Source of the DNA: Bacteroidota bacterium
GTDB taxonomy: Bacteria; Bacteroidota; Bacteroidia; JABDFU01
Assembly: GCA_016183775.1 (NCBI GenBank)
Contig: JACPDY010000048.1
Span: forward strand, 1-64,000
Direction: 5' to 3'
Length of the DNA stretch: 64,000 nt
Part shown: positions 1 through 64,000 of the stretch, piece by piece
Position numbering within the stretch: the first letter of the stretch is position 1
Layout: the number at the start of each line of letters is the position of its first letter
Translations under genes and position numbers: made by a program
The notes under the pieces: model-generated
What the model was told of the DNA's origin: nothing
The model's input: the letters and a program-made list of their open reading frames with translations, nothing else
Databases searched by the model: none

Positions 1-41
1 ACAATTTTCCATTGGGCATCGGTAAGGCTTGTTTCATACAT
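1..41 (-). mobile_element. 5' end of an IS5-like transposase gene, cut by the window edge
   Basis: Read on the minus strand from an ATG at 41, the first 13 codons give MYETSLTDAQWKI. This matches the usual N-terminus of IS5-family (DDE) transposases, which begin with LTDxQW followed by I. The rest lies outside the window. The other insertion sequence end should fall between 42 and about 118, before the next gene, but no terminal inverted repeat can be fixed from one end alone. Family assignment rests on a short motif only. Confidence 0.6.
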
Positions 42-165
42 GGTACATAGGGTTTTGGTCAACACTAAGTAATTCAGTAGGAGATTTCCTTTTAGATGCC
101 CTTTATACTTTTTATCAAATGAATTTTAAACAGTTTCTAAAATTTACCTTGCTTTCCTGATTTTA

Positions 166-480
166 TTGACAGGCGTTTCACGACTGTCATTTTCCCAAAA
201 TCAAAGTCCGGAAAAATCAATTTCGGGCAATCATCATTATATTGAATACACTTTTCAACTTACCGAAGGATTAAATCATCCGGATGATGCGGAAAAGGTT
301 GATCAGATCATGCAAAGTCTGAAAGACCTGGTTGCTTCTTCAAAAACAGATTATGAATCGCATTATATTAAAGTTCAGGTTTATGATGCCCGCATTACTT
401 TTGAATCGCTTGTTTATGTTTTGGAATTAAGCGGATTTAAAGCCTCGGCATTGATCAGTACTAAGAACGAAGAAAATTAA
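166..480 (+). CDS. Small secreted protein with an apparently frameshifted signal peptide
   Basis: The open frame begins with a TTG at 166 and gives about 104 residues. A mature part after SFSQ has alternating predicted strands and helices. The length and pattern loosely recall a ferredoxin-like (HMA-type) fold, but no metal-binding Cys pair is present, so function is unknown. The TTG start leaves only the second half of a signal peptide (LTGVSRLSFSQ). A good ATG lies upstream at 119 in another frame and encodes MNFKQFLKFTLLS before a TGA. Joining the two frames would give a normal signal peptide, so the gene probably carries a one-base indel near 150-157, or the assembly is wrong there. It lies 42 bp upstream of the giant gene at 523 and could be co-transcribed. 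Confidence 0.55.
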   Translation: MTGVSRLSFSQNQSPEKSISGNHHYIEYTFQLTEGLNHPDDAEKVDQIMQSLKDLVASSKTDYESHYIKVQVYDARITFESLVYVLELSGFKASALISTKNEEN

Positions 481-522
481 TTATATAGTTTGCCCTTCAA
501 ACAACGAATTAATTTTTAGTCA

Positions 523-3500
523 ATGAAAAAATCAGTCCTTATTATATTATCGGTATTTGGATCTTCATTGGCTGTGTTTGCCCAGGGAGGAAACACCTGC
601 GCTGCAGCACAGGCTGCTCCTATTACAATTGGAACAAGTTATTCGGCGCAAACAACCTGCGGCAAAGTAAACGATTATACCGGAACAGGAAGCACTTGCC
701 TGAGTACCCTGTATTATGGCTCGGAGGATTGGTTTTATTATTTCTGTGCTCCCACCAGCGGATGCATTACCCTTTCATTAAGCAATCTTACTTCAGGCGT
801 TTCCGGGAAACCGGCATACATTTCATTCTCCGTATTTGATGGCTGTCCCGGAACCGGAAGCTGCGTGAATGGCTCTTATCAATACCTGGCGGCCAATACC
901 ACTCTTGCATCAGGGCCTTCTATTCAGGTAAATGCAACTGCGGGAAAGTGTTATTATATTGTAGTCGATGCATATTCCTATACGAGCTATGCAGGGTGTT
1001 TTAATTTTACATTGAAGTCTTCAATTGTCCCTCCGTTAACTCAAACACCTGGCGGGAATACCTGTTCGGATGCTCAGGCAAATCCTATTACCATTGGAAA
1101 TACCTATACCAATCAAACTACTTGTTGTGGAGGCAATGACTACACCGGAACGAGCAGCACCTGCATGGGTGGTACAGGCACTTACAACAGTGCGAGCGAC
1201 TGGTATTATTATTTTTGCGCCACTCAAACAGGCTGCGTAACTTTTTCTATGCCCAATACATCTTCCGGTGTTTCAGGAATCCCAGTTTATGCCTCCCTCT
1301 CAGCCTATGATGGTTGCCCCGGTTCTTCATCGTGCCTGGCGGGAAACTATACATACGTTGGAGCGGGTACTACTGTCGCTGGCCCTTCAATAAATTTCAT
1401 GGTTACCGCGGGCAAGTGTTATTATATTGTAGTTGACGGGTACAGCATCGGGGGGACATACGCTAATTGCGCCAAATATTCACTTACCTCTACTTTCCAG
1501 CTTCCCGTTTCTCAAACTCCCGGCGGAGCTACATGTACAGCAGCTATTGCCAACCCTTTAACTATCGGAAGTACTTATAATAACCAAACTACGTGTTGCA
1601 CAGGCAACAATTACCAGGGAACGAATTCCTGTCTCAGTACAACTTATCTTTCCGCTAACGATTGGATGTATTATGTTTGCGCCACTCAATCAGGATATTT
1701 ACAGGTTAACCTGAGTAACATCACATCTTCTGTAGCCGCATACCCAAGCATTTCGGTTTTTAACGCATGTCCGGGTACTGCAGGGGCATGCGTGAGCACC
1801 AACTATGTTTACATTAGTGCTGGTGTTGCCGGCACACAAACCCTTCTGATCAATGCAGTTGCGGGTCAATGTTACTTTATTTTAGTGGACGGATATGGTG
1901 ATCCTTATGCCAATTGTGTCAAGTATTCTATCTCTACTTCATTTTCCGCCATACCCAAAAACCCAACTTGCAACAATATGGATTTTGAAACAGGAAATCT
2001 GACCGGCTGGTTTGGCAATACGGGTACCGCCACAATGGGAGCTGTGGGCGCACCGACGCCTATGTATACTTTGACGGCTATTGGCATTGTTGCGGGAAGA
2101 CAAACAATAGTGGGTCCTGCAGGAACCGACCCTTGCGGCGGATTTCCGGTAGTCGGTGCCGGCAGCCGCTCTCTAAAACTGGGGAATAACTCTACCGGAG
2201 CGCAGGGAGAACAGGTCAGTCAGACTTTTTTGGTTTCAGCCGCCAATGCCAGTTTTACATACCGGTATGCAGTTGTACTGGAAGACCCGGGACACACAAG
2301 TAACCAGCAGCCATTCTTTATGGCATTGATGACAGATCAGACTGGAAAAAAGATTCCCTGTTCTGAATTTATAGTATCTGCAGCGGCTTCTCTTCCGGGC
2401 TTTTTTAATTCGACATCATGTCCTTCCGTCAGGTATAAACCCTGGAGTACGGTTAACGTTGACCTGACCTCATATATTGGAACTTATGTAACTATTCAAT
2501 TCACAACCGGCGACTGCTCTGCAAGCGGCCATTATGGATACGCCTACGTTGATGCCCAGTGCGGAACGTCCATACTTGCTTCCAATAACGATACCATTTG
2601 CCCAGGTCAGTGTACTCCTTTGCAGGCTCCTGTTGGTTATGCATCTTATCAGTGGCAGCCCGGAAATCTGAGTACCGCAACGATAAATGCCTGCCCTACT
2701 ACCACCACCGTTTATACATTAACCCTTACCGGGTTTAATGGCTGTAAGACCACCAATTATGACACTATTTGGGTTTCACCAAATCCTGTCGCCGATTTTA
2801 CTTTTACCACACCCGGTTGTAACAAACCCATCAGTTTTACAAATACTTCTACGATCACTTCACCATCGACAATAACAAATTATTCCTGGACGTTCCAGGG
2901 GGGAACACCCGGCAGTTCTACCACTCAGAATCCAACCAATATAACCTGGAGTGCTCCCGGCACTTATAGTGTTACGCTTACTGTAAGTACTGCTGCAGGC
3001 TGTACATCATCTGTAACCAAGCAGGTGGTCATACCCGCCTGTACAATAGCTGTATCAATTTTGGGAGACTCAGTTTGTGCAGGAAATTGCCACTCGCTGA
3101 ATGCTACTGCATCATTGGGCGTTCCTCCTTATACATATGCATGGAGTCCAAATATTGGCAACGGTCCCGGCCCGCACCAGGTTTGTCCTACTGCTACTAC
3201 AATATATACTGTAACCCTTACTGATTCACAAGGCACTGCAAATACAGATGTCGCAACAGTGGCTATTTATCCTTCCGTGAATGTGACCGTTACCGCAAAT
3301 AACATTACCTGTAACGGAAAATCTGATGGCAGCATTACTGCCAACCCTTCAACCGGCGCCTCACCCTATACTTACGACTGGAGTGCCCCGGCATCCTCAC
3401 AAACCACACAAACTATAACAACCCTTGCTCCCGGTGATTATACAGTTACTGTAACCGACAAAAACGGCTGTTCGTCAACTTCTTCGGCAACTATAACAGA

Positions 3501-6500
3501 ACCTACAGCGCTAACTACAACTATTACTCCGCCGGTATTAAATAATTGCAATGGAGGTACTACCTCGGCAACAATTACTGCAACGGGTGGAATAACACCT
3601 TATACATATACCTGGTCCGACCCCGGAGCACAAACTACCGCAACAGCATCCGGATTGGCCACGGGTATTACTTATACAGCAACAGTTACAGACAACAACG
3701 GATGCATCAACACTTCATCGGTAACCGTAACAGGCAGTGGGACACCACCAACCGTGACTGCGGTGAGCAGCGGTGATCTTACCTGTATAATAACCAGTGT
3801 GACATTAACCGGCACCAGCGCCGGAAACACTATGGTTTGGAATGGAGGTTTGCTGACTAATGCCGCCGACCCTGCCATTGTTTCATCTGCCGGAACCTAT
3901 ACTGTTACAGCAACTGATGGGACCACGGGCTGTACCGCAACACAAACCGTTACCGTAACATCAAATACAACAGTTCCTGACATCAGCATTGCAACGCCGG
4001 CACAACTTACCTGTACCGTTACAAGCACAACCCTGACCGGCAGTTCAACCTCCCTGGGTACTACTTTCCAATGGACAGGAGGACCCGCAACAGCTACTTA
4101 TACCGTTTCTGTGGCGGCCATTTATACTTTAACTATTACTGATCCATCGAACGGATGTACAGCAACACAAACCGTTACTGTAACAACTGATACAATTATT
4201 CCTGATATCAGTATTGCAGCACCCGATCAACTTACCTGCATAAATACCAGTGTAACATTAACAGGCACTTCCGTTACTGCAGGAGTAAACTATCAATGGA
4301 CAGCAGGTCCGGCAACGGCAAGCAACACTGTTTCTGCTGCAGGCATTTATACTTTAACTGTTGTTGATCCGGCAAACGGGTGCACGGCAACACAAACGGC
4401 TACAGTAGCAGCTAATACTGTAGTTCCTGATGTAAGTATCACCACACCACCGGAACTTACCTGCACAGATACCATCGCAATTTTAACAGGTAATTCAATA
4501 ACTCCCGGAGTTACTTTCCAATGGACAAATGGACCCGCGAATGATAGCAACACTGTATCGATAACAGGTGTTTATACTTTAACAGTTACTGATACGACCA
4601 ACGGTTGTATAGCTACGCAAACCATTACGGTGACATCAAACACGACAGTTCCAGACATCAGCATTGCAACTCCGGCGCAACTCACCTGTACTGTTACCAG
4701 TGTAATTCTGACAGGCAGCTCAATGACCACGGGTGCTGCTTTCCAGTGGACAGGAGGACCTGCAACGACAGCTTATTCCGTTTCTGCGGCAGGTATTTAT
4801 ACATTAACAGTAACCGATACTACTAACGGCTGCACAGCTACCCAAACTGTAACAGTTGTATCAAGTCCGGGCGTTCCCGATATCAGTGTGACACCTTCGC
4901 AGATCACCTGCTTTAACCCCAGCGTAACTTTAACCGGTAGTTCAACAACATCCGGTGTAACTTTCCAATGGACAGGAGGACCTGCTACAGCTACTTATAC
5001 CGTTTCTGTGGCGGCCATTTACACTTTAACTGTTACTGATCCTTCTAACGGATGTACCGCCTCACAAACCGTTACCGTAACAGCTGACACTCTTCTACCC
5101 GACATAAGTGTTTCAACACCTGCTCAGCTGACCTGTATCGTTACGAGCGTAACATTAACAGGAAATTCAACTACTGCGGGTGCAACGTACCAGTGGACAA
5201 ACGGACCAACTACAGCAAGTTATTCTGTATCGGCAGCCGCTATTTATACGCTGACTGTTACCAATCCGGCTAACGGATGTATATCAACACAAACAGTTAC
5301 TGTCACTTCCAGTCCGGGCGTGCCGGATATCAGTATTGCGCCGCCATTACCGCTTACCTGCACCAATACAAGTGTGACTTTAAAAGGCAGCTCAACAGCT
5401 TCTGGTGTTACTTTTCAATGGACAGGAGGACCTGCATCAGATAGCAATGTGGTATCAACAGTCGGCATTTATACTATAACTGTTACTGATCCGGCCAACG
5501 GGTGTACAGCATCGCAAACTGTAACTGTAGTAAGCAATACCACTCCGCCGGTTGTTACTGCTACAGCAAGTGGTAATTTAACCTGTATTGTAACAAGTGT
5601 GGCATTGACCGGCACGAGTCCTGGCAATATTATGGTTTGGAATGGAGGAGCTTTAACCAACGCTGCTGACCCTGCTGCTGTTTCAGCTGCGGGAACTTAT
5701 ACTATTACGGCGACTGACACAACAAATGGCTGTACCGCAACACAAACAGTAACTATAACGGCAAACCCGGGTGTTCCCGATATCAGCATAGCATCTCCCC
5801 CACCTCTTACCTGCACCAATAGAAGTGTAATATTAACAGGCAGCTCAGCCACAACCGGCGCTACTTTCCAATGGACAGGCGGGCCATCAACGGATATCAA
5901 TACAGTCTCAGTGGCCGATATTTATACCTTAGTGATTACCGATCCGGCTAACGGATGTACGGCTCAACAGACCGTAACGGTAACGATCGACACCATACCG
6001 CCAACAGTAACTGCAACGAGCAGCGGCAGTCTTACGTGCCGTACAACAAGTGTTGTTTTGACAGGTACAGCAGCAGGAAGTTCAATAGTATGGAATGGCG
6101 GCGCATTAACTAATACGGCAGATCCCGCCACTGTTACAGCTCCGGGAACTTATACTGCTACGGCTACCGATCTGGCAAATGGCTGCACTTCAACACAAAC
6201 AATTACAGTGGTGCAGATTGACGGCATTACTCTATCCTCTGAAAGCACCAAAACAGTATGTGGCGGCGCGACGGGTACGATTACCGCACATGTGGCCGGG
6301 GGTACACCTTCCTTTACTTACGAATGGGATCATACAACAGGCAGACAAACGGATTCCGTAGCGGTGAATCTTATTGCCGGCACTTATACCGTAACCGCTA
6401 CAGATGCCAATGGTTGTACTGCAATCGCAACTGATACTGTAAAAAATGCGCCACCCCCTGTTATAACTATTGTGCCTGCACAGCAAACAATAATGGATGG

Positions 6501-6978
6501 TCACAGTATAGCTATAACTGTAACAGGAGCTTCAACATATACATGGCTTCCGGCTTCAGGATTGTCTTGTACCAATTGTTCAAACCCAACAGCGAGTCCA
6601 GCGACAACTACAACCTATACAGTTGTTGCTGCCGATGACAACGGGTGTACTGTAACTGCCCTGTTAACAATCACAGTAAAACAAGCTTGCATTGATGACG
6701 AATCGGCTGTATATGTTGCCAATATATTCTCTCCCAATAATGATGGAAAGAATGATATACTCTTTATTGAAGGCAACGGCCTGAGTCAGATCTATTGGGC
6801 GATATACGACCGATGGGGTAACCTGTTGTTTGAAGCCTTCGACCAGGTTCATGGCTGGGATGGAACATATAAAGGCACAGAAATGGAACGCGGCACTTAT
6901 GTATATTACCTGAGGGCAACTTGCATTAAAACAAATGCTGAAGTGAAATTAAAGGGTAATGTTACAGTTGTAAGGTAA
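523..6978 (+). CDS. Giant secreted Ig-like repeat protein with T9SS type B (CHU_C) C-terminal domain
   Basis: A 2151-residue probable surface adhesin. Residues 1-20 are a signal peptide ending AVFAQ. Three Cys-rich repeats of about 150 residues (about 21-476) resemble pre-peptidase C-terminal (PPC) domains, with DWxYYxC and GxCYYIVVD motifs. A jelly-roll-like region follows (about 480-690), then a PKD domain (about 756-840) and two SprB-type repeats (about 920-1075). Next come eleven Ig-like repeats (about 1076-1896), another SprB repeat and a last Ig-like module. The final 90 residues contain FSPNNDGKND, YDRWGNLLFE and WDGTYKG, the hallmarks of the gliding-motility-associated C-terminal domain (TIGR04131, CHU_C), a type B T9SS signal. 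Proteins with this domain are secreted by T9SS and held at the cell surface. It converges with the helical-protein gene at 7026, 47 bp away. Domain calls are by eye; the binding target is unknown. Confidence 0.9.
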   Translation: MKKSVLIILSVFGSSLAVFAQGGNTCAAAQAAPITIGTSYSAQTTCGKVNDYTGTGSTCLSTLYYGSEDWFYYFCAPTSGCITLSLSNLTSGVSGKPAYISFSVFDGCPGTGSCVNGSYQYLAANTTLASGPSIQVNATAGKCYYIVVDAYSYTSYAGCFNFTLKSSIVPPLTQTPGGNTCSDAQANPITIGNTYTNQTTCCGGNDYTGTSSTCMGGTGTYNSASDWYYYFCATQTGCVTFSMPNTSSGVSGIPVYASLSAYDGCPGSSSCLAGNYTYVGAGTTVAGPSINFMVTAGKCYYIVVDGYSIGGTYANCAKYSLTSTFQLPVSQTPGGATCTAAIANPLTIGSTYNNQTTCCTGNNYQGTNSCLSTTYLSANDWMYYVCATQSGYLQVNLSNITSSVAAYPSISVFNACPGTAGACVSTNYVYISAGVAGTQTLLINAVAGQCYFILVDGYGDPYANCVKYSISTSFSAIPKNPTCNNMDFETGNLTGWFGNTGTATMGAVGAPTPMYTLTAIGIVAGRQTIVGPAGTDPCGGFPVVGAGSRSLKLGNNSTGAQGEQVSQTFLVSAANASFTYRYAVVLEDPGHTSNQQPFFMALMTDQTGKKIPCSEFIVSAAASLPGFFNSTSCPSVRYKPWSTVNVDLTSYIGTYVTIQFTTGDCSASGHYGYAYVDAQCGTSILASNNDTICPGQCTPLQAPVGYASYQWQPGNLSTATINACPTTTTVYTLTLTGFNGCKTTNYDTIWVSPNPVADFTFTTPGCNKPISFTNTSTITSPSTITNYSWTFQGGTPGSSTTQNPTNITWSAPGTYSVTLTVSTAAGCTSSVTKQVVIPACTIAVSILGDSVCAGNCHSLNATASLGVPPYTYAWSPNIGNGPGPHQVCPTATTIYTVTLTDSQGTANTDVATVAIYPSVNVTVTANNITCNGKSDGSITANPSTGASPYTYDWSAPASSQTTQTITTLAPGDYTVTVTDKNGCSSTSSATITEPTALTTTITPPVLNNCNGGTTSATITATGGITPYTYTWSDPGAQTTATASGLATGITYTATVTDNNGCINTSSVTVTGSGTPPTVTAVSSGDLTCIITSVTLTGTSAGNTMVWNGGLLTNAADPAIVSSAGTYTVTATDGTTGCTATQTVTVTSNTTVPDISIATPAQLTCTVTSTTLTGSSTSLGTTFQWTGGPATATYTVSVAAIYTLTITDPSNGCTATQTVTVTTDTIIPDISIAAPDQLTCINTSVTLTGTSVTAGVNYQWTAGPATASNTVSAAGIYTLTVVDPANGCTATQTATVAANTVVPDVSITTPPELTCTDTIAILTGNSITPGVTFQWTNGPANDSNTVSITGVYTLTVTDTTNGCIATQTITVTSNTTVPDISIATPAQLTCTVTSVILTGSSMTTGAAFQWTGGPATTAYSVSAAGIYTLTVTDTTNGCTATQTVTVVSSPGVPDISVTPSQITCFNPSVTLTGSSTTSGVTFQWTGGPATATYTVSVAAIYTLTVTDPSNGCTASQTVTVTADTLLPDISVSTPAQLTCIVTSVTLTGNSTTAGATYQWTNGPTTASYSVSAAAIYTLTVTNPANGCISTQTVTVTSSPGVPDISIAPPLPLTCTNTSVTLKGSSTASGVTFQWTGGPASDSNVVSTVGIYTITVTDPANGCTASQTVTVVSNTTPPVVTATASGNLTCIVTSVALTGTSPGNIMVWNGGALTNAADPAAVSAAGTYTITATDTTNGCTATQTVTITANPGVPDISIASPPPLTCTNRSVILTGSSATTGATFQWTGGPSTDINTVSVADIYTLVITDPANGCTAQQTVTVTIDTIPPTVTATSSGSLTCRTTSVVLTGTAAGSSIVWNGGALTNTADPATVTAPGTYTATATDLANGCTSTQTITVVQIDGITLSSESTKTVCGGATGTITAHVAGGTPSFTYEWDHTTGRQTDSVAVNLIAGTYTVTATDANGCTAIATDTVKNAPPPVITIVPAQQTIMDGHSIAITVTGASTYTWLPASGLSCTNCSNPTASPATTTTYTVVAADDNGCTVTALLTITVKQACIDDESAVYVANIFSPNNDGKNDILFIEGNGLSQIYWAIYDRWGNLLFEAFDQVHGWDGTYKGTEMERGTYVYYLRATCIKTNAEVKLKGNVTVVR
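583..1950 (+). repeat. Three coding repeats of about 460 bp (PPC-like modules)
   Basis: Three consecutive modules begin near 583, 1050 and 1519 with GGNTC or GGATC. Each shares a TTC Cys motif, a DWxYY motif and a GxCYxxxVDxY motif. They are diverged at DNA level and look like ancient internal duplication. Confidence 0.75.
3748..6213 (+). repeat. Eleven tandem Ig-like coding repeats of about 225 bp
   Basis: Each unit carries a conserved LTC, then LTG, a QWTxGPA or VWNGGALTN motif, an IYTLTVTDxxNGC or TYTxTATD motif and TATQTVTV. Units 2-8 and 10 are of the PDIS/QWTGGP type. Units 1, 9 and 11 are of the VTATSSG/VWNGGALTNAADPA type. The two subtypes suggest duplication of blocks as well as of single units. 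Confidence 0.85.
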
Positions 6979-7025
6979 GTGCGGCAAGGCAATATTCTTT
7001 ATCAGAACTCCCGTTATATTCCACT

Positions 7026-8564
7026 CTATTTGCTCTTCTCTTTTTTCACTTTCTCTTTTATCACCTCTGCGAGCAACCGGTTTTGGATCTTACTTTTGAG
7101 CCATGAAATGAAATCGAGGTACTGAAGCTTGTTCTTTTCGGAAGGGATATTTCTAATTACCAATAATTTTTCCAAACACTCCGAGAATAACTGAACAGTA
7201 TCTTTTCGGGAAGCAGTTGCTGAATAGTTATTACGAAACAGCTCTAATATTATCGTTTCCATTTCCCCCAACATATTTTCCTTTTCAAAAGTTGAATATG
7301 CAGATACGGCAAGCTCTTCTGCATACTGTATCCTGCCTAATTCATATTGTATAATTATATTTAATAATGTTGTAGAGTTATAAATATCCGGACGAATTTC
7401 GTCCTTGCTCATTTGCAGGATCTTATTCACAAAAACCAAAGCGGATCTGTGAACCGCTGTAATAAAATACACAGTGGCAAAATTATAATATATGATCTGT
7501 AAACCATGTGAACTCAATTTGAAATCCGGCTGAACCATATCCTCCTGAAGCTTTTCAACCAATTGTAATGCAGTATCAAAATCAGCAGTATCAGTATAAT
7601 ACAACAGTTCATGCAAACTGAACTCGATTTTTAAAGCAATAGGAGCACCCGGGTTATCCTGCATAGTTACTTTAGCCAACCTTATTCCTTCCGCCATAGC
7701 GCTGTAATTTTTCAATAAACCGGAAATAACAATCTGCCTGGAAAGTAATGTCAGGTAATCAGAATACGAATTATAACTCAACGTGCAATTTTGGCTAACA
7801 ATATCAATTGCCCCCTGATTATGATCAAAAGCCTTTTGATAATTCATATTGTAATAGTTATAAGTGGTGTTAGCAAGGTGGTACCATAATTTTGAAGTAG
7901 TGGTGGTCGCCAGCTTATAGTCACGCAACAAAGGATTCCTAAATATTATTTTCAGTTCGGCATTGGCTTTCCCGACAGATGCTTCTCCATAAGCTATAGC
8001 CACCGCTTCGGTTTTATCACTCAGCCATTCATAACGAACTACATTTTCCATATCCTTTAAAGCTCTCAATTCCTTTGTCAGCAGTTTATTCAAATATGAA
8101 ACATGTTTTGGGGGCGAGTTTTTATACCTTGAATACACATGCTCCTTTTTATACAAATCAACAAGATCATTGTGTACTTCATACTTCAGCGCCAATTTTT
8201 GTGCTTTCACAAGCAATTTTAACCCCGCCTTATGAAGCTTCTTCCTGTACAAAAAATCCAGGTCCTTTTTCATATCGGCCAATTGCGCCTGCACACTTCC
8301 CTTACTATGATAAAGCCGCATGGACTTCAATATGAGGTTAAAAAGATAGTGTTTGTTGAAACGAAAATTTTTGGTGAATGATTCTTGTTTAAATCTCGTC
8401 AGGAATTGCTTTTCATTGTATTCCTTTTGTTTATCCATTGCATCAAACAACTTAACAAAAGAACTCTCTTTTGCTTTCATACTCATTGAGGCAAAAACTT
8501 TAAAATAGCGCTTTTCTGTCTGATTTAAAGACTTAATAAGGGCAAAAAGGTCGATATTTTGCAT
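7026..8564 (-). CDS. Helical TPR-like protein, paralogue 1 of a four-member family in this window
   Basis: A 512-residue protein with no signal peptide or membrane segment, so probably cytoplasmic. It appears almost wholly alpha-helical, with TPR-like helix pairs. The N-terminus (LFALIKSLNQTEKRYFKVF, then KLFDAMDKQKEYNE and LILKSMRLYHS) and the C-terminus (DFISWLKSKIQNR followed by a Lys-rich tail) are shared with the proteins at 18118 and 59463, and more weakly with that at 51060. I do not recognise a named family. It is divergent from the giant SBBP/SprB gene at 8741 and convergent with the adhesin at 523. The repeated pairing with secreted repeat proteins suggests a role in their expression or secretion. 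That role is inference only. Confidence 0.75.
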   Translation of the reverse strand: MQNIDLFALIKSLNQTEKRYFKVFASMSMKAKESSFVKLFDAMDKQKEYNEKQFLTRFKQESFTKNFRFNKHYLFNLILKSMRLYHSKGSVQAQLADMKKDLDFLYRKKLHKAGLKLLVKAQKLALKYEVHNDLVDLYKKEHVYSRYKNSPPKHVSYLNKLLTKELRALKDMENVVRYEWLSDKTEAVAIAYGEASVGKANAELKIIFRNPLLRDYKLATTTTSKLWYHLANTTYNYYNMNYQKAFDHNQGAIDIVSQNCTLSYNSYSDYLTLLSRQIVISGLLKNYSAMAEGIRLAKVTMQDNPGAPIALKIEFSLHELLYYTDTADFDTALQLVEKLQEDMVQPDFKLSSHGLQIIYYNFATVYFITAVHRSALVFVNKILQMSKDEIRPDIYNSTTLLNIIIQYELGRIQYAEELAVSAYSTFEKENMLGEMETIILELFRNNYSATASRKDTVQLFSECLEKLLVIRNIPSEKNKLQYLDFISWLKSKIQNRLLAEVIKEKVKKEKSK

Positions 8565-8740
8565 ATAAATTAAAACAATAAATAAGTATAAATTATATTA
8601 TTTATTTGATTATCAATATTTTATAAAATATTTATTTTATAATTATATTATATGAAATCAAATTTATTACATTTTTCTTATTGATTTAGCGTTTTTATTG
8701 AATTAATTTTAGATGTATGGTTGATGAATTACAAAGACTA
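8565..8740. promoter_or_regulatory. Very AT-rich divergent intergenic region with a perfect palindrome
   Basis: This region separates the helical-protein gene (minus) from the SBBP/SprB gene (plus) and must hold both promoters. It is extremely AT-rich. At 8615-8632 it contains the perfect 18-bp palindrome AATATTTTATAAAATATT. The analogous region at 52506-52742 also has a perfect AT palindrome. No clear TAnnTTTG box was found. Regulatory meaning is inferred from position. Confidence 0.4.
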
Positions 8741-11700
8741 ATGAAAAAAAAATCGCTTATTTACACTATGTTGCTATTCATTTCAACATCATTGTTTGTG
8801 AATGATCCTTTATCAGCAAAAACCGACAGCGAGGAAAATGATTCCGATTTAACAAAACGCAAAGAAGAAATTATCCAAAACATAATGAATATGCCCGTTT
8901 CGTTCCGACCAAATCACGGACAGTGGGAGAACAAGATCTTGTTCCAGGCAGCATCCGAAAATGGCAATATTTATTTCATGAACAATTGTCTCAGCTTTGC
9001 ACACAGAAGAGATATTATTTCAGATACGACTAAAACCAATCAAAATATTTCAGGTAAGGATTATGAAATTTTGGTCTGGAACATTCACCTCGATGGCACA
9101 AACCCCAACACCCACATTCTTCCTTCGGGTAAAAAGGAAAGTCATGCTAATTATTTTATAAATAACAAACAGATTTCAAATGTTCCTGATTATTCCGAAA
9201 TTATTTACAAAGATGTATATGACAAAATTGACTTAAAGTTTTACAACACTTCAAAAGATCTTGAATATGATTATATCCTGAAACCAGGTGCGGATGTTAA
9301 TAAAATCAGAAGAACTGTTGATGGCATAGAAAAAATTACTATCAACAACACCGGCGATATTGAATTCACAAATAAATGGGGCATTATACAGGAAAGAAAA
9401 CCGTATGCTTATCAGATCATTAACGGAAAAGAAACAGAAGTCCCTGTTCAATTTTTGCTTATCAATGACAAAACCTACGGATTTAAAATTACAGGTAAAT
9501 ATGACAAATCTAAAGAACTCATTATTGATCCTGTAATCCTTCAATGGTCAACATTTGTAGGAGGAATAGCAGGTGCAGGTTCGGGAAATATTAATGATAT
9601 AAGCGTAGGAGGTAATTTTGCGAACCCTGCCATTTTTGGCACGGGCTATTATAATGCCTCATACCCTGTTACTCCCGGTGTTTATGACAATACATTTAAC
9701 GGAGGGGAAGACGTATATGTATTCAGGTTAGACGGAACGGGTACCAATATGTTATGGGCCACCTACGTTGGCGGGGCCGGTAATGACCGTGGACAAGGCA
9801 TATTGGCCAGAACAATGCCGGATGTAGTATATGTTACGGGGTATACGGCCTCTGCCGCATTCCCAACTACAGCAGGAGTATTAGGCCCTGCCTATAACGG
9901 AGGAGCAGCGGACGCATTTTGCTTTCAACTGGATGGTACTTTAGGAGCAGTAATGCTCTGGTCAACTTTCCTTGGTGGCACTGGTGATGATTATGGCACA
10001 GATGTAAGGGTTGACGGAGGCGGGGTACCTTATTATACAGGCTATACCAAATCAACTGACTTTCCAACCACTGCCGGAGCTTTTGATGTAACACCCAACG
10101 GCGGATTTGACGCATACTTCACTAAACTAAATCCGGCAGGAACTATGGTAACATATTCAAGTTACATCGGAGGCAGTGGAGATGACTATGGCAATGGCAT
10201 TACATTAAATACATTTGGAACCGACCGAATATTTATAGTTGGTTCTACAAACTCCCCTAATTTTCCGACTACTGTAGGCGCTTTTGATGCTGTTTACAAC
10301 TTAGGAGACGACGCTTTTGTATTTGCTTTCGATGCACCAGGTGGTGTTCCGAATGCGATACCATTATATTCAACCTACCTGGGCGGACCCGGAAATGAGT
10401 CAGCAACAAATTGTTATCTCAATTTTGCAAATCAGGTTGCTGTTACAGGATATACAAATTCTGTAGGCTTCCCCACTACACCCGGAGCTTATGATATTAC
10501 CCAAAACGGAGGCTATGATGTTTTTGTTACCGTAATGAACCTTGCGGGCAACGCCCCTGTATATTCTACATTTGTAGGCGGAGGTGCTGACGATTACGGA
10601 GATGATATTGTTTATGGTTTTGGCGGCATGGGAATTCCCCTGTTTGTTGCGGGCACAACAAGTTCTGCAGATTTTCCCACAACTTGTCAGGCTTACGATA
10701 AAACATACAATGGCGGCTTATCCGACAATTTCCTATTGAAAATAAATTGCACAAACGGAGCCGCTGCCCAACTATTGTACTCCTCCTTTTTTGGCGGAAC
10801 AAATAAAGATTATAACGCATGCCTATATTCTGATTACTCATTATCGCACATGGGTTGCGAAGGCGTATTGATGGGCTACAATTCACATTCATTTGACTTT
10901 CCAACCACAGCTGGTGTTTTTCAATCAACAAAATTAAACGAGGCTATTGCTGGATTAAATCCTCAACCGGGGGTGCTTATGCTTCGCAGCTCTGCTCCAA
11001 CAGAAGGATTTTCTTATTCAAGTACTAATTGCAGCCTTACAGTAAATTTTGCGGCCCCACCCTGCACACAGTGGACATTTGACGGGCCATACACAAATTG
11101 GTCATGGTCGTTTGGGGATGCAACCAACTCAAATCTGGAAAACCCCACACATACATATGCAGCACCCGGCACATATACAATTTGGAACTCCAATTTTCCA
11201 AGTTGCGGAGGCGGTAGTCCGCAAACAATTACTGTAGGCGTTCCGCCAACATTAGTTCCATCAAGTACCAATTTAAAGTGCTTTGGAGGGAATAACGGAT
11301 CTGTATCAGTAACGCCTTCAGATGGTAAGCCAGGTTATATCTATAATTGGAATAATGGCGCAACCGGACAAACCAATACCGGACTAACACAGGGTACATA
11401 TACAGTAACTGTAACAGACAATAACGGGTGCACAAAAACCGCCACAACGAGTGTTACCCAACCCGCGGCAATCACGGCAAGCATCTCTGTTGTAACAATT
11501 AACTGCTTTGGAGGAACTACTACCGCAACTGCAACCGGTGGTGGAGGAACACCAGCATACACCTATTTGTGGAATGTCGCCGGCCAAACTAATGCAACTG
11601 CAACAGGACTTACACAAGGAACATATACGGTAACAGTTACAGATAACCAGGGATGTACGGCTACTTCAACTACAAATATAACGCAACCCACGGCAGCCAC

Positions 11701-13039
11701 TGCCGGCATTTCTCCCGGAACGATCAACTGCTTTGGTGGAACAACTACAGCTACTGCATCAGGCGGAGGTGGAACACCCGCATACACCTATCTGTGGAAC
11801 GCGACCGGGCAAACTACCATTAATGCAACCGGACTTACACAGGGCACTTACACAGTAACTATTACAGACAACAAAGGGTGTACTGCTACATCTACCACAA
11901 GTATCACACAACCGACTGCTACATCTATAAGTATAATTCAGGGAACTATCAATTGCTTTGGAGGAACGGCTACAGCCACAGCCACAGGCGGAGGCGGCAC
12001 CCCCGCTTATACTTATCTATGGAACTCCACTGCACAAACTACAGCTACTGCAACCGGACTTATCCAAGGCAATTACACAGTAACTATTACTGACAACAAA
12101 GGTTGCACTGCTACATCATCAGCAAGTATTACACAACCGCCGGTTCTTTCTGCAAACGTTAATGTTAGTGATGCGTCCTGCGGTTCTTCAAATGGCAGCG
12201 CGGTTGTTAACGCAAACGGCGGCACAGGGGTTTTAACTTACAGCTGGAGTTCAGGTGCTACTTCCGTAACAGCTTCCGGGTTATCATCCGGAAATTACAA
12301 TGTTACTGTTACTGATGCAAAAGGTTGTACGATTATTACAAATGCAACAGTAAATAACACCAGTGGAGGAACTGCTACAATTTCAATAGTTTCAAATGTG
12401 AATTGCAAAGGTGGTAATAACGGAAGTGTTACCGCAACTGCCGTAGGTGGAATTCCAACTTTCACTTATTCCTGGAGCAATGGAGCTTCTGGAGCCACAA
12501 TTTCAGGTCTCACGGCTGGAAGTTACACAGTTACGGTAAAGGACGGATCCGGATGTCAAAGTATAAGCACTGTGAGTATAACAGAACCGGCTTCTTCAAC
12601 AGTAGCTATTACAACAGGAACCATCAATTGCTCCGGAGGAACAACAAGCGCTACTGCAACAGCCGGCGGCGGCGCGCCTGCGTATACATACACCTGGAGT
12701 GCTGGCGGGCAAACTACAGCCATTGCCACAGGGCTATTACAAGGCAACTATACTGTAACTGTTACTGATAGTAAAGGGTGCACAACAACTACTACAACCT
12801 CAATTACTTCACCACAGCCCATCGTTGGTCAATTTACAAAGGGCACTGCCACCTGTGCAGGATGCGGTTGCAAAGAGTGGGTACTGGTGAATGCTACAGG
12901 CGGCAGCAGCCCTTATACATACTTATGGCAAGATGGATATACGAACAGATATAAAAATCAACTTTGTCCGGGTACATTTATAATAAATATTGTTGACAAA
13001 AATGGCTGCAGTACAAAAGTTAATCTTAATGTACCCTGA
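8741..13039 (+). CDS. Giant secreted SBBP beta-propeller / SprB-repeat protein with CxxCxCKEW C-terminal domain
   Basis: The ATG at 8741 is preferred over 8717 because it directly starts a signal peptide (MKKKSLIYTMLLF...). About 1432 residues. An N-terminal domain of the type found ahead of SBBP proteins (about 60-270; contains NHGQWENKILF and ends LIIDPVI) resembles DUF7948. Seven SBBP-like blades follow (about 270-750; YSTYLGGPGNES type), consistent with one seven-bladed propeller. Next are a PKD-like domain (about 763-830) and seven SprB-type repeats (about 837-1357). The final 72 residues contain GQFTKGT, CAGCGCKEW, SPYTYLW, LCPGT and DKNGC and end at NLNVP. No T9SS type A or B signal, membrane anchor or LPxTG motif is seen. 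It is probably exported and surface-located, possibly through this terminal domain. Confidence 0.85.
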   Translation: MKKKSLIYTMLLFISTSLFVNDPLSAKTDSEENDSDLTKRKEEIIQNIMNMPVSFRPNHGQWENKILFQAASENGNIYFMNNCLSFAHRRDIISDTTKTNQNISGKDYEILVWNIHLDGTNPNTHILPSGKKESHANYFINNKQISNVPDYSEIIYKDVYDKIDLKFYNTSKDLEYDYILKPGADVNKIRRTVDGIEKITINNTGDIEFTNKWGIIQERKPYAYQIINGKETEVPVQFLLINDKTYGFKITGKYDKSKELIIDPVILQWSTFVGGIAGAGSGNINDISVGGNFANPAIFGTGYYNASYPVTPGVYDNTFNGGEDVYVFRLDGTGTNMLWATYVGGAGNDRGQGILARTMPDVVYVTGYTASAAFPTTAGVLGPAYNGGAADAFCFQLDGTLGAVMLWSTFLGGTGDDYGTDVRVDGGGVPYYTGYTKSTDFPTTAGAFDVTPNGGFDAYFTKLNPAGTMVTYSSYIGGSGDDYGNGITLNTFGTDRIFIVGSTNSPNFPTTVGAFDAVYNLGDDAFVFAFDAPGGVPNAIPLYSTYLGGPGNESATNCYLNFANQVAVTGYTNSVGFPTTPGAYDITQNGGYDVFVTVMNLAGNAPVYSTFVGGGADDYGDDIVYGFGGMGIPLFVAGTTSSADFPTTCQAYDKTYNGGLSDNFLLKINCTNGAAAQLLYSSFFGGTNKDYNACLYSDYSLSHMGCEGVLMGYNSHSFDFPTTAGVFQSTKLNEAIAGLNPQPGVLMLRSSAPTEGFSYSSTNCSLTVNFAAPPCTQWTFDGPYTNWSWSFGDATNSNLENPTHTYAAPGTYTIWNSNFPSCGGGSPQTITVGVPPTLVPSSTNLKCFGGNNGSVSVTPSDGKPGYIYNWNNGATGQTNTGLTQGTYTVTVTDNNGCTKTATTSVTQPAAITASISVVTINCFGGTTTATATGGGGTPAYTYLWNVAGQTNATATGLTQGTYTVTVTDNQGCTATSTTNITQPTAATAGISPGTINCFGGTTTATASGGGGTPAYTYLWNATGQTTINATGLTQGTYTVTITDNKGCTATSTTSITQPTATSISIIQGTINCFGGTATATATGGGGTPAYTYLWNSTAQTTATATGLIQGNYTVTITDNKGCTATSSASITQPPVLSANVNVSDASCGSSNGSAVVNANGGTGVLTYSWSSGATSVTASGLSSGNYNVTVTDAKGCTIITNATVNNTSGGTATISIVSNVNCKGGNNGSVTATAVGGIPTFTYSWSNGASGATISGLTAGSYTVTVKDGSGCQSISTVSITEPASSTVAITTGTINCSGGTTSATATAGGGAPAYTYTWSAGGQTTAIATGLLQGNYTVTVTDSKGCTTTTTTSITSPQPIVGQFTKGTATCAGCGCKEWVLVNATGGSSPYTYLWQDGYTNRYKNQLCPGTFIINIVDKNGCSTKVNLNVP
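11264..12810 (+). repeat. Seven tandem SprB-type coding repeats, about 225 bp each
   Basis: Units share CFGG, a TPAYTYLW-like motif, GLTQGTYTVTVTD and GCTATS. Units 2-4 (about 11470-12140) are the most alike at DNA level and look recently duplicated. Unit 7 resembles unit 4 and a repeat near 14939 in the next gene, so these stretches are likely substrates for recombination. Confidence 0.85.
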
Positions 13040-13214
13040 ATTAAAAAAAATTGATTTTGCTGCGTGCCTCAAAAACACTGCTTATCAAACACATGATCCT
13101 GCTGAATCCTCATACTCTGTCGTTCCACAAAGCGATTATAGCAACCCATAAAGTGGATAGGCAAACAAATAAAATCAAGTATTTTAGCGTGAACTAAAAT
13201 TTGGTCGGCCAACA

Positions 13215-15359
13215 ATGAAAAGAAATACTTTTCTTCTTACTTTTTTACCGTTTCTCATTCTTTGGGGCATTTGCACCAAAAATATGTATGCACAAGGCGG
13301 TAGACTTTGGGGAACCTATTATGGTGGATCTGAGTTTGATGATATCGGATTAAGCTGGAGCGCCGGCAAGTGTATTGCAGGTGATGCTGCCGGAAATGTT
13401 TACATAGCCGCAGAAACATCCAGTCCCAATAATATTGCGGCCGGTGGATTTTTGAATGTGTATACAGGCGGAGGTTGGTATGAAGGATTTGTTACAAAGT
13501 TTGATGCTGCAGGTAACCGTTTATGGGGCACTTATTATGGTGCGGGCTTTGCAAAGAACACGCAGGCAACTTCTGTTGCAGTTGATAATATTGGAAATGT
13601 TTATGCGGCGGGTTTTACAAATAACAACGCGAATATTTCATTAGGCGGATTTCAAAATGCTTTCGCAGGTGGTGGCACTGATGCCTTCTTAGTTAAGTTT
13701 GATGCGAATGGGAATCGCCTATGGGCCACTTATTACGGCGGACCGGGTGCCGACTGGGGATTGGGTGTAAGTACTGACCCCTTTGGAAATGTTTATTTAG
13801 CCGGCACTACAGCAAGTCTATCGGGAATTGCTTCAGGAGGATTTCTGAATGTCATTCCTCCGGGATGGGCACTAAACGCTTTTTTGGTAAAATTTGATCC
13901 GGCCGGGAACAGGCTATGGGCAACATATTATGGAAATTCAGCTTCTGAATATGGATGGGCAGTAGTTACTGATGCTTTTGGAAATGTATATTTAGGCGGC
14001 TATACGGCTTCCTTAGCTGGAATTGCATCGGGAGGATTTCAAAATGTACACGGAGGCAATCTTTTCGATGCGTTCCTGGTGAAATTTGATGCAGCAGGAA
14101 ACAGGCTCTGGGCAACATATTATGGAGGCAATGCTGATGACCTGGGCAGAGATCTGGCGGTAGATCCTTTGGGAAATATTTACTTAAGTGGCTTAACACA
14201 AAGCAATGTCGGAATCGCATCAGGAGGTTTTCAAAACGCGATTGGAAATATTGCTACAAATGATGCATTCCTCGTAAAATTTGATCCGGCCGGAAATCGG
14301 TTATGGGCTACATACTACGGTGGGACAGGAATAGAAGACGGATGGGGTGTAACCTGTAATAATGCGGGCGATGTTTTTCTTTGCGGAGAAACAAGCAGTC
14401 TTGCAGGAATTGCATCGGGCGGCTTTCAAAATGTTTATGGCGGAGGCGCTACTGATGCATTTATGGTAAGATTTGACGCTTCCGGAAATCGTCTATGTGC
14501 CACTTACTATGGCGGTACCGGAGACGACCGGGGATTTAGTGTCCTTTCCAAAGCTGCTGGCGCCGCTTATTTATTCGGAAATACGAATGGGAATGATGGC
14601 ATATCATCTGGCGGTTTTCAAAATATGTATGGAGGCGGATTCATGGATGTTTTTTTGACCAAACTCTCTGCCTGTAATATTATTTTAACTGCTACAATCG
14701 TTTCTACTGATGTATCATGCAAAGGAACGTGTAATGGGTTGGCCACAGTATCTTCCTCAGGAGGCACTGCTCCATTTACCTATTTATGGAATGATGGACA
14801 AACTGCACAAACTCCAACAGGTCTTTGCGCGGGAACATACACCGTAACTGTTTCCGATGATGGAAATAATACCGGTACGCAAACTGTAACTATTACTCAA
14901 CCGGACAATGCACTAACATCTGGCCTTACTTCAGGTTTGATCAACTGCTACGGAGGAACTACAACCGCTATGGCTACCGCGGGCGGAGGCACACCTGTAT
15001 ATACTTATAACTGGAGCGCCGGGGTTACGGGTTCAGGGTTCCAGGTTTCAGGCTTGTTGGCAGGCAATTATACTGTAACTATAACTGATAGCAAGGGCTG
15101 CATCTCAACTTCTACCGCCTCAATAACTTCACCTCCTGCAATAGCCGGACAATTTACCAAAGGCACCGCCGGATGTACAGGTTGCGGTTGCAAAGAATGG
15201 ATAATGGTAACTGCCACCGGTGGTACAAGTCCATATTCATACTTATGGACGGGTGGATATATCGAAAGGTATAAGAATCATCTTTGTCCCGGAACGTATA
15301 CTATAAATGTCAAAGATAAAAACGGATGTAGTATAAATGTTAACCTGAGCGCACCGTAA
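13215..15359 (+). CDS. Secreted seven-bladed SBBP-like propeller protein with SprB repeats and CxxCxCKEW domain
   Basis: A 714-residue protein with a signal peptide ending NMYAQ. Unlike its neighbours it has no DUF7948-like domain and enters the propeller at once. There are seven units, each with NRLWATYYGG, GNVYLxG, GIASGGFQN and DAFLVKFD motifs (about residues 30-483). Two SprB-type repeats follow (about 495-640). The last 72 residues are the same terminal domain as at 8741: GQFTKGT, CTGCGCKEW, SPYSYLW, LCPGTYTIN, DKNGC and a terminal SAP. It lies 175 bp downstream of the 8741 gene in the same direction. It is probably a surface protein; the partner or ligand is unknown. Confidence 0.82.
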   Translation: MKRNTFLLTFLPFLILWGICTKNMYAQGGRLWGTYYGGSEFDDIGLSWSAGKCIAGDAAGNVYIAAETSSPNNIAAGGFLNVYTGGGWYEGFVTKFDAAGNRLWGTYYGAGFAKNTQATSVAVDNIGNVYAAGFTNNNANISLGGFQNAFAGGGTDAFLVKFDANGNRLWATYYGGPGADWGLGVSTDPFGNVYLAGTTASLSGIASGGFLNVIPPGWALNAFLVKFDPAGNRLWATYYGNSASEYGWAVVTDAFGNVYLGGYTASLAGIASGGFQNVHGGNLFDAFLVKFDAAGNRLWATYYGGNADDLGRDLAVDPLGNIYLSGLTQSNVGIASGGFQNAIGNIATNDAFLVKFDPAGNRLWATYYGGTGIEDGWGVTCNNAGDVFLCGETSSLAGIASGGFQNVYGGGATDAFMVRFDASGNRLCATYYGGTGDDRGFSVLSKAAGAAYLFGNTNGNDGISSGGFQNMYGGGFMDVFLTKLSACNIILTATIVSTDVSCKGTCNGLATVSSSGGTAPFTYLWNDGQTAQTPTGLCAGTYTVTVSDDGNNTGTQTVTITQPDNALTSGLTSGLINCYGGTTTAMATAGGGTPVYTYNWSAGVTGSGFQVSGLLAGNYTVTITDSKGCISTSTASITSPPAIAGQFTKGTAGCTGCGCKEWIMVTATGGTSPYSYLWTGGYIERYKNHLCPGTYTINVKDKNGCSINVNLSAP
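13302..14664 (+). repeat. Seven tandem beta-propeller coding repeats, about 195-200 bp each
   Basis: The recurring DNA encodes GNRLWATYYGG at about 13302, 13510, 13705, 13900, 14095, 14285 and 14485. The units are more uniform than the blades of 8741 or 55615, which suggests recent expansion or homogenisation. Confidence 0.75.
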
Positions 15360-15385
15360 AATAATTTGAAAATATGTTAATTTGA

Positions 15386-15401
15386 TCCCGAGTGATCGGG
15401 A
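15386..15401. repeat. Short inverted repeat TCCCGA/TCGGGA
   Basis: The arms at 15386-15391 and 15396-15401 are perfect 6-bp complements with a 4-nt loop, between the genes at 13215 and 15450. No T-run follows, so it is not a standard intrinsic terminator. It looks like a short dispersed intergenic palindrome. Confidence 0.35.
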
Positions 15402-15449
15402 GATAATAAAACAAAAACGTATTTATGATCAATTGAAAACCCATACACC

Positions 15450-16187
15450 ATGCACCAATACAATACTATAAAGCAGCTGTTGCCCCTTGCTGCGGTAGTA
15501 GTATTCATTGGCCACAGCCACGCCCAGTTCTCGACAAAAGCCCGAACTGACCTCAGCATTGGATCGGGAAACCTGCAAACCCGGAACCCACTTCGCGGCA
15601 ATGGCCTGTGCTTCACCCCCAACAAAGGCCAGCTAACAGATACGGACGGAAAGCTGCGCCCCGATGTTTTATACAAAGGCGATGGCGCAGGAGCCGATAT
15701 TTACTTACGCAAAACCGGCATTAGTTATGTCTACACCAATATGACCGAAGTAATGCACGAAGTTGATGAACAAATAGAAGATTTAATTAAAGCGGGAACA
15801 ATAACCGAAGCCTATGAGAAAGAAAAGAAAGATGAATTACTGGAAATGGAAAGCATTAAACTTCATCGGGTTGATATGGATTTTGCAGGTTGTAATAGCA
15901 ATATATCCGCTGTAAATGAAGACGAAGTCGATGGCTACCAAAATTTTTATTATGCCCACTGCCCGCAAGGTATATCCAAGGTAAAACAATATAACAAAAT
16001 AACCTGCAAAAATATTTACAACAACATTGATGTAATTTATTATGCCTGCCCTGAGCAAAGCCGAAGGGGCAACAAAGACCATGGCCTAAAATACGACCTT
16101 ATCGTACAACCCCATGCCGACCCAATCAAATACAACTTAAGTGGACGGGAGCTGAAAGTATATATCTCAATGGTGAAGGAAACTTAG
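15450..16187 (+). pseudogene. N-terminal fragment: signal peptide and DUF7948-like domain
   Basis: 245 codons. A signal peptide ends near HSHAQ, and the DUF7948-like domain runs up to HADPIKYNLS. Beyond about 16141 the frame is nonsense and stops at 16187. It contains an extra ACPEQSRRG segment absent from the 55615 paralogue, encoded by a palindromic insertion at 16047-16071. Confidence 0.7.
16047..16071 (+). repeat. In-frame palindromic element encoding PEQSRR
   Basis: The ends TGCCC (16047-16051) and GGGCA (16067-16071) are complementary. The element adds ACPEQSRRG to a domain where the paralogue at 55615 has none. It resembles the dispersed TGCCCTGAGC...GAAGGGCA palindromes seen in Bacteroidota genomes (recalled, not searched). 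Confidence 0.55.
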
Positions 16188-16762
16188 TGATCAAAACCAG
16201 CATAAATGAGTTTTACGAATCCATTCCCAAAGTATATCAAAACATAAACGGGAAAATTGTAAACGTTAAAGCAGAATACGTATTAGAACCTGAAGTCTAT
16301 AGTATACCGCTTCAAACCTCAAAACTAAAGACAAAAAACCTGAGACAAAAGACTTATAATGTAACTTTCAAATTTTCTACTTTCAACACAAATTATCGTC
16401 TAATCATCGATCCTAATACCTGGATAACTTATTATGGGGGAAATAATACTGAAGCAGGTAACTGCATAACAAATGACGCGTTGGGAAATGTTATTTTTAC
16501 AGGTTATTCCAGATCAGGAAATTTTCCGAAATCTGTCGGAGCATTTCAAACAATTTTGAGTGATTCTTCTTTTGATGCATTTATTGTTAAATTAACTCCT
16601 GCTTGTGTGCGTCTTTGGGCGACCTTTTATGGTGGCACTGGTATTGAATCCGGAAGAGGTGTAATTACTGATGGATCCGATAATGTAATTGTTACAGGGT
16701 CTACCAGTTCGACAAATTTTCCCATAGGCTTATCAGGAACAAATTTAATTCATCAGGAATAA
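16187..16762 (+). pseudogene. Middle fragment: end of the DUF7948-like domain and first propeller blades
   Basis: The homologous part starts upstream of the ATG at 16187, at about 16142. It carries NEFYESIPKVYQNINGK, identical in 17 residues to the 55615 protein, then LIIDPN and two blades (WITYYGG, WATFYGG). The segment QTSKLKTKNLRQKTYN, encoded by about 16317-16361, is low-complexity and sits where the paralogue has a different repeat-derived segment. The frame becomes nonsense near 16735. The next stretch, 16741-16962, is read in a third frame. Confidence 0.65.
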
Positions 16763-16958
16763 GACAATGGGGAACCTATTTAGGTGGAGGTATTAATGGA
16801 CCCGCAACCGGTGGCAGCAATGACTATAATACCGGACTTGCATGTGATATAAATAGTAATATTATTGTCGGAGGAGATACTTACAGCATAAATTTCCCAA
16901 GCACAGTCTGTGCTTATCAACCTGGTTTCGCCGGTACAGAGGATCATTCATTAGCGCT

Positions 16959-18131
16959 TTTCGACCTACTGGTACACTTATATGTTCAGGCTATATTGGT
17001 ATTGGCAATTCCACAAGCCCACATAACGAAACAACACCTGTTGGTGGATCCATAGCTGTATATGGTGGCTATGTATATTTGGTTGGTTTTTCAACATGTA
17101 ATTTCCCCGTAACTCCCAATGCTTATCAGCAAACATGTGGTGGAGCTGAAGATGCAACAGTAGCCAAATTGTGTATCAATGCTTGCGGCCTGCCCAATAA
17201 TGTAGCCAGTTTTGTAGCCAACCCAACAACAGGTTGTTCTAATACTCCTGTTTCCTTTAGTTTAACCAATACAACCTGTGATACCACCAACACTACTTAT
17301 CTGTGGACATTTAATGGAAGTTTTCAGGGAACCTCCAACATACATAACCCCAAAGACATTACCTGGACTAATACCGGGACTTATGATGTATCAGTAAAAA
17401 TTATGAGTCCCTGTGATACTATTTCAGTAACACAAGCTAATTACATTACAATTACTCCCTGTGGAATTACCGCTACTGCAGCCGGTTCAAGTATATGCCC
17501 GGGAGTTTGTGCAACTGCGATATCCTATGGTAGCGGTGGCACAAATCCTTACACCTATTCCTGGAGTACCGGTGATACGTCACAAAACATAAACCCTTGC
17601 CCAGTCTCAACCACCACTTACACGGTAACAATAAAAGATACCGGGGGAAATACAGCCACTTCAACAGTTGTAGTAACGGTTAATCCTGCGGTTACCGTAA
17701 CAACTTCAGCAACAAATATAAATTGTAACGGAGGTACGGGATCAGCGTCCGCCTTAGGCGGAAGTGGTACTTCCCCGTATGCATATAACTGGAGCAACGG
17801 ACAAACCGCGCAAACAGCTACAGGCCTTACTACAGGAAATTATACTGTAACAGCAACTGATAGCAAAGGCTGCACTGCTACTTCTACATCTGCAATAATT
17901 TCGCCTCCCACTCTTATGGGACAATTTACCAAAGGCACAGCCAGCTGTAGCAGTTGCGGTTGTAAAGAATGGATAATTGTAACTGCCACAGGCGGTACAA
18001 GCCCATATAACTATTCCTGGTCAGATGGCAATACAAATAGGTACAAGAATCATCTTTGCCCGGGAACATACACTATAAACATCACAGACAAAAATGGCTG
18101 CAACGCGGGTGTGGTCCTCACTGCACCTTAA
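16959..18131 (+). pseudogene. C-terminal fragment: blade remnant, PKD, SprB repeats and CxxCxCKEW domain
   Basis: The continuous frame opens at about 16959; the first ATG is at 17079. It encodes a blade remnant, a PKD-like domain (about 17200-17460), two SprB-type repeats and the terminal domain (GQFTKGT, CSSCGCKEW, LCPGTYTIN, DKNGC, ending TAP). It overlaps the convergent gene at 18118 by 14 bp. Part of it (17625-17766) is nearly identical to DNA in the 19889 gene. Confidence 0.65.
17625..17766 (+). repeat. 142-bp segment about 94% identical to 22874-23015
   Basis: Direct comparison of the two blocks shows 9 differences in 142 bases with no gaps. Flanking sequence is much less alike. The block covers the end of one SprB-like repeat and the start of the next in two neighbouring genes, suggesting recent gene conversion or duplication. 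Confidence 0.8.
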
Positions 18132-19695
18132 CAGATAAGCGGCTTTTCTTTAAGGCCTTCCCTCGCACAATCTCAGCGAATGATCGCCTTTCTATCTTGC
18201 TACCCAACCAGGAAATGAAATCGAAATATTCCATTGCCCTTTTTTCTTCCGGATCCTGGAAAATGTGCTCAACTTCCTTTTTAAAACTCCGGAACAGCTC
18301 TACTCTTTCCTTTTGTGAGCTTATTTTTGAAATTTTTTTATCAAGAAATACAAATAAGACTTGTTCAGTTTTATGAAAACGCTTTACCTTTTTCAGGTAG
18401 CGTGAAACTGAACGGACCTCACTTCCGGAGAATTCATTACCGTCCAACTCATATTGAATCAGTATTTTTAAAATACGTGACCGGCAATTTATGTCAATGC
18501 TTAAATTATTATTGCTTTCCCCCTCTATCGCATTAAGCCATATCAACGCCTGCTTATACTTTCCAATTCCGAAATTCATATATGCAAGATTATAATACAA
18601 ACGGAAGATGTAATTTTTCTGAAAATTTTTTCCTTTAAGTTCAACTATCCATTGTTCAATAAACAACAGCCAATTTGTACTTTCATTAAATCTCCCGAAA
18701 CCGGTAAATACGCGGAGTATATTATTATAATGCATAATAAAATGTTCCTCATTATCCGGTATAATCTCTTCCGGAACCTCCCTTATACTATTGATATACC
18801 GCAAGGTTTTTTCAAAAGTTGCATGTTTGATCAATATGCTGATTATATTGTTAGTTGTAAAAAGATAGTTTCTTATATATTGCCGTAACCGGCCGGGGTC
18901 GCTTTTTATAAAGCTGGTAAGATCCGTAAAGGATTTTAGACTTTCTTTGATCTTTTCTTTTATTAAAAAATAAATACCGTTCAGATGATAATAGATTATA
19001 CGCGACCTGTCGGATAAAGCAGTTTCTCTTTTTTCAAGAAGAACATTATTACCTAATAGCTTATCGAATTTTTTGATGTCATTTTCGGATCTGGCAAATC
19101 CGACTTTTTCGCTTAAAATATAAGTTTCATAAGCTAATTTCCGGTATTGCTGGAAATTTGCCATTTCAGCAATTGCCCCGCTTTGCTTAAAGTAGACCCC
19201 CTCTAAATTTTCTTCCAGCCAATTTACATTTGCTATACCTTCCATATATCGCAACTGCATTTCAGAAGCTTCGATATAACCCGCATACAAATCATTATCC
19301 AATGCAAGTTTCTTCGCTTTGGTAATTATTTTATTGAATTGCTTCGATTGTTTTTTTAAGCATAAAAAATCTGCGTAATCCAGTAATTCCCTGACCTCAC
19401 TTTGAAAAGTCTTTTTTGAATGAAAAACCCGCATGCTTTTTAATATCATTTCATAGAGGTAGTTTTTTGCTACATGAAGTTGCCTGGAAAATTTTTCTTT
19501 TGAAAACCGTTTTAGCAACGCTTCTTCATTATATTCCATTTGCTCATCAATAGCATCAAACAGTTTCAGGTATTTATTTTCCTCCCCGATCACATGGCGT
19601 TGAGCAAAAACAGTAAAGTATCTCTTCTCCGGACCAGTCAATGACTTTACCAGGTTAAAAAGCTCAGGCGATTTATCTCTTTTTCTGCTTTTCAT
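18118..19695 (-). CDS. Helical TPR-like protein, paralogue 2
   Basis: 525 residues from the ATG at 19695. This start is preferred to 19716 because it places MKSRKRDKSPELFNLVKSL in line with the other family members. Shared motifs are LVKSLTGPEKRYFTVFAQ, KLFDAIDEQMEYNEEALL, MILKSMRVFHS and, near the end, FDFISWLGSKIERR. No export signal or membrane helix is visible; it is largely helical. It is divergent from the secreted SprB protein at 19889 and overlaps the decayed SBBP gene by 14 bp at the 3' end. The upstream region has a TTATTTTA/TAAAATAA inverted repeat (19704-19711, 19720-19727). Function unknown; likely linked to its divergent neighbour. Confidence 0.75.
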   Translation of the reverse strand: MKSRKRDKSPELFNLVKSLTGPEKRYFTVFAQRHVIGEENKYLKLFDAIDEQMEYNEEALLKRFSKEKFSRQLHVAKNYLYEMILKSMRVFHSKKTFQSEVRELLDYADFLCLKKQSKQFNKIITKAKKLALDNDLYAGYIEASEMQLRYMEGIANVNWLEENLEGVYFKQSGAIAEMANFQQYRKLAYETYILSEKVGFARSENDIKKFDKLLGNNVLLEKRETALSDRSRIIYYHLNGIYFLIKEKIKESLKSFTDLTSFIKSDPGRLRQYIRNYLFTTNNIISILIKHATFEKTLRYINSIREVPEEIIPDNEEHFIMHYNNILRVFTGFGRFNESTNWLLFIEQWIVELKGKNFQKNYIFRLYYNLAYMNFGIGKYKQALIWLNAIEGESNNNLSIDINCRSRILKILIQYELDGNEFSGSEVRSVSRYLKKVKRFHKTEQVLFVFLDKKISKISSQKERVELFRSFKKEVEHIFQDPEEKRAMEYFDFISWLGSKIERRSFAEIVRGKALKKSRLSVKVQ

Positions 19696-19888
19696 TAGAC
19701 GATTTATTTTATACAAAGTTAAAATAATACCCGATACTTAAAATCAGACTCCTACAAATAAGATATTTTTTGTTTGTATTTTGCTTTTTTTTGGCCCAAC
19801 TTGCATATAATAAAAATGAAAAAGAAGACGCTCTTATCATTATTTGCAATTAAATCACAGGATCAAAAAAAATGAAAAAATCACCTCA

Positions 19889-22800
19889 ATGAAAAGATTA
19901 GCGCTTATTATTTCGATTTTTTTTATGGGGCAATCAATGCAAGCGCAATTGACAGGTTCTAATTCAGAAAATCCTTCTTCAGACTGGACAAGGAATGACA
20001 TTTTCCGGAATAATGTTTTTATAGAAAATAAGGGGCAGTTTGATAAAAAGGATAAGCGACCTGCATCAAAAATTTTATTTGGAGTATTCGACAACGGAAT
20101 GCAAATATTTTTTACTTCAAAAGGCCTTACCTACCGCTATGACAAGGCGGAGATCCCTGAGAAAATGATCGAGGAAATTGAAAAGAAACGAGGACACAAA
20201 AATGAAGCTAATGAAGAGAAGGTGGAGAAGGAAATCGCAAAAAACATGAAAACAATTTCTTACACTGTAAATTTCGAATGGTTAGGTTCCAACCCGAATG
20301 TTAAGCTAGTTGCCGAAAACATGGTTTCCCAATACTACACTTACGGTGATGAAAAGAAATCATATAAGGCATCGGCATATAAAAAACTGATCTATAAAGG
20401 TCTGTATACTGGCATAGATGTGGAATATATTTTCCATGAGAAGGAAGGAGTAAAATATTCTATTCTCGTTCATCCTGGTGCCGATGTCTCAAAAGTTAAG
20501 ATGAAGTATTCGGGTGCTGATAAAATAAAGAAAGACGAACTGGGAAACATACATCTTGTAATTGCATTAGGCGATATAATAGATCATGCCCCAATTACTT
20601 TTTATGAATCCGACAAAACTGAAATTGCTTCATCTTTTTCAGTAATAAATAAAACTGTTGGTTTTAATTTAAAGAATTATGATGACAAAAGCAGCATTGT
20701 TATAGACCCCTGGACAGTTGGCATTACAATGAACACATCCAATCAAATCCTTGAGGTTGAAAGAGACAATGCAGGTAATATTTATATTCTGGGAGGACCA
20801 GAAAATAGTGGTATTCCAATGCTTCTTAAAAAATATAATTCTGCCGGATCCTTACTTTGGACCTATACTCCGGTAACCGTAGGCTTTAGCGGAAGGTATG
20901 GTGATGACCTTAAAATAGATAAATCGGGTAATGTTTATATTTTGGCTGGATACGGAGCCCAACTATTTAAAGTAAATAGTTTGGGTATTCCAATATGGGC
21001 AAATGCTGCCTTGGGCGGAGGGAATCGCGAATTATACCGGCTACTTTTTGATTGTGATAATTCCAATCCTTTTGTCACATCAGGGGAAGATGGAGGAGCT
21101 CCAAATCAGGCCTTGTATATAAATCCCGGAACAGGGAACACTTCATCAACAGTTCAACCTATTTTTAATGGTGCTCCCAATCAAGATGATCTAAGAGATC
21201 TGGTATTGGCTCCGAATGGAAATTACTATGGTATAACTGTTGGAAATAATTTTTCTACGCCAAACAGTAGCAAATTTGGGTCTCTCACAGCTTTTTCTCC
21301 TTCCCTAAATAATTCGTGGTCACTTAATCACGGTTATCCACTGCTATATTGGACACACTATGGGAAATTTGCAAATCAAGCTGCAGCTATAGGACAGCCC
21401 GGATCAGTACACTTAATAGCAGTCAGTAAAAATTATATTTACACAACCAGTGGATCTGTTCTGAACAAAAGAAACTTAGCTAACGGAACCATAATTGGAA
21501 GCACTATTATTATACCCGGAGGCGTTTTAGCAACCAGTGCCAACGGTAATTCGGGAATTGTATTGGATACGTGTGAGAATATATATGTATCATCCGGTGC
21601 TGGAGTATATAAATACGATTCAAACTTAAATTTCATTGCTTCAGCGACCACTCCGGGAGCAGTATATGATATTTGTTTGGGAATTACCGGAGAAGTAATT
21701 GCCTGTGGTGATGGCTTTCTTTCATCATTAAATTTATCGGCATGTGTCGCTGCTCCTTTAAATGTTTCCGCACTTGCAACTCCATCCGGAAATTGTAACA
21801 ATGGCAATGTTGGTACTGTTACCGCCCTCCCAACAGGTGGTAATCCTTCCTACAATTATTACTGGATACCGGGAGGACAAACAACAAAAACAGTGACCGG
21901 TTTAGGTGCAGGCACTTACAGTGTTATTGTTGCCGATATGAACTGCAATAAAGATACAGCCATAGTTACAGTTTCATCTTCGGGAGCATTGATTACATCA
22001 ATAACGCAAACAAATTTGCAGTGCTATGGCGCAAGTAATGGATCCACTGCAGTTACCGCTACAAATGGAACTCCCTCTTATACTTATTTGTGGTCAACCG
22101 GAAACACCGGAGCAGCAATTACAGGATTAAGTGCCGGCACATACATTGTTACCGTTACAGATGCTAATGCCTGCAGCTCTGTAAAACAAGTCAGTATTTC
22201 CCAACCTTCCCAAATGACTGTTGCTATTACAACTCTTGCTACAACTTGCAATAGTGCGACTGGAAATGCCACCGTTACTGTATCCGGATCATCCGGACCG
22301 TATACATATTTATGGGCTACAGGTAGTACATCCATTTATGCAAATAGATGTGGTACTTTTAATGCTGGCTGTCAAGGAATAATATCAGGAACATATACTG
22401 TTACTATAAGAGATTCGAATGGTTGTACCCAAACATCTACGGCTACTGTACCTTCCTCCACGAACCCAGCTGACCCCTCCTTCACCCAATCACCAAGTGG
22501 AACTATTTGCATCGGAACTACAGTAAACTTTATTAATACAGGTTCAACAGGCACATATAGCTGGACTATAACTCCGGCAAATGTAAGCGGTACAACAACA
22601 GATTTTTCCTACACTTTTTTAACAGCGGGTACATATAATGTACGACATACGGTTACAAATGGAGGATGTACGAATGCTTTAACAAGTCCTATTACAATAA
22701 TTAACTGCACCGGTCCCATTGTAACTGCCACCGGCAGTTCAGTTTGCCTGGGCAGTTGTGCCACAGTTACCTCCTATGGCAGCGGTGGTGCCAACCCATA

Positions 22801-23386
22801 TATTTATTCATGGAACAATGGAGCAACTACGCAAAACATAAGTCCTTGTCCTGCATCCACCACAACCTATACTGTAACAATAAAAGATACCGGGGGAAAC
22901 ACAGCCACTTCAACAGCAGTAGTAACAGTTAATCCTGCGGTTACCGTAACAATTTCAGCAACAAATATAAATTGTAACGGAGGTACGGGATCAGCGTCCG
23001 CCCAAGGTGGAAGCGGCACCTCACCTTACGTGTATAACTGGAGCAATGGGCAAGCCACCCAAACAATCACAGGTCTTGCTGCGGGCAATTATACTGTAAC
23101 AGTTACTGATGCAAAAAGCTGTACTACCGCGACGAATGCTCTTATAATTTCACCACCATCATTGTTAGGACAATTTACCAAAGGTACTGCCAACTGCACA
23201 GGTTGTGGCTGTAAAGAATGGATAATGATAACTGCCTCAGGAGGCACAGACCCATACAGCTACTCCTGGCCCACCTCAGCCGGACATGATAAAAGGTACT
23301 TAAATCATCTTTGCCCCGGAACCTACACTATAAATATTAAAGACAAAAATGGTTGTGGCGTAACTGTCAACCTTACTGCTCCCTGA
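19889..23386 (+). CDS. Large secreted protein: DUF7948-like domain, NHL-like region, SprB repeats, CxxCxCKEW domain
   Basis: The ATG at 19889 is preferred to a TTG at 19844 because it begins the signal peptide (MKRLALIISIFFMGQ, cleavage near MQAQ). About 1165 residues. The N-terminal domain (about 35-285; NKGQF, YKGLYTGIDVEY, HPGADVSK, SIVIDPW) is the DUF7948-like type. The next region (about 290-620) has GNIYILGG and YKYDSNL motifs like an NHL or other propeller, not the YYGG type. Three or four SprB-like repeats, a PKD-like module and two more SprB-like units follow. The end is the shared terminal domain with CTGCGCKEW, LCPGTYTIN and DKNGC, ending TAP. It overlaps the convergent urocanate hydratase gene by 14 bp. 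Confidence 0.82.
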   Translation: MKRLALIISIFFMGQSMQAQLTGSNSENPSSDWTRNDIFRNNVFIENKGQFDKKDKRPASKILFGVFDNGMQIFFTSKGLTYRYDKAEIPEKMIEEIEKKRGHKNEANEEKVEKEIAKNMKTISYTVNFEWLGSNPNVKLVAENMVSQYYTYGDEKKSYKASAYKKLIYKGLYTGIDVEYIFHEKEGVKYSILVHPGADVSKVKMKYSGADKIKKDELGNIHLVIALGDIIDHAPITFYESDKTEIASSFSVINKTVGFNLKNYDDKSSIVIDPWTVGITMNTSNQILEVERDNAGNIYILGGPENSGIPMLLKKYNSAGSLLWTYTPVTVGFSGRYGDDLKIDKSGNVYILAGYGAQLFKVNSLGIPIWANAALGGGNRELYRLLFDCDNSNPFVTSGEDGGAPNQALYINPGTGNTSSTVQPIFNGAPNQDDLRDLVLAPNGNYYGITVGNNFSTPNSSKFGSLTAFSPSLNNSWSLNHGYPLLYWTHYGKFANQAAAIGQPGSVHLIAVSKNYIYTTSGSVLNKRNLANGTIIGSTIIIPGGVLATSANGNSGIVLDTCENIYVSSGAGVYKYDSNLNFIASATTPGAVYDICLGITGEVIACGDGFLSSLNLSACVAAPLNVSALATPSGNCNNGNVGTVTALPTGGNPSYNYYWIPGGQTTKTVTGLGAGTYSVIVADMNCNKDTAIVTVSSSGALITSITQTNLQCYGASNGSTAVTATNGTPSYTYLWSTGNTGAAITGLSAGTYIVTVTDANACSSVKQVSISQPSQMTVAITTLATTCNSATGNATVTVSGSSGPYTYLWATGSTSIYANRCGTFNAGCQGIISGTYTVTIRDSNGCTQTSTATVPSSTNPADPSFTQSPSGTICIGTTVNFINTGSTGTYSWTITPANVSGTTTDFSYTFLTAGTYNVRHTVTNGGCTNALTSPITIINCTGPIVTATGSSVCLGSCATVTSYGSGGANPYIYSWNNGATTQNISPCPASTTTYTVTIKDTGGNTATSTAVVTVNPAVTVTISATNINCNGGTGSASAQGGSGTSPYVYNWSNGQATQTITGLAAGNYTVTVTDAKSCTTATNALIISPPSLLGQFTKGTANCTGCGCKEWIMITASGGTDPYSYSWPTSAGHDKRYLNHLCPGTYTINIKDKNGCGVTVNLTAP
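22874..23015 (+). repeat. Second copy of the 142-bp block at 17625-17766
   Basis: Nine mismatches over 142 aligned bases with the copy in the decayed gene. The encoded sequence includes DTGGNTATST and NINCNGGTGSASA in both. Confidence 0.8.
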
Positions 23387-25415
23387 CATTTGCAGGCGTA
23401 ATGGGGATGACATTATTCAGAATCTCATCATCAACCATATTTGCCAACGTCACCTTCAACTTTTTTTCACGGTTCATTGCTCTCTGAATTGCAAAAATAG
23501 CTTCCTTGTTGCGGGCCCAGCTCCTGCGGGCAATACCATTATTCACATCCCAGAATAGCATTGATCTTAACCTGCGGTCGGCCTCCTTTGTTCCATCAAG
23601 CACCAAACCAAATCCGCCGTTGATCACTTCGCCCCATCCTACTCCACCTCCATTATGCAATGATATCCAGGTAGCACCCCGAAAGGCATCCCCTACAAAA
23701 TTATGCACTGCCATGTCGGCTGTAAACTGTGAGCCGTCATAAATGTTTGATGTTTCACGATATGGAGAATCTGTCCCCGACACATCGTGGTGATCGCGGC
23801 CCAACACGACAGGTGCCGATATTTTTTTTTGCCTGATTGCTTTATTGAATGCTTCCGCAATTTTTATCCTGCCTTCAGAATCCGCATACAATATACGCGC
23901 CTGCGAACCTACAACCATTTTATTCTTCTGCGCATCTTTTATCCATCGCAGATTATCGGCCAATTGCTGCCTGACCTCTTTAGGCGCTGTTTTATATATT
24001 TTTTCCAGTACCTGCGCTGCAAGTTTATCTGTAATAGCGAGGTCTTTAGAGTCGGCGGATGTACACACCCAACGGAAAGGACCAAAACCGTAATCGAAAC
24101 ACATGGGGCCTAAAATATCCTGTATGTAGGAGGGGTAACGGAAGGTCCTTTTATTAGCTATGGTGAAAACATCAGCGCCAGCCCTGCCAGCCTCTAATAA
24201 GAATGCATTCCCGTAGTCAAAAAAGTACATACCGCCTTCAGTCATTCTATTTATTGCCACAACATGACGAACTAATGTTTGCTGAACTTCTTTTCTGAAC
24301 TGCTCTGGTCGATCAGCCATCATGCGTTTGGATTCCTCCAATGATAATCCTGCAGGATAATAACCTCCAGAAAAAGGATTATGCAATGAGGTTTGATCTG
24401 ACCCTAACTCCACTTTTATTTTTTTCTCAACTAATTTTTCCCACAGATCCACTACGTTGCCCTGGTAAGCCAGTGATACCGCTTCCTTTTTATTACGTGC
24501 GATCTCTATCCTATCAATTAACTTATCAAGATCTTCAAAAACTTCATCCACCCATCCCTGTTCATGACGCTTGCTGGTTGCCTGAGGATTCACCTCCGCA
24601 ATAATGCCAATAGCTCCTGCTATCTTAGCCGCTTTTGGCTGCGCGCCGCTCATGCCGCCTAAACCCGAACTCACAAATACCATCCCCGAAAGATCACTTT
24701 TGCCTTTCAAAAATTTACGGCCGGCATTTAAAATGGTTATGGTAGTGCCATGAACTATGCCCTGCGGCCCAATATACATGAATGATCCGGCAGTCATTTG
24801 TCCGTACTGTGTTACACCCAAAGCATTAAAACGTTCCCAATCATCTGGTTTACTGTAATTCGGTATCATCATCCCATTTGTAACAACCACACGCGGGGCT
24901 TCTTTGTGCGAAGGAAAGAGTCCCATCGGATGACCTGAATAAAGCGCAAGTGTTTGTTCATCGGTCATTTCCGCCAGGTACTTCATCGTGAGCAGATACT
25001 GGGCCCAATTCTGAAATACCGCGCCATTACCCCCATAAGTGATCAATTCATGCGGATGCTGGGCAACTGCATGATCGAGATTATTACTAAGCATGTGCAT
25101 AATCGCTCCTGCCTGCTTCGACCTGTAGGGATATTCCTTTAAAGGACGGGCGTAAATTTTGTAATCGGGACGAAAACGGTACATGTAGATGCGTCCATAA
25201 GTATTCAACTCCTCTGCAAATTCCTTTGCTAAAATTGCGTGGTGCTTTTTATCGAAATAACGCAGGGCGTTTTTAAGCGCAAGTTTTTTTTCTTCGGCAT
25301 TTAAAATGTCCTTACGTTTGGGCGCATGATTAATGCTGTGGTCATACGGTTTTGGAATTGGCAATCCTGTAGGGATACCCTGCAATACCAATTTTTTAAA
25401 TCCCTTTTCATCCAT
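23373..25415 (-). CDS. hutU: Urocanate hydratase (urocanase)
   Basis: A 680-residue cytoplasmic enzyme that converts urocanate to 4-imidazolone-5-propionate in histidine degradation. Family features are YGGNGAVFQNW, YSGHPMGLFPSH and TAGSFMYIGPQGIVHGT. The NAD-binding SGLGGMSGAQPKAA stretch is near residues 245-260. The catalytic-site segment PMCFDYGFGPFRW has its Cys near residue 438. RDHHDVSGTDSPYRET and the C-terminal HNGGGVGWGEVINGG complete the match. It is longer than the roughly 555-residue Pseudomonas form, as in the long form of Bacteroidota. No other hut gene is in the window. Its start is isolated, and its end overlaps the 19889 gene. Confidence 0.95.
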   Translation of the reverse strand: MDEKGFKKLVLQGIPTGLPIPKPYDHSINHAPKRKDILNAEEKKLALKNALRYFDKKHHAILAKEFAEELNTYGRIYMYRFRPDYKIYARPLKEYPYRSKQAGAIMHMLSNNLDHAVAQHPHELITYGGNGAVFQNWAQYLLTMKYLAEMTDEQTLALYSGHPMGLFPSHKEAPRVVVTNGMMIPNYSKPDDWERFNALGVTQYGQMTAGSFMYIGPQGIVHGTTITILNAGRKFLKGKSDLSGMVFVSSGLGGMSGAQPKAAKIAGAIGIIAEVNPQATSKRHEQGWVDEVFEDLDKLIDRIEIARNKKEAVSLAYQGNVVDLWEKLVEKKIKVELGSDQTSLHNPFSGGYYPAGLSLEESKRMMADRPEQFRKEVQQTLVRHVVAINRMTEGGMYFFDYGNAFLLEAGRAGADVFTIANKRTFRYPSYIQDILGPMCFDYGFGPFRWVCTSADSKDLAITDKLAAQVLEKIYKTAPKEVRQQLADNLRWIKDAQKNKMVVGSQARILYADSEGRIKIAEAFNKAIRQKKISAPVVLGRDHHDVSGTDSPYRETSNIYDGSQFTADMAVHNFVGDAFRGATWISLHNGGGVGWGEVINGGFGLVLDGTKEADRRLRSMLFWDVNNGIARRSWARNKEAIFAIQRAMNREKKLKVTLANMVDDEILNNVIPITPANVREQ

Positions 25416-25523
25416 GTCCTGATCTTATTTGACCGTTAAGATATTGAATACGTTGCATACAACAAAAAGGCCACCGATTTGTTTATCAGCAGCCCTTAAA
25501 ATTTTCTATCAGAAATACAAATA

Positions 25524-26357
25524 TTACTCTACTTGGATCAATCTTTGGGTGGAAGGAACCCCATTGATAACCGACCTAAGGAAGTAAATGCCTTTGCCTG
25601 AAACATTCAGATCATACATATATTTTCCGGCTTGCAGGGATCTGTTTTCCAATTCCGAAATCTGCTGGCCCAATGCATTACACAATACGATTTGAACAGT
25701 TGAGTTTTCTGTTAATTCAAGTCCAATACCGGTTTTCAAGTTGAATGGATTGGGATAAATCTTCAATATATTATTCTCCTTAGCATAAGTCCCAATGCCA
25801 GTAATAGTTTTTTGCCCGGTTAAAATTTGCTGATCAGCCACTGTATTATATGCATAGTCCCTGATAGTTATTTTTGAAAAATTTTTAGGAGTATTTAATC
25901 TCGCCCAACCATAATGCCATTTACCTGATATTTTTATCCGAAGTCCTACGTAAAAATCGTTACTTCCTCCACTATAAACAATTTGTGCAGAATTGCTGGA
26001 ATTAAAAACAGAACAGACCCAGGTACCATTAAACGGTGGCGATTTTAAGACAATATTCTCGGTTGTCAGTTGAAAAACTTCATTACCGGAAAAAATCAAT
26101 ATTTGCGTATTAGTGTCTTTACAATAAATTTCAACAGCCATGAATGTTGAATCGGGTCGAAAATGCCGGATCTCAAAATCTTTAGTTCCATCGTTATTCA
26201 AATCCAAAAAATAGTTGTAATGTCCGACACCCTTGCTGGCATCCACAATAGTATCAGGATTTATGTCAGTATAAACTATCTGAGATTGGATAGTATGCAT
26301 GCCAAGGATTAAAAAACTAATGGCAAAAATTCTGGTTAGAAGTAAAGTCTTTTTCAT
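25524..26357 (-). CDS. Secreted protein with T9SS type A C-terminal signal
   Basis: 277 residues. A signal peptide ends near TIQSQ. The mature part has a YFLDLNNDGTKDFEI stretch, an FG-GAP or calcium-loop-like motif, followed by beta-rich sequence including HYGWARLN. The last 75 residues fit a Por secretion system sorting domain: ILKIYPNPF, then LGQQISELENRSLQAGKY, ending in a short GIYFLRSVINGV strand pair. It is predicted to be exported by T9SS and either released or attached to the surface. No catalytic motif was recognised. It lies downstream of the sensor-regulator genes on the same strand, but a promoter-like box at 26375 suggests its own transcription. Confidence 0.8.
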   Translation of the reverse strand: MKKTLLLTRIFAISFLILGMHTIQSQIVYTDINPDTIVDASKGVGHYNYFLDLNNDGTKDFEIRHFRPDSTFMAVEIYCKDTNTQILIFSGNEVFQLTTENIVLKSPPFNGTWVCSVFNSSNSAQIVYSGGSNDFYVGLRIKISGKWHYGWARLNTPKNFSKITIRDYAYNTVADQQILTGQKTITGIGTYAKENNILKIYPNPFNLKTGIGLELTENSTVQIVLCNALGQQISELENRSLQAGKYMYDLNVSGKGIYFLRSVINGVPSTQRLIQVE

Positions 26358-26374
26358 GGTTTAAGAATTTACTT

Positions 26375-26382
26375 CAAATGTA
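26375..26382 (-). promoter_or_regulatory. Candidate -7 box TACATTTG
   Basis: It matches the Bacteroidota TAnnTTTG -7 consensus on the minus strand, 17 nt upstream of the ATG of the 26357 gene. No exact TTTG lies at the -33 position; a TTGG is about 21 nt upstream. An AATTCG/CGAATT inverted repeat (26417-26422, 26430-26435) lies further upstream. Confidence 0.3.
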
Positions 26383-26478
26383 AATCAACAGACTTAAGTA
26401 TATCCAATATTTTTAGAATTCGATGGATCCGAATTAGAATTTGAAGGATTTAAAATAGAGTTGCAAGGAAATTAATCT

Positions 26479-27240
26479 TTACAGAGATTTAAGAAGCTCT
26501 TGTAGTCTATCTCTTTTTCTCTGGGCTACAGGCAGATTTGTTCCATCGGACATGACCACATAACCACCTTCACTTTTGATATACGATTTAAGGTAAGAAA
26601 GATTGATTAAATGAGATTGATGTATACGTTCAAAACCATGTTGAGAAAGCAATTCTTCATATTCCTTTAATGTCTTTGAAATCAAAATTGGCTTATGCCC
26701 TTTGATAAAGAAATTGGTGTAGTTATCTTGCGACTCACAACGAATAACATCATTTACATCAAACAGATGAATGCCGGTTGAAGTTGACAATGCAATACGC
26801 TTAAAATTGTCAACCTTTTTGCGGATATTTTCGAGTAACAGATCCAAATGCTCGAATGAATTACTTTTTTCTATGAATGATTTAACTTTACTCACTGCAT
26901 TTTGCAAATCAACCGGGTCAATAGGTTTTAGAAGGTAATCCAAAGCACTGAATTTAAATGCCTTCACAGCATATTCCTCATGAGCTGTTATAAAAATAAG
27001 ATGTGAATTTATTTTACGATTGCTTTTTGTCAGTTGTTCCAAAATATCAAATCCTGTTCCATCATTAAGCCGGATATCTAAAAAAATGACCTGGGGATTT
27101 AATTTGCTGACCGCTTCTATTCCGGTCTTTACACTTTCTGCTTCTCCGATAATAGTTATCTCAGGAGTATACTTTGCCAAAAGACTTTTCAAACCCTTTC
27201 TTAAATTCCCGTCATCATCAATAAGCAATGCAGTTATCAT
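26479..27240 (-). CDS. LytTR-family response regulator
   Basis: 253 residues. An N-terminal receiver domain (about 1-120) has acidic residues D8-D10, the phospho-acceptor Asp55 in VIFLDIRL, a Thr in FITAHEEYAVKAF and the Lys of LLKPIDP. The C-terminal LytTR DNA-binding domain (about 145-250) contains VIRCESQDNYTNF, ISKTLKEYEELL and RIHQSHLINLSYL. It overlaps the histidine kinase gene by one base (TAATG), so the two are translationally coupled and form a two-component pair. The target genes cannot be read from the sequence. Confidence 0.92.
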   Translation of the reverse strand: MITALLIDDDGNLRKGLKSLLAKYTPEITIIGEAESVKTGIEAVSKLNPQVIFLDIRLNDGTGFDILEQLTKSNRKINSHLIFITAHEEYAVKAFKFSALDYLLKPIDPVDLQNAVSKVKSFIEKSNSFEHLDLLLENIRKKVDNFKRIALSTSTGIHLFDVNDVIRCESQDNYTNFFIKGHKPILISKTLKEYEELLSQHGFERIHQSHLINLSYLKSYIKSEGGYVVMSDGTNLPVAQRKRDRLQELLKSL

Positions 27241-29243
27241 TATACTCTGATTTTTATGTCTGAAATAAATTGAACAGGCAGATTGATCATAACTTTAGTA
27301 CCGGACAATTCATTGTTTTTATCCATCATATCTTCCATACGAACATTTGCAGACATTGAAGTTACTGACTCCATGATCTCCAATCTCTTTTTTGTTATTT
27401 CCAAAGCCATTGATTTATGCATAGTAACAGATCCTTCTTTAGCCTCCTTTGACTTCTCCAACCCAATCCCATTATCTACAATCAAACATATAAGGTTATC
27501 ATTTTCTATGTTAAAATGAACTTCTATCCTGCCTTTTCCGGGCTTGGGAACAATACCATGTAAAATTGCATTTTCAACAAATGGTTGAATTAGCAAAGGC
27601 GGTAAGGCCATATCATCTTCCACGAGAGCGCTTTTCTTAATTTCGAAATCAAACTTATCGTTAAAACGCAATTGCTCCAGTTCAAGATAATTTTGAAGGC
27701 TTTCCATTTCTTTATCAATAGGGATAAGTGATGCTTTAGAATACTCAAGCGTTAAACGCATTAACTTTGAAAACTTGGCCAGGTAACGGATAGCCGAATC
27801 AGTACCATTTTGCGCAATGAAACTGGAAATGGACCCAAGACAATTAAAAACAAAGTGAGGGTTCATTTGAAGATGCAGGGCTTTCTGCTCATATTCAACC
27901 AGGTCCTTTTGAAGCGTTAACCGACGCTTTACCTGCCAACGGTTATAGATTACAAATACTAACCCTGAAAATAACAGCACTCCGGAGATTAAAAATGTCG
28001 ACAATTGTTTTTGGCGTTTTGCACTTTCCAAATACAACGCTTCTTTTTTATCCTGTTCGGCCTTTTCCAGTGCCTGCTTTTTTTCAAATTCGTAGTTCAT
28101 CTCTACACGCACAATTTTTTTTGCATTCTCGGTATTGAAACTGCTATCCCTCGCAATAATATACTTTTTGTAATGATCCAATGCATTCACTCCATCATGC
28201 ATTTGTTCATATATTTTACTAAGGGACTCCTCGGCTAAACGAATAAGTTTAAACGATCCAATTTTTTTCCCTAATTGTAATGCCGAATCCTGGTACGACA
28301 GAGCTTCTTTAAATTTTTTTTGTTTAAAATAAACGTTTCCAATACCAGTTGAAGAACCTGAAACAAGAAAGTCATCCTTAATTTCTCTCGAAATTTTTAA
28401 ACCCTCCAAATAATATTCCAATGCCTTATTGTATTGACCCTGATCAAAGTAGCAATCTCCAATATTAAGTATTGATACAGCGATCTTATCATTGTCTCCA
28501 AGCTCTCTATTTAACCTTAATGATCTCAGAAAATACTTCAATCCCTTCTCATAATTTAATTTATTGGTATAAACCGTTCCAATACCATTGAGTGACGTAG
28601 CTTGGCCCCTTTTGTCATTATTCTTATTGGATATATTTAATGATTTATTATAATATTCCAATGCTTTTGAATTGTCATGCTGAAAAAAATAAACGTTACC
28701 TATACTATTGAATAAAGGCGCAATTGTACTGCTGTTGTTAGTTTCCTCCAGTATTTGTAATGCATTAAAAAACTGTTGTAATGCCTTTGAATAAAATGCT
28801 TCTCCAAGGTATGTCCAACCTGTATAGTGATAGGAAGTAGCCAATTGCTTCTGAATAATTTTCCTGTTCGCGTTTTCGGGGGAAAGGAGTTGCTTATAAA
28901 TATTTTGAGCATTCGTAAGATTTTTCAGCGAAGCTGAAAAATTGTGGGAGTTTGTATTAGCCCAGCCAATGTTCAAATATGCATCTGCTTCTCCCAATTG
29001 GTAATTAATCCTTGTCGAAAGAACGAGCGCCTGTCTTGCATAAAAAATTGCAGAATCCGGTTTGCCCCTGGTAAATTTATCCGATATGACATTCAGAATA
29101 TTTATTTTTTCAGTATCTTCTTTAGCAATTTTTAAACCACTTAACAAACTATCAATTACTCGATTTTGCGAGAACGAGATATTGGTACACAATAGAATCA
29201 TTAAAAGTGAAGAAGTGAAATTATATGGAAATATATTTTTCAA
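27240..29243 (-). CDS. TPR-containing LytS-type sensor histidine kinase
   Basis: 667 residues from a TTG start at 29243. A signal sequence (about 1-26, ending SFSQ) is followed by six or seven TPR repeats (about 60-360; YLNIGWANTNSH, LNGIGTVYTNK and SILNIGDCYFDQGQYNKAL types). One membrane helix lies near 405-425. Then comes a His_kinase domain with NPHFVFNCLGSI (His near 460) and an ATPase domain (LPPLLIQPFVENAILHG, VDNGIGL). TPR repeats on the periplasmic side are common in Bacteroidota sensors of this class. It phosphorylates the LytTR regulator encoded immediately downstream; the signal is unknown. Confidence 0.9.
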   Translation of the reverse strand: MKNIFPYNFTSSLLMILLCTNISFSQNRVIDSLLSGLKIAKEDTEKINILNVISDKFTRGKPDSAIFYARQALVLSTRINYQLGEADAYLNIGWANTNSHNFSASLKNLTNAQNIYKQLLSPENANRKIIQKQLATSYHYTGWTYLGEAFYSKALQQFFNALQILEETNNSSTIAPLFNSIGNVYFFQHDNSKALEYYNKSLNISNKNNDKRGQATSLNGIGTVYTNKLNYEKGLKYFLRSLRLNRELGDNDKIAVSILNIGDCYFDQGQYNKALEYYLEGLKISREIKDDFLVSGSSTGIGNVYFKQKKFKEALSYQDSALQLGKKIGSFKLIRLAEESLSKIYEQMHDGVNALDHYKKYIIARDSSFNTENAKKIVRVEMNYEFEKKQALEKAEQDKKEALYLESAKRQKQLSTFLISGVLLFSGLVFVIYNRWQVKRRLTLQKDLVEYEQKALHLQMNPHFVFNCLGSISSFIAQNGTDSAIRYLAKFSKLMRLTLEYSKASLIPIDKEMESLQNYLELEQLRFNDKFDFEIKKSALVEDDMALPPLLIQPFVENAILHGIVPKPGKGRIEVHFNIENDNLICLIVDNGIGLEKSKEAKEGSVTMHKSMALEITKKRLEIMESVTSMSANVRMEDMMDKNNELSGTKVMINLPVQFISDIKIRV

Positions 29244-29263
29244 AATTGTGCGGTTAACCTGAT

Positions 29264-29452
29264 TTATGATTTACTTTGAGGCTTATCAATTCGTCCTGTT
29301 TTTTTATTGAACCCATAAGGACAATGCTTACAACCATTCTGGCAACAGTAGCCCCGCTTTAATAAATATTTTTCCGTGAAAACCACATAACCTTCTTCGC
29401 TGTAATAAAAGTCATCCGGTTCAAGTTCAGGTTTATTTGAAAACTCATTCAT
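29264..29452 (-). CDS. Small DUF5522-type Cys-rich protein
   Basis: 62 residues from the ATG at 29452. Longer in-frame versions would run through the divergent gene at 29481 and are unlikely. It contains YCCQNGCKHCPYGF, the CCxxGCxHCPYG signature of the small DUF5522 family widespread in Bacteroidota and other bacteria. A metal or Fe-S role is possible from the Cys spacing but unproven. It ends 20 bp before the histidine kinase start and may lead that operon. Confidence 0.8.
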   Translation of the reverse strand: MNEFSNKPELEPDDFYYSEEGYVVFTEKYLLKRGYCCQNGCKHCPYGFNKKTGRIDKPQSKS

Positions 29453-29458
29453 CCTGAT

Positions 29459-29476
29459 CAAAATTAGGTATTTTTG
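29459..29476. promoter_or_regulatory. Back-to-back candidate -7 boxes between divergent genes
   Basis: The 28-bp gap between the start codons at 29452 (minus) and 29481 (plus) contains TAATTTTG on the minus strand (29459-29466) and TATTTTTG on the plus strand (29469-29476). Both fit TAnnTTTG. Their distance to the ATGs implies leaderless or nearly leaderless transcripts. A GTTG 18 nt upstream of the minus box could serve as -33. No plus-strand -33 was found. Confidence 0.35.
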
Positions 29477-29480
29477 AGAT

Positions 29481-30434
29481 ATGTCAACGGTAAACGAACA
29501 ACCACCGATAATTAAACTTAATGACCCCATACTTAATAAACAAGGTGCGGAATTATTTGTCTGCAAATTATACCTGACACACCCCACAATCAGCGGCAAC
29601 AAATGGTTCAAGTTAAAATATAATTTACAGGAAGCAAAACGACTGGGACTTAACACCATTTTAACATTTGGAGGAGCCTATTCCAATCATATTCATGCTA
29701 CTGCCGCTGCATGTAAAGAATATGGGTTAAAATCGATCGGAATAATAAGAGGAGAAAGAAGCAATCCGCTTAATTCAACATTAACCTTCGCTGAAAGTTG
29801 CGGCATGCAATTGTATTTTATTGACAGGGGGGTCTACAGGAACAAAAATACTGATGCCTTTATTGAAAAGCTTAAGACAGAATTTGGCGCATTTTATCTT
29901 GTGCCGGAAGGAGGCTCAAACTTATTGGGAGTTACAGGATGTGTTGAAATAATGGGGAACGTGAAAGCGGCGAGGGACGAGGGGCAAAGGACAATTGAAG
30001 ATTTTAATTATGTGTGTTGCGCTTGTGGTACCGGGGCTACATTGGCGGGAATCACACTATCATTAAAGCCGCACCAAAAAGCCCTTGGCTTTTCAGTATT
30101 AAAGGGCGGAGAGTTTTTGAAAGAGGGTGTGCAGCTATTTATAGATGAATACAATAAAAATACTCCACGGCTCTCGGGATTAATCCCTTCAACAAGTGAG
30201 TACGGGATCGAAACCAACTACCACTTTGGCGGCTATGCAAAAGTCACCCCTCAACTATTTGAGTTTGCATCAAACTTTGAAAAGCAACACAACATTCCTC
30301 TCGATTATGTTTATACTTCCAAAATGTTTTTCGGACTATTTGATCTGATAAAAAAAGGCTATTTTAATAAAGGCTCCCGCATAATTGCCATACACACCGG
30401 CGGACTGCAAGGCAATAAAGGCTTTCAAAAATAA
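29481..30434 (+). CDS. PLP-dependent ACC deaminase / D-cysteine desulfhydrase family protein
   Basis: 317 residues of the fold-type II PLP family. The PLP lysine lies in SGNKWFKLKYNL (about residue 37), followed by TFGGAYSNHIHATAAA. Other family segments are VPEGGSNLLGVTGC, CACGTGATLAGI and the C-terminal IHTGGLQGNKGF. Members act either as 1-aminocyclopropane-1-carboxylate deaminases or D-cysteine desulfhydrases; the sequence alone does not decide, though bacterial homologues of this length are usually called the latter or left generic. A purine-rich segment at 29969-29992 (encoding AARDEGQRT) interrupts a usually shorter loop and may be an inserted simple repeat. Confidence 0.85.
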   Translation: MSTVNEQPPIIKLNDPILNKQGAELFVCKLYLTHPTISGNKWFKLKYNLQEAKRLGLNTILTFGGAYSNHIHATAAACKEYGLKSIGIIRGERSNPLNSTLTFAESCGMQLYFIDRGVYRNKNTDAFIEKLKTEFGAFYLVPEGGSNLLGVTGCVEIMGNVKAARDEGQRTIEDFNYVCCACGTGATLAGITLSLKPHQKALGFSVLKGGEFLKEGVQLFIDEYNKNTPRLSGLIPSTSEYGIETNYHFGGYAKVTPQLFEFASNFEKQHNIPLDYVYTSKMFFGLFDLIKKGYFNKGSRIIAIHTGGLQGNKGFQK

Positions 30435-30634
30435 ATCTGGAATTTTAACAAATGACTGTCAATCATCCTATCCAACCCATTCATCTGATTTCCTTTTTTC
30501 CTTTGCAACACAAACTCAAAAAACAGGCTTAATAACACTGTGTTGTTAAAAATTTTAGAATTAAAACGTCCTGATCCCCTCAACTTTATTCTAATTTCAT
30601 ATCTTAGTTATTTGTGACCTATTTTAAGACTGGT

Positions 30635-31627
30635 ATGAAATTAGTACAACATATTTCACTTACGGTTGTTTTGCTTTGCATAGCTTATGTGTCTGCATCA
30701 CAGGCTCCTCCTAACCGCAAAAGCGCAAAACAATATATTGAGGAATTTAAACATGCTGCGATCCGGGAAATGCATGAAGATGGCATACCTGCAAGTGTTA
30801 CACTTGCACAGGGTATCCAGGAATCAAATTCAGGAAATAGCCCTCTAGCCATTTATGCCAACAATCACTTCGGCATCAAATGCCAGAAAGAATGGACTGG
30901 CCCCACTTTTATTCAGGATGACGATAAAAAAGATGAGTGTTTCAGAAAATATGAATCCGTATTCGACTCGTATGTTGACCATTCAAATTTTTTAAAATCA
31001 CGTCCCCGCTATGCCTTCCTGTTTCAGTTGGAAATTACCGACTATAAAGGCTGGGCTCACGGATTAAAAGCTTCCGGCTATGCCACCGATCCAATGTATG
31101 CCAACCGCCTTATTAAAATCATCGAAGAAAATAAATTATCCCAATTTGATACCGTTAAGCAACCGTCACCCGAGCTTATCGCATCAGTTGATAATTACTT
31201 TAGCGCCGCAGAAAAAAAAATACATAAAGGAAAGTATTCAGCGCAAAATGAAAAATACGAACTTCCTTATTCCAAACGAAGCATTCAGCTTATCAATGGA
31301 CGTAAATTTATTTATACCCGTACAGGCGAAACAGTTGACGAGATCAGCACCGAATATGATGTAGACCCCCGGCTGATACGCAAATACAATGAGTTGGATA
31401 AGGAAAAGAAGACACGATTCCGGCCCGGACAAATAGTTTTCTTACAACCCAAACGAAATAAGGGGTCGGAAGAATTTCATACTGTTCAGAGAGGAGAAAC
31501 AATGTATAACATTTCTCAAAAATACGGGATCAAACTGCGGAAGCTTTATAAGAAAAATAAAATGAAACCGGGAAGCGAACCTAAAGCTGGAGAAAAACTT
31601 TGGCTCAGAAAAACCCCAAAAGGTTAA
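30635..31627 (+). CDS. Exported glucosaminidase (GH73-like) with two LysM domains
   Basis: 330 residues. The ATG at 30635 is chosen over a GTG at 30614 because it starts the signal peptide (MKLVQHISLTVVLLC, cleavage near VSASQ). A mannosyl-glycoprotein endo-beta-N-acetylglucosaminidase domain covers about 35-185. It includes the ASVTLAQGIQESNSG segment with the catalytic Glu, then NNHFGIKC and ASGYATDPMYANRLI. Two LysM modules follow (about 225-275 and 282-328; TRTGETVDEIS and VQRGETMYNISQKYGI). It cleaves peptidoglycan glycan strands in the periplasm, probably in cell separation or remodelling. The stop codon shares the palindrome TTAA with the stop of the convergent gene at 31624. Confidence 0.9.
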   Translation: MKLVQHISLTVVLLCIAYVSASQAPPNRKSAKQYIEEFKHAAIREMHEDGIPASVTLAQGIQESNSGNSPLAIYANNHFGIKCQKEWTGPTFIQDDDKKDECFRKYESVFDSYVDHSNFLKSRPRYAFLFQLEITDYKGWAHGLKASGYATDPMYANRLIKIIEENKLSQFDTVKQPSPELIASVDNYFSAAEKKIHKGKYSAQNEKYELPYSKRSIQLINGRKFIYTRTGETVDEISTEYDVDPRLIRKYNELDKEKKTRFRPGQIVFLQPKRNKGSEEFHTVQRGETMYNISQKYGIKLRKLYKKNKMKPGSEPKAGEKLWLRKTPKG

Positions 31628-33000
31628 TTCAACGACTTTATATACCTGCAATAATCTGTTTTCGCCTTTTCAAAGAAACCGATCAACTCCACCCTTTGCC
31701 TGACCGTGTTTTCAAACTGAGTTTTACTTCTTTTCATCAGGCTAAAAAGCTTTCTGCGACCTGCAGCCTCCTTCAGCACCGGAGATAGACCCAATACATA
31801 CAAACCGGTAAGGGGCACTAACAACGCATATATACCCAATAATAGCCAACTGTGAAATAACAGCCCGACTACTATCAGCTGCGCTGCATAGTAGGCTATC
31901 CAGGAAAACCAGGCAACCGTCATATTAACTGAGGCATGAAACTCTACTTCTTTGGCCAATTTATCAGCAGCAACGTGACCCAATTTATATGGTGGATAAT
32001 TCGTCATTAAACCAACGAAAAACAATGGCATACCAATAATAAAGATCAGAATATCGACTCCAACTCTCACAACTTTTATACTTTGCAGACCTTTTGCAGT
32101 AAGCAAATGATCGGGTATTTCCCGATCACGTAACACATCCATATATGCGCTTACTTTTAGCCTTACCTCCTCTACCCATTGCGGCTGATTGTCTTGAAAA
32201 TAATTTACGGCATTTGCTATATCACAACTCACCTGAAAATCAGCTTCAAGATCGCGGGGGTTGAGCCCCAATTCAATCATTAATTGCTCCTTATATATCA
32301 GATAAATATCTTCAACTAAATGGTCGTTCTCCTTATGCTGAATATTCACCACCAGCTTCTTCATTGCGCGCTCCAGTTCGGCTGTCAGCTCATTCAGAGC
32401 CTTTGCCTTGTCGAGCTTATAAAGCTCAGCATATTTAGCCGTCGCAATAGGTTCTCCGAAATTCATAAATAAATTACTCCGGAATTTTGGGGGAGCCGAA
32501 TAATTCAATCCTACCGGCAACAGAACGAGGTTACTTCCAAAATCCATTTGCTCCTCAACACCAAAAGCAATACGGGCTGCACCTTTTTTTAGTTTACGCA
32601 GCCTGCGTTCCTGCACACAAATTGCTTCAGGATAAATGACAAGAGCATTGCCCCCGCTAAGGACCTTACTGCAGGTCATAAATGTTTCTTCGTTCCTCCC
32701 AAGATTTTCAGCTCCTTCCGATAAACGATAGATCGGAATCAGTTTCCACTGAGTAAGCAGCCAACGCATGAATGGTTTTTTAAACGCGTCGCCGCGCGCA
32801 AGAGAAAATATCTGGCGACTGGTATGTAATTGTATTGAAATCGGATCCATGAAAGCATTCACATGGTTGCTGCAAATAAATACAGGACCTTTCTTTGACA
32901 GGTGCTTAAGATTACTGATCTGGATCCGTTTATAAAATATACGGATAGCAGGCATCGTTATCGGCCTGGTAATTTCATAAATAAGAGAGAAACTGTTCAT
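31624..33000 (-). CDS. PlsC-type 1-acylglycerol-3-phosphate acyltransferase
   Basis: 458 residues. The acyltransferase HxxxxD motif is NHVNAFMD near residue 45, and VIYPEAICVQERRLRKLKKGAA supplies the second block. The C-terminal half has several membrane segments (about 325-345 and 370-415). This is longer than simple PlsC (about 240 residues) and matches the two-part acyltransferases common in Bacteroidota. It probably acylates a lysophospholipid or glycerolipid at the inner membrane. It starts inside the stop of the dihydroorotase gene (ATGA overlap), so it is translationally coupled and is the last gene of a GT2-pyrC-acyltransferase operon. Confidence 0.85.
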   Translation of the reverse strand: MNSFSLIYEITRPITMPAIRIFYKRIQISNLKHLSKKGPVFICSNHVNAFMDPISIQLHTSRQIFSLARGDAFKKPFMRWLLTQWKLIPIYRLSEGAENLGRNEETFMTCSKVLSGGNALVIYPEAICVQERRLRKLKKGAARIAFGVEEQMDFGSNLVLLPVGLNYSAPPKFRSNLFMNFGEPIATAKYAELYKLDKAKALNELTAELERAMKKLVVNIQHKENDHLVEDIYLIYKEQLMIELGLNPRDLEADFQVSCDIANAVNYFQDNQPQWVEEVRLKVSAYMDVLRDREIPDHLLTAKGLQSIKVVRVGVDILIFIIGMPLFFVGLMTNYPPYKLGHVAADKLAKEVEFHASVNMTVAWFSWIAYYAAQLIVVGLLFHSWLLLGIYALLVPLTGLYVLGLSPVLKEAAGRRKLFSLMKRSKTQFENTVRQRVELIGFFEKAKTDYCRYIKSLN

Positions 33001-34331
33001 CGTTGAAACAACAGGCGCTGACCCTTTTTACTTTCATCAAACACACCGTTTTCATAAGCCAGGTGGCCATTTACAAATGTGTGCGTGACCTTTGAGTGAA
33101 ACGTTTCCCCTTCCAGTGGCGACCAACCACATTTATACAGGACATTAGATCTGTCCACCTGCCATGATGCATTAAGGTCAACCAGTACCAGGTCGGCGAA
33201 ATAACCCTCACGTATATAACCCCGCGCTTCAATCTGAAAACAATCAGCCACCGCATGGCTCATTTTTTCAACCACTTTTTCAATAGTTATTTTTCCTCTT
33301 TTCGAAAGCTCCAGCATGGCCACAAGTGAATGTTGCACCATCGGTCCGCCGGCAGGAGCTTTCAGATAACTTTGTTTTTTCTCCTCAATAGTGTGAGGCG
33401 CATGATCTGTCGCAATAATGTCAATTTTATTATCAATAACACCTTGCAAAATGGCATCCCGATCCTGCTTTGTCTTTATAGCGGGGTTCCATTTTATAAA
33501 ATTACCTTTTGTTTTATAATCCTCGTCGCTGAACCAAAGGTGATGTATGCAGGCTTCTGCGGTTATTCTTTTCTCCTTTAAAGATTTCGTGTTATCAAAC
33601 AAGCTCAATTCCTGAGCAGTAGAAATATGTAAAATATGCAAACGTGCATTGTATTTCTTTGCCAGTTCAACAGCCAGCGAAGAAGACCTGTAACAGGCTT
33701 CGCTGCTACGGATTAATGGGTGACATTCAACAGGAACATTCTCACCGTACTTTTGCCTGTATAATTCAGCATTAGCGCGTATAGTAGCCTCATCTTCGCA
33801 ATGAGTTGCAATCAGCAGTTTACTTTTTGAAAAAATATTTTCAAGAGTCTGCCTGCTATCGACCAGCATATTGCCTGTTGATGAACCCATAAAAATTTTT
33901 ATTCCGCAAACATTTCGAGGGTTTGTTTTAAGTACTTCCTCAATATTATCATTGGAAGCACCCATAAAAAAGGAATAATTTGCCAGTGATTTTTCCGAAC
34001 CCTGCTCGTATTTGGCTTCTAACAGATCCTGCGTAAGTGTATTAGGAACAGTATTAGGCATATCCATAAACGATGTTACCCCGCCTGCAACAGCCGCCTT
34101 TGATTCGGTATAAATATCGGCCTTGTGTACAAGGCCCGGTTCACGGAAATGCACCTGATCATCGATACACCCCGGCAGAAGATATTTTCCCGCGGCATCA
34201 ACAACCTTATCGGCCTTGTCGGTAATCTCCTGTTCTGAGATCTTCTTTATCCGTTTATCCTCAATAAGTAAATGACCTGTAAAGGTCTTCCCCTCATTAA
34301 CAATTACAGCATTCCTGATGATCGTTTTCAT
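32997..34331 (-). CDS. pyrC: Dihydroorotase
   Basis: 444 residues from the ATG at 34331, chosen because MKTIIRNAVIVNEGK begins the amidohydrolase beta-sandwich. An in-frame start at 34358 is also open. It catalyses the reversible cyclisation of carbamoyl aspartate to dihydroorotate in pyrimidine synthesis. Landmarks are GCIDDQVHFREPGLVHK near the N-terminus, the Lys in GIKIFMGSSTGNM expected to be carboxylated, His residues in ATHCEDEA and LHILHIS, and the Asp of ATDHAPHT. The first His of the HxH metal motif is Gln (DDQVH), which I recall as usual in Bacteroidota members. It is flanked by the GT2 gene 41 bp upstream and the acyltransferase, with which it overlaps. Confidence 0.93.
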   Translation of the reverse strand: MKTIIRNAVIVNEGKTFTGHLLIEDKRIKKISEQEITDKADKVVDAAGKYLLPGCIDDQVHFREPGLVHKADIYTESKAAVAGGVTSFMDMPNTVPNTLTQDLLEAKYEQGSEKSLANYSFFMGASNDNIEEVLKTNPRNVCGIKIFMGSSTGNMLVDSRQTLENIFSKSKLLIATHCEDEATIRANAELYRQKYGENVPVECHPLIRSSEACYRSSSLAVELAKKYNARLHILHISTAQELSLFDNTKSLKEKRITAEACIHHLWFSDEDYKTKGNFIKWNPAIKTKQDRDAILQGVIDNKIDIIATDHAPHTIEEKKQSYLKAPAGGPMVQHSLVAMLELSKRGKITIEKVVEKMSHAVADCFQIEARGYIREGYFADLVLVDLNASWQVDRSNVLYKCGWSPLEGETFHSKVTHTFVNGHLAYENGVFDESKKGQRLLFQR

Positions 34332-34372
34332 TATGGCCCTCTCATTCATCTTCTGCAAAGAAGAGAAATTTT

Positions 34373-35086
34373 CTATTTTATTTTTTTGAAGCGCATCTGA
34401 AGCACGCCCAAAAATGCTTCTTTAAAAATACCGGTACTCATTTTTGATTGCCCTTCTTTGCGATCGATAAAGGTTATAGGTACTTCAACCACTTTAAATC
34501 CGAGCCGTTTAGCAGTATATTTCATCTCGATCTGGAAGGCGTAACCGATAAATTTAATTCCGTCGAGATCGATCGCCTCCAAAACCTTTCTTTTGTAACA
34601 TTTAAATCCTGCTGTAGTGTCTTTTATATTCACCCATAAAACCATGCGTGCATATACCGAAGCAAAATACGACATCAGTATCCTGCCCACAGGCCAGTTG
34701 GCAACATTGCCTCCACTGACATAGCGTGATCCAACTGCCACGTCAGCTCCATTTACACAAGCTTCTCTGAGTCTGACCAGGTCATCAGGATTATGCGAAA
34801 AATCGGCATCCATTTCAAAAACATATTCATAGCCGCGTTTAAGCGCCCATTTAAAACCATGTATATATGCTGTCCCTAAACCTAACTTCCCCTGACGTTC
34901 TTCAATAAAAAGCTTTCCCGAAAATTCTGTCATTAGTTGTTTCACTATGTTACCTGTGCCATCAGGCGACCCATCGTCGACAATTAGCAGGTGAAACGGA
35001 ACGGATAAAGAAAACACCTTGCGGATCATCTTTTCGATATTCTCTTTTTCGTTGTAGGTTGGTATTATAACAAGGCTATCTGACAA
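34373..35086 (-). CDS. GT2 polyprenol-phosphate mannosyltransferase (DPM1-like)
   Basis: 237 residues from a TTG at 35086. It starts with the GT-A fold segment VIIPTYNEKENIE, then LLIVDDGSPDGTG, the metal-binding DxD region EMDADFSHNPDD (near residue 90), VGSRYVSGGNV, TTAGFKCYKR and the C-terminal FIDRKEGQSKMS. These are typical of dolichol/polyprenol monophosphate mannose synthases without the C-terminal membrane domain. It would charge undecaprenyl phosphate with a hexose for transfer outside the cytoplasm. It is the first gene of the operon with pyrC and the acyltransferase. Confidence 0.9.
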   Translation of the reverse strand: MSDSLVIIPTYNEKENIEKMIRKVFSLSVPFHLLIVDDGSPDGTGNIVKQLMTEFSGKLFIEERQGKLGLGTAYIHGFKWALKRGYEYVFEMDADFSHNPDDLVRLREACVNGADVAVGSRYVSGGNVANWPVGRILMSYFASVYARMVLWVNIKDTTAGFKCYKRKVLEAIDLDGIKFIGYAFQIEMKYTAKRLGFKVVEVPITFIDRKEGQSKMSTGIFKEAFLGVLQMRFKKIK

Positions 35087-35234
35087 AATATATTTATTTG
35101 TAAACTACTCATAAATATACAGTTAGATTTTTAAACCAGGAACCCGGTTAACACTTTTTAACGAAAAAATATCGTTCGCGTAAAGTGGTATCCGATTGAC
35201 AAAATACTGAGGGGCAGGACAATACATTACAATA

Positions 35235-37151
35235 TCACACTTTACCAATCCTGATATCTTCCACCACGCCCGGGTCCAGTAATGTAGAGGTATCTCCAAA
35301 ATTAGAAAAATCACCCTCAGCAATTTTGCGTAAAATCCGACGCATGATCTTCCCTGACCGGGTTTTAGGCAAACCTGTTACAACCTGTATCTTATCAGGC
35401 TTGGCAAGCGGACCCATGTATTTGCGGACAGATTCAATAATTTCGTTTCTCAAAACATCAATATCTTTTCGCTCGTGATCCGGTATTACAAATGCGTAAA
35501 CGCCCCAGCCCTTTATTGGATGAGGGAAACCCACCACGGCACTTTCAACTATATCAGGGTGTTGATTGATGGCGCTTTCAATTTCGGCCGTACCCAGCAA
35601 ATGCCCCGAGACCTTTATGACATCGTCCACTCTTCCGGTAATACGATAATACCCGTCTGAATCGCGCTTACAGCCATCTCCTGTAAAAAAATAATTCGGG
35701 AAATTGTCAAAATAAGTTTTCCTGCATCGTTCATGGTCGCCATAAGTGGTTCTGAGGATACCCGGCCAGGGGAATTTAATACAAAGCAATCCTTCCACAT
35801 TATTCCCCTTCAGTTCAATTCCTTTTTCATCAAGGATAGCAAGCTGAACACCAGGTAAAGGCAAAGTGGCATAACCCGGTTTTAATTTTGTTATGCCAGC
35901 AAGCGGTGAGATCATAATACCTCCGGTTTCAGTTTGCCACCAGGTATCAACGATCGGGCAATTTCCTTTTCCTATATTATCATTATACCAATGCCAGGCC
36001 TCTTCATTAATAGGTTCACCCACCGTACCGAGTACCTTTAATGAATCGAGCTTGTATGGTTTTACAAAATCAAGCCCCTGTGCTTCAAGAGAACGAATGG
36101 CAGTAGGAGCCGTATAAAAAATATTTACCTTATATTTATCAATGACCTGCCAGAAACGTCCAGCATCAGGATACGTTGGAATCCCTTCAAACATAAGGGT
36201 AGTGGCTCCGGAGAGTAAAGGCCCATATATCAAATAGGAATGTCCTGTTATCCAGCCAATGTCTGCAGTACACCAATAGACCGCAGCCCCACCCTCTCCT
36301 TCGGCGAGGGTGTCTTGATACTGAAATACATTCATAAAAGTATAATGTGTATAAACCATATACCCTCCACATGTATGGACAACACCCTTTGGCTTACCTG
36401 TTGATCCGGAAGTGTAAAGAATGAAAAGCATGTCTTCTGAATCCATTACTTCGGCCGGACAATCGGCATCCACCTTTTTCAGCTCATCCTCTAAATAAAC
36501 ATCTCTTCCTTCAGCCATTGTTATATCAGCACCTGTTCTTCTGCAAACAATCACCCTTTTAACTGTCGGGCAATCTTTCAGCGCCTCATCAACCACAGGC
36601 TTTAAAGGAAGATCCTTTGCGCCCCGATAGCCGCCATCCGCAGTAATAACAATATTACACGAAGCATCATGTATTCTTCCTGAAAGTGAATTGAATGAAA
36701 AACCGGCAAAGACAACCGAATGAATTGCCCCAATACGTGCGCAGGCCAAAACCGCAATCGCAAGCTCCGGCACCATGGGCATATAAATGCAAATGCGATC
36801 ACCTTTTTTTGCACCATTGTTCTTTAACACATTAGCAAAGCGGCAAACCTGCTCGTGCAATTCTTTATAAGTAAGTGTCCTGTTCTTTTCTTTGGGATCA
36901 TTCGGCTCCCAGATAATGGCTGGCTGATCAGCGCGAGTAGCCAAGTGCCTGTCAAGGCAATTTTCCGTGATGTTTAATTTTCCGCCAATGAACCACTTCA
37001 CATTGGGTTCAATGAAGTTCCACTCTAATACTTTGTTCCATTTTTTGCGCCAGATAAATTGTTCGGCCTGTTCGGCCCAGAATTGTTCAGGGTTATCAAT
37101 ACTTCTTTTGTATTCAGACTGGTATTGTTGGAAGGAGGTGATATATGACAT
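35235..37151 (-). CDS. acs: Acetyl-CoA synthetase with a short repeat-derived insertion
   Basis: A 638-residue AMP-forming acetate-CoA ligase. It has the P-loop YTSGSTGKPKGVVHT near 250, WCTADIGWITGHSYL, DTWWQTETGG, YFTGDGCKRDSDGYY and RTRSGKIMRR with the catalytic and regulatory Lys near 602. It activates acetate to acetyl-CoA through acetyl-AMP in the cytoplasm. Just before WCTADIGW the expected short loop (normally about EGDVFW) is enlarged to DTLAEGEGGAAVYW. The extra DNA contains the hairpin at 36291-36311, which resembles intergenic repeats elsewhere in the window. The insertion is in frame and all motifs are intact, so the enzyme is probably active. Confidence 0.93.
   Translation of the reverse strand: MSYITSFQQYQSEYKRSIDNPEQFWAEQAEQFIWRKKWNKVLEWNFIEPNVKWFIGGKLNITENCLDRHLATRADQPAIIWEPNDPKEKNRTLTYKELHEQVCRFANVLKNNGAKKGDRICIYMPMVPELAIAVLACARIGAIHSVVFAGFSFNSLSGRIHDASCNIVITADGGYRGAKDLPLKPVVDEALKDCPTVKRVIVCRRTGADITMAEGRDVYLEDELKKVDADCPAEVMDSEDMLFILYTSGSTGKPKGVVHTCGGYMVYTHYTFMNVFQYQDTLAEGEGGAAVYWCTADIGWITGHSYLIYGPLLSGATTLMFEGIPTYPDAGRFWQVIDKYKVNIFYTAPTAIRSLEAQGLDFVKPYKLDSLKVLGTVGEPINEEAWHWYNDNIGKGNCPIVDTWWQTETGGIMISPLAGITKLKPGYATLPLPGVQLAILDEKGIELKGNNVEGLLCIKFPWPGILRTTYGDHERCRKTYFDNFPNYFFTGDGCKRDSDGYYRITGRVDDVIKVSGHLLGTAEIESAINQHPDIVESAVVGFPHPIKGWGVYAFVIPDHERKDIDVLRNEIIESVRKYMGPLAKPDKIQVVTGLPKTRSGKIMRRILRKIAEGDFSNFGDTSTLLDPGVVEDIRIGKV
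36291..36311. repeat. Palindromic element inside acs (ACCCTC...GAGGGT)
   Basis: The arms ACCCTC (36291-36296) and GAGGGT (36306-36311) flank TCCTTCGGC. The motif matches the CCCTCTCC...GGAGAGGG palindrome at 45971-45989 in core sequence. It encodes LAEGEGG at a point where acetyl-CoA synthetases have no such residues. Confidence 0.65.
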
Positions 37152-37193
37152 ATTGTCCGCTAATTACATTGAAAAATTAACGAACTAATATAG

Positions 37194-37961
37194 CTAAAAA
37201 CCAGAGAGCCCAAATATTTTCTTTTGAACAGCATAAATAAGACTGAATGTCTGTTTATCCGTAGTATCTCTTTTAACACTCAGCTGTATCGGGTCCAATA
37301 TTTTTTTACTGCCATCCGGTGCAATACAAATAATATTGTGAAAATAAATGTCATTGTACTTTGGCTGAAAATCAACCACCTTCTGCTTCATCTCACCAGA
37401 AAGAATACAGGTATCGGATTTAAATAGTATCGGAACCCTTTTACTCTTATCCTTGTTATACCTATCTGTATCTTCCGTAAAATACATATCAAATGATCTT
37501 ACCTTCAAATTCATTTTATAATACTGCGAAAAGGCGTATAAGTGACAGCCCCGCATTTTCAAAACTTTTGAGGCGGAGTCGAGTTTAACCCCGCAAAAAA
37601 ATAGTGTAGGCGTCTTTATTTTATACTGCTTTGTATAGATCAATTTTCGGCTTTTGTCTGTTTGTTGATATACGGAAACAGCCGCCATTCCGGGGCTTCC
37701 AAATCGCAACACATAGGTATCTCCATCATTTGATACGATACGACCACCTTCCACAATCAATTTCACGTTCTTATTTCTCCCCTTTACTTTAACACGGACT
37801 GTATTTTCCTTTTCAAGCCAGAAAACAGAATCTTCATAAAATACAGAACATTTAGCCAAAGGCGAGCGAACTTTAAAAACAACTGACTTGCCACCAGACT
37901 GATCTTGTCCGCAGCAAACAGTTGCAATACCTATTAAAAGAATAAGCACTTTGATCTTCAT
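37194..37961 (-). CDS. Secreted GldM C-terminal-like protein
   Basis: 255 residues with a signal peptide (about 1-18, ending VCCGQ). Two consecutive segments resemble the periplasmic Ig-like domains of the T9SS/gliding protein GldM (PorM). The first has VFWLEKENTVRVKVKG followed by GGRIVSNDGDTYVL. The second has YNDIYFHNIICIAPDGSKK, like the GldM motif that ends in KGPDG. It lacks the N-terminal membrane helix of true GldM, so it is a stand-alone homologue. It is 4 bp downstream of the membrane protein at 37966 and belongs to the sigma-factor operon. Role unknown; a link to envelope or T9SS surveillance is inference. Confidence 0.6.
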   Translation of the reverse strand: MKIKVLILLIGIATVCCGQDQSGGKSVVFKVRSPLAKCSVFYEDSVFWLEKENTVRVKVKGRNKNVKLIVEGGRIVSNDGDTYVLRFGSPGMAAVSVYQQTDKSRKLIYTKQYKIKTPTLFFCGVKLDSASKVLKMRGCHLYAFSQYYKMNLKVRSFDMYFTEDTDRYNKDKSKRVPILFKSDTCILSGEMKQKVVDFQPKYNDIYFHNIICIAPDGSKKILDPIQLSVKRDTTDKQTFSLIYAVQKKIFGLSGF

Positions 37962-37965
37962 TCGT

Positions 37966-39573
37966 TCACAATTTCAATAACTGCTTTAATTCCTGGGGTG
38001 TTTTAATATTGTTTGTAATCTCCATCTTAAACTCAATGGAAGCATTATTAGTATTTATCCGATCCAATTCATCCCTGCCTATGTAAACTACCTTTTCATC
38101 ATAGGTGATCCCAACAATTTTATCAATAAATACATGCCCGAACGGGAAACTGTCAAAAGCATTTTCTCCAACATTATACACTGTGTTCTCACCATTTTTC
38201 AATAAATAAATATTCCGTACGAAAAGGGCATTACCATTTTTATCAGAGAATGAAGCTTTAAATGTTGGTACTGATCTCACCACCTTTGAAAAGAAAGGCT
38301 CAGGACGATCACAATTCCAGGCACCCATATTACTGATCATAAGTGTTCTGTACACCAGGCTAAGTGGAAAAGCATCCATATAATTTCCACTTATAAAATT
38401 ATTAAACCGCTCATTCAGGTTTGCTCTTTGCACAGCTCCACTATATATAGCTCTGAGTCGGTATAATGAATCCCCACTTGCGCGTTCAGTTGTTTTACGT
38501 TTTGCAAGCAGGCTGATATATTCTGCTGTTCTGATCTCATATTCCCTCATTGCCTGCGCGTAATTTTTACCTTCAACAACAGGAGTTACAACAAAACTAT
38601 GCGATTCTTTAGATGAGTTAAAAGTTACAATGTAATGTTCATTATCAGGGTGCTTTCTTATATACACATCTTCCCACAGCTTGTTTGCCAATGAAGGATC
38701 GTAACTTTGATCGGTTTCGGCCAGTTCAAATTTTACCCCGTCATAGGCCGACAACTCCGGAAATTCTTCTTTGTTATAATCGATGCTGAAACTCTTTGCA
38801 TTTGTTGCAGCCAATTTAGGTTTACGCGGCTTTTTGAGTTCATCATTAAAAGCGTAGGTAAAGTCATGATGGACTGTTGAATTTGTGGTATCAAATATGG
38901 GTTGACATGTTCCGTTTTTGTGGGTGTTTTCGGAAATATAATTCCATTTTTTTTGAGCAGTATCAAGGTAATAAATGTTGTAGTCATCGGTATTAGTATG
39001 CGATACGAGGTGTGCCAATAAAGTTTTGCCGGGCTTTAGCCGCAAGGGCTTATTATCCTGGTAAGCCAAAGCTTCCAACATACCTGCCGATTCAAACTGG
39101 TAAGTGGTTCCGGCCGAATCATAATCCATCGGAATCCCGCTCAACATAATATCAATAGGATCATGGAATTCCCTATAACGGAATTCAACTTCTCCTTTTG
39201 CATCATTCCCATCGGAATCAACAAATGAATTTGCAGTAATTTCAATAATAGAGCCTGTTTTATAAACAATAGTGGTATCCCTTTCTGTGTTCAATACAAA
39301 TTTATCAGATGCAATATCTAAAGCCCTAACCGGTGGATCTATAAATGGTTTTACAGATGAAACATCTGCTGATGCGGCACTATTGTAAACCAGGTAAGCT
39401 GAAACAGCTACCAAGGCTGCAGAACCGCTTATCAGTGAATACAATTTCACACCCTTTGCCAGCCAACCCGCTTTAGCTGCGTAACCCGACATAAACTTAT
39501 TGAAGTTCATGTGTTGCGTTATTTCCTGTTCAGAAAGTTTTTCGCGATTTGTATTTATTTTAAACTTGCTCAT
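37966..39573 (-). CDS. Single-pass membrane protein in an ECF sigma operon, possible anti-sigma or sensor
   Basis: 535 residues. About 40 N-terminal cytoplasmic residues (SEQEITQHMNFNKFMSGY) precede one membrane helix (about 42-66; LYSLISGSAALVAVSAYLVY) and a large periplasmic part. The latter has a beta-rich start (DKFVLNTERDTTIVYKTG, IITANSF-like) and a Lys/Glu-rich end. No zinc-finger anti-sigma motif is visible. The gene starts 1 bp after the sigma gene stop, so it is co-translated with it. That position and topology suggest control of sigma release by an envelope signal, but the family was not recognised. Confidence 0.55.
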   Translation of the reverse strand: MSKFKINTNREKLSEQEITQHMNFNKFMSGYAAKAGWLAKGVKLYSLISGSAALVAVSAYLVYNSAASADVSSVKPFIDPPVRALDIASDKFVLNTERDTTIVYKTGSIIEITANSFVDSDGNDAKGEVEFRYREFHDPIDIMLSGIPMDYDSAGTTYQFESAGMLEALAYQDNKPLRLKPGKTLLAHLVSHTNTDDYNIYYLDTAQKKWNYISENTHKNGTCQPIFDTTNSTVHHDFTYAFNDELKKPRKPKLAATNAKSFSIDYNKEEFPELSAYDGVKFELAETDQSYDPSLANKLWEDVYIRKHPDNEHYIVTFNSSKESHSFVVTPVVEGKNYAQAMREYEIRTAEYISLLAKRKTTERASGDSLYRLRAIYSGAVQRANLNERFNNFISGNYMDAFPLSLVYRTLMISNMGAWNCDRPEPFFSKVVRSVPTFKASFSDKNGNALFVRNIYLLKNGENTVYNVGENAFDSFPFGHVFIDKIVGITYDEKVVYIGRDELDRINTNNASIEFKMEITNNIKTPQELKQLLKL

Positions 39574-39574
39574 A

Positions 39575-40162
39575 TTAAATATTTTTAAGTTTCGTTTTTA
39601 ATTTTTCCAGTATCCTGTATATCCTCATTTTACAAGCGCTCTCGCCCATTCCTGTTATTTCGCATATTTCTTTAAAGGAGCGGTCTTCAAAGAAGCGCAT
39701 ATCGATTAGGTCCAGTTCATCTAGCTCTAATTCTTCCAGTGCTTGAAATAGGTCCTTATCTATATTGGCTGAGACTCGTTCATCCACTTCCTGTTTTAAA
39801 TTGCCTATCGCCTCTTCATCGATATTGATCGTACGCTGTGTTTTATTTTTTCTGAACCACTGATTCAGTTCATTGCCGGCGATCCGGAATAACCAGGCGC
39901 CAAAAGGAACGCCCTGAGCTTTGAATTTTGAAAGATTATTCAGTGCCGAATAAAACACTTGTGCCGTTATCTCATAAGCAAGGTCCTTGCTATCCACCCG
40001 CTGATAAACATACCCTACGATACGGGCATAATATGTTTTATATATAAGTTCGAACTTTCGCGGATCATCTTGTGCCGCTTTTACCTGTTCCAGCTCAGCA
40101 TTAATCTGCTCAACAGTAAGGTGGTATTTAGACTGATCGGTCATATTCAGTAAAGCTATCAT
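39575..40162 (-). CDS. ECF-type RNA polymerase sigma factor
   Basis: 195 residues from the ATG at 40162, chosen because a strong AGGAGG lies just upstream; starts at 40183 and 40144 are also possible. The region 2 segment is FELIYKTYYARIVGYVYQRV with AYEITAQVFYSAL and GAWLFRIAGNELNQWFRKNK. The region 4 segment is LDLIDMRFFEDRSFKEICEITGMGESACKMRIYRILEKLK. The missing region 1 and 3 domains mark it as extracytoplasmic-function type. It heads a tight operon with a membrane protein and a GldM-like secreted protein. The regulon is unknown. Confidence 0.88.
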   Translation of the reverse strand: MIALLNMTDQSKYHLTVEQINAELEQVKAAQDDPRKFELIYKTYYARIVGYVYQRVDSKDLAYEITAQVFYSALNNLSKFKAQGVPFGAWLFRIAGNELNQWFRKNKTQRTINIDEEAIGNLKQEVDERVSANIDKDLFQALEELELDELDLIDMRFFEDRSFKEICEITGMGESACKMRIYRILEKLKTKLKNI

Positions 40163-40166
40163 TTTA

Positions 40167-40172
40167 CCTCCT
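40167..40172 (-). promoter_or_regulatory. Shine-Dalgarno AGGAGG upstream of the sigma gene
   Basis: A perfect AGGAGG lies 4 nt before the ATG at 40162 on the minus strand. Other starts inspected here (523, 13215, 49849, 54520, 63599) have none, as usual for Bacteroidota. It decides the start codon and is an outlier in this window. Confidence 0.6.
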
Positions 40173-40183
40173 TTTAGCATCAT

Positions 40184-40514
40184 AATGCAAGAGGGGCAAA
40201 AAAGTCACAATCTGATAATGGGAAAAATGCTCTTTTATAATAACGAGTAGCTTTTATTACTTATTACGAAAGGAAAGTTAAAATAAGAACAGAAAACGAC
40301 TATTGGGGGATGCCCCGGTTTTTATCCGCCTGTTTATGACAGAAAAATAAAACCTGCAGATTATTATTCCACTTACATAAATTTATGGAGGTGGCAAGCC
40401 ATGAAAAGAAGTGATGGACAAGTTGTTGGTTGGGAGAATACGGAAAAACTGGCTTAATTTGAAATTCAGGCAAGAGCAGAGTTACCTCTTCAGGAGCTTC
40501 ACGACTAACTAAAA
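40184..40514. other. Intergenic stretch without a convincing gene
   Basis: The region lies upstream of the sigma factor and downstream of the 40515 gene. A 72-codon open frame on the minus strand (40300-40518) has no recognisable features or start context. No terminator hairpin or promoter box was identified. It may contain the sigma operon promoter. Confidence 0.5.
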
Positions 40515-41219
40515 TCAAAATACAATTATTCTATACCCTATAGATAACACTACTGGCATTAATTGATTTTTAAACACAACCGGACTATTACTCTTCAGAT
40601 AGTTAATGTAGTCATAAACATCCGAATTTCTTACAGGAACAATAAAGGAAAGGGATACATATCGTTTCCCACTTGGCTTAGACCGGATATCTATACCTAA
40701 TCCAAATGAAGGACCATAAAATACTCTATTATAAGATTCTGCATTTTTCACAGTTATTGCTGCATTATACCCATACATCGCCAAAACATATGGAACAGCC
40801 ACAGCAAAATCCTTATTGAACTTAATCCTGAACTTTATTCCAGCATTAAAACCGACGCCCGCAATTGCATAACCGGTGCCTGCAAAAAACCCCAAATTCT
40901 TCCGGCCGGGATATACAAGTACATTTGCTCCTATTCCACCCAAATCAAGGCCCACACCCAGGCCAATAGCAGCCTTATCAAAAAACAGTTCGGGCTCTTT
41001 CTCCGGAACGCCGCGCTTAAGAGATTGAATATCACTTTTATTAATGAAACCCAAAATTTTCTTGCCATCCTTATTAAAAATAAAATCAACTTTTACACTA
41101 TCCTCATTCTGGATCGTACATAAGAATATCTGCCCGTCTTTTTTGACAATTGTATCCTGAGAATAAATTACAATTGGAGCTATGAAAACAAGTGTAGCAA
41201 ACAATGCTAAAATTTTCAC
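40515..41219 (-). CDS. Probable outer-membrane protein of unknown function
   Basis: 234 residues from a GTG at 41219. A signal peptide ends near IVIYSQ, then a short segment begins DTIVKKDGQIFLCTIQNEDS. This KKDG pattern is common at the start of small Bacteroidota envelope proteins. The rest alternates in a beta-strand manner with many Gly and aromatic residues (GLGVGLDLGGIGANVLVY, FFAGTGYAIAGVGFNAGIKF, YGPSFGLGIDI) and ends in IGYRIIVF. This fits a small beta-barrel with a terminal aromatic residue. It is about 80 bp downstream of the sucB end and stands alone. Confidence 0.65.
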   Translation of the reverse strand: MKILALFATLVFIAPIVIYSQDTIVKKDGQIFLCTIQNEDSVKVDFIFNKDGKKILGFINKSDIQSLKRGVPEKEPELFFDKAAIGLGVGLDLGGIGANVLVYPGRKNLGFFAGTGYAIAGVGFNAGIKFRIKFNKDFAVAVPYVLAMYGYNAAITVKNAESYNRVFYGPSFGLGIDIRSKPSGKRYVSLSFIVPVRNSDVYDYINYLKSNSPVVFKNQLMPVVLSIGYRIIVF

Positions 41220-41302
41220 AATATTAATTTTAAAGGAGTTATATAATTACTCATTGATCCATTTTACCATGGTAAGAGTCGAAGTAGCATATCTCTTTCT
41301 GC

Positions 41303-42586
41303 TTACAACCCCAACAAAACATCACTCGGATCCTTGCCGCCAAACAAAAGCTTAGAAGGATTCTCACACATCTCTTTCACTTTTACAAGAAAGCCCACCG
41401 ATTCTCGGCCATCAATAATGCGGTGATCATAAGAAAGCGCCACATACATCATCGGGCGAACGACAACTTGTCCGTTCACGGCGATCGGGCGCTCAACAAT
41501 ATTATGCATACCAAGGATAGCACTTTGAGGAGGATTAATAATAGGCGTTGACATGAGTGAACCAAACACGCCTCCATTGGTGATGGTAAATGTGCCGCCT
41601 TCCATGTCTTTTAATTCAATTTTATTATCGCGGGCTTTGACAGCAAGGTTTTTAATTTCAGTTTCAATTTGCGCGAGCGACATTGTTTCGGCATTCCTTA
41701 ATACCGGAACTACGAGACCTTTTGGAGCACTAACGGCAATACCTACGTCACAATATTTATAATAAACAATTTCTTCCCCATCTATCATCGCGTTAACAGC
41801 AGGAAAATGCTGCAACGCTTCACAAACCGCTTTAGTAAAAAAGCTCATAAAGCCGAGCCCAACGCCATATTTCTCCTTGAACTTATCTTTGTATTTCGCA
41901 CGCAAGGCATATATCTGGCTCATATCAACCTCGTTAAAAGTAGTAAGCATGGCTGTGGTATTTTTTACAGCAACCAATCGCTGCGCCAACTTTTTACGTA
42001 AAGGCGTCATCTTTTTACTTTCCACATCACGTGTCCCTGACCAGCCTTTCAAAGCGCCTGTGTCAAAGCCTTTACTCATGGCGTTCAATACATCTCCTTT
42101 GGTTATACGACCATCTTTACCGCTCCCATTTATTTTAACGGGGATCTGGTTTTCATCCATAAGTTTCCTCGCAGATGGGGATGGTGTACCGGTGACGTAT
42201 GTGGTTGTTGGTTGTTCAACCTGCGCTGAAGCTTTGGTTGACAAATGGTTGTTGGTTGTTGATTGCACAACTTGTTTTTCTTCCCTTTTCCCAACCTTTT
42301 CTTCTCCCGACTCCCGGCTTCCGACTTCCGACTTCTTCTCTCCCTTAACACTCGTATCGATTGAACAAACTACCTGTCCCACTTTAACGGTATCGCCTTC
42401 CTTCGCCAGAAGTTTTATCGCGCCGTTGTCTTCAGCATTTAGCGTAAGGGTTGCCTTATCTGAATCAATTTCAGCGATAGCTTCATCTTTCTCCACGTAA
42501 TCTCCATCCTTTTTAAACCAATGTGCAATTACTACTTCCGTTATTGATTCGCCGGGGCTGGGAACTTTTTGCTGCAGAATGGCCAT
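41303..42586 (-). CDS. sucB: 2-oxoglutarate dehydrogenase E2, dihydrolipoyl succinyltransferase
   Basis: 427 residues. The N-terminal lipoyl domain (1-77) has its lipoylated Lys44 in [12 protein letters not shown] variable linker leads to a peripheral subunit-binding domain (about 136-175; [14 protein letters not shown] and [15 protein letters not shown]). The catalytic domain (about 195-427) ends with the active-site [15 protein letters not shown] and [16 protein letters not shown]. It transfers succinyl groups to CoA in the TCA cycle. The linker is encoded by simple-repeat DNA of intergenic character (42203-42334). It lies downstream of sucA but 242 bp away, with a palindromic element and a candidate promoter between. 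Confidence 0.95.
42203..42334 (-). repeat. Simple-repeat DNA encoding the E2 interdomain linker
   Basis: GGTTGTTGGTTGTT occurs twice exactly (42203-42216 and 42247-42260). A run of TCCCGAC/TTCCGAC-type units lies at about 42305-42334. Similar GTTGTTGG-type sequence is intergenic at 55547-55583. It encodes Thr/Gln/Asn and Ser/Arg/Glu-rich linker with no conserved residues. Confidence 0.6.
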
Positions 42587-42611
42587 TGTTTATTTGGGAT
42601 TAAAAATTTAT

Positions 42612-42640
42612 CAAAGTCAATTACATTTTATTATTACAAA
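42612..42640 (-). promoter_or_regulatory. Candidate sucB promoter
   Basis: On the minus strand a TTTG (42637-42640) is followed after 17 nt by TGACTTTG (42612-42619). This fits the Bacteroidota -33/-7 pattern (TTTG, then TAnnTTTG) with one mismatch, and lies about 25 nt upstream of the sucB ATG. Confidence 0.35.
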
Positions 42641-42660
42641 CATTTAAGAATCCTTCACTT

Positions 42661-42800
42661 ACTTTTCTTCCTTGATGAAGAAAAGTAACAGGGCAAATGT
42701 ACGGTGTACATTTGAGCCAGCAAGCGGGCTGAAATCAAGACAAAACGATTGCTCACCCGCAAGGCTCATCGGCATCGCGTTTTGTCATTGCCAGCCCGCT
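42661..42800. repeat. Multi-hairpin palindromic element between sucA and sucB
   Basis: Four perfect inverted repeats follow one another. The arms are ACTTTTCTTC/GAAGAAAAGT (42661-42670, 42677-42686), CAAATGTAC/GTACATTTG (42694-42702, 42706-42714), AGCGGGCTG/CAGCCCGCT (42723-42731, 42792-42800) and the nested GACAAAACG/CGTTTTGTC (42739-42747, 42778-42786). No protein is encoded. It looks like a REP- or MITE-like element. Confidence 0.7.
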
Positions 42801-42828
42801 CCAAAACAATATAATTCTGCAATCATTA

Positions 42829-45555
42829 CTATTTACTTATTACTAATGCTTTCTCAAATAATTTATCTACAATTGCCTGCTGCTGACCTGCATGAGCTTT
42901 GGAGAAACCCGTTGCAGGGCTTGCGCTTTCGTGGCGGCCAATGTATTTAAGCGGCACATTCCCGAACATGCGTATCATGAAACTCCATGCTCCCATATTC
43001 TCCGGTTCTTCCTGTACCCAATAATATTCTTTGGTACTCTTGTATTTCAATAATATCTCCTGTATTTGTTTAGCCGGGAACGGATACAATTGCTCAATAC
43101 GAACAATTGCCACTTCATGAGTGCCGGATCTTTCTCTGCCCTCAACCAGGTCGTAATAGATTTTGCCGGTGCAAAATGCAACGCGTTTTACATATTTCGC
43201 GTCTATCGAAACATCATCGATCACTTCTTTAAATCCTCCTGTGGTAAAATCAGTCACAGATGAAACACAGGCCGGGTAGCGTAATAATTTTTTAGGAGTA
43301 AAGCATATAAGCGGCTTGCGAAAATCCCGCTTCAATTGCCTGCGCAATACATGAAACTGATTGGCAGGTGTTGTACAGTTCACAACCTGTATATTATTTT
43401 CGGCACATTGCTGTAAAAACCTTTCCATGCGGCCACTGGAATGCTCTGGGCCCTGTCCTTCATAGCCGTGCGGGAGAAGCATTACAAGGCCATTCATCCT
43501 TCTCCACTTATATTCCGAGCATGTAATAAATTGATCGATCACGATCTGAGCTCCGTTAAAGAAATCACCAAACTGGGCTTCCCAAATTACAAGATCGCCG
43601 GGCGCCGCCAATGAATAACCAAACTCAAAACCCAACACACCATACTCGGATAGGGATGAATTGTATATATCCAGCTTACCTTTTGCACCAAAACTATTCG
43701 AAGGAGTATATTCTTCTTCCGAATCCTCAATTTTAACCACAGCATGCCGGTGCGAGAAGGTGCCGCGCTCAACATCCTGCCCGCTGAAACGTACATCATG
43801 TCCTTCATTCATGAGGGTTGCATACGCCATCAACTCTCCCATGGCCCAATCATAATTATCCTTTTCGATCATCCCCAAACGCTCTTTAAAAATATTCCCC
43901 ATTTTACTGAAGAATTTCTTATCCGCAGGAAGAGTGCTGATCTTTTTCGCTATGTCGAGAAATACTTTTTTATCAACTGCTGTATCGGGTGACCTTTCAA
44001 AATCTTTGTCGACTGCCATACGTAAACCTTTCCACTGGCCTTGCATAAACGATGTAACCTTGGCTTTTTCCACCTGCCTGGCTTCATCCAGCTTCCCCTG
44101 TAACAATTCTTTGAAATTTTTCTCCATCTCTTTGGCCATACTGCCATCAATGGTACCTTCTGCAAGCAGTTGCTGAGCATAGATCTCACGTGGATTCGGA
44201 TGAACCGCTATCGCTTTATACAACAATGGCTGGGTAAAACGGGGTTCATCGCCTTCATTGTGTCCATACTTACGGTAACACAATACATCAATAAATACAT
44301 CACGGTGAAAGGTTTGACGAAACGCCATTGCCAATTGTGATACATACACTACCGCCTCCACATCATCACCATTCACATGGAACACAGGAGACAATACCAC
44401 CTTAGCGACATCAGTACAATAGGTGCTCGAACGTCCATCGATGTAATTAGTGGTGAAACCGATCTGGTTGTTTACAATGACATGAATAGTTCCTCCCGTT
44501 TTATATCCGTCCAACTGCGACATCTGTATCACTTCGTAAACAACACCCTGTCCGGCCAAAGCCGCATCACCGTGCATGAGTATCGGACATACTTTACTAT
44601 TATCTCCCTTATGTGCATTATCAATTTTAGCACGGGCTATTCCTTCTACAACGGGATCGACTGCTTCCAGGTGCGATGGATTAGGTGTTAAGCTCATGTG
44701 CATGGACTTCCCATTATTACTTACCTGGTCGGATGAATAGCCCATGTGGTATTTAACGTCACCATCAAATACGGAATCCTCTGACAAACGGCCTTCAAAC
44801 TCTGTGAAAATATCTTCGTAGGTTTTATTTAAAATGTTGGCCAACACATTCAAACGGCCACGATGAGGCATACCGATAACAAAATCTTTTATTCCAAGGT
44901 CGGCCCCTGTTTCGCATACTGCATGCAAAGCAGGAATGACTGTTTCAGCGCCTTCCAATGAAAACCGCTTTTGCCCGACAAATTTTGTGTGCAGGAAATT
45001 TTCGAACACCACTGCCTGATTCAGCTTATCCAGGATCGCCATACGCTCCACCATACTGAACTTTGGAGTATTCTTACAACCTTCCATTTTATCCTGGAGC
45101 CATTTTATGATCTCAGGGGAACGTATGTACATATATTCAGCGCCAACAGATTGACAATAAGTTTGATTCAGATGGGCAATGATATCTTTCAATTTGGCAG
45201 GACCGATACCAATTTGGGTTCCGGCCTGAAAAATAGTTTCAAGATCAGCTTTTACCAAGCCGAAATTTTCAATATCCAGTGTCGGTGAATATTGCCTTCG
45301 TTCACGAACAGGATTCGTTTTGGTAAAAAGGTGTCCGCGGGTACGATACCCGTTTATCAGGTTGATCACATTAAATTCCTTGCGGACATTATCGGGAATA
45401 TCACCTGTTTCTTCAAAATTTTTACGGGCAAATTCAAAGCCTTCAAAAAACCTGGCCCAACCCGCTTCAACGGATCTGTTATCCTTTATATACTGCTGAT
45501 AAAGTTCATCAACAGTGGCAATTTCAGCATTACTTAAATAAGATTGCTTGTCCAT
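42829..45555 (-). CDS. sucA: 2-oxoglutarate dehydrogenase E1
   Basis: A 908-residue thiamine-diphosphate-dependent decarboxylase. It has the N-terminal E1o motif SNAEIATVDELYQQY with GWARFFEGFEF (about 5-50), then INGYRTRGHLFTKTNP. VIGMPHRGRLNVLANI, PNPSHLEAVDPVVEG and LMHGDAALAGQGVVYE (near 330) form the ThDP-binding region with NNQIGFTTN. The C-terminal transketolase-like part has EAQFGDFFNGAQIVIDQF, LLPHGYEGQGPEHSS and the final WVQEEPENMGAWSFM. It decarboxylates 2-oxoglutarate and passes the succinyl group to the lipoyl arm of SucB. It is probably transcribed with or without the two small genes upstream; a candidate promoter is at 45579. Confidence 0.96.
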   Translation of the reverse strand: MDKQSYLSNAEIATVDELYQQYIKDNRSVEAGWARFFEGFEFARKNFEETGDIPDNVRKEFNVINLINGYRTRGHLFTKTNPVRERRQYSPTLDIENFGLVKADLETIFQAGTQIGIGPAKLKDIIAHLNQTYCQSVGAEYMYIRSPEIIKWLQDKMEGCKNTPKFSMVERMAILDKLNQAVVFENFLHTKFVGQKRFSLEGAETVIPALHAVCETGADLGIKDFVIGMPHRGRLNVLANILNKTYEDIFTEFEGRLSEDSVFDGDVKYHMGYSSDQVSNNGKSMHMSLTPNPSHLEAVDPVVEGIARAKIDNAHKGDNSKVCPILMHGDAALAGQGVVYEVIQMSQLDGYKTGGTIHVIVNNQIGFTTNYIDGRSSTYCTDVAKVVLSPVFHVNGDDVEAVVYVSQLAMAFRQTFHRDVFIDVLCYRKYGHNEGDEPRFTQPLLYKAIAVHPNPREIYAQQLLAEGTIDGSMAKEMEKNFKELLQGKLDEARQVEKAKVTSFMQGQWKGLRMAVDKDFERSPDTAVDKKVFLDIAKKISTLPADKKFFSKMGNIFKERLGMIEKDNYDWAMGELMAYATLMNEGHDVRFSGQDVERGTFSHRHAVVKIEDSEEEYTPSNSFGAKGKLDIYNSSLSEYGVLGFEFGYSLAAPGDLVIWEAQFGDFFNGAQIVIDQFITCSEYKWRRMNGLVMLLPHGYEGQGPEHSSGRMERFLQQCAENNIQVVNCTTPANQFHVLRRQLKRDFRKPLICFTPKKLLRYPACVSSVTDFTTGGFKEVIDDVSIDAKYVKRVAFCTGKIYYDLVEGRERSGTHEVAIVRIEQLYPFPAKQIQEILLKYKSTKEYYWVQEEPENMGAWSFMIRMFGNVPLKYIGRHESASPATGFSKAHAGQQQAIVDKLFEKALVISK

Positions 45556-45578
45556 GGTTGGATTATAATTACGCTTAT

Positions 45579-45586
45579 CAAATTTA
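45579..45586 (-). promoter_or_regulatory. Candidate -7 box TAAATTTG upstream of sucA
   Basis: It matches TAnnTTTG on the minus strand, 23 nt before the sucA ATG. No TTTG was found at the -33 position, so support is weak. Confidence 0.25.
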
Positions 45587-45605
45587 GTAAATTAAGATGA
45601 ATTCT

Positions 45606-45956
45606 CTATTGATCTTTGGGGCTATAATGCCTGCGGAGAACGATCTTCTGCAACTCCCGCCTGATAACAAGATCAGCGATGGCTTCTGATAAACTGGTAA
45701 CGGTGGTATCGCTCACAATTGCAGAGACTTTGCTCTCATTCACATCGATCCGGTAAAGTAAATTAAGCAGCTTTTTGTAATCGCCTTCGATCAGTTTGGC
45801 TATATGCGGACTGACCTGGTACAGCAATTCGTTGTACGCATTTTCGGGATCGCCGGAAAATTTGATCTCAATACCAAACATATCAAAATCCCTTATGATC
45901 TGCTGCGCTGTGGCGTTGATGTAATCTAACTTGTTGAAATATGGTGTTATGTTCAT
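45606..45956 (-). CDS. Conserved hypothetical protein upstream of sucA
   Basis: 116 residues from the ATG at 45956. An in-frame GTG at 45965 would start within the edge of a palindromic repeat and is less likely. It is mostly helical, with no signal peptide (MNITPYFNKLDYINATAQQI; a C-terminal RRELQKIVLRRHY). No catalytic motif is visible and I do not recognise a named family. It lies between a ferredoxin-like gene and sucA on the same strand, 50 bp before sucA, so it is probably expressed with them. Confidence 0.7.
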   Translation of the reverse strand: MNITPYFNKLDYINATAQQIIRDFDMFGIEIKFSGDPENAYNELLYQVSPHIAKLIEGDYKKLLNLLYRIDVNESKVSAIVSDTTVTSLSEAIADLVIRRELQKIVLRRHYSPKDQ

Positions 45957-45970
45957 AGGCCTCACCCCGA

Positions 45971-45989
45971 CCCTCTCCGACGGAGAGGG
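45971..45989. repeat. Intergenic palindrome CCCTCTCCG/CGGAGAGGG
   Basis: A perfect 9-bp inverted repeat around a single A lies between the genes at 45606 and 45996. Its core resembles the in-frame element inside acs at 36291. It is probably a dispersed palindrome and could form an mRNA hairpin between the two genes. Confidence 0.7.
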
Positions 45990-45995
45990 AGAAGG

Positions 45996-46322
45996 TTACT
46001 TTTTATGTTTAAATAACAATAATCTTTCAACAGGTCTGTTGTTGATGATATGCTCATTGATAATTTCATCCACGTCTTCTACTTCAACACCAACGTAAAA
46101 AATTCCTTCCGGGTAAACAACAACAGTTTGCCCGAAATCGCAAATGTCGAGGCAGCCTGCACGTTGTGCTCTTAATTTGACCGGCAGGTTGAGCTCTTTG
46201 AGTTTTTTCTTAAAGGCATCAACTATTTCCATGCCATGAGCCTCACCGCAACTTCTGCGCGGAGCTTCGGCAGCACGCTGGTTGGTGCAGATGAATATGT
46301 GTTTGTCGTAAATTAATTCCAT
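45996..46322 (-). CDS. Thioredoxin-like [2Fe-2S] ferredoxin domain protein
   Basis: 108 residues. The pattern HIFICTNQR, RSCG, then RAGCLDICDFGQTVVVYPEG gives four Cys placed as in the small thioredoxin-like 2Fe-2S ferredoxins (CxxxR, SCG, GCLxxC). It would carry electrons in the cytoplasm; its partner is unknown. It is the first of three same-strand genes leading into sucA. A palindrome (46336-46353) lies just before its start and another just after its end. Confidence 0.85.
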   Translation of the reverse strand: MELIYDKHIFICTNQRAAEAPRRSCGEAHGMEIVDAFKKKLKELNLPVKLRAQRAGCLDICDFGQTVVVYPEGIFYVGVEVEDVDEIINEHIINNRPVERLLLFKHKK

Positions 46323-46335
46323 ACCTCATCCCCGT

Positions 46336-46353
46336 CTTCTCCAAGTAGAGAAG
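46336..46353. repeat. Intergenic palindrome CTTCTC/GAGAAG
   Basis: 6-bp arms (46336-46341, 46348-46353) with a CAAGTA loop lie 14 bp before the ferredoxin-like gene. The preceding CTCATCCCC resembles the CTCACCCCG flank of the 45971 palindrome, so they may be one family. Confidence 0.5.
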
Positions 46354-46374
46354 GCGCTGATTTTACAATAGAGA

Positions 46375-46515
46375 TTATATCGAATTAGATTATTATATAC
46401 ATTTTCAAAAATATATATGGAAAAAATTTAGAGCTTTCGTGCTTTGGTGGCCAAAATCCAATTGCCACTAAAGCACAAAAACACTAAAACCCACAAAAAA
46501 GTTTATTCGATATAA
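46375..46515. repeat. MITE-like nested inverted-repeat element
   Basis: The outer arms TTATATCGAAT (46375-46385) and ATTCGATATAA (46505-46515) are perfect 11-bp inverted repeats. Inside, GTGCTTTGGTGGC (46439-46451) and GCCACTAAAGCAC (46464-46476) pair with one mismatch. The 141-bp unit has no coding potential and lies between convergently unrelated, same-strand genes. No target duplication was identified. Confidence 0.6.
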
Positions 46516-46573
46516 ATTCTAATCATTATAAAAATTTTCAGTGCGTTAAAAAATAGCTCAAACACTAAACACC

Positions 46574-47599
46574 TTATCCCTCCCTGCTAATGAGACTTTC
46601 AACCAGCGCCACTAAATTTCTCCTTTTGCTTTCATCACAGGGAATTTCGTTTAACAATTCAATTCCTTTATTGTAATAACCCGTCACTTCAGCATTGGCC
46701 AGTTTACGCACATTTAAAAAATCGTAAATGGCTGTAACGGCTTCCACTTTTTGTTGCGGATCAAACGACGGGGCATATATCCATTGCTGCAGCTCTTCCT
46801 TTTTATACGGATTTAACTTTGCCAGCTCGATCGACTTTAGCAAAAGAAACGTCTTCTTGTTGGCAATAATATCTCCACCTTTTTGCTTGCCGAACTTTTC
46901 CTTGTCCGCATATACGTCTAAAATATCATCCTGTAATTGAAACGCAATGCCGATATTTTTTCCGAATTCATATATACGATCCGCATCTTCAGGCCTTGCC
47001 CCGCCGGTAACAGCACCTATTTTTAATGCGCCGGCCAACAATGCCGCTGTCTTGAGTTCTATCATCTTTATGTATTGACCAATGGTCACTGACAGAAGTT
47101 TTTCATAATTCATATCCAGCTGCTGGCCTTCACAAACTTTTAACGCTGTTTCATTAAATATTTTCAACACTTCTATTTTACGTCCGGGATCACATCCGGA
47201 TGTGCTTATCAATTCGTATGCCTTCACAAGCATCGCGTCACCGCTAAGTATAGCGGTATTCAAATTCCATTTTTGATGAACAGTCGGCTTATTTCTGCGC
47301 AAGGGAGCATTATCCATAATATCATCATGGATCAATGAAAAGTTGTGAAACAATTCAATACCAAGAGCGGGATTTAATGCATCACTCACATTGCCATCAA
47401 ACAGGTCGCATGCAAGCAGGCTAAGCAGCGGGCGCATACGTTTACCGCCAAGCGACAAGGTGTATTTTAATGGCTCGTATAATTCAACAGGCTGACCATT
47501 AAGGCTGCTGCAAAATTTTTCAACCCCTGAATTAATAAGCTGCCAGAATTGTTGTGTCGGGTTCAAGTTAAAGTATGTAGCGTGTATTTCCGATGACAA
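46574..47599 (-). CDS. Polyprenyl diphosphate synthase
   Basis: 341 residues from a TTG at 47599, inside the 3' end of the epimerase gene (32-bp overlap). No later plausible start precedes the conserved GGKRMRPLLSLLACDLF. The first Asp-rich motif is LIHDDIMDNAPLRR (near 94) and the second is FQLQDDILDVYAD (near 221), with a KTAALLAG segment between. It condenses isopentenyl diphosphate with an allylic diphosphate to make a prenyl chain for quinones or carotenoids. Chain length cannot be read with confidence. Confidence 0.9.
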   Translation of the reverse strand: MSSEIHATYFNLNPTQQFWQLINSGVEKFCSSLNGQPVELYEPLKYTLSLGGKRMRPLLSLLACDLFDGNVSDALNPALGIELFHNFSLIHDDIMDNAPLRRNKPTVHQKWNLNTAILSGDAMLVKAYELISTSGCDPGRKIEVLKIFNETALKVCEGQQLDMNYEKLLSVTIGQYIKMIELKTAALLAGALKIGAVTGGARPEDADRIYEFGKNIGIAFQLQDDILDVYADKEKFGKQKGGDIIANKKTFLLLKSIELAKLNPYKKEELQQWIYAPSFDPQQKVEAVTAIYDFLNVRKLANAEVTGYYNKGIELLNEIPCDESKRRNLVALVESLISREG

Positions 47600-48518
47600 T
47601 TTTCAAACCTTCCTCTAACGGCTTCATCGGCTCCTTTAGCAAAGTCTTCATTTTACTAATGTCGGGTCTTCTGCGTGTCATGTCACCCTCTTCGAGTGCC
47701 GGTAAATGAACAACTTTTGATCTTGAGTCCGTTAATTTAATGATTAATTGCGCCAACTGAACGATTGGCACTTCCGTTTCTCCTCCGACATTTAAAACAT
47801 CATTTACATATTTATTGTTATAAAACGCATTGGTAGTTGCCTCAATATTATCATTGATAAAACAAAATGTCCGGGTTTGACTTCCATCACCGTAGACGGG
47901 AATATCTTCACTTTTAAGCGCTTTTGAGATAAATTTTGACACCACAAAGTCTTTACTTTGTTTTGGGCCATAGGTGTTGAAGAAGCGGAAGATGGTATAG
48001 TCTAACCCAAATTCCTTTTTATAAGATCTCAAAAATGCTTCGCCTACATTTTTAACAATTGCATAGGGCAAACGTGAATTTAAAGGAGTTGTATCTTCAT
48101 TCTGCGGATATTCCACCGGCTCTCCATAAACTTCAGAAGACGATGAATAATACACCCGCTTCACACTGGTATTTTTCGACAATTCCAGTATATTTCGTAT
48201 TCCATTAATATCATCCAGTACTTTAACAGGACTTTCAAGTGTACGTTTAACACCAACAAGAGCCGCATAATGAAAAACAAAATCAAATGAATAAGAGCGA
48301 AACACCGCTGATATCTCATTGAAATTATTTACATCACATTTTATAAATTTAATATTACCATGTTTTGAAACAGGGATCTTATCCAAACTGCCGGTAAGCA
48401 GATTATCCACGATAACCACAAAATTCTGTTCGTTCTCAGCAAGCTTCTCAACAAGGCAGCTTGGAATAAAGCCTGCGCCACCGGTCACAAGTATTTTAGT
48501 TAATACTGTTGTATTCAT
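47568..48518 (-). CDS. NAD-dependent nucleotide-sugar epimerase/dehydratase
   Basis: A 316-residue extended short-chain dehydrogenase. The Rossmann segment is ILVTGGAGFIPSCLVEKL, with FHYAALVGVKRTLESP, YYSSSSEVYGEP and the active-site YAIVK with its upstream Ser. RFFNTYGPKQSKDFVVSKFI and VYGDGSQTRTFCFINDNIEA follow. It is closest in layout to UDP-glucuronate decarboxylase or UDP-glucose 4-epimerase-like enzymes. The usual GGxGFIGS motif reads GGAGFIPS here, replacing the third Gly with Pro. With the rfbA-like gene upstream it probably supplies nucleotide sugars for envelope glycans. Confidence 0.85.
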   Translation of the reverse strand: MNTTVLTKILVTGGAGFIPSCLVEKLAENEQNFVVIVDNLLTGSLDKIPVSKHGNIKFIKCDVNNFNEISAVFRSYSFDFVFHYAALVGVKRTLESPVKVLDDINGIRNILELSKNTSVKRVYYSSSSEVYGEPVEYPQNEDTTPLNSRLPYAIVKNVGEAFLRSYKKEFGLDYTIFRFFNTYGPKQSKDFVVSKFISKALKSEDIPVYGDGSQTRTFCFINDNIEATTNAFYNNKYVNDVLNVGGETEVPIVQLAQLIIKLTDSRSKVVHLPALEEGDMTRRRPDISKMKTLLKEPMKPLEEGLKIVIGNTRYIL

Positions 48519-48617
48519 TTGTATATAAGTTACTGTTTGTCAAATGCCTATCGGCACACAGGTTCATTTTCAGTTGGTCACGCCTTTTGGCATGATGGCT
48601 ATTTCATTCCCTTTAAT

Positions 48618-49481
48618 TTATTGTTCAATTATATCCGACAAATATGTACCATAACCGCTTTTTATCAATGGCTCAGCCAATTTGCGAAGCTGGTCTTTTC
48701 CAATATAACCCATCCGGAATGCAACTTCCTCTATACATCCGAGGCGCAAACCCTGGCGTTCCTGTATGACCTGAACAAATTGTGATGCCTGCATCAATGA
48801 TGAAAAAGTTCCGGTATCCAACCAGGCTGTACCGCGGTTAAGGATCCCCACTTTCAGCCTGCCAGTACTCAAATAATGTTTGTTCACATCGGTAATTTCA
48901 TACTCACCGCGCCCACTTGGCTTTAGTTGTTTCGCTATTTCAATAACCGAATTGTCGTAAAAATACAAGCCTGGCACAGCAAAGTTTGATTTGGGTTTTT
49001 TGGGCTTCTCTTCAATGGATAATGCTTTATTATCCTTATCGAACTCAACAACTCCATAACGCTCAGGATCTGATACGTGATAAGCAAATACAACACCTCC
49101 TGTGGGATCATTATTCTCGCGAAGCAGCGTTTGCAGGCCGCTTCCAAAAAAAATATTATCACCCAGGATAAGGGCAACCTTATCTTTTCCGATAAACTTT
49201 TCACCTATAACAAAAGCCTGTGCCAGTCCGTTCGGAATTTCCTGCACCGCATAGTTAAAACTGCACCCAAGACTTTTGCCATCGCCTAACAAGCGCTCGA
49301 AGTTTGGCAGGTCTAAAGGCGTAGATATGATAAGTATGTCCCTAATGCCCGCCATCATCAATACCGACAATGGGTAATAGATCATAGGTTTATCGTAGAT
49401 CGGCATTAGCTGCTTGCTCACGGCAAGGGTGAGCGGATGCAAACGGGTTCCTGAGCCCCCGGCTAATATAATTCCCTTCAT
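48618..49481 (-). CDS. rfbA: Glucose-1-phosphate thymidylyltransferase
   Basis: 287 residues, the normal length. The nucleotide-binding [13 protein letters not shown] begins the protein, followed by [63 protein letters not shown] and [13 protein letters not shown]. It makes dTDP-glucose from dTTP and glucose 1-phosphate, the first step toward dTDP-rhamnose and related sugars. The other rfb genes are not present. It is 99 bp upstream of the epimerase gene on the same strand. Confidence 0.95.
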
Positions 49482-49520
49482 TTTTTTATCCTGTATATTA
49501 TGGTTCCTCTATTTTCTCTT

Positions 49521-49760
49521 TTAAAATAATTGTCGAAAGTATCCGGCCTGATCTTTTACATCGCCATTCTGATTACTAACTTCCATGCACTGCAAATTAA
49601 AACTGCGACCATTAAAAAACTGCTGATCATACTTCTTATACGCCTGATTCAATATCGCTCCTATCTGCAACCCACATATTAAATAGAGATAAAGAACTAA
49701 AATTACGTGTTTTATGGGGTCATTATCAGGAAAAAGGTGTTTTTTTGCAGATATATACGC
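49521..49760 (-). other. Coding-like open frame, possible small gene or remnant
   Basis: The minus strand is open from about 49760 to a TAA at 49521. The first usual start is a TTG at 49652, giving 44 codons (start NQAYKKYDQQFFNGRSFNLQ). Upstream in frame lies a hydrophobic stretch (VILVLYLYLICGLQIG) that would make a membrane or signal segment but has no standard start codon. Codon choice looks gene-like. It may be a decayed small membrane protein or one with a rare start. The rest of the 367-bp gap between 49482 and 49848 shows nothing else. Confidence 0.25.
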
Positions 49761-49848
49761 TTATGTTAAAATACTTGCCAAATTGTGCTTATTTTAAGAA
49801 TCTAAATTGGCCCAATATTTGAAATCCGAACATTAAATAGTTGATTTT

Positions 49849-51024
49849 ATGAACCGATTTTACATTTCATTACTTGCTCTCGGGATACTTTTTGTTTCCT
49901 GCCAGAATTCAAAAAAATTGCTCAACAGCGGTAATTACGATGCCGCTATTGGTCTCGCCACCCGAAAATTGATCAAGGATAAGAAGAACGAAAAGCAAAT
50001 ACTTACTCTTGAAGAAGCGTTCAAAAAAGCCGCGGCGAGAGACAATTCCCGGATCAACTTTCTGAAACAGGAAGGACGCCCTGAGAACTGGAATGACATT
50101 TACCTTATTTATATGCAGATCAATAATCGTCAGAATGTTGTAAGGCCGCTTCTGCCTTTGTTCATTAAATCACAAAACCGTAACGCGAACTTTGAATTTA
50201 TTGATGTGAATGCGGAGCTTATCACTGCCAAAGAAAAAACCGCCGAGTACGATTATGCCGCCGCGATGCAACTGCTTGAAAAGGGCACACGTTCGGATTC
50301 ACGCAATGCCTATGAAAAATTAAGAAATGTACAATCCCTTTATCCGAATTACAAAGATGTAAACGATCAGATCAAACGCGCTTATGCAATGGGGGTAAGT
50401 TACGTGCTTTATAAAATGCAGAACAGATCGGGTATTCCTTTGCCTGCAAATTTTGAAGATGAATTAACAAAAATAACCCTCCAGGAATTGAATCGGACCT
50501 GGCTGCAATACGATGTGAAAGCTGTTGAAGGAAGAAAATATGATTACACGATTTGGGTAAACATGAAAGTGATCGATGTGAGTCCTGAACAAGTGAAAGA
50601 AAATTCCTTTGTAGAATCGAAAGAAGTGCCCGATGGGTTTCAATACCTGTTGGATGCAAAAGGAAACGTAAGAAAAGATACATCCGGAAACGATCTTAAA
50701 TTACCTAAAACAAAAACTATTTTTTGCAAAGTGAACGAAATTCACCAATTGAAAAAGGCGGTCATTACCGGCACACTTGATTATATAAACAATAATACCC
50801 AGCAGCTTATAAAAGCGGAAAATATAGTAGCCGAAAATATTTTTGAGAACCACGCATCGAGAGCCGAAGGCGACCTTAACGCCCTAAAGCCTGAAACTAA
50901 ATCCAGATTGGGTTCCGGGCCTGCCCCCTTCCCTCCAAGCCCCGCAATGATACTGAACGCGGGACAAGCGTTGAAGGCGAGAGTAAAGGATATTATCTGG
51001 GCGAATAAAAATTTGTTGTATTAA
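49849..51024 (+). CDS. Predicted lipoprotein of unknown function
   Basis: 391 residues. The signal peptide ends in a lipobox (LFVSC, Cys18), so it is a likely lipoprotein. A TPR-like start (LLNSGNYDAAIGLATRKL) and further helical segments (DYAAAMQLLEKG) cover the first 200 residues. A mixed alpha/beta part contains RKYDYTIWVNMKVIDVSPEQV and HQLKKAVITGTLDYI. The last 40 residues are Pro/Ala-rich then helical. No catalytic motif was recognised. It is preceded by a long gap and followed, convergently, by the helical paralogue at 51060. Confidence 0.7.
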   Translation: MNRFYISLLALGILFVSCQNSKKLLNSGNYDAAIGLATRKLIKDKKNEKQILTLEEAFKKAAARDNSRINFLKQEGRPENWNDIYLIYMQINNRQNVVRPLLPLFIKSQNRNANFEFIDVNAELITAKEKTAEYDYAAAMQLLEKGTRSDSRNAYEKLRNVQSLYPNYKDVNDQIKRAYAMGVSYVLYKMQNRSGIPLPANFEDELTKITLQELNRTWLQYDVKAVEGRKYDYTIWVNMKVIDVSPEQVKENSFVESKEVPDGFQYLLDAKGNVRKDTSGNDLKLPKTKTIFCKVNEIHQLKKAVITGTLDYINNNTQQLIKAENIVAENIFENHASRAEGDLNALKPETKSRLGSGPAPFPPSPAMILNAGQALKARVKDIIWANKNLLY

Positions 51025-51034
51025 GAAAAGGTCC

Positions 51035-51053
51035 GGGTTCCAAGTTCAAGGTT
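51035..51053. repeat. Intergenic simple repeat with core GGTTCCAAGTTCAA
   Basis: It lies in the 35-bp gap between the convergent genes at 49849 and 51060. The 14-mer core recurs exactly inside the 55615 coding sequence at 58408-58421. Confidence 0.6.
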
Positions 51054-51059
51054 AATCAA

Positions 51060-52505
51060 CTACAACTCCTCCACCCTTTCCAACAACCAGGTAAGGTTCG
51101 CGTCATTTTGATTGGTTATAATCCGGCTTTTTAATTTTTTAACTGCCTTTTCGTAAGCCGTATTTGAAGCTGATGAGTTCCGTAATTTTAAATCGAAAGC
51201 TTGCCTGGTATACTTCACTAAATGCTGGTGGCCCTTGCGTTGATAGATGGATATCTTTTTATTTCTTACCAAGTATATTTTATACGCATCGATGAGAGAA
51301 TAAAATGGCTCTACTTCATTCATCTCATAATATATTTTAAGCAGCATGGATTTCGCCCCAATATGATAATATACATCCGTGAATTCAACCCGTTGCAATA
51401 ATTTAAGCGCGCTTTTATAATCCTTCTTATTGTAATAGTACACAGCAAGGTTGTATTCGTACGCATTTTGCCTGAACTCAGGCGCAATGCGATCCTTATA
51501 TTTTTCAATAAAGGTCTTTGTCCAATCATATTTTTCAAGCTTTACACCAATAGAAACAATGTTTTTGTAATCCCATTGTGACAAATATTTATCGACAAAT
51601 ATTATTTCGCTCTCTAATAACGACTCGTAAATAGAAAATATTTCCTTAACATATTCCTGTTTGCCATTATTGATCTTCTTTATGCAATAGTTTTGCGCAT
51701 AATCAAACATTTGCCTTGCTTCATCTTTTGAGAATTCTTTGAAATGTTTCTCAAGCGAATGTTTTAATTCTATAAAATGTTGCGGGACTTCTTCTTCCAA
51801 AAGACTTAATAATATCTTATAATATATATATATGGCAGGAATAGATTGAAATATCTTAATGTGCTTGCTTATATAGGCAAGCAACTCATCCAGCATGTTC
51901 AAATTATAATTTGCGGCAATAATATTTTTCCGGTTCACCATTTCGCATAAACTATGCAGCTTTTCTGAGAGATAAAAAGCATCTAAACTGTCGGACTTTT
52001 GCTGCAGGCTCTCATTACTTTTACGAACTTCCTTTGTCATAAAATAATGATCGCGCTCTCCTTCCAATGTATACCTCTCATAAAAATAATCTGAATCATT
52101 AAGTTTTTTCTCCTGTATCTTTTTTAAATACTCATTTGTATTGCTTATGAAATGTTTATCGAGGTTTCTTTCACGTAATTCAACCATCAACAGTTCCTTC
52201 TGCAATAATTCATCTTTCTCAAATTTTAAATACGAAACAAAAGCTTCGAGGTGGCGCATCAGGAAACTCATCACATCTCTTATTTTTTGATCGTTGTAAT
52301 TTTCTTTCCCGAATAAATAATAATACGCCCTTATTTTGTCGGGCTCATTATCCTTATCAGCACCAACAGAATCCAATATATATCTATTAAGTTTTACAAC
52401 AGAGTTGTTTGAATTGAAAAAAGGTGATTCGATGTATTCCCTGAACCGTCTTTTCTCAATAGAATCAAGGCTTTTATACAATTCTATTAGTTTTGAATTA
52501 TTCAA
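51060..52505 (-). CDS. Helical TPR-like protein, distant paralogue 3
   Basis: 481 residues from a TTG at 52505; a stop codon lies immediately upstream in frame, so no earlier start exists. The N-terminus (KLIELYKSLDSIEKRRFREY) aligns with the LIKSLxxxEKRYFK start of the proteins at 7026, 18118 and 59463. The sequence is helical throughout, with many Lys, Glu and Tyr. It lacks the C-terminal FISWLxSKI motif, ending in LTWLLERVEEL. It is divergent from the secreted SprB/cohesin-like protein at 52743. It is cytoplasmic by lack of signal; function unknown. Confidence 0.7.
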   Translation of the reverse strand: MNNSKLIELYKSLDSIEKRRFREYIESPFFNSNNSVVKLNRYILDSVGADKDNEPDKIRAYYYLFGKENYNDQKIRDVMSFLMRHLEAFVSYLKFEKDELLQKELLMVELRERNLDKHFISNTNEYLKKIQEKKLNDSDYFYERYTLEGERDHYFMTKEVRKSNESLQQKSDSLDAFYLSEKLHSLCEMVNRKNIIAANYNLNMLDELLAYISKHIKIFQSIPAIYIYYKILLSLLEEEVPQHFIELKHSLEKHFKEFSKDEARQMFDYAQNYCIKKINNGKQEYVKEIFSIYESLLESEIIFVDKYLSQWDYKNIVSIGVKLEKYDWTKTFIEKYKDRIAPEFRQNAYEYNLAVYYYNKKDYKSALKLLQRVEFTDVYYHIGAKSMLLKIYYEMNEVEPFYSLIDAYKIYLVRNKKISIYQRKGHQHLVKYTRQAFDLKLRNSSASNTAYEKAVKKLKSRIITNQNDANLTWLLERVEEL

Positions 52506-52560
52506 TTAACTATTTTTTAAATAAGTATTGATATATAAAATATTGATTATTAATTATTTA

Positions 52561-52582
52561 TATTATTTATATATAAATAATA
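52561..52582. promoter_or_regulatory. Perfect 22-bp AT palindrome in a divergent intergenic region
   Basis: TATTATTTATA is followed directly by its reverse complement TATAAATAATA, midway between the 51060 and 52743 genes. A comparable palindrome is at 8615-8632 in the equivalent position of another helical/secreted pair. It may be a regulator site or simply a by-product of AT richness. Confidence 0.4.
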
Positions 52583-52742
52583 ATATTCACAAATATAAAT
52601 AAATGTAATTTATTTAACAAGTAAGTCCCCTCATATTTGTATCGTGAAACAAGTGTACAATTGGCTCACATTAAATAAGCAAAATGAAAAGCAAACAAAT
52701 ACTAAAAAACAAATGGAATTAATTAACTTAACAAATCGAAAA

Positions 52743-54353
52743 ATGAAAAACAACAACGAAAGGAATAACATTGTATATTCCAAAAGCAGATTGCGACAAG
52801 CGATAATCGCTCTCACGGGCGGGTTAACATTTTATATTTTAACGTGCTCTGCATTAAATGCTCAACCTCTGGTATTAACCGTTACTAATCCTAATATTTG
52901 TCCGGGGAATTGCGGTACAATTCAATTGGTTACTGCGGGAGGAACTACTCCACATTACTATAATTGGAGCAATGGAGCCACTACACAAAATATTAACACG
53001 TGCCCGGGTACAACCACAACTTATACAGTAACGGTAACTGATGCAGTAGGCTCTACTGCTACTGAAACAGCTGTAATTACAGTGTTACTAAGCGGCGCTG
53101 GGAACAATGCCGGTTTCATCTCTTCCATCAGCCCTTCATGTGGAGCAAGTAATGGAAGTGCGAATATCATTCCAAACATAGGGTCTGGACCTTATACTTA
53201 TAATTGGAATAATGGCGCAACTACTAAGGCTATCAGTACTCTTGATAGCGGACGTTATATGGTTACCGTAACCGATAATAACGGGTGCAGTGGGACAGCT
53301 ACTACTTTTATTGATGACTCTTGCAATTTAGTATGGCCAGGTGATGCAAACAGAGACCTTATAGCCAATAACAATGATATCCTCGCAATAGGAGTTGGTT
53401 ATGGATCAACTGGATCTGGCCGGCCCGGCGCATCAATTTATTGGGGTGGACAGGGTGGAGCTTCAAATTGGTCGAATTCATTAACTAATGGAACAAACTA
53501 TAAACATGTTGACTGCAACGGCAACGGCACAATTAATGCCTCTGACACAACTGCAGTTAAACAAAACTACGGTTTAACCCATGCGCTTAAATTAGCAAAC
53601 CCCGAATATATAAACGGCCTGCCTGATCTGGCTTTCTCGATTCCGACTGACACGGCTTTATCGGGAACAACAGTTAATGTACCAATATCATTAGGTTCAA
53701 ATACTAACCAGGCAAACGGCGTTTATGGCTTAGCCTTTAGCATTACTTACGATCCGAAAATAGTTGACACAACAAAATTAAGTTTGTCGCTTAATGGCTC
53801 GTGGTTAGGCACAAACGGCACAGATCTGATCTACATAACTAAAAACTTTGGTTCAATGGGACGTCTGGACGTAGGTATTACCCGTATCGATCATACAAAT
53901 ATTTCAGGATTTGGCAAGATCGGCGATCTGAGCATAACTATGAAAGATGATATTTCCCTGAAAGCAGCTTCAAAAATTTACAAAACACTTACACTTGATG
54001 CGGTTCAGATAAAAGCAATAAGTAATGATGAAACATTGATCCCTCTTAATGTAGTATCGAGCTCCGTTGTTGTTGAAAATGCAGACCCAATGAGCATTAA
54101 CAAATACAAGGCTGATGCTGCAGTTCGTATTTATCCAAATCCTGCATCGGGATTAATTAATCTCGAACTTAATAATGCTGATGTTAAAGAATTAAAACTG
54201 GTAAATATTATCGGCGAAACGGTTTGGTCGCAAACGAATGCAATTGGCAATAAAGTTGTGATTGATGCGCAAACTTTACCTGCTGGTACGTATTACCTAT
54301 CAGTTACGACTTCGCAAGAGAGGATAATAAAACAAGTGAATGTAATAAGGTAG
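52743..54353 (+). CDS. Secreted SprB / dockerin-like / cohesin-like protein with T9SS type A signal
   Basis: 536 residues from the ATG at 52743. Earlier in-frame starts at 52644 (GTG) and 52713 exist but only lengthen the cytoplasmic end of the signal peptide, which ends SALNAQ. Two SprB-like repeats come first (about 40-195; CPGNCGTIQL, then GASNGSANI). A dockerin-like pair of calcium loops follows (GDANRDLIANNNDILAIG and DCNGNGTINASDTTAVKQ). Next is a cohesin-like domain (VYGLAFSITYDPKIVDT, about 335-450). The type A sorting domain (VRIYPNPASGLINLEL, ending KQVNVIR) closes it. It is predicted to be exported by T9SS. A terminator lies 87 bp downstream. Confidence 0.82.
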   Translation: MKNNNERNNIVYSKSRLRQAIIALTGGLTFYILTCSALNAQPLVLTVTNPNICPGNCGTIQLVTAGGTTPHYYNWSNGATTQNINTCPGTTTTYTVTVTDAVGSTATETAVITVLLSGAGNNAGFISSISPSCGASNGSANIIPNIGSGPYTYNWNNGATTKAISTLDSGRYMVTVTDNNGCSGTATTFIDDSCNLVWPGDANRDLIANNNDILAIGVGYGSTGSGRPGASIYWGGQGGASNWSNSLTNGTNYKHVDCNGNGTINASDTTAVKQNYGLTHALKLANPEYINGLPDLAFSIPTDTALSGTTVNVPISLGSNTNQANGVYGLAFSITYDPKIVDTTKLSLSLNGSWLGTNGTDLIYITKNFGSMGRLDVGITRIDHTNISGFGKIGDLSITMKDDISLKAASKIYKTLTLDAVQIKAISNDETLIPLNVVSSSVVVENADPMSINKYKADAAVRIYPNPASGLINLELNNADVKELKLVNIIGETVWSQTNAIGNKVVIDAQTLPAGTYYLSVTTSQERIIKQVNVIR

Positions 54354-54439
54354 AAAGCAATTGGCAGTTGGCAGAGGGCAATAAATAAATCAAAAAATAA
54401 ATTTGAAGCTGACGATAGCATTTTGCCAGAGTAAACAAG

Positions 54440-54469
54440 AGCCTCCTCGTAATTGAGGGGGCTTTTTGT
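54440..54469 (+). terminator. Rho-independent terminator
   Basis: The arms AGCCTCCTC (54440-54448) and GAGGGGGCT (54455-54463) form a 9-bp stem with one G-T pair and a GTAATT loop, followed by a T-rich tail. It lies after the 52743 gene, the clearest intrinsic terminator seen in the window. Confidence 0.8.
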
Positions 54470-54519
54470 TGAAAGCGAAATAGTAAAACTTTGAGTTAAT
54501 TTTTTATTAGCTTTAACAC

Positions 54520-55536
54520 ATGTCGTTTACAGACAACATAAACCTCCTATCAAAACTCACCTTTACACGCGGCATTAATGCGGCGAAGGTAACTTCTGGT
54601 TATTATCTTTCAAAACTCACATTAAGACCTTTTCAATGGGGATTGCCGATCAGTATAGCTATTGAACCTACAACATCGTGTAACCTGCGCTGCCCCGAAT
54701 GCCCCAGCGGCAAACGCGAATTCACCCGGCCGACAGGAATGCTCACGCAGGATTTTTTCAAACAAACCATTGATGCATTATATAAAAACACGTATTACCT
54801 CACTTTTTATTTCCAGGGCGAACCTTATCTGAATCCGCAATTTTTAGATATGGTGAAGTATGCTTCCTCAAAAAAAATATATACTGCTACTTCCACTAAC
54901 GCACATTACCTGGATGATGAGCATGCAAAAAAAACTATAGAATCCGGATTAGATCGCCTGATCATATCTATCGACGGGACAACGCAGGAAACCTATCAGT
55001 CCTATCGTGTGGGAGGCAACCTGGAAAAAGTAATTGAAGGAACAAAAAACATAATTAAGTGGAAAAGGGAATTAAACTCAAAAACCCCTCATGTTATTTT
55101 TCAGTTCCTGGTTGTAAAGCCTAATGAGCATCAAACAGAAGAAATAAAACAATTGGCCAAAGAGCTTGGAGTTGATGAAGTGCGCTTTAAAACAGCACAG
55201 GTGTATGATCACAAAAATGGACATTCATTAATTCCCGCAAATGAAAAGTATTCCCGTTACAAAAAACAAAATGACGGAACGTACGAAATAAAAAATACGC
55301 TGAATAATCATTGCTGGAGATTATGGAGCTCAACAGTTATAACCTGGGATGGATTGGTAGTGCCCTGTTGTTTTGATAAAGACGCTCAGCACCAGATGGG
55401 CGACCTGAAACAACTGCCATTTAAAGAGCTCTGGAAAAATCCTGCTTATACAAAATTCCGCTCGGCTGTTTTGCGATCACGCAAAGAAATTGATATCTGC
55501 TCGAATTGCAGTGAAGGGACAAAGGTTTGGGCGTAA
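54520..55536 (+). CDS. Radical SAM protein with SPASM domain
   Basis: 338 residues. The [4Fe-4S] motif is CNLRCPEC (Cys near 53, 57, 60), followed by a YFQGEPYLNPQF strand and DRLIISIDGTTQETYQSYR, typical of the radical SAM barrel. The C-terminal part (about 265-335) has Cys clusters VVPCCFD and ICSNCSEG, a SPASM-type auxiliary cluster region. Family members modify peptides, proteins or sugars using SAM radicals. No obvious short precursor peptide lies beside it, so the substrate is unknown. It stands alone after a terminator. Confidence 0.88.
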   Translation: MSFTDNINLLSKLTFTRGINAAKVTSGYYLSKLTLRPFQWGLPISIAIEPTTSCNLRCPECPSGKREFTRPTGMLTQDFFKQTIDALYKNTYYLTFYFQGEPYLNPQFLDMVKYASSKKIYTATSTNAHYLDDEHAKKTIESGLDRLIISIDGTTQETYQSYRVGGNLEKVIEGTKNIIKWKRELNSKTPHVIFQFLVVKPNEHQTEEIKQLAKELGVDEVRFKTAQVYDHKNGHSLIPANEKYSRYKKQNDGTYEIKNTLNNHCWRLWSSTVITWDGLVVPCCFDKDAQHQMGDLKQLPFKELWKNPAYTKFRSAVLRSRKEIDICSNCSEGTKVWA

Positions 55537-55546
55537 TGAAAAATGT

Positions 55547-55583
55547 TATTGGTTATTGGTTGTCAGTTGTTGGTGAATCACAA
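55547..55583. repeat. Intergenic GTTGTTGG-type simple repeat
   Basis: A GGTTATTGGTTGT-like tract lies between the genes at 54520 and 55615, followed by an inverted version (CCAACAAC) at 55598-55606. It resembles the tract that encodes the SucB linker. Confidence 0.5.
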
Positions 55584-55614
55584 ACTGTCAAATGTCAACC
55601 AACAACTAAGAACC

Positions 55615-58600
55615 TCAAGGTGTAATCAAATTAACATTCACACTACATCCATTTTTATCAGTAATATTTATTTTATAATTTCCCGGGCAAAGTTGATTTT
55701 TATACCTCTTGGTATATCCATCCGGCCACAAATAAGTGTAAGGGCTTGTGCCACCTAAAGCATTTACCATTATCCATTCTTTGCAGCTACAACCAATGCA
55801 GTTGGCGGTGCCTTTGGTAAATTGGCCAATCAAGGGTGCTGGTACAAGTATTGTAGTTGTAGATATTGAGGTGCAGCCTTTTGAGTCAGTAACTGTAACA
55901 GAATAACTACCACTTGTCAAACCTGAAACCGTTGAGCCTGAAACCAAAGTACTCCAACTATACGTATACACCCCCGTTCCCGCACTGCCACTGGCTATTG
56001 CGCTTCCGTTACCCAAGCCATTGCATGTTATGTGGGTTGGGGTTGTTGTTACGTTAACTGTGGGGTTAATTACAATGGTTAATGCTACAGTATTAGCGCA
56101 TTGCCCGGCGGTTGGTGTAAATGTGTAGGTATTAGTTGCAGTATTATTTAGTGCAGGACTCCAGGTACCTGTTATACTGTTGTTACTTGTTGTTGGTAAT
56201 GCAGCCAATGTGGCTCCTGAACAAATGGCTGCTGCACTATTAAATGTCGGGGTAGCGCTTGTATTTACTGCAATGGTTAATGTTGCAGTGTTAGCGCATT
56301 GCCCGGCTGTTGGTGTAAATGTATAGGTGGTAGTGGTGGTATTATTTAGCGCAGGACTCCAAGTGCCTGTTATGCCGTTGTTGCTTGTTGTTGGTAGTGA
56401 TGCGAGTGTTGCGCCTGCGCAAATGGCTGCTACGCTATTAAATGTTGGTGTTACGGCTGAATTTACTGTAACTACTGCTGTTGATGTAGCAGTTGTTCCT
56501 GTATTATCTGTTACAGTTACGGTATAATTGGTAGTGGTTATTGGGCAGGCGGTTACTGAGCTTCCGGTTGTTGCGCTTAGCCCTGTGCCTGGTGACCATA
56601 AATAAGTATATGGTGCAGTACCACTGCCACCTGTTGCTGTTAGGGTTGGGCATGGTGTTGCCCCACTACATAGTGTTGCAGAGTTTACATTGGCAGTTAT
56701 GCCACCGCAAGACGTAACAGAGGCTGACTTGGTAAGGTTCGCAGTTTTGCAGGGAGTTGTAACAGTTAACTGAACATCATGCGTACCTATATCGGAAAAT
56801 GTAATTGTTGGGGTTACAGCAGTAGAAGTGGATGGGGTTCCACCAGAAAATGTCCATTGGTAAGTGTAACCTGTAAGATCACAGGAATTGGATACTGATG
56901 GGGTAAATGTAACGGGTGCATTTGCACATACACTTGTTGTGTTTGCAGTATAATCTAAAGCAAGTATCTTGCCCTCACAAATGTTGGTGCATAAGGAAGT
57001 AACAAAGACATCATAACCTCCGCCAAAAACAGTTTGCGCGGCTCCTGGTGTAACTGGATATCCGCCATCAGTAAAACCTGTAATGTATAATGAATTCCCA
57101 AAAATGGCTATTCCGCCTGCACCATATGGGTATCCATCAAGATCATCGTGTCCTGTACCTCCTAAATATGTTGCGCATACTTTTTTTCCGACAGAATTAA
57201 ATTTAACAATTAACTGATCTTCTGGAAATGTTGCAGTCGCACCTCCGTTAAATACCTGTTGATATGAACAAGGATCAACTAGATCAGGAACAGCCATATC
57301 TTCAGGTTCCATAAGCAGGTAAATATTATTATTCAAATCTGTGGCAACACCCCCAAATCCAAATTCAGCCTGTGTGCTGCCATAAAATGTTGCCCATAAA
57401 AGAACGCCCAAATTATTAAACTTCGCTACAAATGCATCACCCATTCCTCCATATGGCTGAGAATATCCACCTGCCGGAAGGACTGGAAAATCAGCAGAAA
57501 GAGTTGTCCCAGAAATAAGCACATTATTGGCATTGTCTATCGTAATATCAGAGCTATCATCCCGAACACCACTTCCTCCATAGCAGGTGGCCCATTGACG
57601 AACACCTCCATTATCAAATTTTATTATAACGACAGTATGTAGAAAAGCAAGACAACCCTGAATATAGCCTGTCCCTGCAAAGATCGGAAAACTATTATCT
57701 TCAGTAGACCCTGTAATAAATACATTACCTGTAATGTCTGTGGCGATGCTTGTGCCATCATCGGCTCCGCCACCCCCATAAAAAGTTGACCATATTAGAG
57801 TTCCTGTATTGTCAAATTTCACAACGAAAATATCAATAAATCCTAATGGCTGCGCGTATGCAGCGCCTGGAGTTAGAATTGGGAAATCGAATGAACCGGT
57901 AGTTCCTGTTATAAATATATTGCCATTATTATCAATGTCAATACCCTCGCCTGTGTCAAATGAACTTCCGCCATAAAACGTTGCGTTTAAACGAATCCCG
58001 GCAGAATTAAATTTCACAATAAAAATATCCTGCATCCCTTTAAATAATTGGGAATATCCACCTCCGGCAAAAACAGGAAATGTGGGAGATGAAGTAGTTC
58101 CGGTAATGTATATATTGTTAGCATTGTCCGATGCGATGTCATTACCAGACTCATCGCTGCCGCCACCATAAAAAGTTGACCACAAGGGAGTGCCGATAGT
58201 ACTAAATTTCACGACGAAAACATCTTGCATCCCACCAAATGGTTGGCTATAGCCTCCAGCAATTACAGGAAAGCTGGGAGAATAAGTATGTCCTGTAATA
58301 AGCACATTTCCCAAATTATCGGTATCGATGCCACCGCTCATCTCTGTACCCATTCCCCCATAATAAGTGGCCCAGGGGTCAATGACTAAGGGGAGTGTCG
58401 GGTTCCAGGTTCCAAGTTCAAAGTTCACTGTTGTGCCATTTAGCACATATCGGGCTTTTACATTAATGATTTTTCCGTTAATGTTTTGGTAAACCTTTGG
58501 AATAGATTCGTAAAACTCATTTACGCTTGTTTTAATAACTAAATTGCCATCGTGGTTAAGGTGCATGCTTTTCGCGCCTTTCCAGTTTAGTTTTATTTGG

Positions 58601-59283
58601 TTGGGATCCGCATGTGGGTGTACGATAAGGTCGTACTTAATTCCATTTTGCTTCTCGCCATAATAGCATACGTCAACGCCTTTGTAAATATTTTTATACG
58701 TTACTTTGTTGTATTGTTTTACATTGGTTATTCCTTGTGGGCAGTGGGCGTAATAGTAATTGGTATAGCCATCTACTTCGGCTTCATTTAGCTGTTTTAT
58801 GTTTTCATTGCCTGCCTGGCCGGCAGGCAGGCAGTTGGCAAAGTCCATATCAACTCGGTGTACTTTTATGCTTTCCTTTTGCATTAACTCTTCTTTCCTT
58901 TTGTGTTCGTCGGCTTCAGTTATAATGCCGGCTTTTATTAATTCCTCCACCTGTTCATCAATTTCGTGCTGTACTTCGCCCATGTTATTGTGTACATAGC
59001 TTATGCCGGTTTTTCGCAAGTATATATCAGTTCCACCGTCATCACCTTTGTATAATACATCAGGGCAAAGCTTGCCGTTCCTATCGGCAATTTGGCCTTT
59101 GTTGGGAGTAAAGCATAGTCCATTTCCCCTAATAGAAGGCCTGGCACCTTGCATCCGTGGATCATTTTGCTTACTTCCCGCTACCATATTACTTTGGGCT
59201 AAGCTGCTGCCAACGACAACGGTAAGTAATTTTATGAAAAAAATTATCTTCAATTTTTGTAATGCATAATCCTTTTGTTTCAT
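55615..59283 (-). CDS. Giant secreted SBBP propeller / SprB protein with CxxCxCKEW domain
   Basis: 1222 residues from the ATG at 59283, which begins the signal peptide (MKQKDYALQKLKIIFF, cleavage near SSLAQ); a start at 59343 is less likely. The DUF7948-like domain (RGNGLCFTPNKGQ, DIYLRKTGISYV, ending LVIDPW) precedes seven YYGG/FYGG blades. A PKD-like module, two near-identical Ig-like units (DNA 56065-56460) and SprB repeats follow. The terminal domain has GQFTKGT, CIGCSCKEW, SPYTYLW, LCPGNYKIN and DKNGC, ending ITP. It is the intact paralogue of the decayed gene at 15450 and is divergent from the helical protein at 59463. Two repeat-derived insertions lie in its N-terminal domain. Confidence 0.85.
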   Translation of the reverse strand: MKQKDYALQKLKIIFFIKLLTVVVGSSLAQSNMVAGSKQNDPRMQGARPSIRGNGLCFTPNKGQIADRNGKLCPDVLYKGDDGGTDIYLRKTGISYVHNNMGEVQHEIDEQVEELIKAGIITEADEHKRKEELMQKESIKVHRVDMDFANCLPAGQAGNENIKQLNEAEVDGYTNYYYAHCPQGITNVKQYNKVTYKNIYKGVDVCYYGEKQNGIKYDLIVHPHADPNQIKLNWKGAKSMHLNHDGNLVIKTSVNEFYESIPKVYQNINGKIINVKARYVLNGTTVNFELGTWNPTLPLVIDPWATYYGGMGTEMSGGIDTDNLGNVLITGHTYSPSFPVIAGGYSQPFGGMQDVFVVKFSTIGTPLWSTFYGGGSDESGNDIASDNANNIYITGTTSSPTFPVFAGGGYSQLFKGMQDIFIVKFNSAGIRLNATFYGGSSFDTGEGIDIDNNGNIFITGTTGSFDFPILTPGAAYAQPLGFIDIFVVKFDNTGTLIWSTFYGGGGADDGTSIATDITGNVFITGSTEDNSFPIFAGTGYIQGCLAFLHTVVIIKFDNGGVRQWATCYGGSGVRDDSSDITIDNANNVLISGTTLSADFPVLPAGGYSQPYGGMGDAFVAKFNNLGVLLWATFYGSTQAEFGFGGVATDLNNNIYLLMEPEDMAVPDLVDPCSYQQVFNGGATATFPEDQLIVKFNSVGKKVCATYLGGTGHDDLDGYPYGAGGIAIFGNSLYITGFTDGGYPVTPGAAQTVFGGGYDVFVTSLCTNICEGKILALDYTANTTSVCANAPVTFTPSVSNSCDLTGYTYQWTFSGGTPSTSTAVTPTITFSDIGTHDVQLTVTTPCKTANLTKSASVTSCGGITANVNSATLCSGATPCPTLTATGGSGTAPYTYLWSPGTGLSATTGSSVTACPITTTNYTVTVTDNTGTTATSTAVVTVNSAVTPTFNSVAAICAGATLASLPTTSNNGITGTWSPALNNTTTTTYTFTPTAGQCANTATLTIAVNTSATPTFNSAAAICSGATLAALPTTSNNSITGTWSPALNNTATNTYTFTPTAGQCANTVALTIVINPTVNVTTTPTHITCNGLGNGSAIASGSAGTGVYTYSWSTLVSGSTVSGLTSGSYSVTVTDSKGCTSISTTTILVPAPLIGQFTKGTANCIGCSCKEWIMVNALGGTSPYTYLWPDGYTKRYKNQLCPGNYKINITDKNGCSVNVNLITP
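56065..56460 (-). repeat. Two tandem 198-bp coding repeats
   Basis: The two units, offset by 198 bp, encode TPTFNS-x-AAIC-type openings, LPTTSNN, TGTWSPALNN and YTFTPTAGQCAN in both. They are strongly alike in DNA and look like a recent duplication. Confidence 0.85.
58400..58426 (-). repeat. Simple repeat inside the DUF7948-like coding region
   Basis: Tandem GGTTCCA/AGTTCAA-type units encode NFELGTWNP just before LVIDPW. The core at 58408-58421 is the same 14-mer as the intergenic copy at 51035-51053. The 15450 paralogue has a different low-complexity segment at the same point. Confidence 0.6.
58808..58834 (-). repeat. In-frame palindromic element encoding LPAGQAG
   Basis: The arms TGCCTGCC (58809-58816) and GGCAGGCA (58822-58829) are perfect complements. 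The seven residues LPAGQAG are absent from the 15450 paralogue, which reads straight from DFAGC to NSN. I recall the same peptide as a common interruption in environmental Bacteroidota proteins (not searched). Confidence 0.7.
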
Positions 59284-59462
59284 TGATGCCATGAGAATAA
59301 ATGGTAGTAATCCAATGCAAGTGTAGCTAATCGTGCTCCACAAATCAAATCAATATTATTCAAAAAGCAAGCTATCGTGATGGTAAGTTACCCAATATTT
59401 ATAAATTGTCGAATAGATTTAAACTTGTTAAATGCTTACATTAGTGAGATAAATCATTGAAA

Positions 59463-61028
59463 ATGAAAACCTCATCAGATGAATTATTCTTACTTATAAA
59501 ATCACTCACCACCCAGGAAAAGGTCTATTTTAAAGCATTTAGCGCGAAAAAAAGGGACAGCACCTTGTCATCGGGTTACATTAAAATGTTTAATGTACTT
59601 GATAAAATGAAGGTATACAACGACAATTTACTGAAATCGAACCTTAAAAGGGCAGGGTTTAATAACAATATTAAGGAGTCCAAAAGGCGTGTTACCGAAG
59701 TCATATTAAAAAGCCTGACAGATTTTCATTCCGACATGAACGAAGTGGTTCAACTGCAACAATTGATCAATCGTATTTATGTATTACTCGATAAGAAACT
59801 GTTGGACCTTGCATCTAAGCTTTTGTTGAAAGCGAAAAAAATAGCTTATGACTATGAATACTATGAATATTTGCTCAGTATTTCAAGACTGGAACAAAGA
59901 ATTCTGTTTTTAAAATCAGATGCCGCAGTATTTGAGAGTTACATCAAAAAAGAAATTGATAAAAAACGAGAATATGTAAAATGTCTCGATAATATTACCG
60001 AATACGAAAACTTATCACTTCAAATTGAACCCATAGAACGTACACATTCAGGTGAAATGATTAATGATAGTGTTGATGCGCTGAGGCAGATACTCCGGCA
60101 TCCTTTATTGCAAAATTCTACCAGCGCAATCACCTACGAATCGTTAAAATATTTTTACTCAATTAAATTCCGCTGTGCGATGTTACTTAACGAGATAACT
60201 GAGGATATATACAATGGGCAAAAGGCCTGGATATGTTTTCTTGAAAAGGATAAATTAAAGCTAATAAACCGTAAAATAAATTACCTGGGCGGGCTGAATG
60301 ATATACTTATCAGTCTTTCAGCTTTGGGTAATAAGAATGAATCGGAAAATTATTTTAAAAAGGCACAACAATTTGTTCAATCGCTTCCTCCGGCTGAAAA
60401 GACCGAAAAACTGATGTCGGTATTAGCTATTCTCTTTGGCACTTACATTTCTATCCAATTAAAAGTGCCAGACCCAAAAAAAGCACTGCAAACATGGGCA
60501 GAATTGAAAATAAGTGCTGCTTACAAAGCCTCAAGTTCTATTACCATTCTTATCCTCCATGGAAATCTAATTACTGCGCATTTTTTGTTAGCACAATTTA
60601 AAGAAGCTTTGGGTTTTGTAAATAAAGTTATCGCATCAAATAATAGTAACAGAATAGACATTCAACAATACGCCCGATTATTAATGCTCATAATTAATTT
60701 CGAACTGAACAAACGCGAACCTTTGCCATACTTATCAAAATCAGCGCAACGCCATTTGATTAAAGTTAATGGCACAATTTCAGACTACGACAAATGTATT
60801 TTGAATTATTTTGAACGAAATATTTCCGAAGCAGCCAATAAAAAGGAGGAAAAGAAAGTCTTTGAAAAATGGAAAAATGAATTACTTCGGTTGCCTCCCA
60901 AATCAGCATTTTTTCCGGAAGCCGGAGGGTCATTCTTTGATTTCATTTCCTGGATAGAAAGTAAAATACAAAACAAACCCCTACTAGAAATCCTGCGTGA
61001 AAAAGCTCAGCAAAAAGCTTTGGCATAA
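59463..61028 (+). CDS. Helical TPR-like protein, paralogue 4
   Basis: 521 residues. The ATG at 59463 is preferred to a TTG at 59457. Conserved with 7026 and 18118: LFLLIKSLTTQEKVYFKAFS, KMFNVLDKMKVYNDNLL, VILKSLTDFHS and the C-terminal FDFISWIESKIQNKPLLEIL followed by a basic tail. It is largely helical and lacks a signal peptide. It is divergent from the giant SBBP gene at 55615, the fourth case of this arrangement. It abuts the convergent carboxypeptidase gene with no gap. Function unknown. Confidence 0.75.
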   Translation: MKTSSDELFLLIKSLTTQEKVYFKAFSAKKRDSTLSSGYIKMFNVLDKMKVYNDNLLKSNLKRAGFNNNIKESKRRVTEVILKSLTDFHSDMNEVVQLQQLINRIYVLLDKKLLDLASKLLLKAKKIAYDYEYYEYLLSISRLEQRILFLKSDAAVFESYIKKEIDKKREYVKCLDNITEYENLSLQIEPIERTHSGEMINDSVDALRQILRHPLLQNSTSAITYESLKYFYSIKFRCAMLLNEITEDIYNGQKAWICFLEKDKLKLINRKINYLGGLNDILISLSALGNKNESENYFKKAQQFVQSLPPAEKTEKLMSVLAILFGTYISIQLKVPDPKKALQTWAELKISAAYKASSSITILILHGNLITAHFLLAQFKEALGFVNKVIASNNSNRIDIQQYARLLMLIINFELNKREPLPYLSKSAQRHLIKVNGTISDYDKCILNYFERNISEAANKKEEKKVFEKWKNELLRLPPKSAFFPEAGGSFFDFISWIESKIQNKPLLEILREKAQQKALA

Positions 61029-63452
61029 TCACCTTACCACCACCATCTTTTTCATTTCAGAATACTGACCTCCAGCAACAAGCTGATAATAATACACTCC
61101 GGGACTTAGTCTTTGCGTACTGATTGTAACACCCGATTGGTCCGCAAGCAATTGCTTATCATCAACCATCCTGCCCAAAGCATCGTACAGAACTAAATTG
61201 GCTGCAGCAACATTTTGAGGAAGCATAAAATTAACTTTAGCCGATTCATTAACAGGGTTCGGGTAAATCTGAACTGCTATAAAAGAGTTGATTTGCGCGG
61301 CCATATTTACCCCTAAAGGTTTGGGTACGATCTTCACAATATCCAGGTCGTCAAAATAAAATCCATCGTAATTTGTCCCCGGATCGGCAACCAATGTAAA
61401 TCTTATTAAAATATTCTGGCCAATATAATCGCTCAGATCAATTGATTCTTTAACCCATGTATATTGGTATCCATCATAAACAGGATTGTTGGGGTCCTGT
61501 GCTATATTACCGGGAATGGTATGCTTACCACATAAAGGCGACCAGTTTGCTCCACCATCGGAAGAGGCATTTACTTCCACATAATCGTAATTCGCTTCAA
61601 TCGCCCAGCGGGCCCAAAAAGTCATTTCAGCATAAACTGCATCCGTTAAGTTAACCGTCTTCGATTGTTCAATGGAACTTACCCAATAATTTTGCATGGT
61701 CCCATCCGGATAATTACCAATAGGACTGTCTGTAATGGATGATGGAGCTGAATGGTAAACACTTGTACTGGTTCCCCAGCCGGGCGAAGTCCAGTCGACC
61801 AATGAACCGGCATCTGTCGCATAGGTAGTAACCGGCATTCCATAAATTTTAGTAATGGTGTCTCTTATTATATATGAACCATTATTTACCGAAAGAACAA
61901 AAATTAATTTATCTCCATCTGTAACTCCTGTAATTAATGAATAAGAGATCGAATCTGTACGCTGTTCAATGCGCTTTAATGTTGAATATGATTTAGGGCT
62001 GCCTGCGGAAATAATATTAGACGTAACCGGTGTTAAAGTAACAGTGTAAGTAGCAGGACTATCAAGACCCAAGCGCTGAATATCATACACCAAATAATTT
62101 GATAGTTTACTTACAATTTTTGGAGATTGCTGCCTTACCACAGCATATTTTACCGCCAGTTCGGCAAAATGTAAATTCTGCGCAATGTTCTCCTTACATA
62201 TATCCACAATCCGATTCTGCGCCGGCCAAAAACCATCATTCACTGCACCCGCTTCGGGTGTCATGGCAAGTATCTTTGCTTTTGTTCCCTGCTCCCCATA
62301 CATCCAATCATCAGAGCTACCATTGGCAACATACGCCACAGTCTGATTGGGGGTGCCATATCTATAATTATTCTCCCGGGTTATTTCCTTTGCGTAAGCT
62401 TTATAAACAGTTGAGTCGGGCGTGAAAAAATCACTTTTATAGCCCCAGGGATAGATCAACAGGTTACTATAGGTATGATAGTTAAGAGCCAATTTGAACT
62501 GCCGGCTTTCACAAAACTGTTTTATGATCTGCGTTTCAGCCTCGGAAAAAGCCGAAGCACCACGGTATGTATCTGAGTTGGTATTACCGGATGAACCAGA
62601 ATTATCATACCCCCATGACTGACCATAGTTGCGGTTTAAGTCAACGCCATAAGTTCCATCCCCATTATTACGGCGATTTTTTCTCCACATTCCGCCACCA
62701 TTAGGATTCGTAGTTTGATTGTGTATATAACCATCAGGATTAATGCAGGGAACAAAATACATTTCAGTGTTATCAACCAGGAATTTCACTTCAGGGTTTG
62801 TATTGTAATTTTCCAGCAGGTAATACATATACATAATGACCTGTGAAGCAGAGGCCGGCTCACGCGCATGATGAAGGGCTGTATAAAGCAATTCGGGTTC
62901 AGACTCATCAACATTGGGATTGTCTGAAATTTTTACATAATAAAGTGATCTTCCGCCAACAGTGGTGGCGGAACCGATAGCGGTTTTGGCTTTAAAAACA
63001 GACGGAAATTTTGCAGCCATTGTATCAAGATTGGCCAATAGCTCGGCGTAAGTATAAAATCCGCCCATTGAACCCAGTTTAAAATTTACAGGTGTCTGGA
63101 AATCAGATATTTTTCCACAGGCATTTGATGCAACACCACCCGACACTTTTTGAGTAGCACTGGATATATTTTGCTGAACATAATATTGAGAAACATCATT
63201 GATAAGAATCTCGTATTTTGCTCCAAGGGATTTAAATATTGAAATATCGGAAGCGGAAAAGTCGGAAATAAAATACTGCCCCCTTTTATACTCACCATGA
63301 TCAAAACCCACCCCGGCTTCCGCCAATCGCTTTAAACCATTATCGTCTGCATATATCTTTACACGTGAATATTGCTCCGTTTGCGCTGTTATTGAAGTCG
63401 CAGAAATAACAATACCAGCAACAGCGCCTGTTATCAATTTGAATAATGACAT
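61029..63452 (-). CDS. Secreted M14 zinc carboxypeptidase with T9SS type A signal
   Basis: 807 residues from the ATG at 63452, which starts the signal peptide (MSLFKLITGAVAG, cleavage near SITAQ); an earlier start at 63554 would add a non-signal extension. The M14 domain (about 140-410) has Zn ligands His and Glu in HHAREPASA (near 195) and His in NYHTYSN (near 326). The substrate-binding DLNRNYGQSWG segment and the catalytic Glu in MTPEAG (near 399) complete the site. A jelly-roll domain (about 555-720) ends GFYFDDLDIVKI, and the type A sorting domain (IQIYPNPVNES, ending KKMVVVR) follows. It is predicted to be exported and to digest peptides outside the cell. Confidence 0.93.
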   Translation of the reverse strand: MSLFKLITGAVAGIVISATSITAQTEQYSRVKIYADDNGLKRLAEAGVGFDHGEYKRGQYFISDFSASDISIFKSLGAKYEILINDVSQYYVQQNISSATQKVSGGVASNACGKISDFQTPVNFKLGSMGGFYTYAELLANLDTMAAKFPSVFKAKTAIGSATTVGGRSLYYVKISDNPNVDESEPELLYTALHHAREPASASQVIMYMYYLLENYNTNPEVKFLVDNTEMYFVPCINPDGYIHNQTTNPNGGGMWRKNRRNNGDGTYGVDLNRNYGQSWGYDNSGSSGNTNSDTYRGASAFSEAETQIIKQFCESRQFKLALNYHTYSNLLIYPWGYKSDFFTPDSTVYKAYAKEITRENNYRYGTPNQTVAYVANGSSDDWMYGEQGTKAKILAMTPEAGAVNDGFWPAQNRIVDICKENIAQNLHFAELAVKYAVVRQQSPKIVSKLSNYLVYDIQRLGLDSPATYTVTLTPVTSNIISAGSPKSYSTLKRIEQRTDSISYSLITGVTDGDKLIFVLSVNNGSYIIRDTITKIYGMPVTTYATDAGSLVDWTSPGWGTSTSVYHSAPSSITDSPIGNYPDGTMQNYWVSSIEQSKTVNLTDAVYAEMTFWARWAIEANYDYVEVNASSDGGANWSPLCGKHTIPGNIAQDPNNPVYDGYQYTWVKESIDLSDYIGQNILIRFTLVADPGTNYDGFYFDDLDIVKIVPKPLGVNMAAQINSFIAVQIYPNPVNESAKVNFMLPQNVAAANLVLYDALGRMVDDKQLLADQSGVTISTQRLSPGVYYYQLVAGGQYSEMKKMVVVR

Positions 63453-63598
63453 GAGAGTTGAATTACGATTAAATCGCTTTGATTTAAATGTAATATAAAG
63501 CAGCTCAAGTTCAAAGTAATTTGACCGATAAATCACCTGCCGAATTAGCATCAAAATTGCTATTTATTACTTAATTTCGGGTTCTAAATTTAAAACCT

Positions 63599-64000
63599 AT
63601 GAGCACAGTAAACACGTCCGCAATGAGCGAAACAAAAGAATATATTAAAACCAATGAGCAGCGTTTTCTTAACGAACTGCTTGAACTCCTTCGCATACCT
63701 TCTGTAAGCGCCGACAGCAAATACAAACCCGATGTTTTAAAAATGGCCGATGCCGTGAAAGCGAAACTGATCGCGGCAGGAGCCGATAAAGTGGAGTTGG
63801 TCGAAACTGCCGGATACCCCGTGGTTTATGGCGAAAAAATGATCGACCCCAAATTACCCACCGTATTAGTATACGGGCATTATGATGTTCAACCTGCTGA
63901 TCCGATCAATTTATGGACCTCCCCTCCTTTTGAACCTGTTGTAAAAGACGGGAAGATATACGCCCGTGGCTCGTGTGATGATAAGGGCCAAATGTACATG
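63599..64000 (+). CDS. M20 family dipeptidase, N-terminal part cut by the window edge
   Basis: 134 codons are present from the ATG at 63599 with no stop before the edge. The sequence has LLRIPSVSADSKYKPDV, a VLVYGHYDVQPADP metal-site segment (first Zn His and Asp) and YARGSCDDKGQMYM with the next Asp ligand. These are typical of M20 dipeptidases such as the CNDP-like group. It would hydrolyse dipeptides in the cytoplasm and complements the extracellular carboxypeptidase encoded divergently upstream. The second half cannot be judged. Confidence 0.92.
   Translation, partial: MSTVNTSAMSETKEYIKTNEQRFLNELLELLRIPSVSADSKYKPDVLKMADAVKAKLIAAGADKVELVETAGYPVVYGEKMIDPKLPTVLVYGHYDVQPADPINLWTSPPFEPVVKDGKIYARGSCDDKGQMYM

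Follow-up and report, generated by a model that had tools for sequence, protein, structure and literature searches.

The cargo proteins of the T9SS are currently found with two profiles, which describe the C-terminal domains (CTDs) of types A and B, next to a minor type C. Published type A CTDs have seven strands (PMC10994853). Type B CTDs are needed for secretion and bind PorP/SprF proteins, which then anchor the cargo (PMC12618676, PMC9143113), and orphan type B substrates which are served in trans are also known (PMC12618676). The CTD of the ChiA type (type C) is a further CTD outside types A and B (PMC10202324). Here we describe a C-terminal tail domain shared by giant proteins encoded in a window of 64,000 nucleotides from a Bacteroidota bacterium (GCA_016183775.1, contig JACPDY010000048.1). 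On balance we favour, with a rough probability of 0.62, the reading that this tail represents a new class of T9SS sorting or anchoring domain derived from a SprB repeat. The reading is comparative and rests on no experiment, and its scope is set by the profile comparison, which covers types A and B and not the ChiA-type CTD.

According to a re-reading of the C-termini in frame, five genes of the window end in this one domain of 70-72 residues (Table 1), the alignment of the five copies having 39 invariant columns and a mean column identity of 81%. The first-pass annotation, which had been made from the sequence alone, had assigned a common tail to these five genes. This held, as did all of its motifs (GQFTKGT, CxxCxCKEW, GGxxPY, LCPGxY, DKNGC and the final Pro), GQFTKGT being the least strict. 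Its start of the first tail at position 12822 was slightly off, lying a few bases too far upstream and in the wrong frame, and as a copy count its five genes are a large undercount in view of the roughly 140 full copies encoded genome-wide.

Table 1. Tail-bearing giant genes, their tail domains and RusR-like neighbours in the window, and orphan PorP-like genes elsewhere (positions refer to the window unless a contig is given; G000, the window's genome; G399, a genome of the same genus)
Feature	Position	Strand	Remarks
BT2802 (RusR) family relative	7026-8564	-	divergent to giant at 8717; NF058569 E 1e-34
Giant with tail	8717-13039	+	signal-peptide-like N-terminus, DUF7948, PKD, SprB repeats, tail
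Tail of giant 8717-13039	12827-13036	+	70 aa; C-terminal alignment and profile
Giant with tail	13215-15359	+	SBBP beta-propeller repeats, SprB repeats, tail
Tail of giant 13215-15359	15147-15356	+	alignment and profile
Decayed giant with tail (pseudogene)	15450-18131	+	spread over several frames
Tail of decayed giant 15450-18131	17919-18128	+	inside intact ORF 17079-18131; alignment
BT2802 (RusR) relative	18118-19716	-	divergent to giant 19844, convergent with decayed giant; NF058569 E 8e-45
Giant with tail	19844-23386	+	DUF7948, SprB repeats, PKD, SprB, tail
Tail of giant 19844-23386	23168-23383	+	72 aa form; alignment and profile
Giant with tail	55615-59343	-	DUF7948, SBBP, PKD, SprB repeats, tail
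Tail of giant 55615-59343	55618-55827	-	alignment and profile
BT2802 (RusR) relative	59457-61028	+	divergent to giant 55615-59343; NF058569 E 6e-28
Orphan PorP-like gene (L234)	G000 C16:4662-5627		candidate tail carrier (possible)
Orphan PorP-like gene (L239)	G000 C93:100124-101047		candidate tail carrier (possible)
Orphan PorP-like gene (L252)	G399 C205:10161-11093		candidate tail carrier (possible)

The decayed giant comprises an N-terminal part (15450-16187) followed by several frames and then by the intact ORF which includes the tail; upstream of this ORF all three frames show stops and frame changes. At 16051-16067 the stretch CTGAGCAAAGCCGAAGG reads as ACPEQSRRG and resembles a short interspersed repeat that landed in the gene, and a VLSKVEG stretch of another giant (C79:35859) looks similar. 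Two tail giants run into their convergent neighbours 3' end to 3' end, with a shared stretch of 14 bases in each case (18118-18131 and 23373-23386).

Other genes of the window include that of a PKD giant of 2151 residues (523-6978), which adjoins the tail giants and has an ordinary type B CTD according to the profile match, so that the two kinds of signal coexist. Furthermore, the protein encoded at 52644-54353 has a type A CTD besides weak matches of the cohesin and dockerin type, and a Radical SAM/SPASM gene (54520-55536) terminates close to where the tail giant at 55615 has its 3' end. A PADLOC search revealed no link to defence; its weak Csn2 match of P0003 was taken as chance.

Using a profile made from the five window copies, we detected about 140 full-length tails on some 50 contigs of the window's genome (4.54 Mb, 97.7% complete). 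This count is a lower bound, as only the 150 best candidates were scored, 140 of which were full-length (at least 66 residues). The tail-bearing ORFs sum to about 0.43 Mb, corresponding to 9.4% of the genome. In 139 of the 140 tails the final residue is Pro with the stop directly after it, the remaining one running on for four residues, and no internal copy was present in the proteins checked. The strictly C-terminal position that had been proposed is therefore shown. Ten positions (C10, C13, C15, C47, C61, W18, W34, Y30, R41 and D57) show no substitution in any of the 140 copies.

The conservation of the tail is a matter of selection on the protein. Between 114 copies the median protein identity is 0.74, and the N-termini of the carriers share a median identity of 31% only. 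At four-fold degenerate sites of identical residues the median difference of these tails is 0.61, where base usage would predict 0.74; each of the three stop codons occurs, and the 60 bases 3' of the stop are unrelated among the tail genes (0.28 identical). Synonymous sites near saturation together with a conserved protein indicate that the tail has been kept by long-term selection rather than by fresh copying. The near-saturated synonymous sites and the unrelated downstream DNA also led us to reject recent gene conversion at the 3' ends, as well as a mobile cassette located there.

One could argue that the tail is conserved merely because its carriers descend from one amplified gene family and has no function of its own. 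In favour of this explanation, 104 of the 112 complete carriers possess a DUF7948-type N-terminal region, and these mostly lie in arrays. It is nevertheless very unlikely given the synonymous near-saturation, the divergence of the N-termini relative to the tail, the lack of recent conversion tracts in the DNA around the tail, its presence on unrelated N-terminal parts (8 of 112 complete carriers) and its repeated exchange with type B ends described below. A SprB repeat directly precedes the tail in 118 of 127 cases; in the other nine it is preceded by a PKD-like domain without any detected SprB repeat. The unrelated N-termini and the PKD-preceded copies suggest that the tail is a portable module and more than the last repeat of a series.

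In sequence and modelled strand order the tail is a modified SprB repeat, a derived relative of the ordinary ones. A partial SprB match was obtained in Pfam for all 35 tails tested and, where its score was read, fell short of the gathering cut-off (21.7 bits against 28 for PF13573 in one example), and searches of Pfam, NCBIfam and the PDB revealed no named domain beyond this sub-threshold match. The tail shares with the SprB repeat the core GGxxPYxYxW, the GxY and DxxGC motifs and the strand order; it differs in its strictly terminal position, its KEW/RYK signature and its five fixed Cys. Nine residues of the tail (K16, E17, W18, Y38, R41, Y42, K43, N54 and K58) are seldom or never found in SprB repeats. 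The tail profile separates both kinds completely, with 117.5-148.2 bits for the C-terminal tails versus at most 41.3 bits for the SprB repeats further inside the proteins checked.

An AlphaFold2 model of a repeat plus the tail (pLDDT 87.7) consists of two all-beta halves of equal strand order with six strands per domain. The tail alone gave a poor model (pLDDT 66), which was left out of the claims on the fold. Foldseek matched the combined model to Ig-like folds with the grappling-hook protein of Aureispira as top match, which was also the best PDB sequence match of the tail; in a viral structure library only SprB-like and Ig-like phage proteins matched, giving no new insight. The predicted SprB-like fold thus held in the model. 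The proposed inserted Cys cluster is less novel than had been thought, as ordinary SprB repeats of the tail carriers often have Cys at the matching positions, so that what the tail adds over them is a fifth invariant Cys, which makes the fixed number odd, together with the KEW/RYKN signature. A metal- or Cys-based cap had also been suggested; a metal or disulfide role has not been shown.

Among 396 genomes drawn across Bacteroidota the profile search found the tail in a single one, the window's own. The best matches in the 395 others had E values of about 1e-13 or weaker, and those that were read proved to be SprB repeats located at least 217 residues before the stop. Six genomes sampled from the window's order all belong to one genus, and three of them (3/6 species) encode the tail, with about 140 copies in the window's genome (G000), more than 50 in G399 and about 19 in G400; the named carriers are the MAGs JAEUTS01 and JADLGT01 ('Bacteroidia bacterium'). 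No tail was detected with the profile in G396, G397 and G398, which are incomplete MAGs. G397 lacks it despite dozens of DUF7948 matches. None of the outcomes listed beforehand as refuting a sorting signal (internal matches, a position upstream of T9SS signals, organisms without T9SS, a named domain) was seen.

The tail-less sister genomes G396 and G397 encode DUF7948-SBBP-SprB giants, also in tandem, which end in type B CTDs (FSPNGDGxND...DRWG...GNVTLLR); a type A ending on their DUF7948 giants occurred once or twice. In the window's genome 107 DUF7948 proteins were listed, 82 with the tail, 9 with a type B CTD, none with both and 16 with neither, several of the latter being short frames or located at contig ends. 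In a maximum-likelihood tree built from 141 rows of the DUF7948 region, tail-bearing and type B proteins are intermixed, requiring at least 18 changes between the two endings, 14 of them forced by well-supported branches. Thus, the tail protein C7:8991 of the window's genome groups with a type B protein of G396 (support 100/98), and its tail protein C31:15777 is placed beside nine type B/A proteins of G397 (96/94). Within the same genome the type B protein C5:42190 and the tail protein C135:7309 are 51% identical over 900 residues and differ only towards the C-terminus. Either the C-termini or the N-termini have moved, recombination of the N-termini being possible, and in either case the endings are interchangeable.

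The comparison with G396 and G397, the DUF7948 census and the tree therefore confirm that the tail stands in place of a type A or B signal. The further suggestion of the first-pass annotation, a new sorting or anchoring signal, is supported comparatively and chiefly by this repeated exchange with type B, export itself being inferred.

Alternatively, the tail may be a structural cap, that is a specialised last SprB repeat which stabilises the rod, possibly by an extra disulfide, with export depending on another feature. The clear SprB ancestry, the SprB repeat preceding most tails and the extra Cys would agree with this. However, the type B CTD is replaced by the tail without any other recognisable export feature being left, nine proteins have the tail behind a PKD-like domain, and the conserved KEW and RYKN positions are absent from SprB repeats. 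A mere cap therefore seems unlikely.

As regards export, a signal-peptide-like start was found in 82% of the 112 complete carriers versus 5% of the BT2802-like neighbours and 3% of internal stretches. The underlying test was a home-made hydrophobicity score with controls; a stricter first heuristic had given 49%. The T9SS genes tested were present in the window's genome, comprising one copy of SprA, a canonical PorV, PorV-like genes and 19 PorP-matching pieces, and, in addition to type B CTDs, no fewer than 150 type A CTDs are encoded there. The expectation that the carriers start with a signal peptide hence held for signal-peptide-like N-termini, and that the tail tracks with T9SS genes held for the genes tested (SprA, PorV and PorP families, type A/B cargo).

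No PorP or canonical PorV gene was detected within 11 kb of the tail genes on the contigs examined, the nearest PorP being 11.8 kb away. A carrier would consequently have to act in trans, as do those of orphan type B substrates. When the remaining ORFs of the arrays were clustered, no recurrent third family emerged as a cis carrier either, apart from other surface proteins. A PorV-like gene (C5:33198-33884) 3.9 kb from one tail gene was discarded, as it is a weak match to the PorV family and has no counterpart near other arrays. No PorP clade is common to the three tail-bearing genomes and at the same time missing from the three tail-less ones of the genus. A small orphan PorP clade is confined to G000 and G399, both tail-bearing (Table 1), and each of its genes adjoins a PD40/TPR or carboxypeptidase-regulatory-like (PorE-like) ORF. 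These genes may possibly encode the tail carriers, which we regard as a lead and not as a result.

The tail might instead be a surface handle independent of the T9SS on proteins exported by some unidentified route, the odd Cys forming an intermolecular disulfide or thioether, or CxxCxC...C binding a metal, by which the giants are tied into a coat. The five Cys, an odd number, fixed in every full-length copy and the share of the genome taken up by the tail ORFs, which would suit an abundant coat, are in line with this idea. Against it, most tail Cys are likely to be inherited disulfides, since matching Cys are common in ordinary SprB repeats, and the ORF clustering revealed no new partner gene family beside the tail genes. 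We thus regard a handle of this kind as improbable.

Many tail giants have a divergent neighbour related to the BT2802/RusR family (NF058569); RusR is the reported controller of the ribose locus BT2803-2809 (PMC12596196). The neighbours are full-length relatives and not members of this family, as they score 98-154 bits against a curated cut-off of 550. The three window genes are 27-29% identical to each other. About 90 RusR-like matching pieces were found genome-wide, which alternate with tail giants in arrays, often in divergent orientation. They appear to be a large regulator-like expansion in their own right, as far as can be inferred from the sequence alone. A divergent RusR-like gene lies beside 48 of the 112 complete tail giants at a median distance of 180 bp (about 2 expected by chance), and 43 further giants are preceded by a tail gene of the same orientation. 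In G396 a type B giant has such a RusR-like partner as well. We infer that the tail giants and RusR-like genes probably constitute many separately switched surface-protein units.

According to the T9SS reading, the giants would cross the inner membrane by Sec, and the folded tail would deliver them over the outer membrane via the SprA translocon. They would remain at the surface with the tail bound to a FadL-type carrier, PorP/SprF-like or other, which would serve all tail giants in trans. The carrier-binding face would be the invariant signature (KEW, RYKN, DKNG and the last strand with its final Pro). The small Ig-like fold would be held together by Cys pairs, and the odd fifth Cys may add a further bond. 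The T9SS export of the giants, the carrier and the role of the Cys are all inferred. Several points speak against this reading: there is no experiment and no nearby PorP, the tail-only model is poor, the combined model, although good, has six strands per domain instead of the seven of type A CTDs, the type A Lys and the type B motifs are missing, and three of the six genus genomes, all of them incomplete MAGs, are tail-less.

A bolder and tentative version would combine two clauses: that the tail is a repeat-born T9SS class with an odd Cys and its own trans carrier, swapped many times with type B within one genus, and that the roughly 140 giants form a coat under separate RusR-like switches. 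Its carrier could conceivably come from the orphan PorE-like/PorP pairs that occurred only in genomes with the tail.

About 140 likely surface proteins, encoded by nearly a tenth of the DNA of one genome, are missed by the type A and B profiles. A repeat-born signal swapped with type B would furthermore provide a natural experiment on the recognition by translocon and carrier, a problem not yet solved (PMC10994853, PMC12618676).

Among the known systems, the tail resembles the type B CTD (PF13585 CHU_C/TIGR04131), which likewise terminates giant surface proteins with SprB, PKD and SBBP parts and Sec-like signals, occurs on the same protein family in sister species and is swapped with the tail. 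It differs in giving no match to this profile, in its length (70 residues versus an 86-position model), in being SprB-derived and Cys-rich without type B motifs, and in its final Pro in place of a GNVTLLR-like strand; moreover, porP is often located next to type B genes, whereas none adjoins a tail gene. With the type A CTD (PF18962/TIGR04183) it shares the terminal position, many copies per genome, diverse cargo and, as far as the all-beta model suggests, a small beta-sandwich. It does not match that profile either, lacks the conserved Lys near the C-terminus, ends in Pro and has six strands per domain in the model versus the seven published (PMC10994853). Like the ChiA-type CTD it stands outside types A and B. 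Since the tail resembles a T9SS CTD in position and exchange, it presumably does the same work, and by this analogy it is likely to be a T9SS domain outside the type A and B families.
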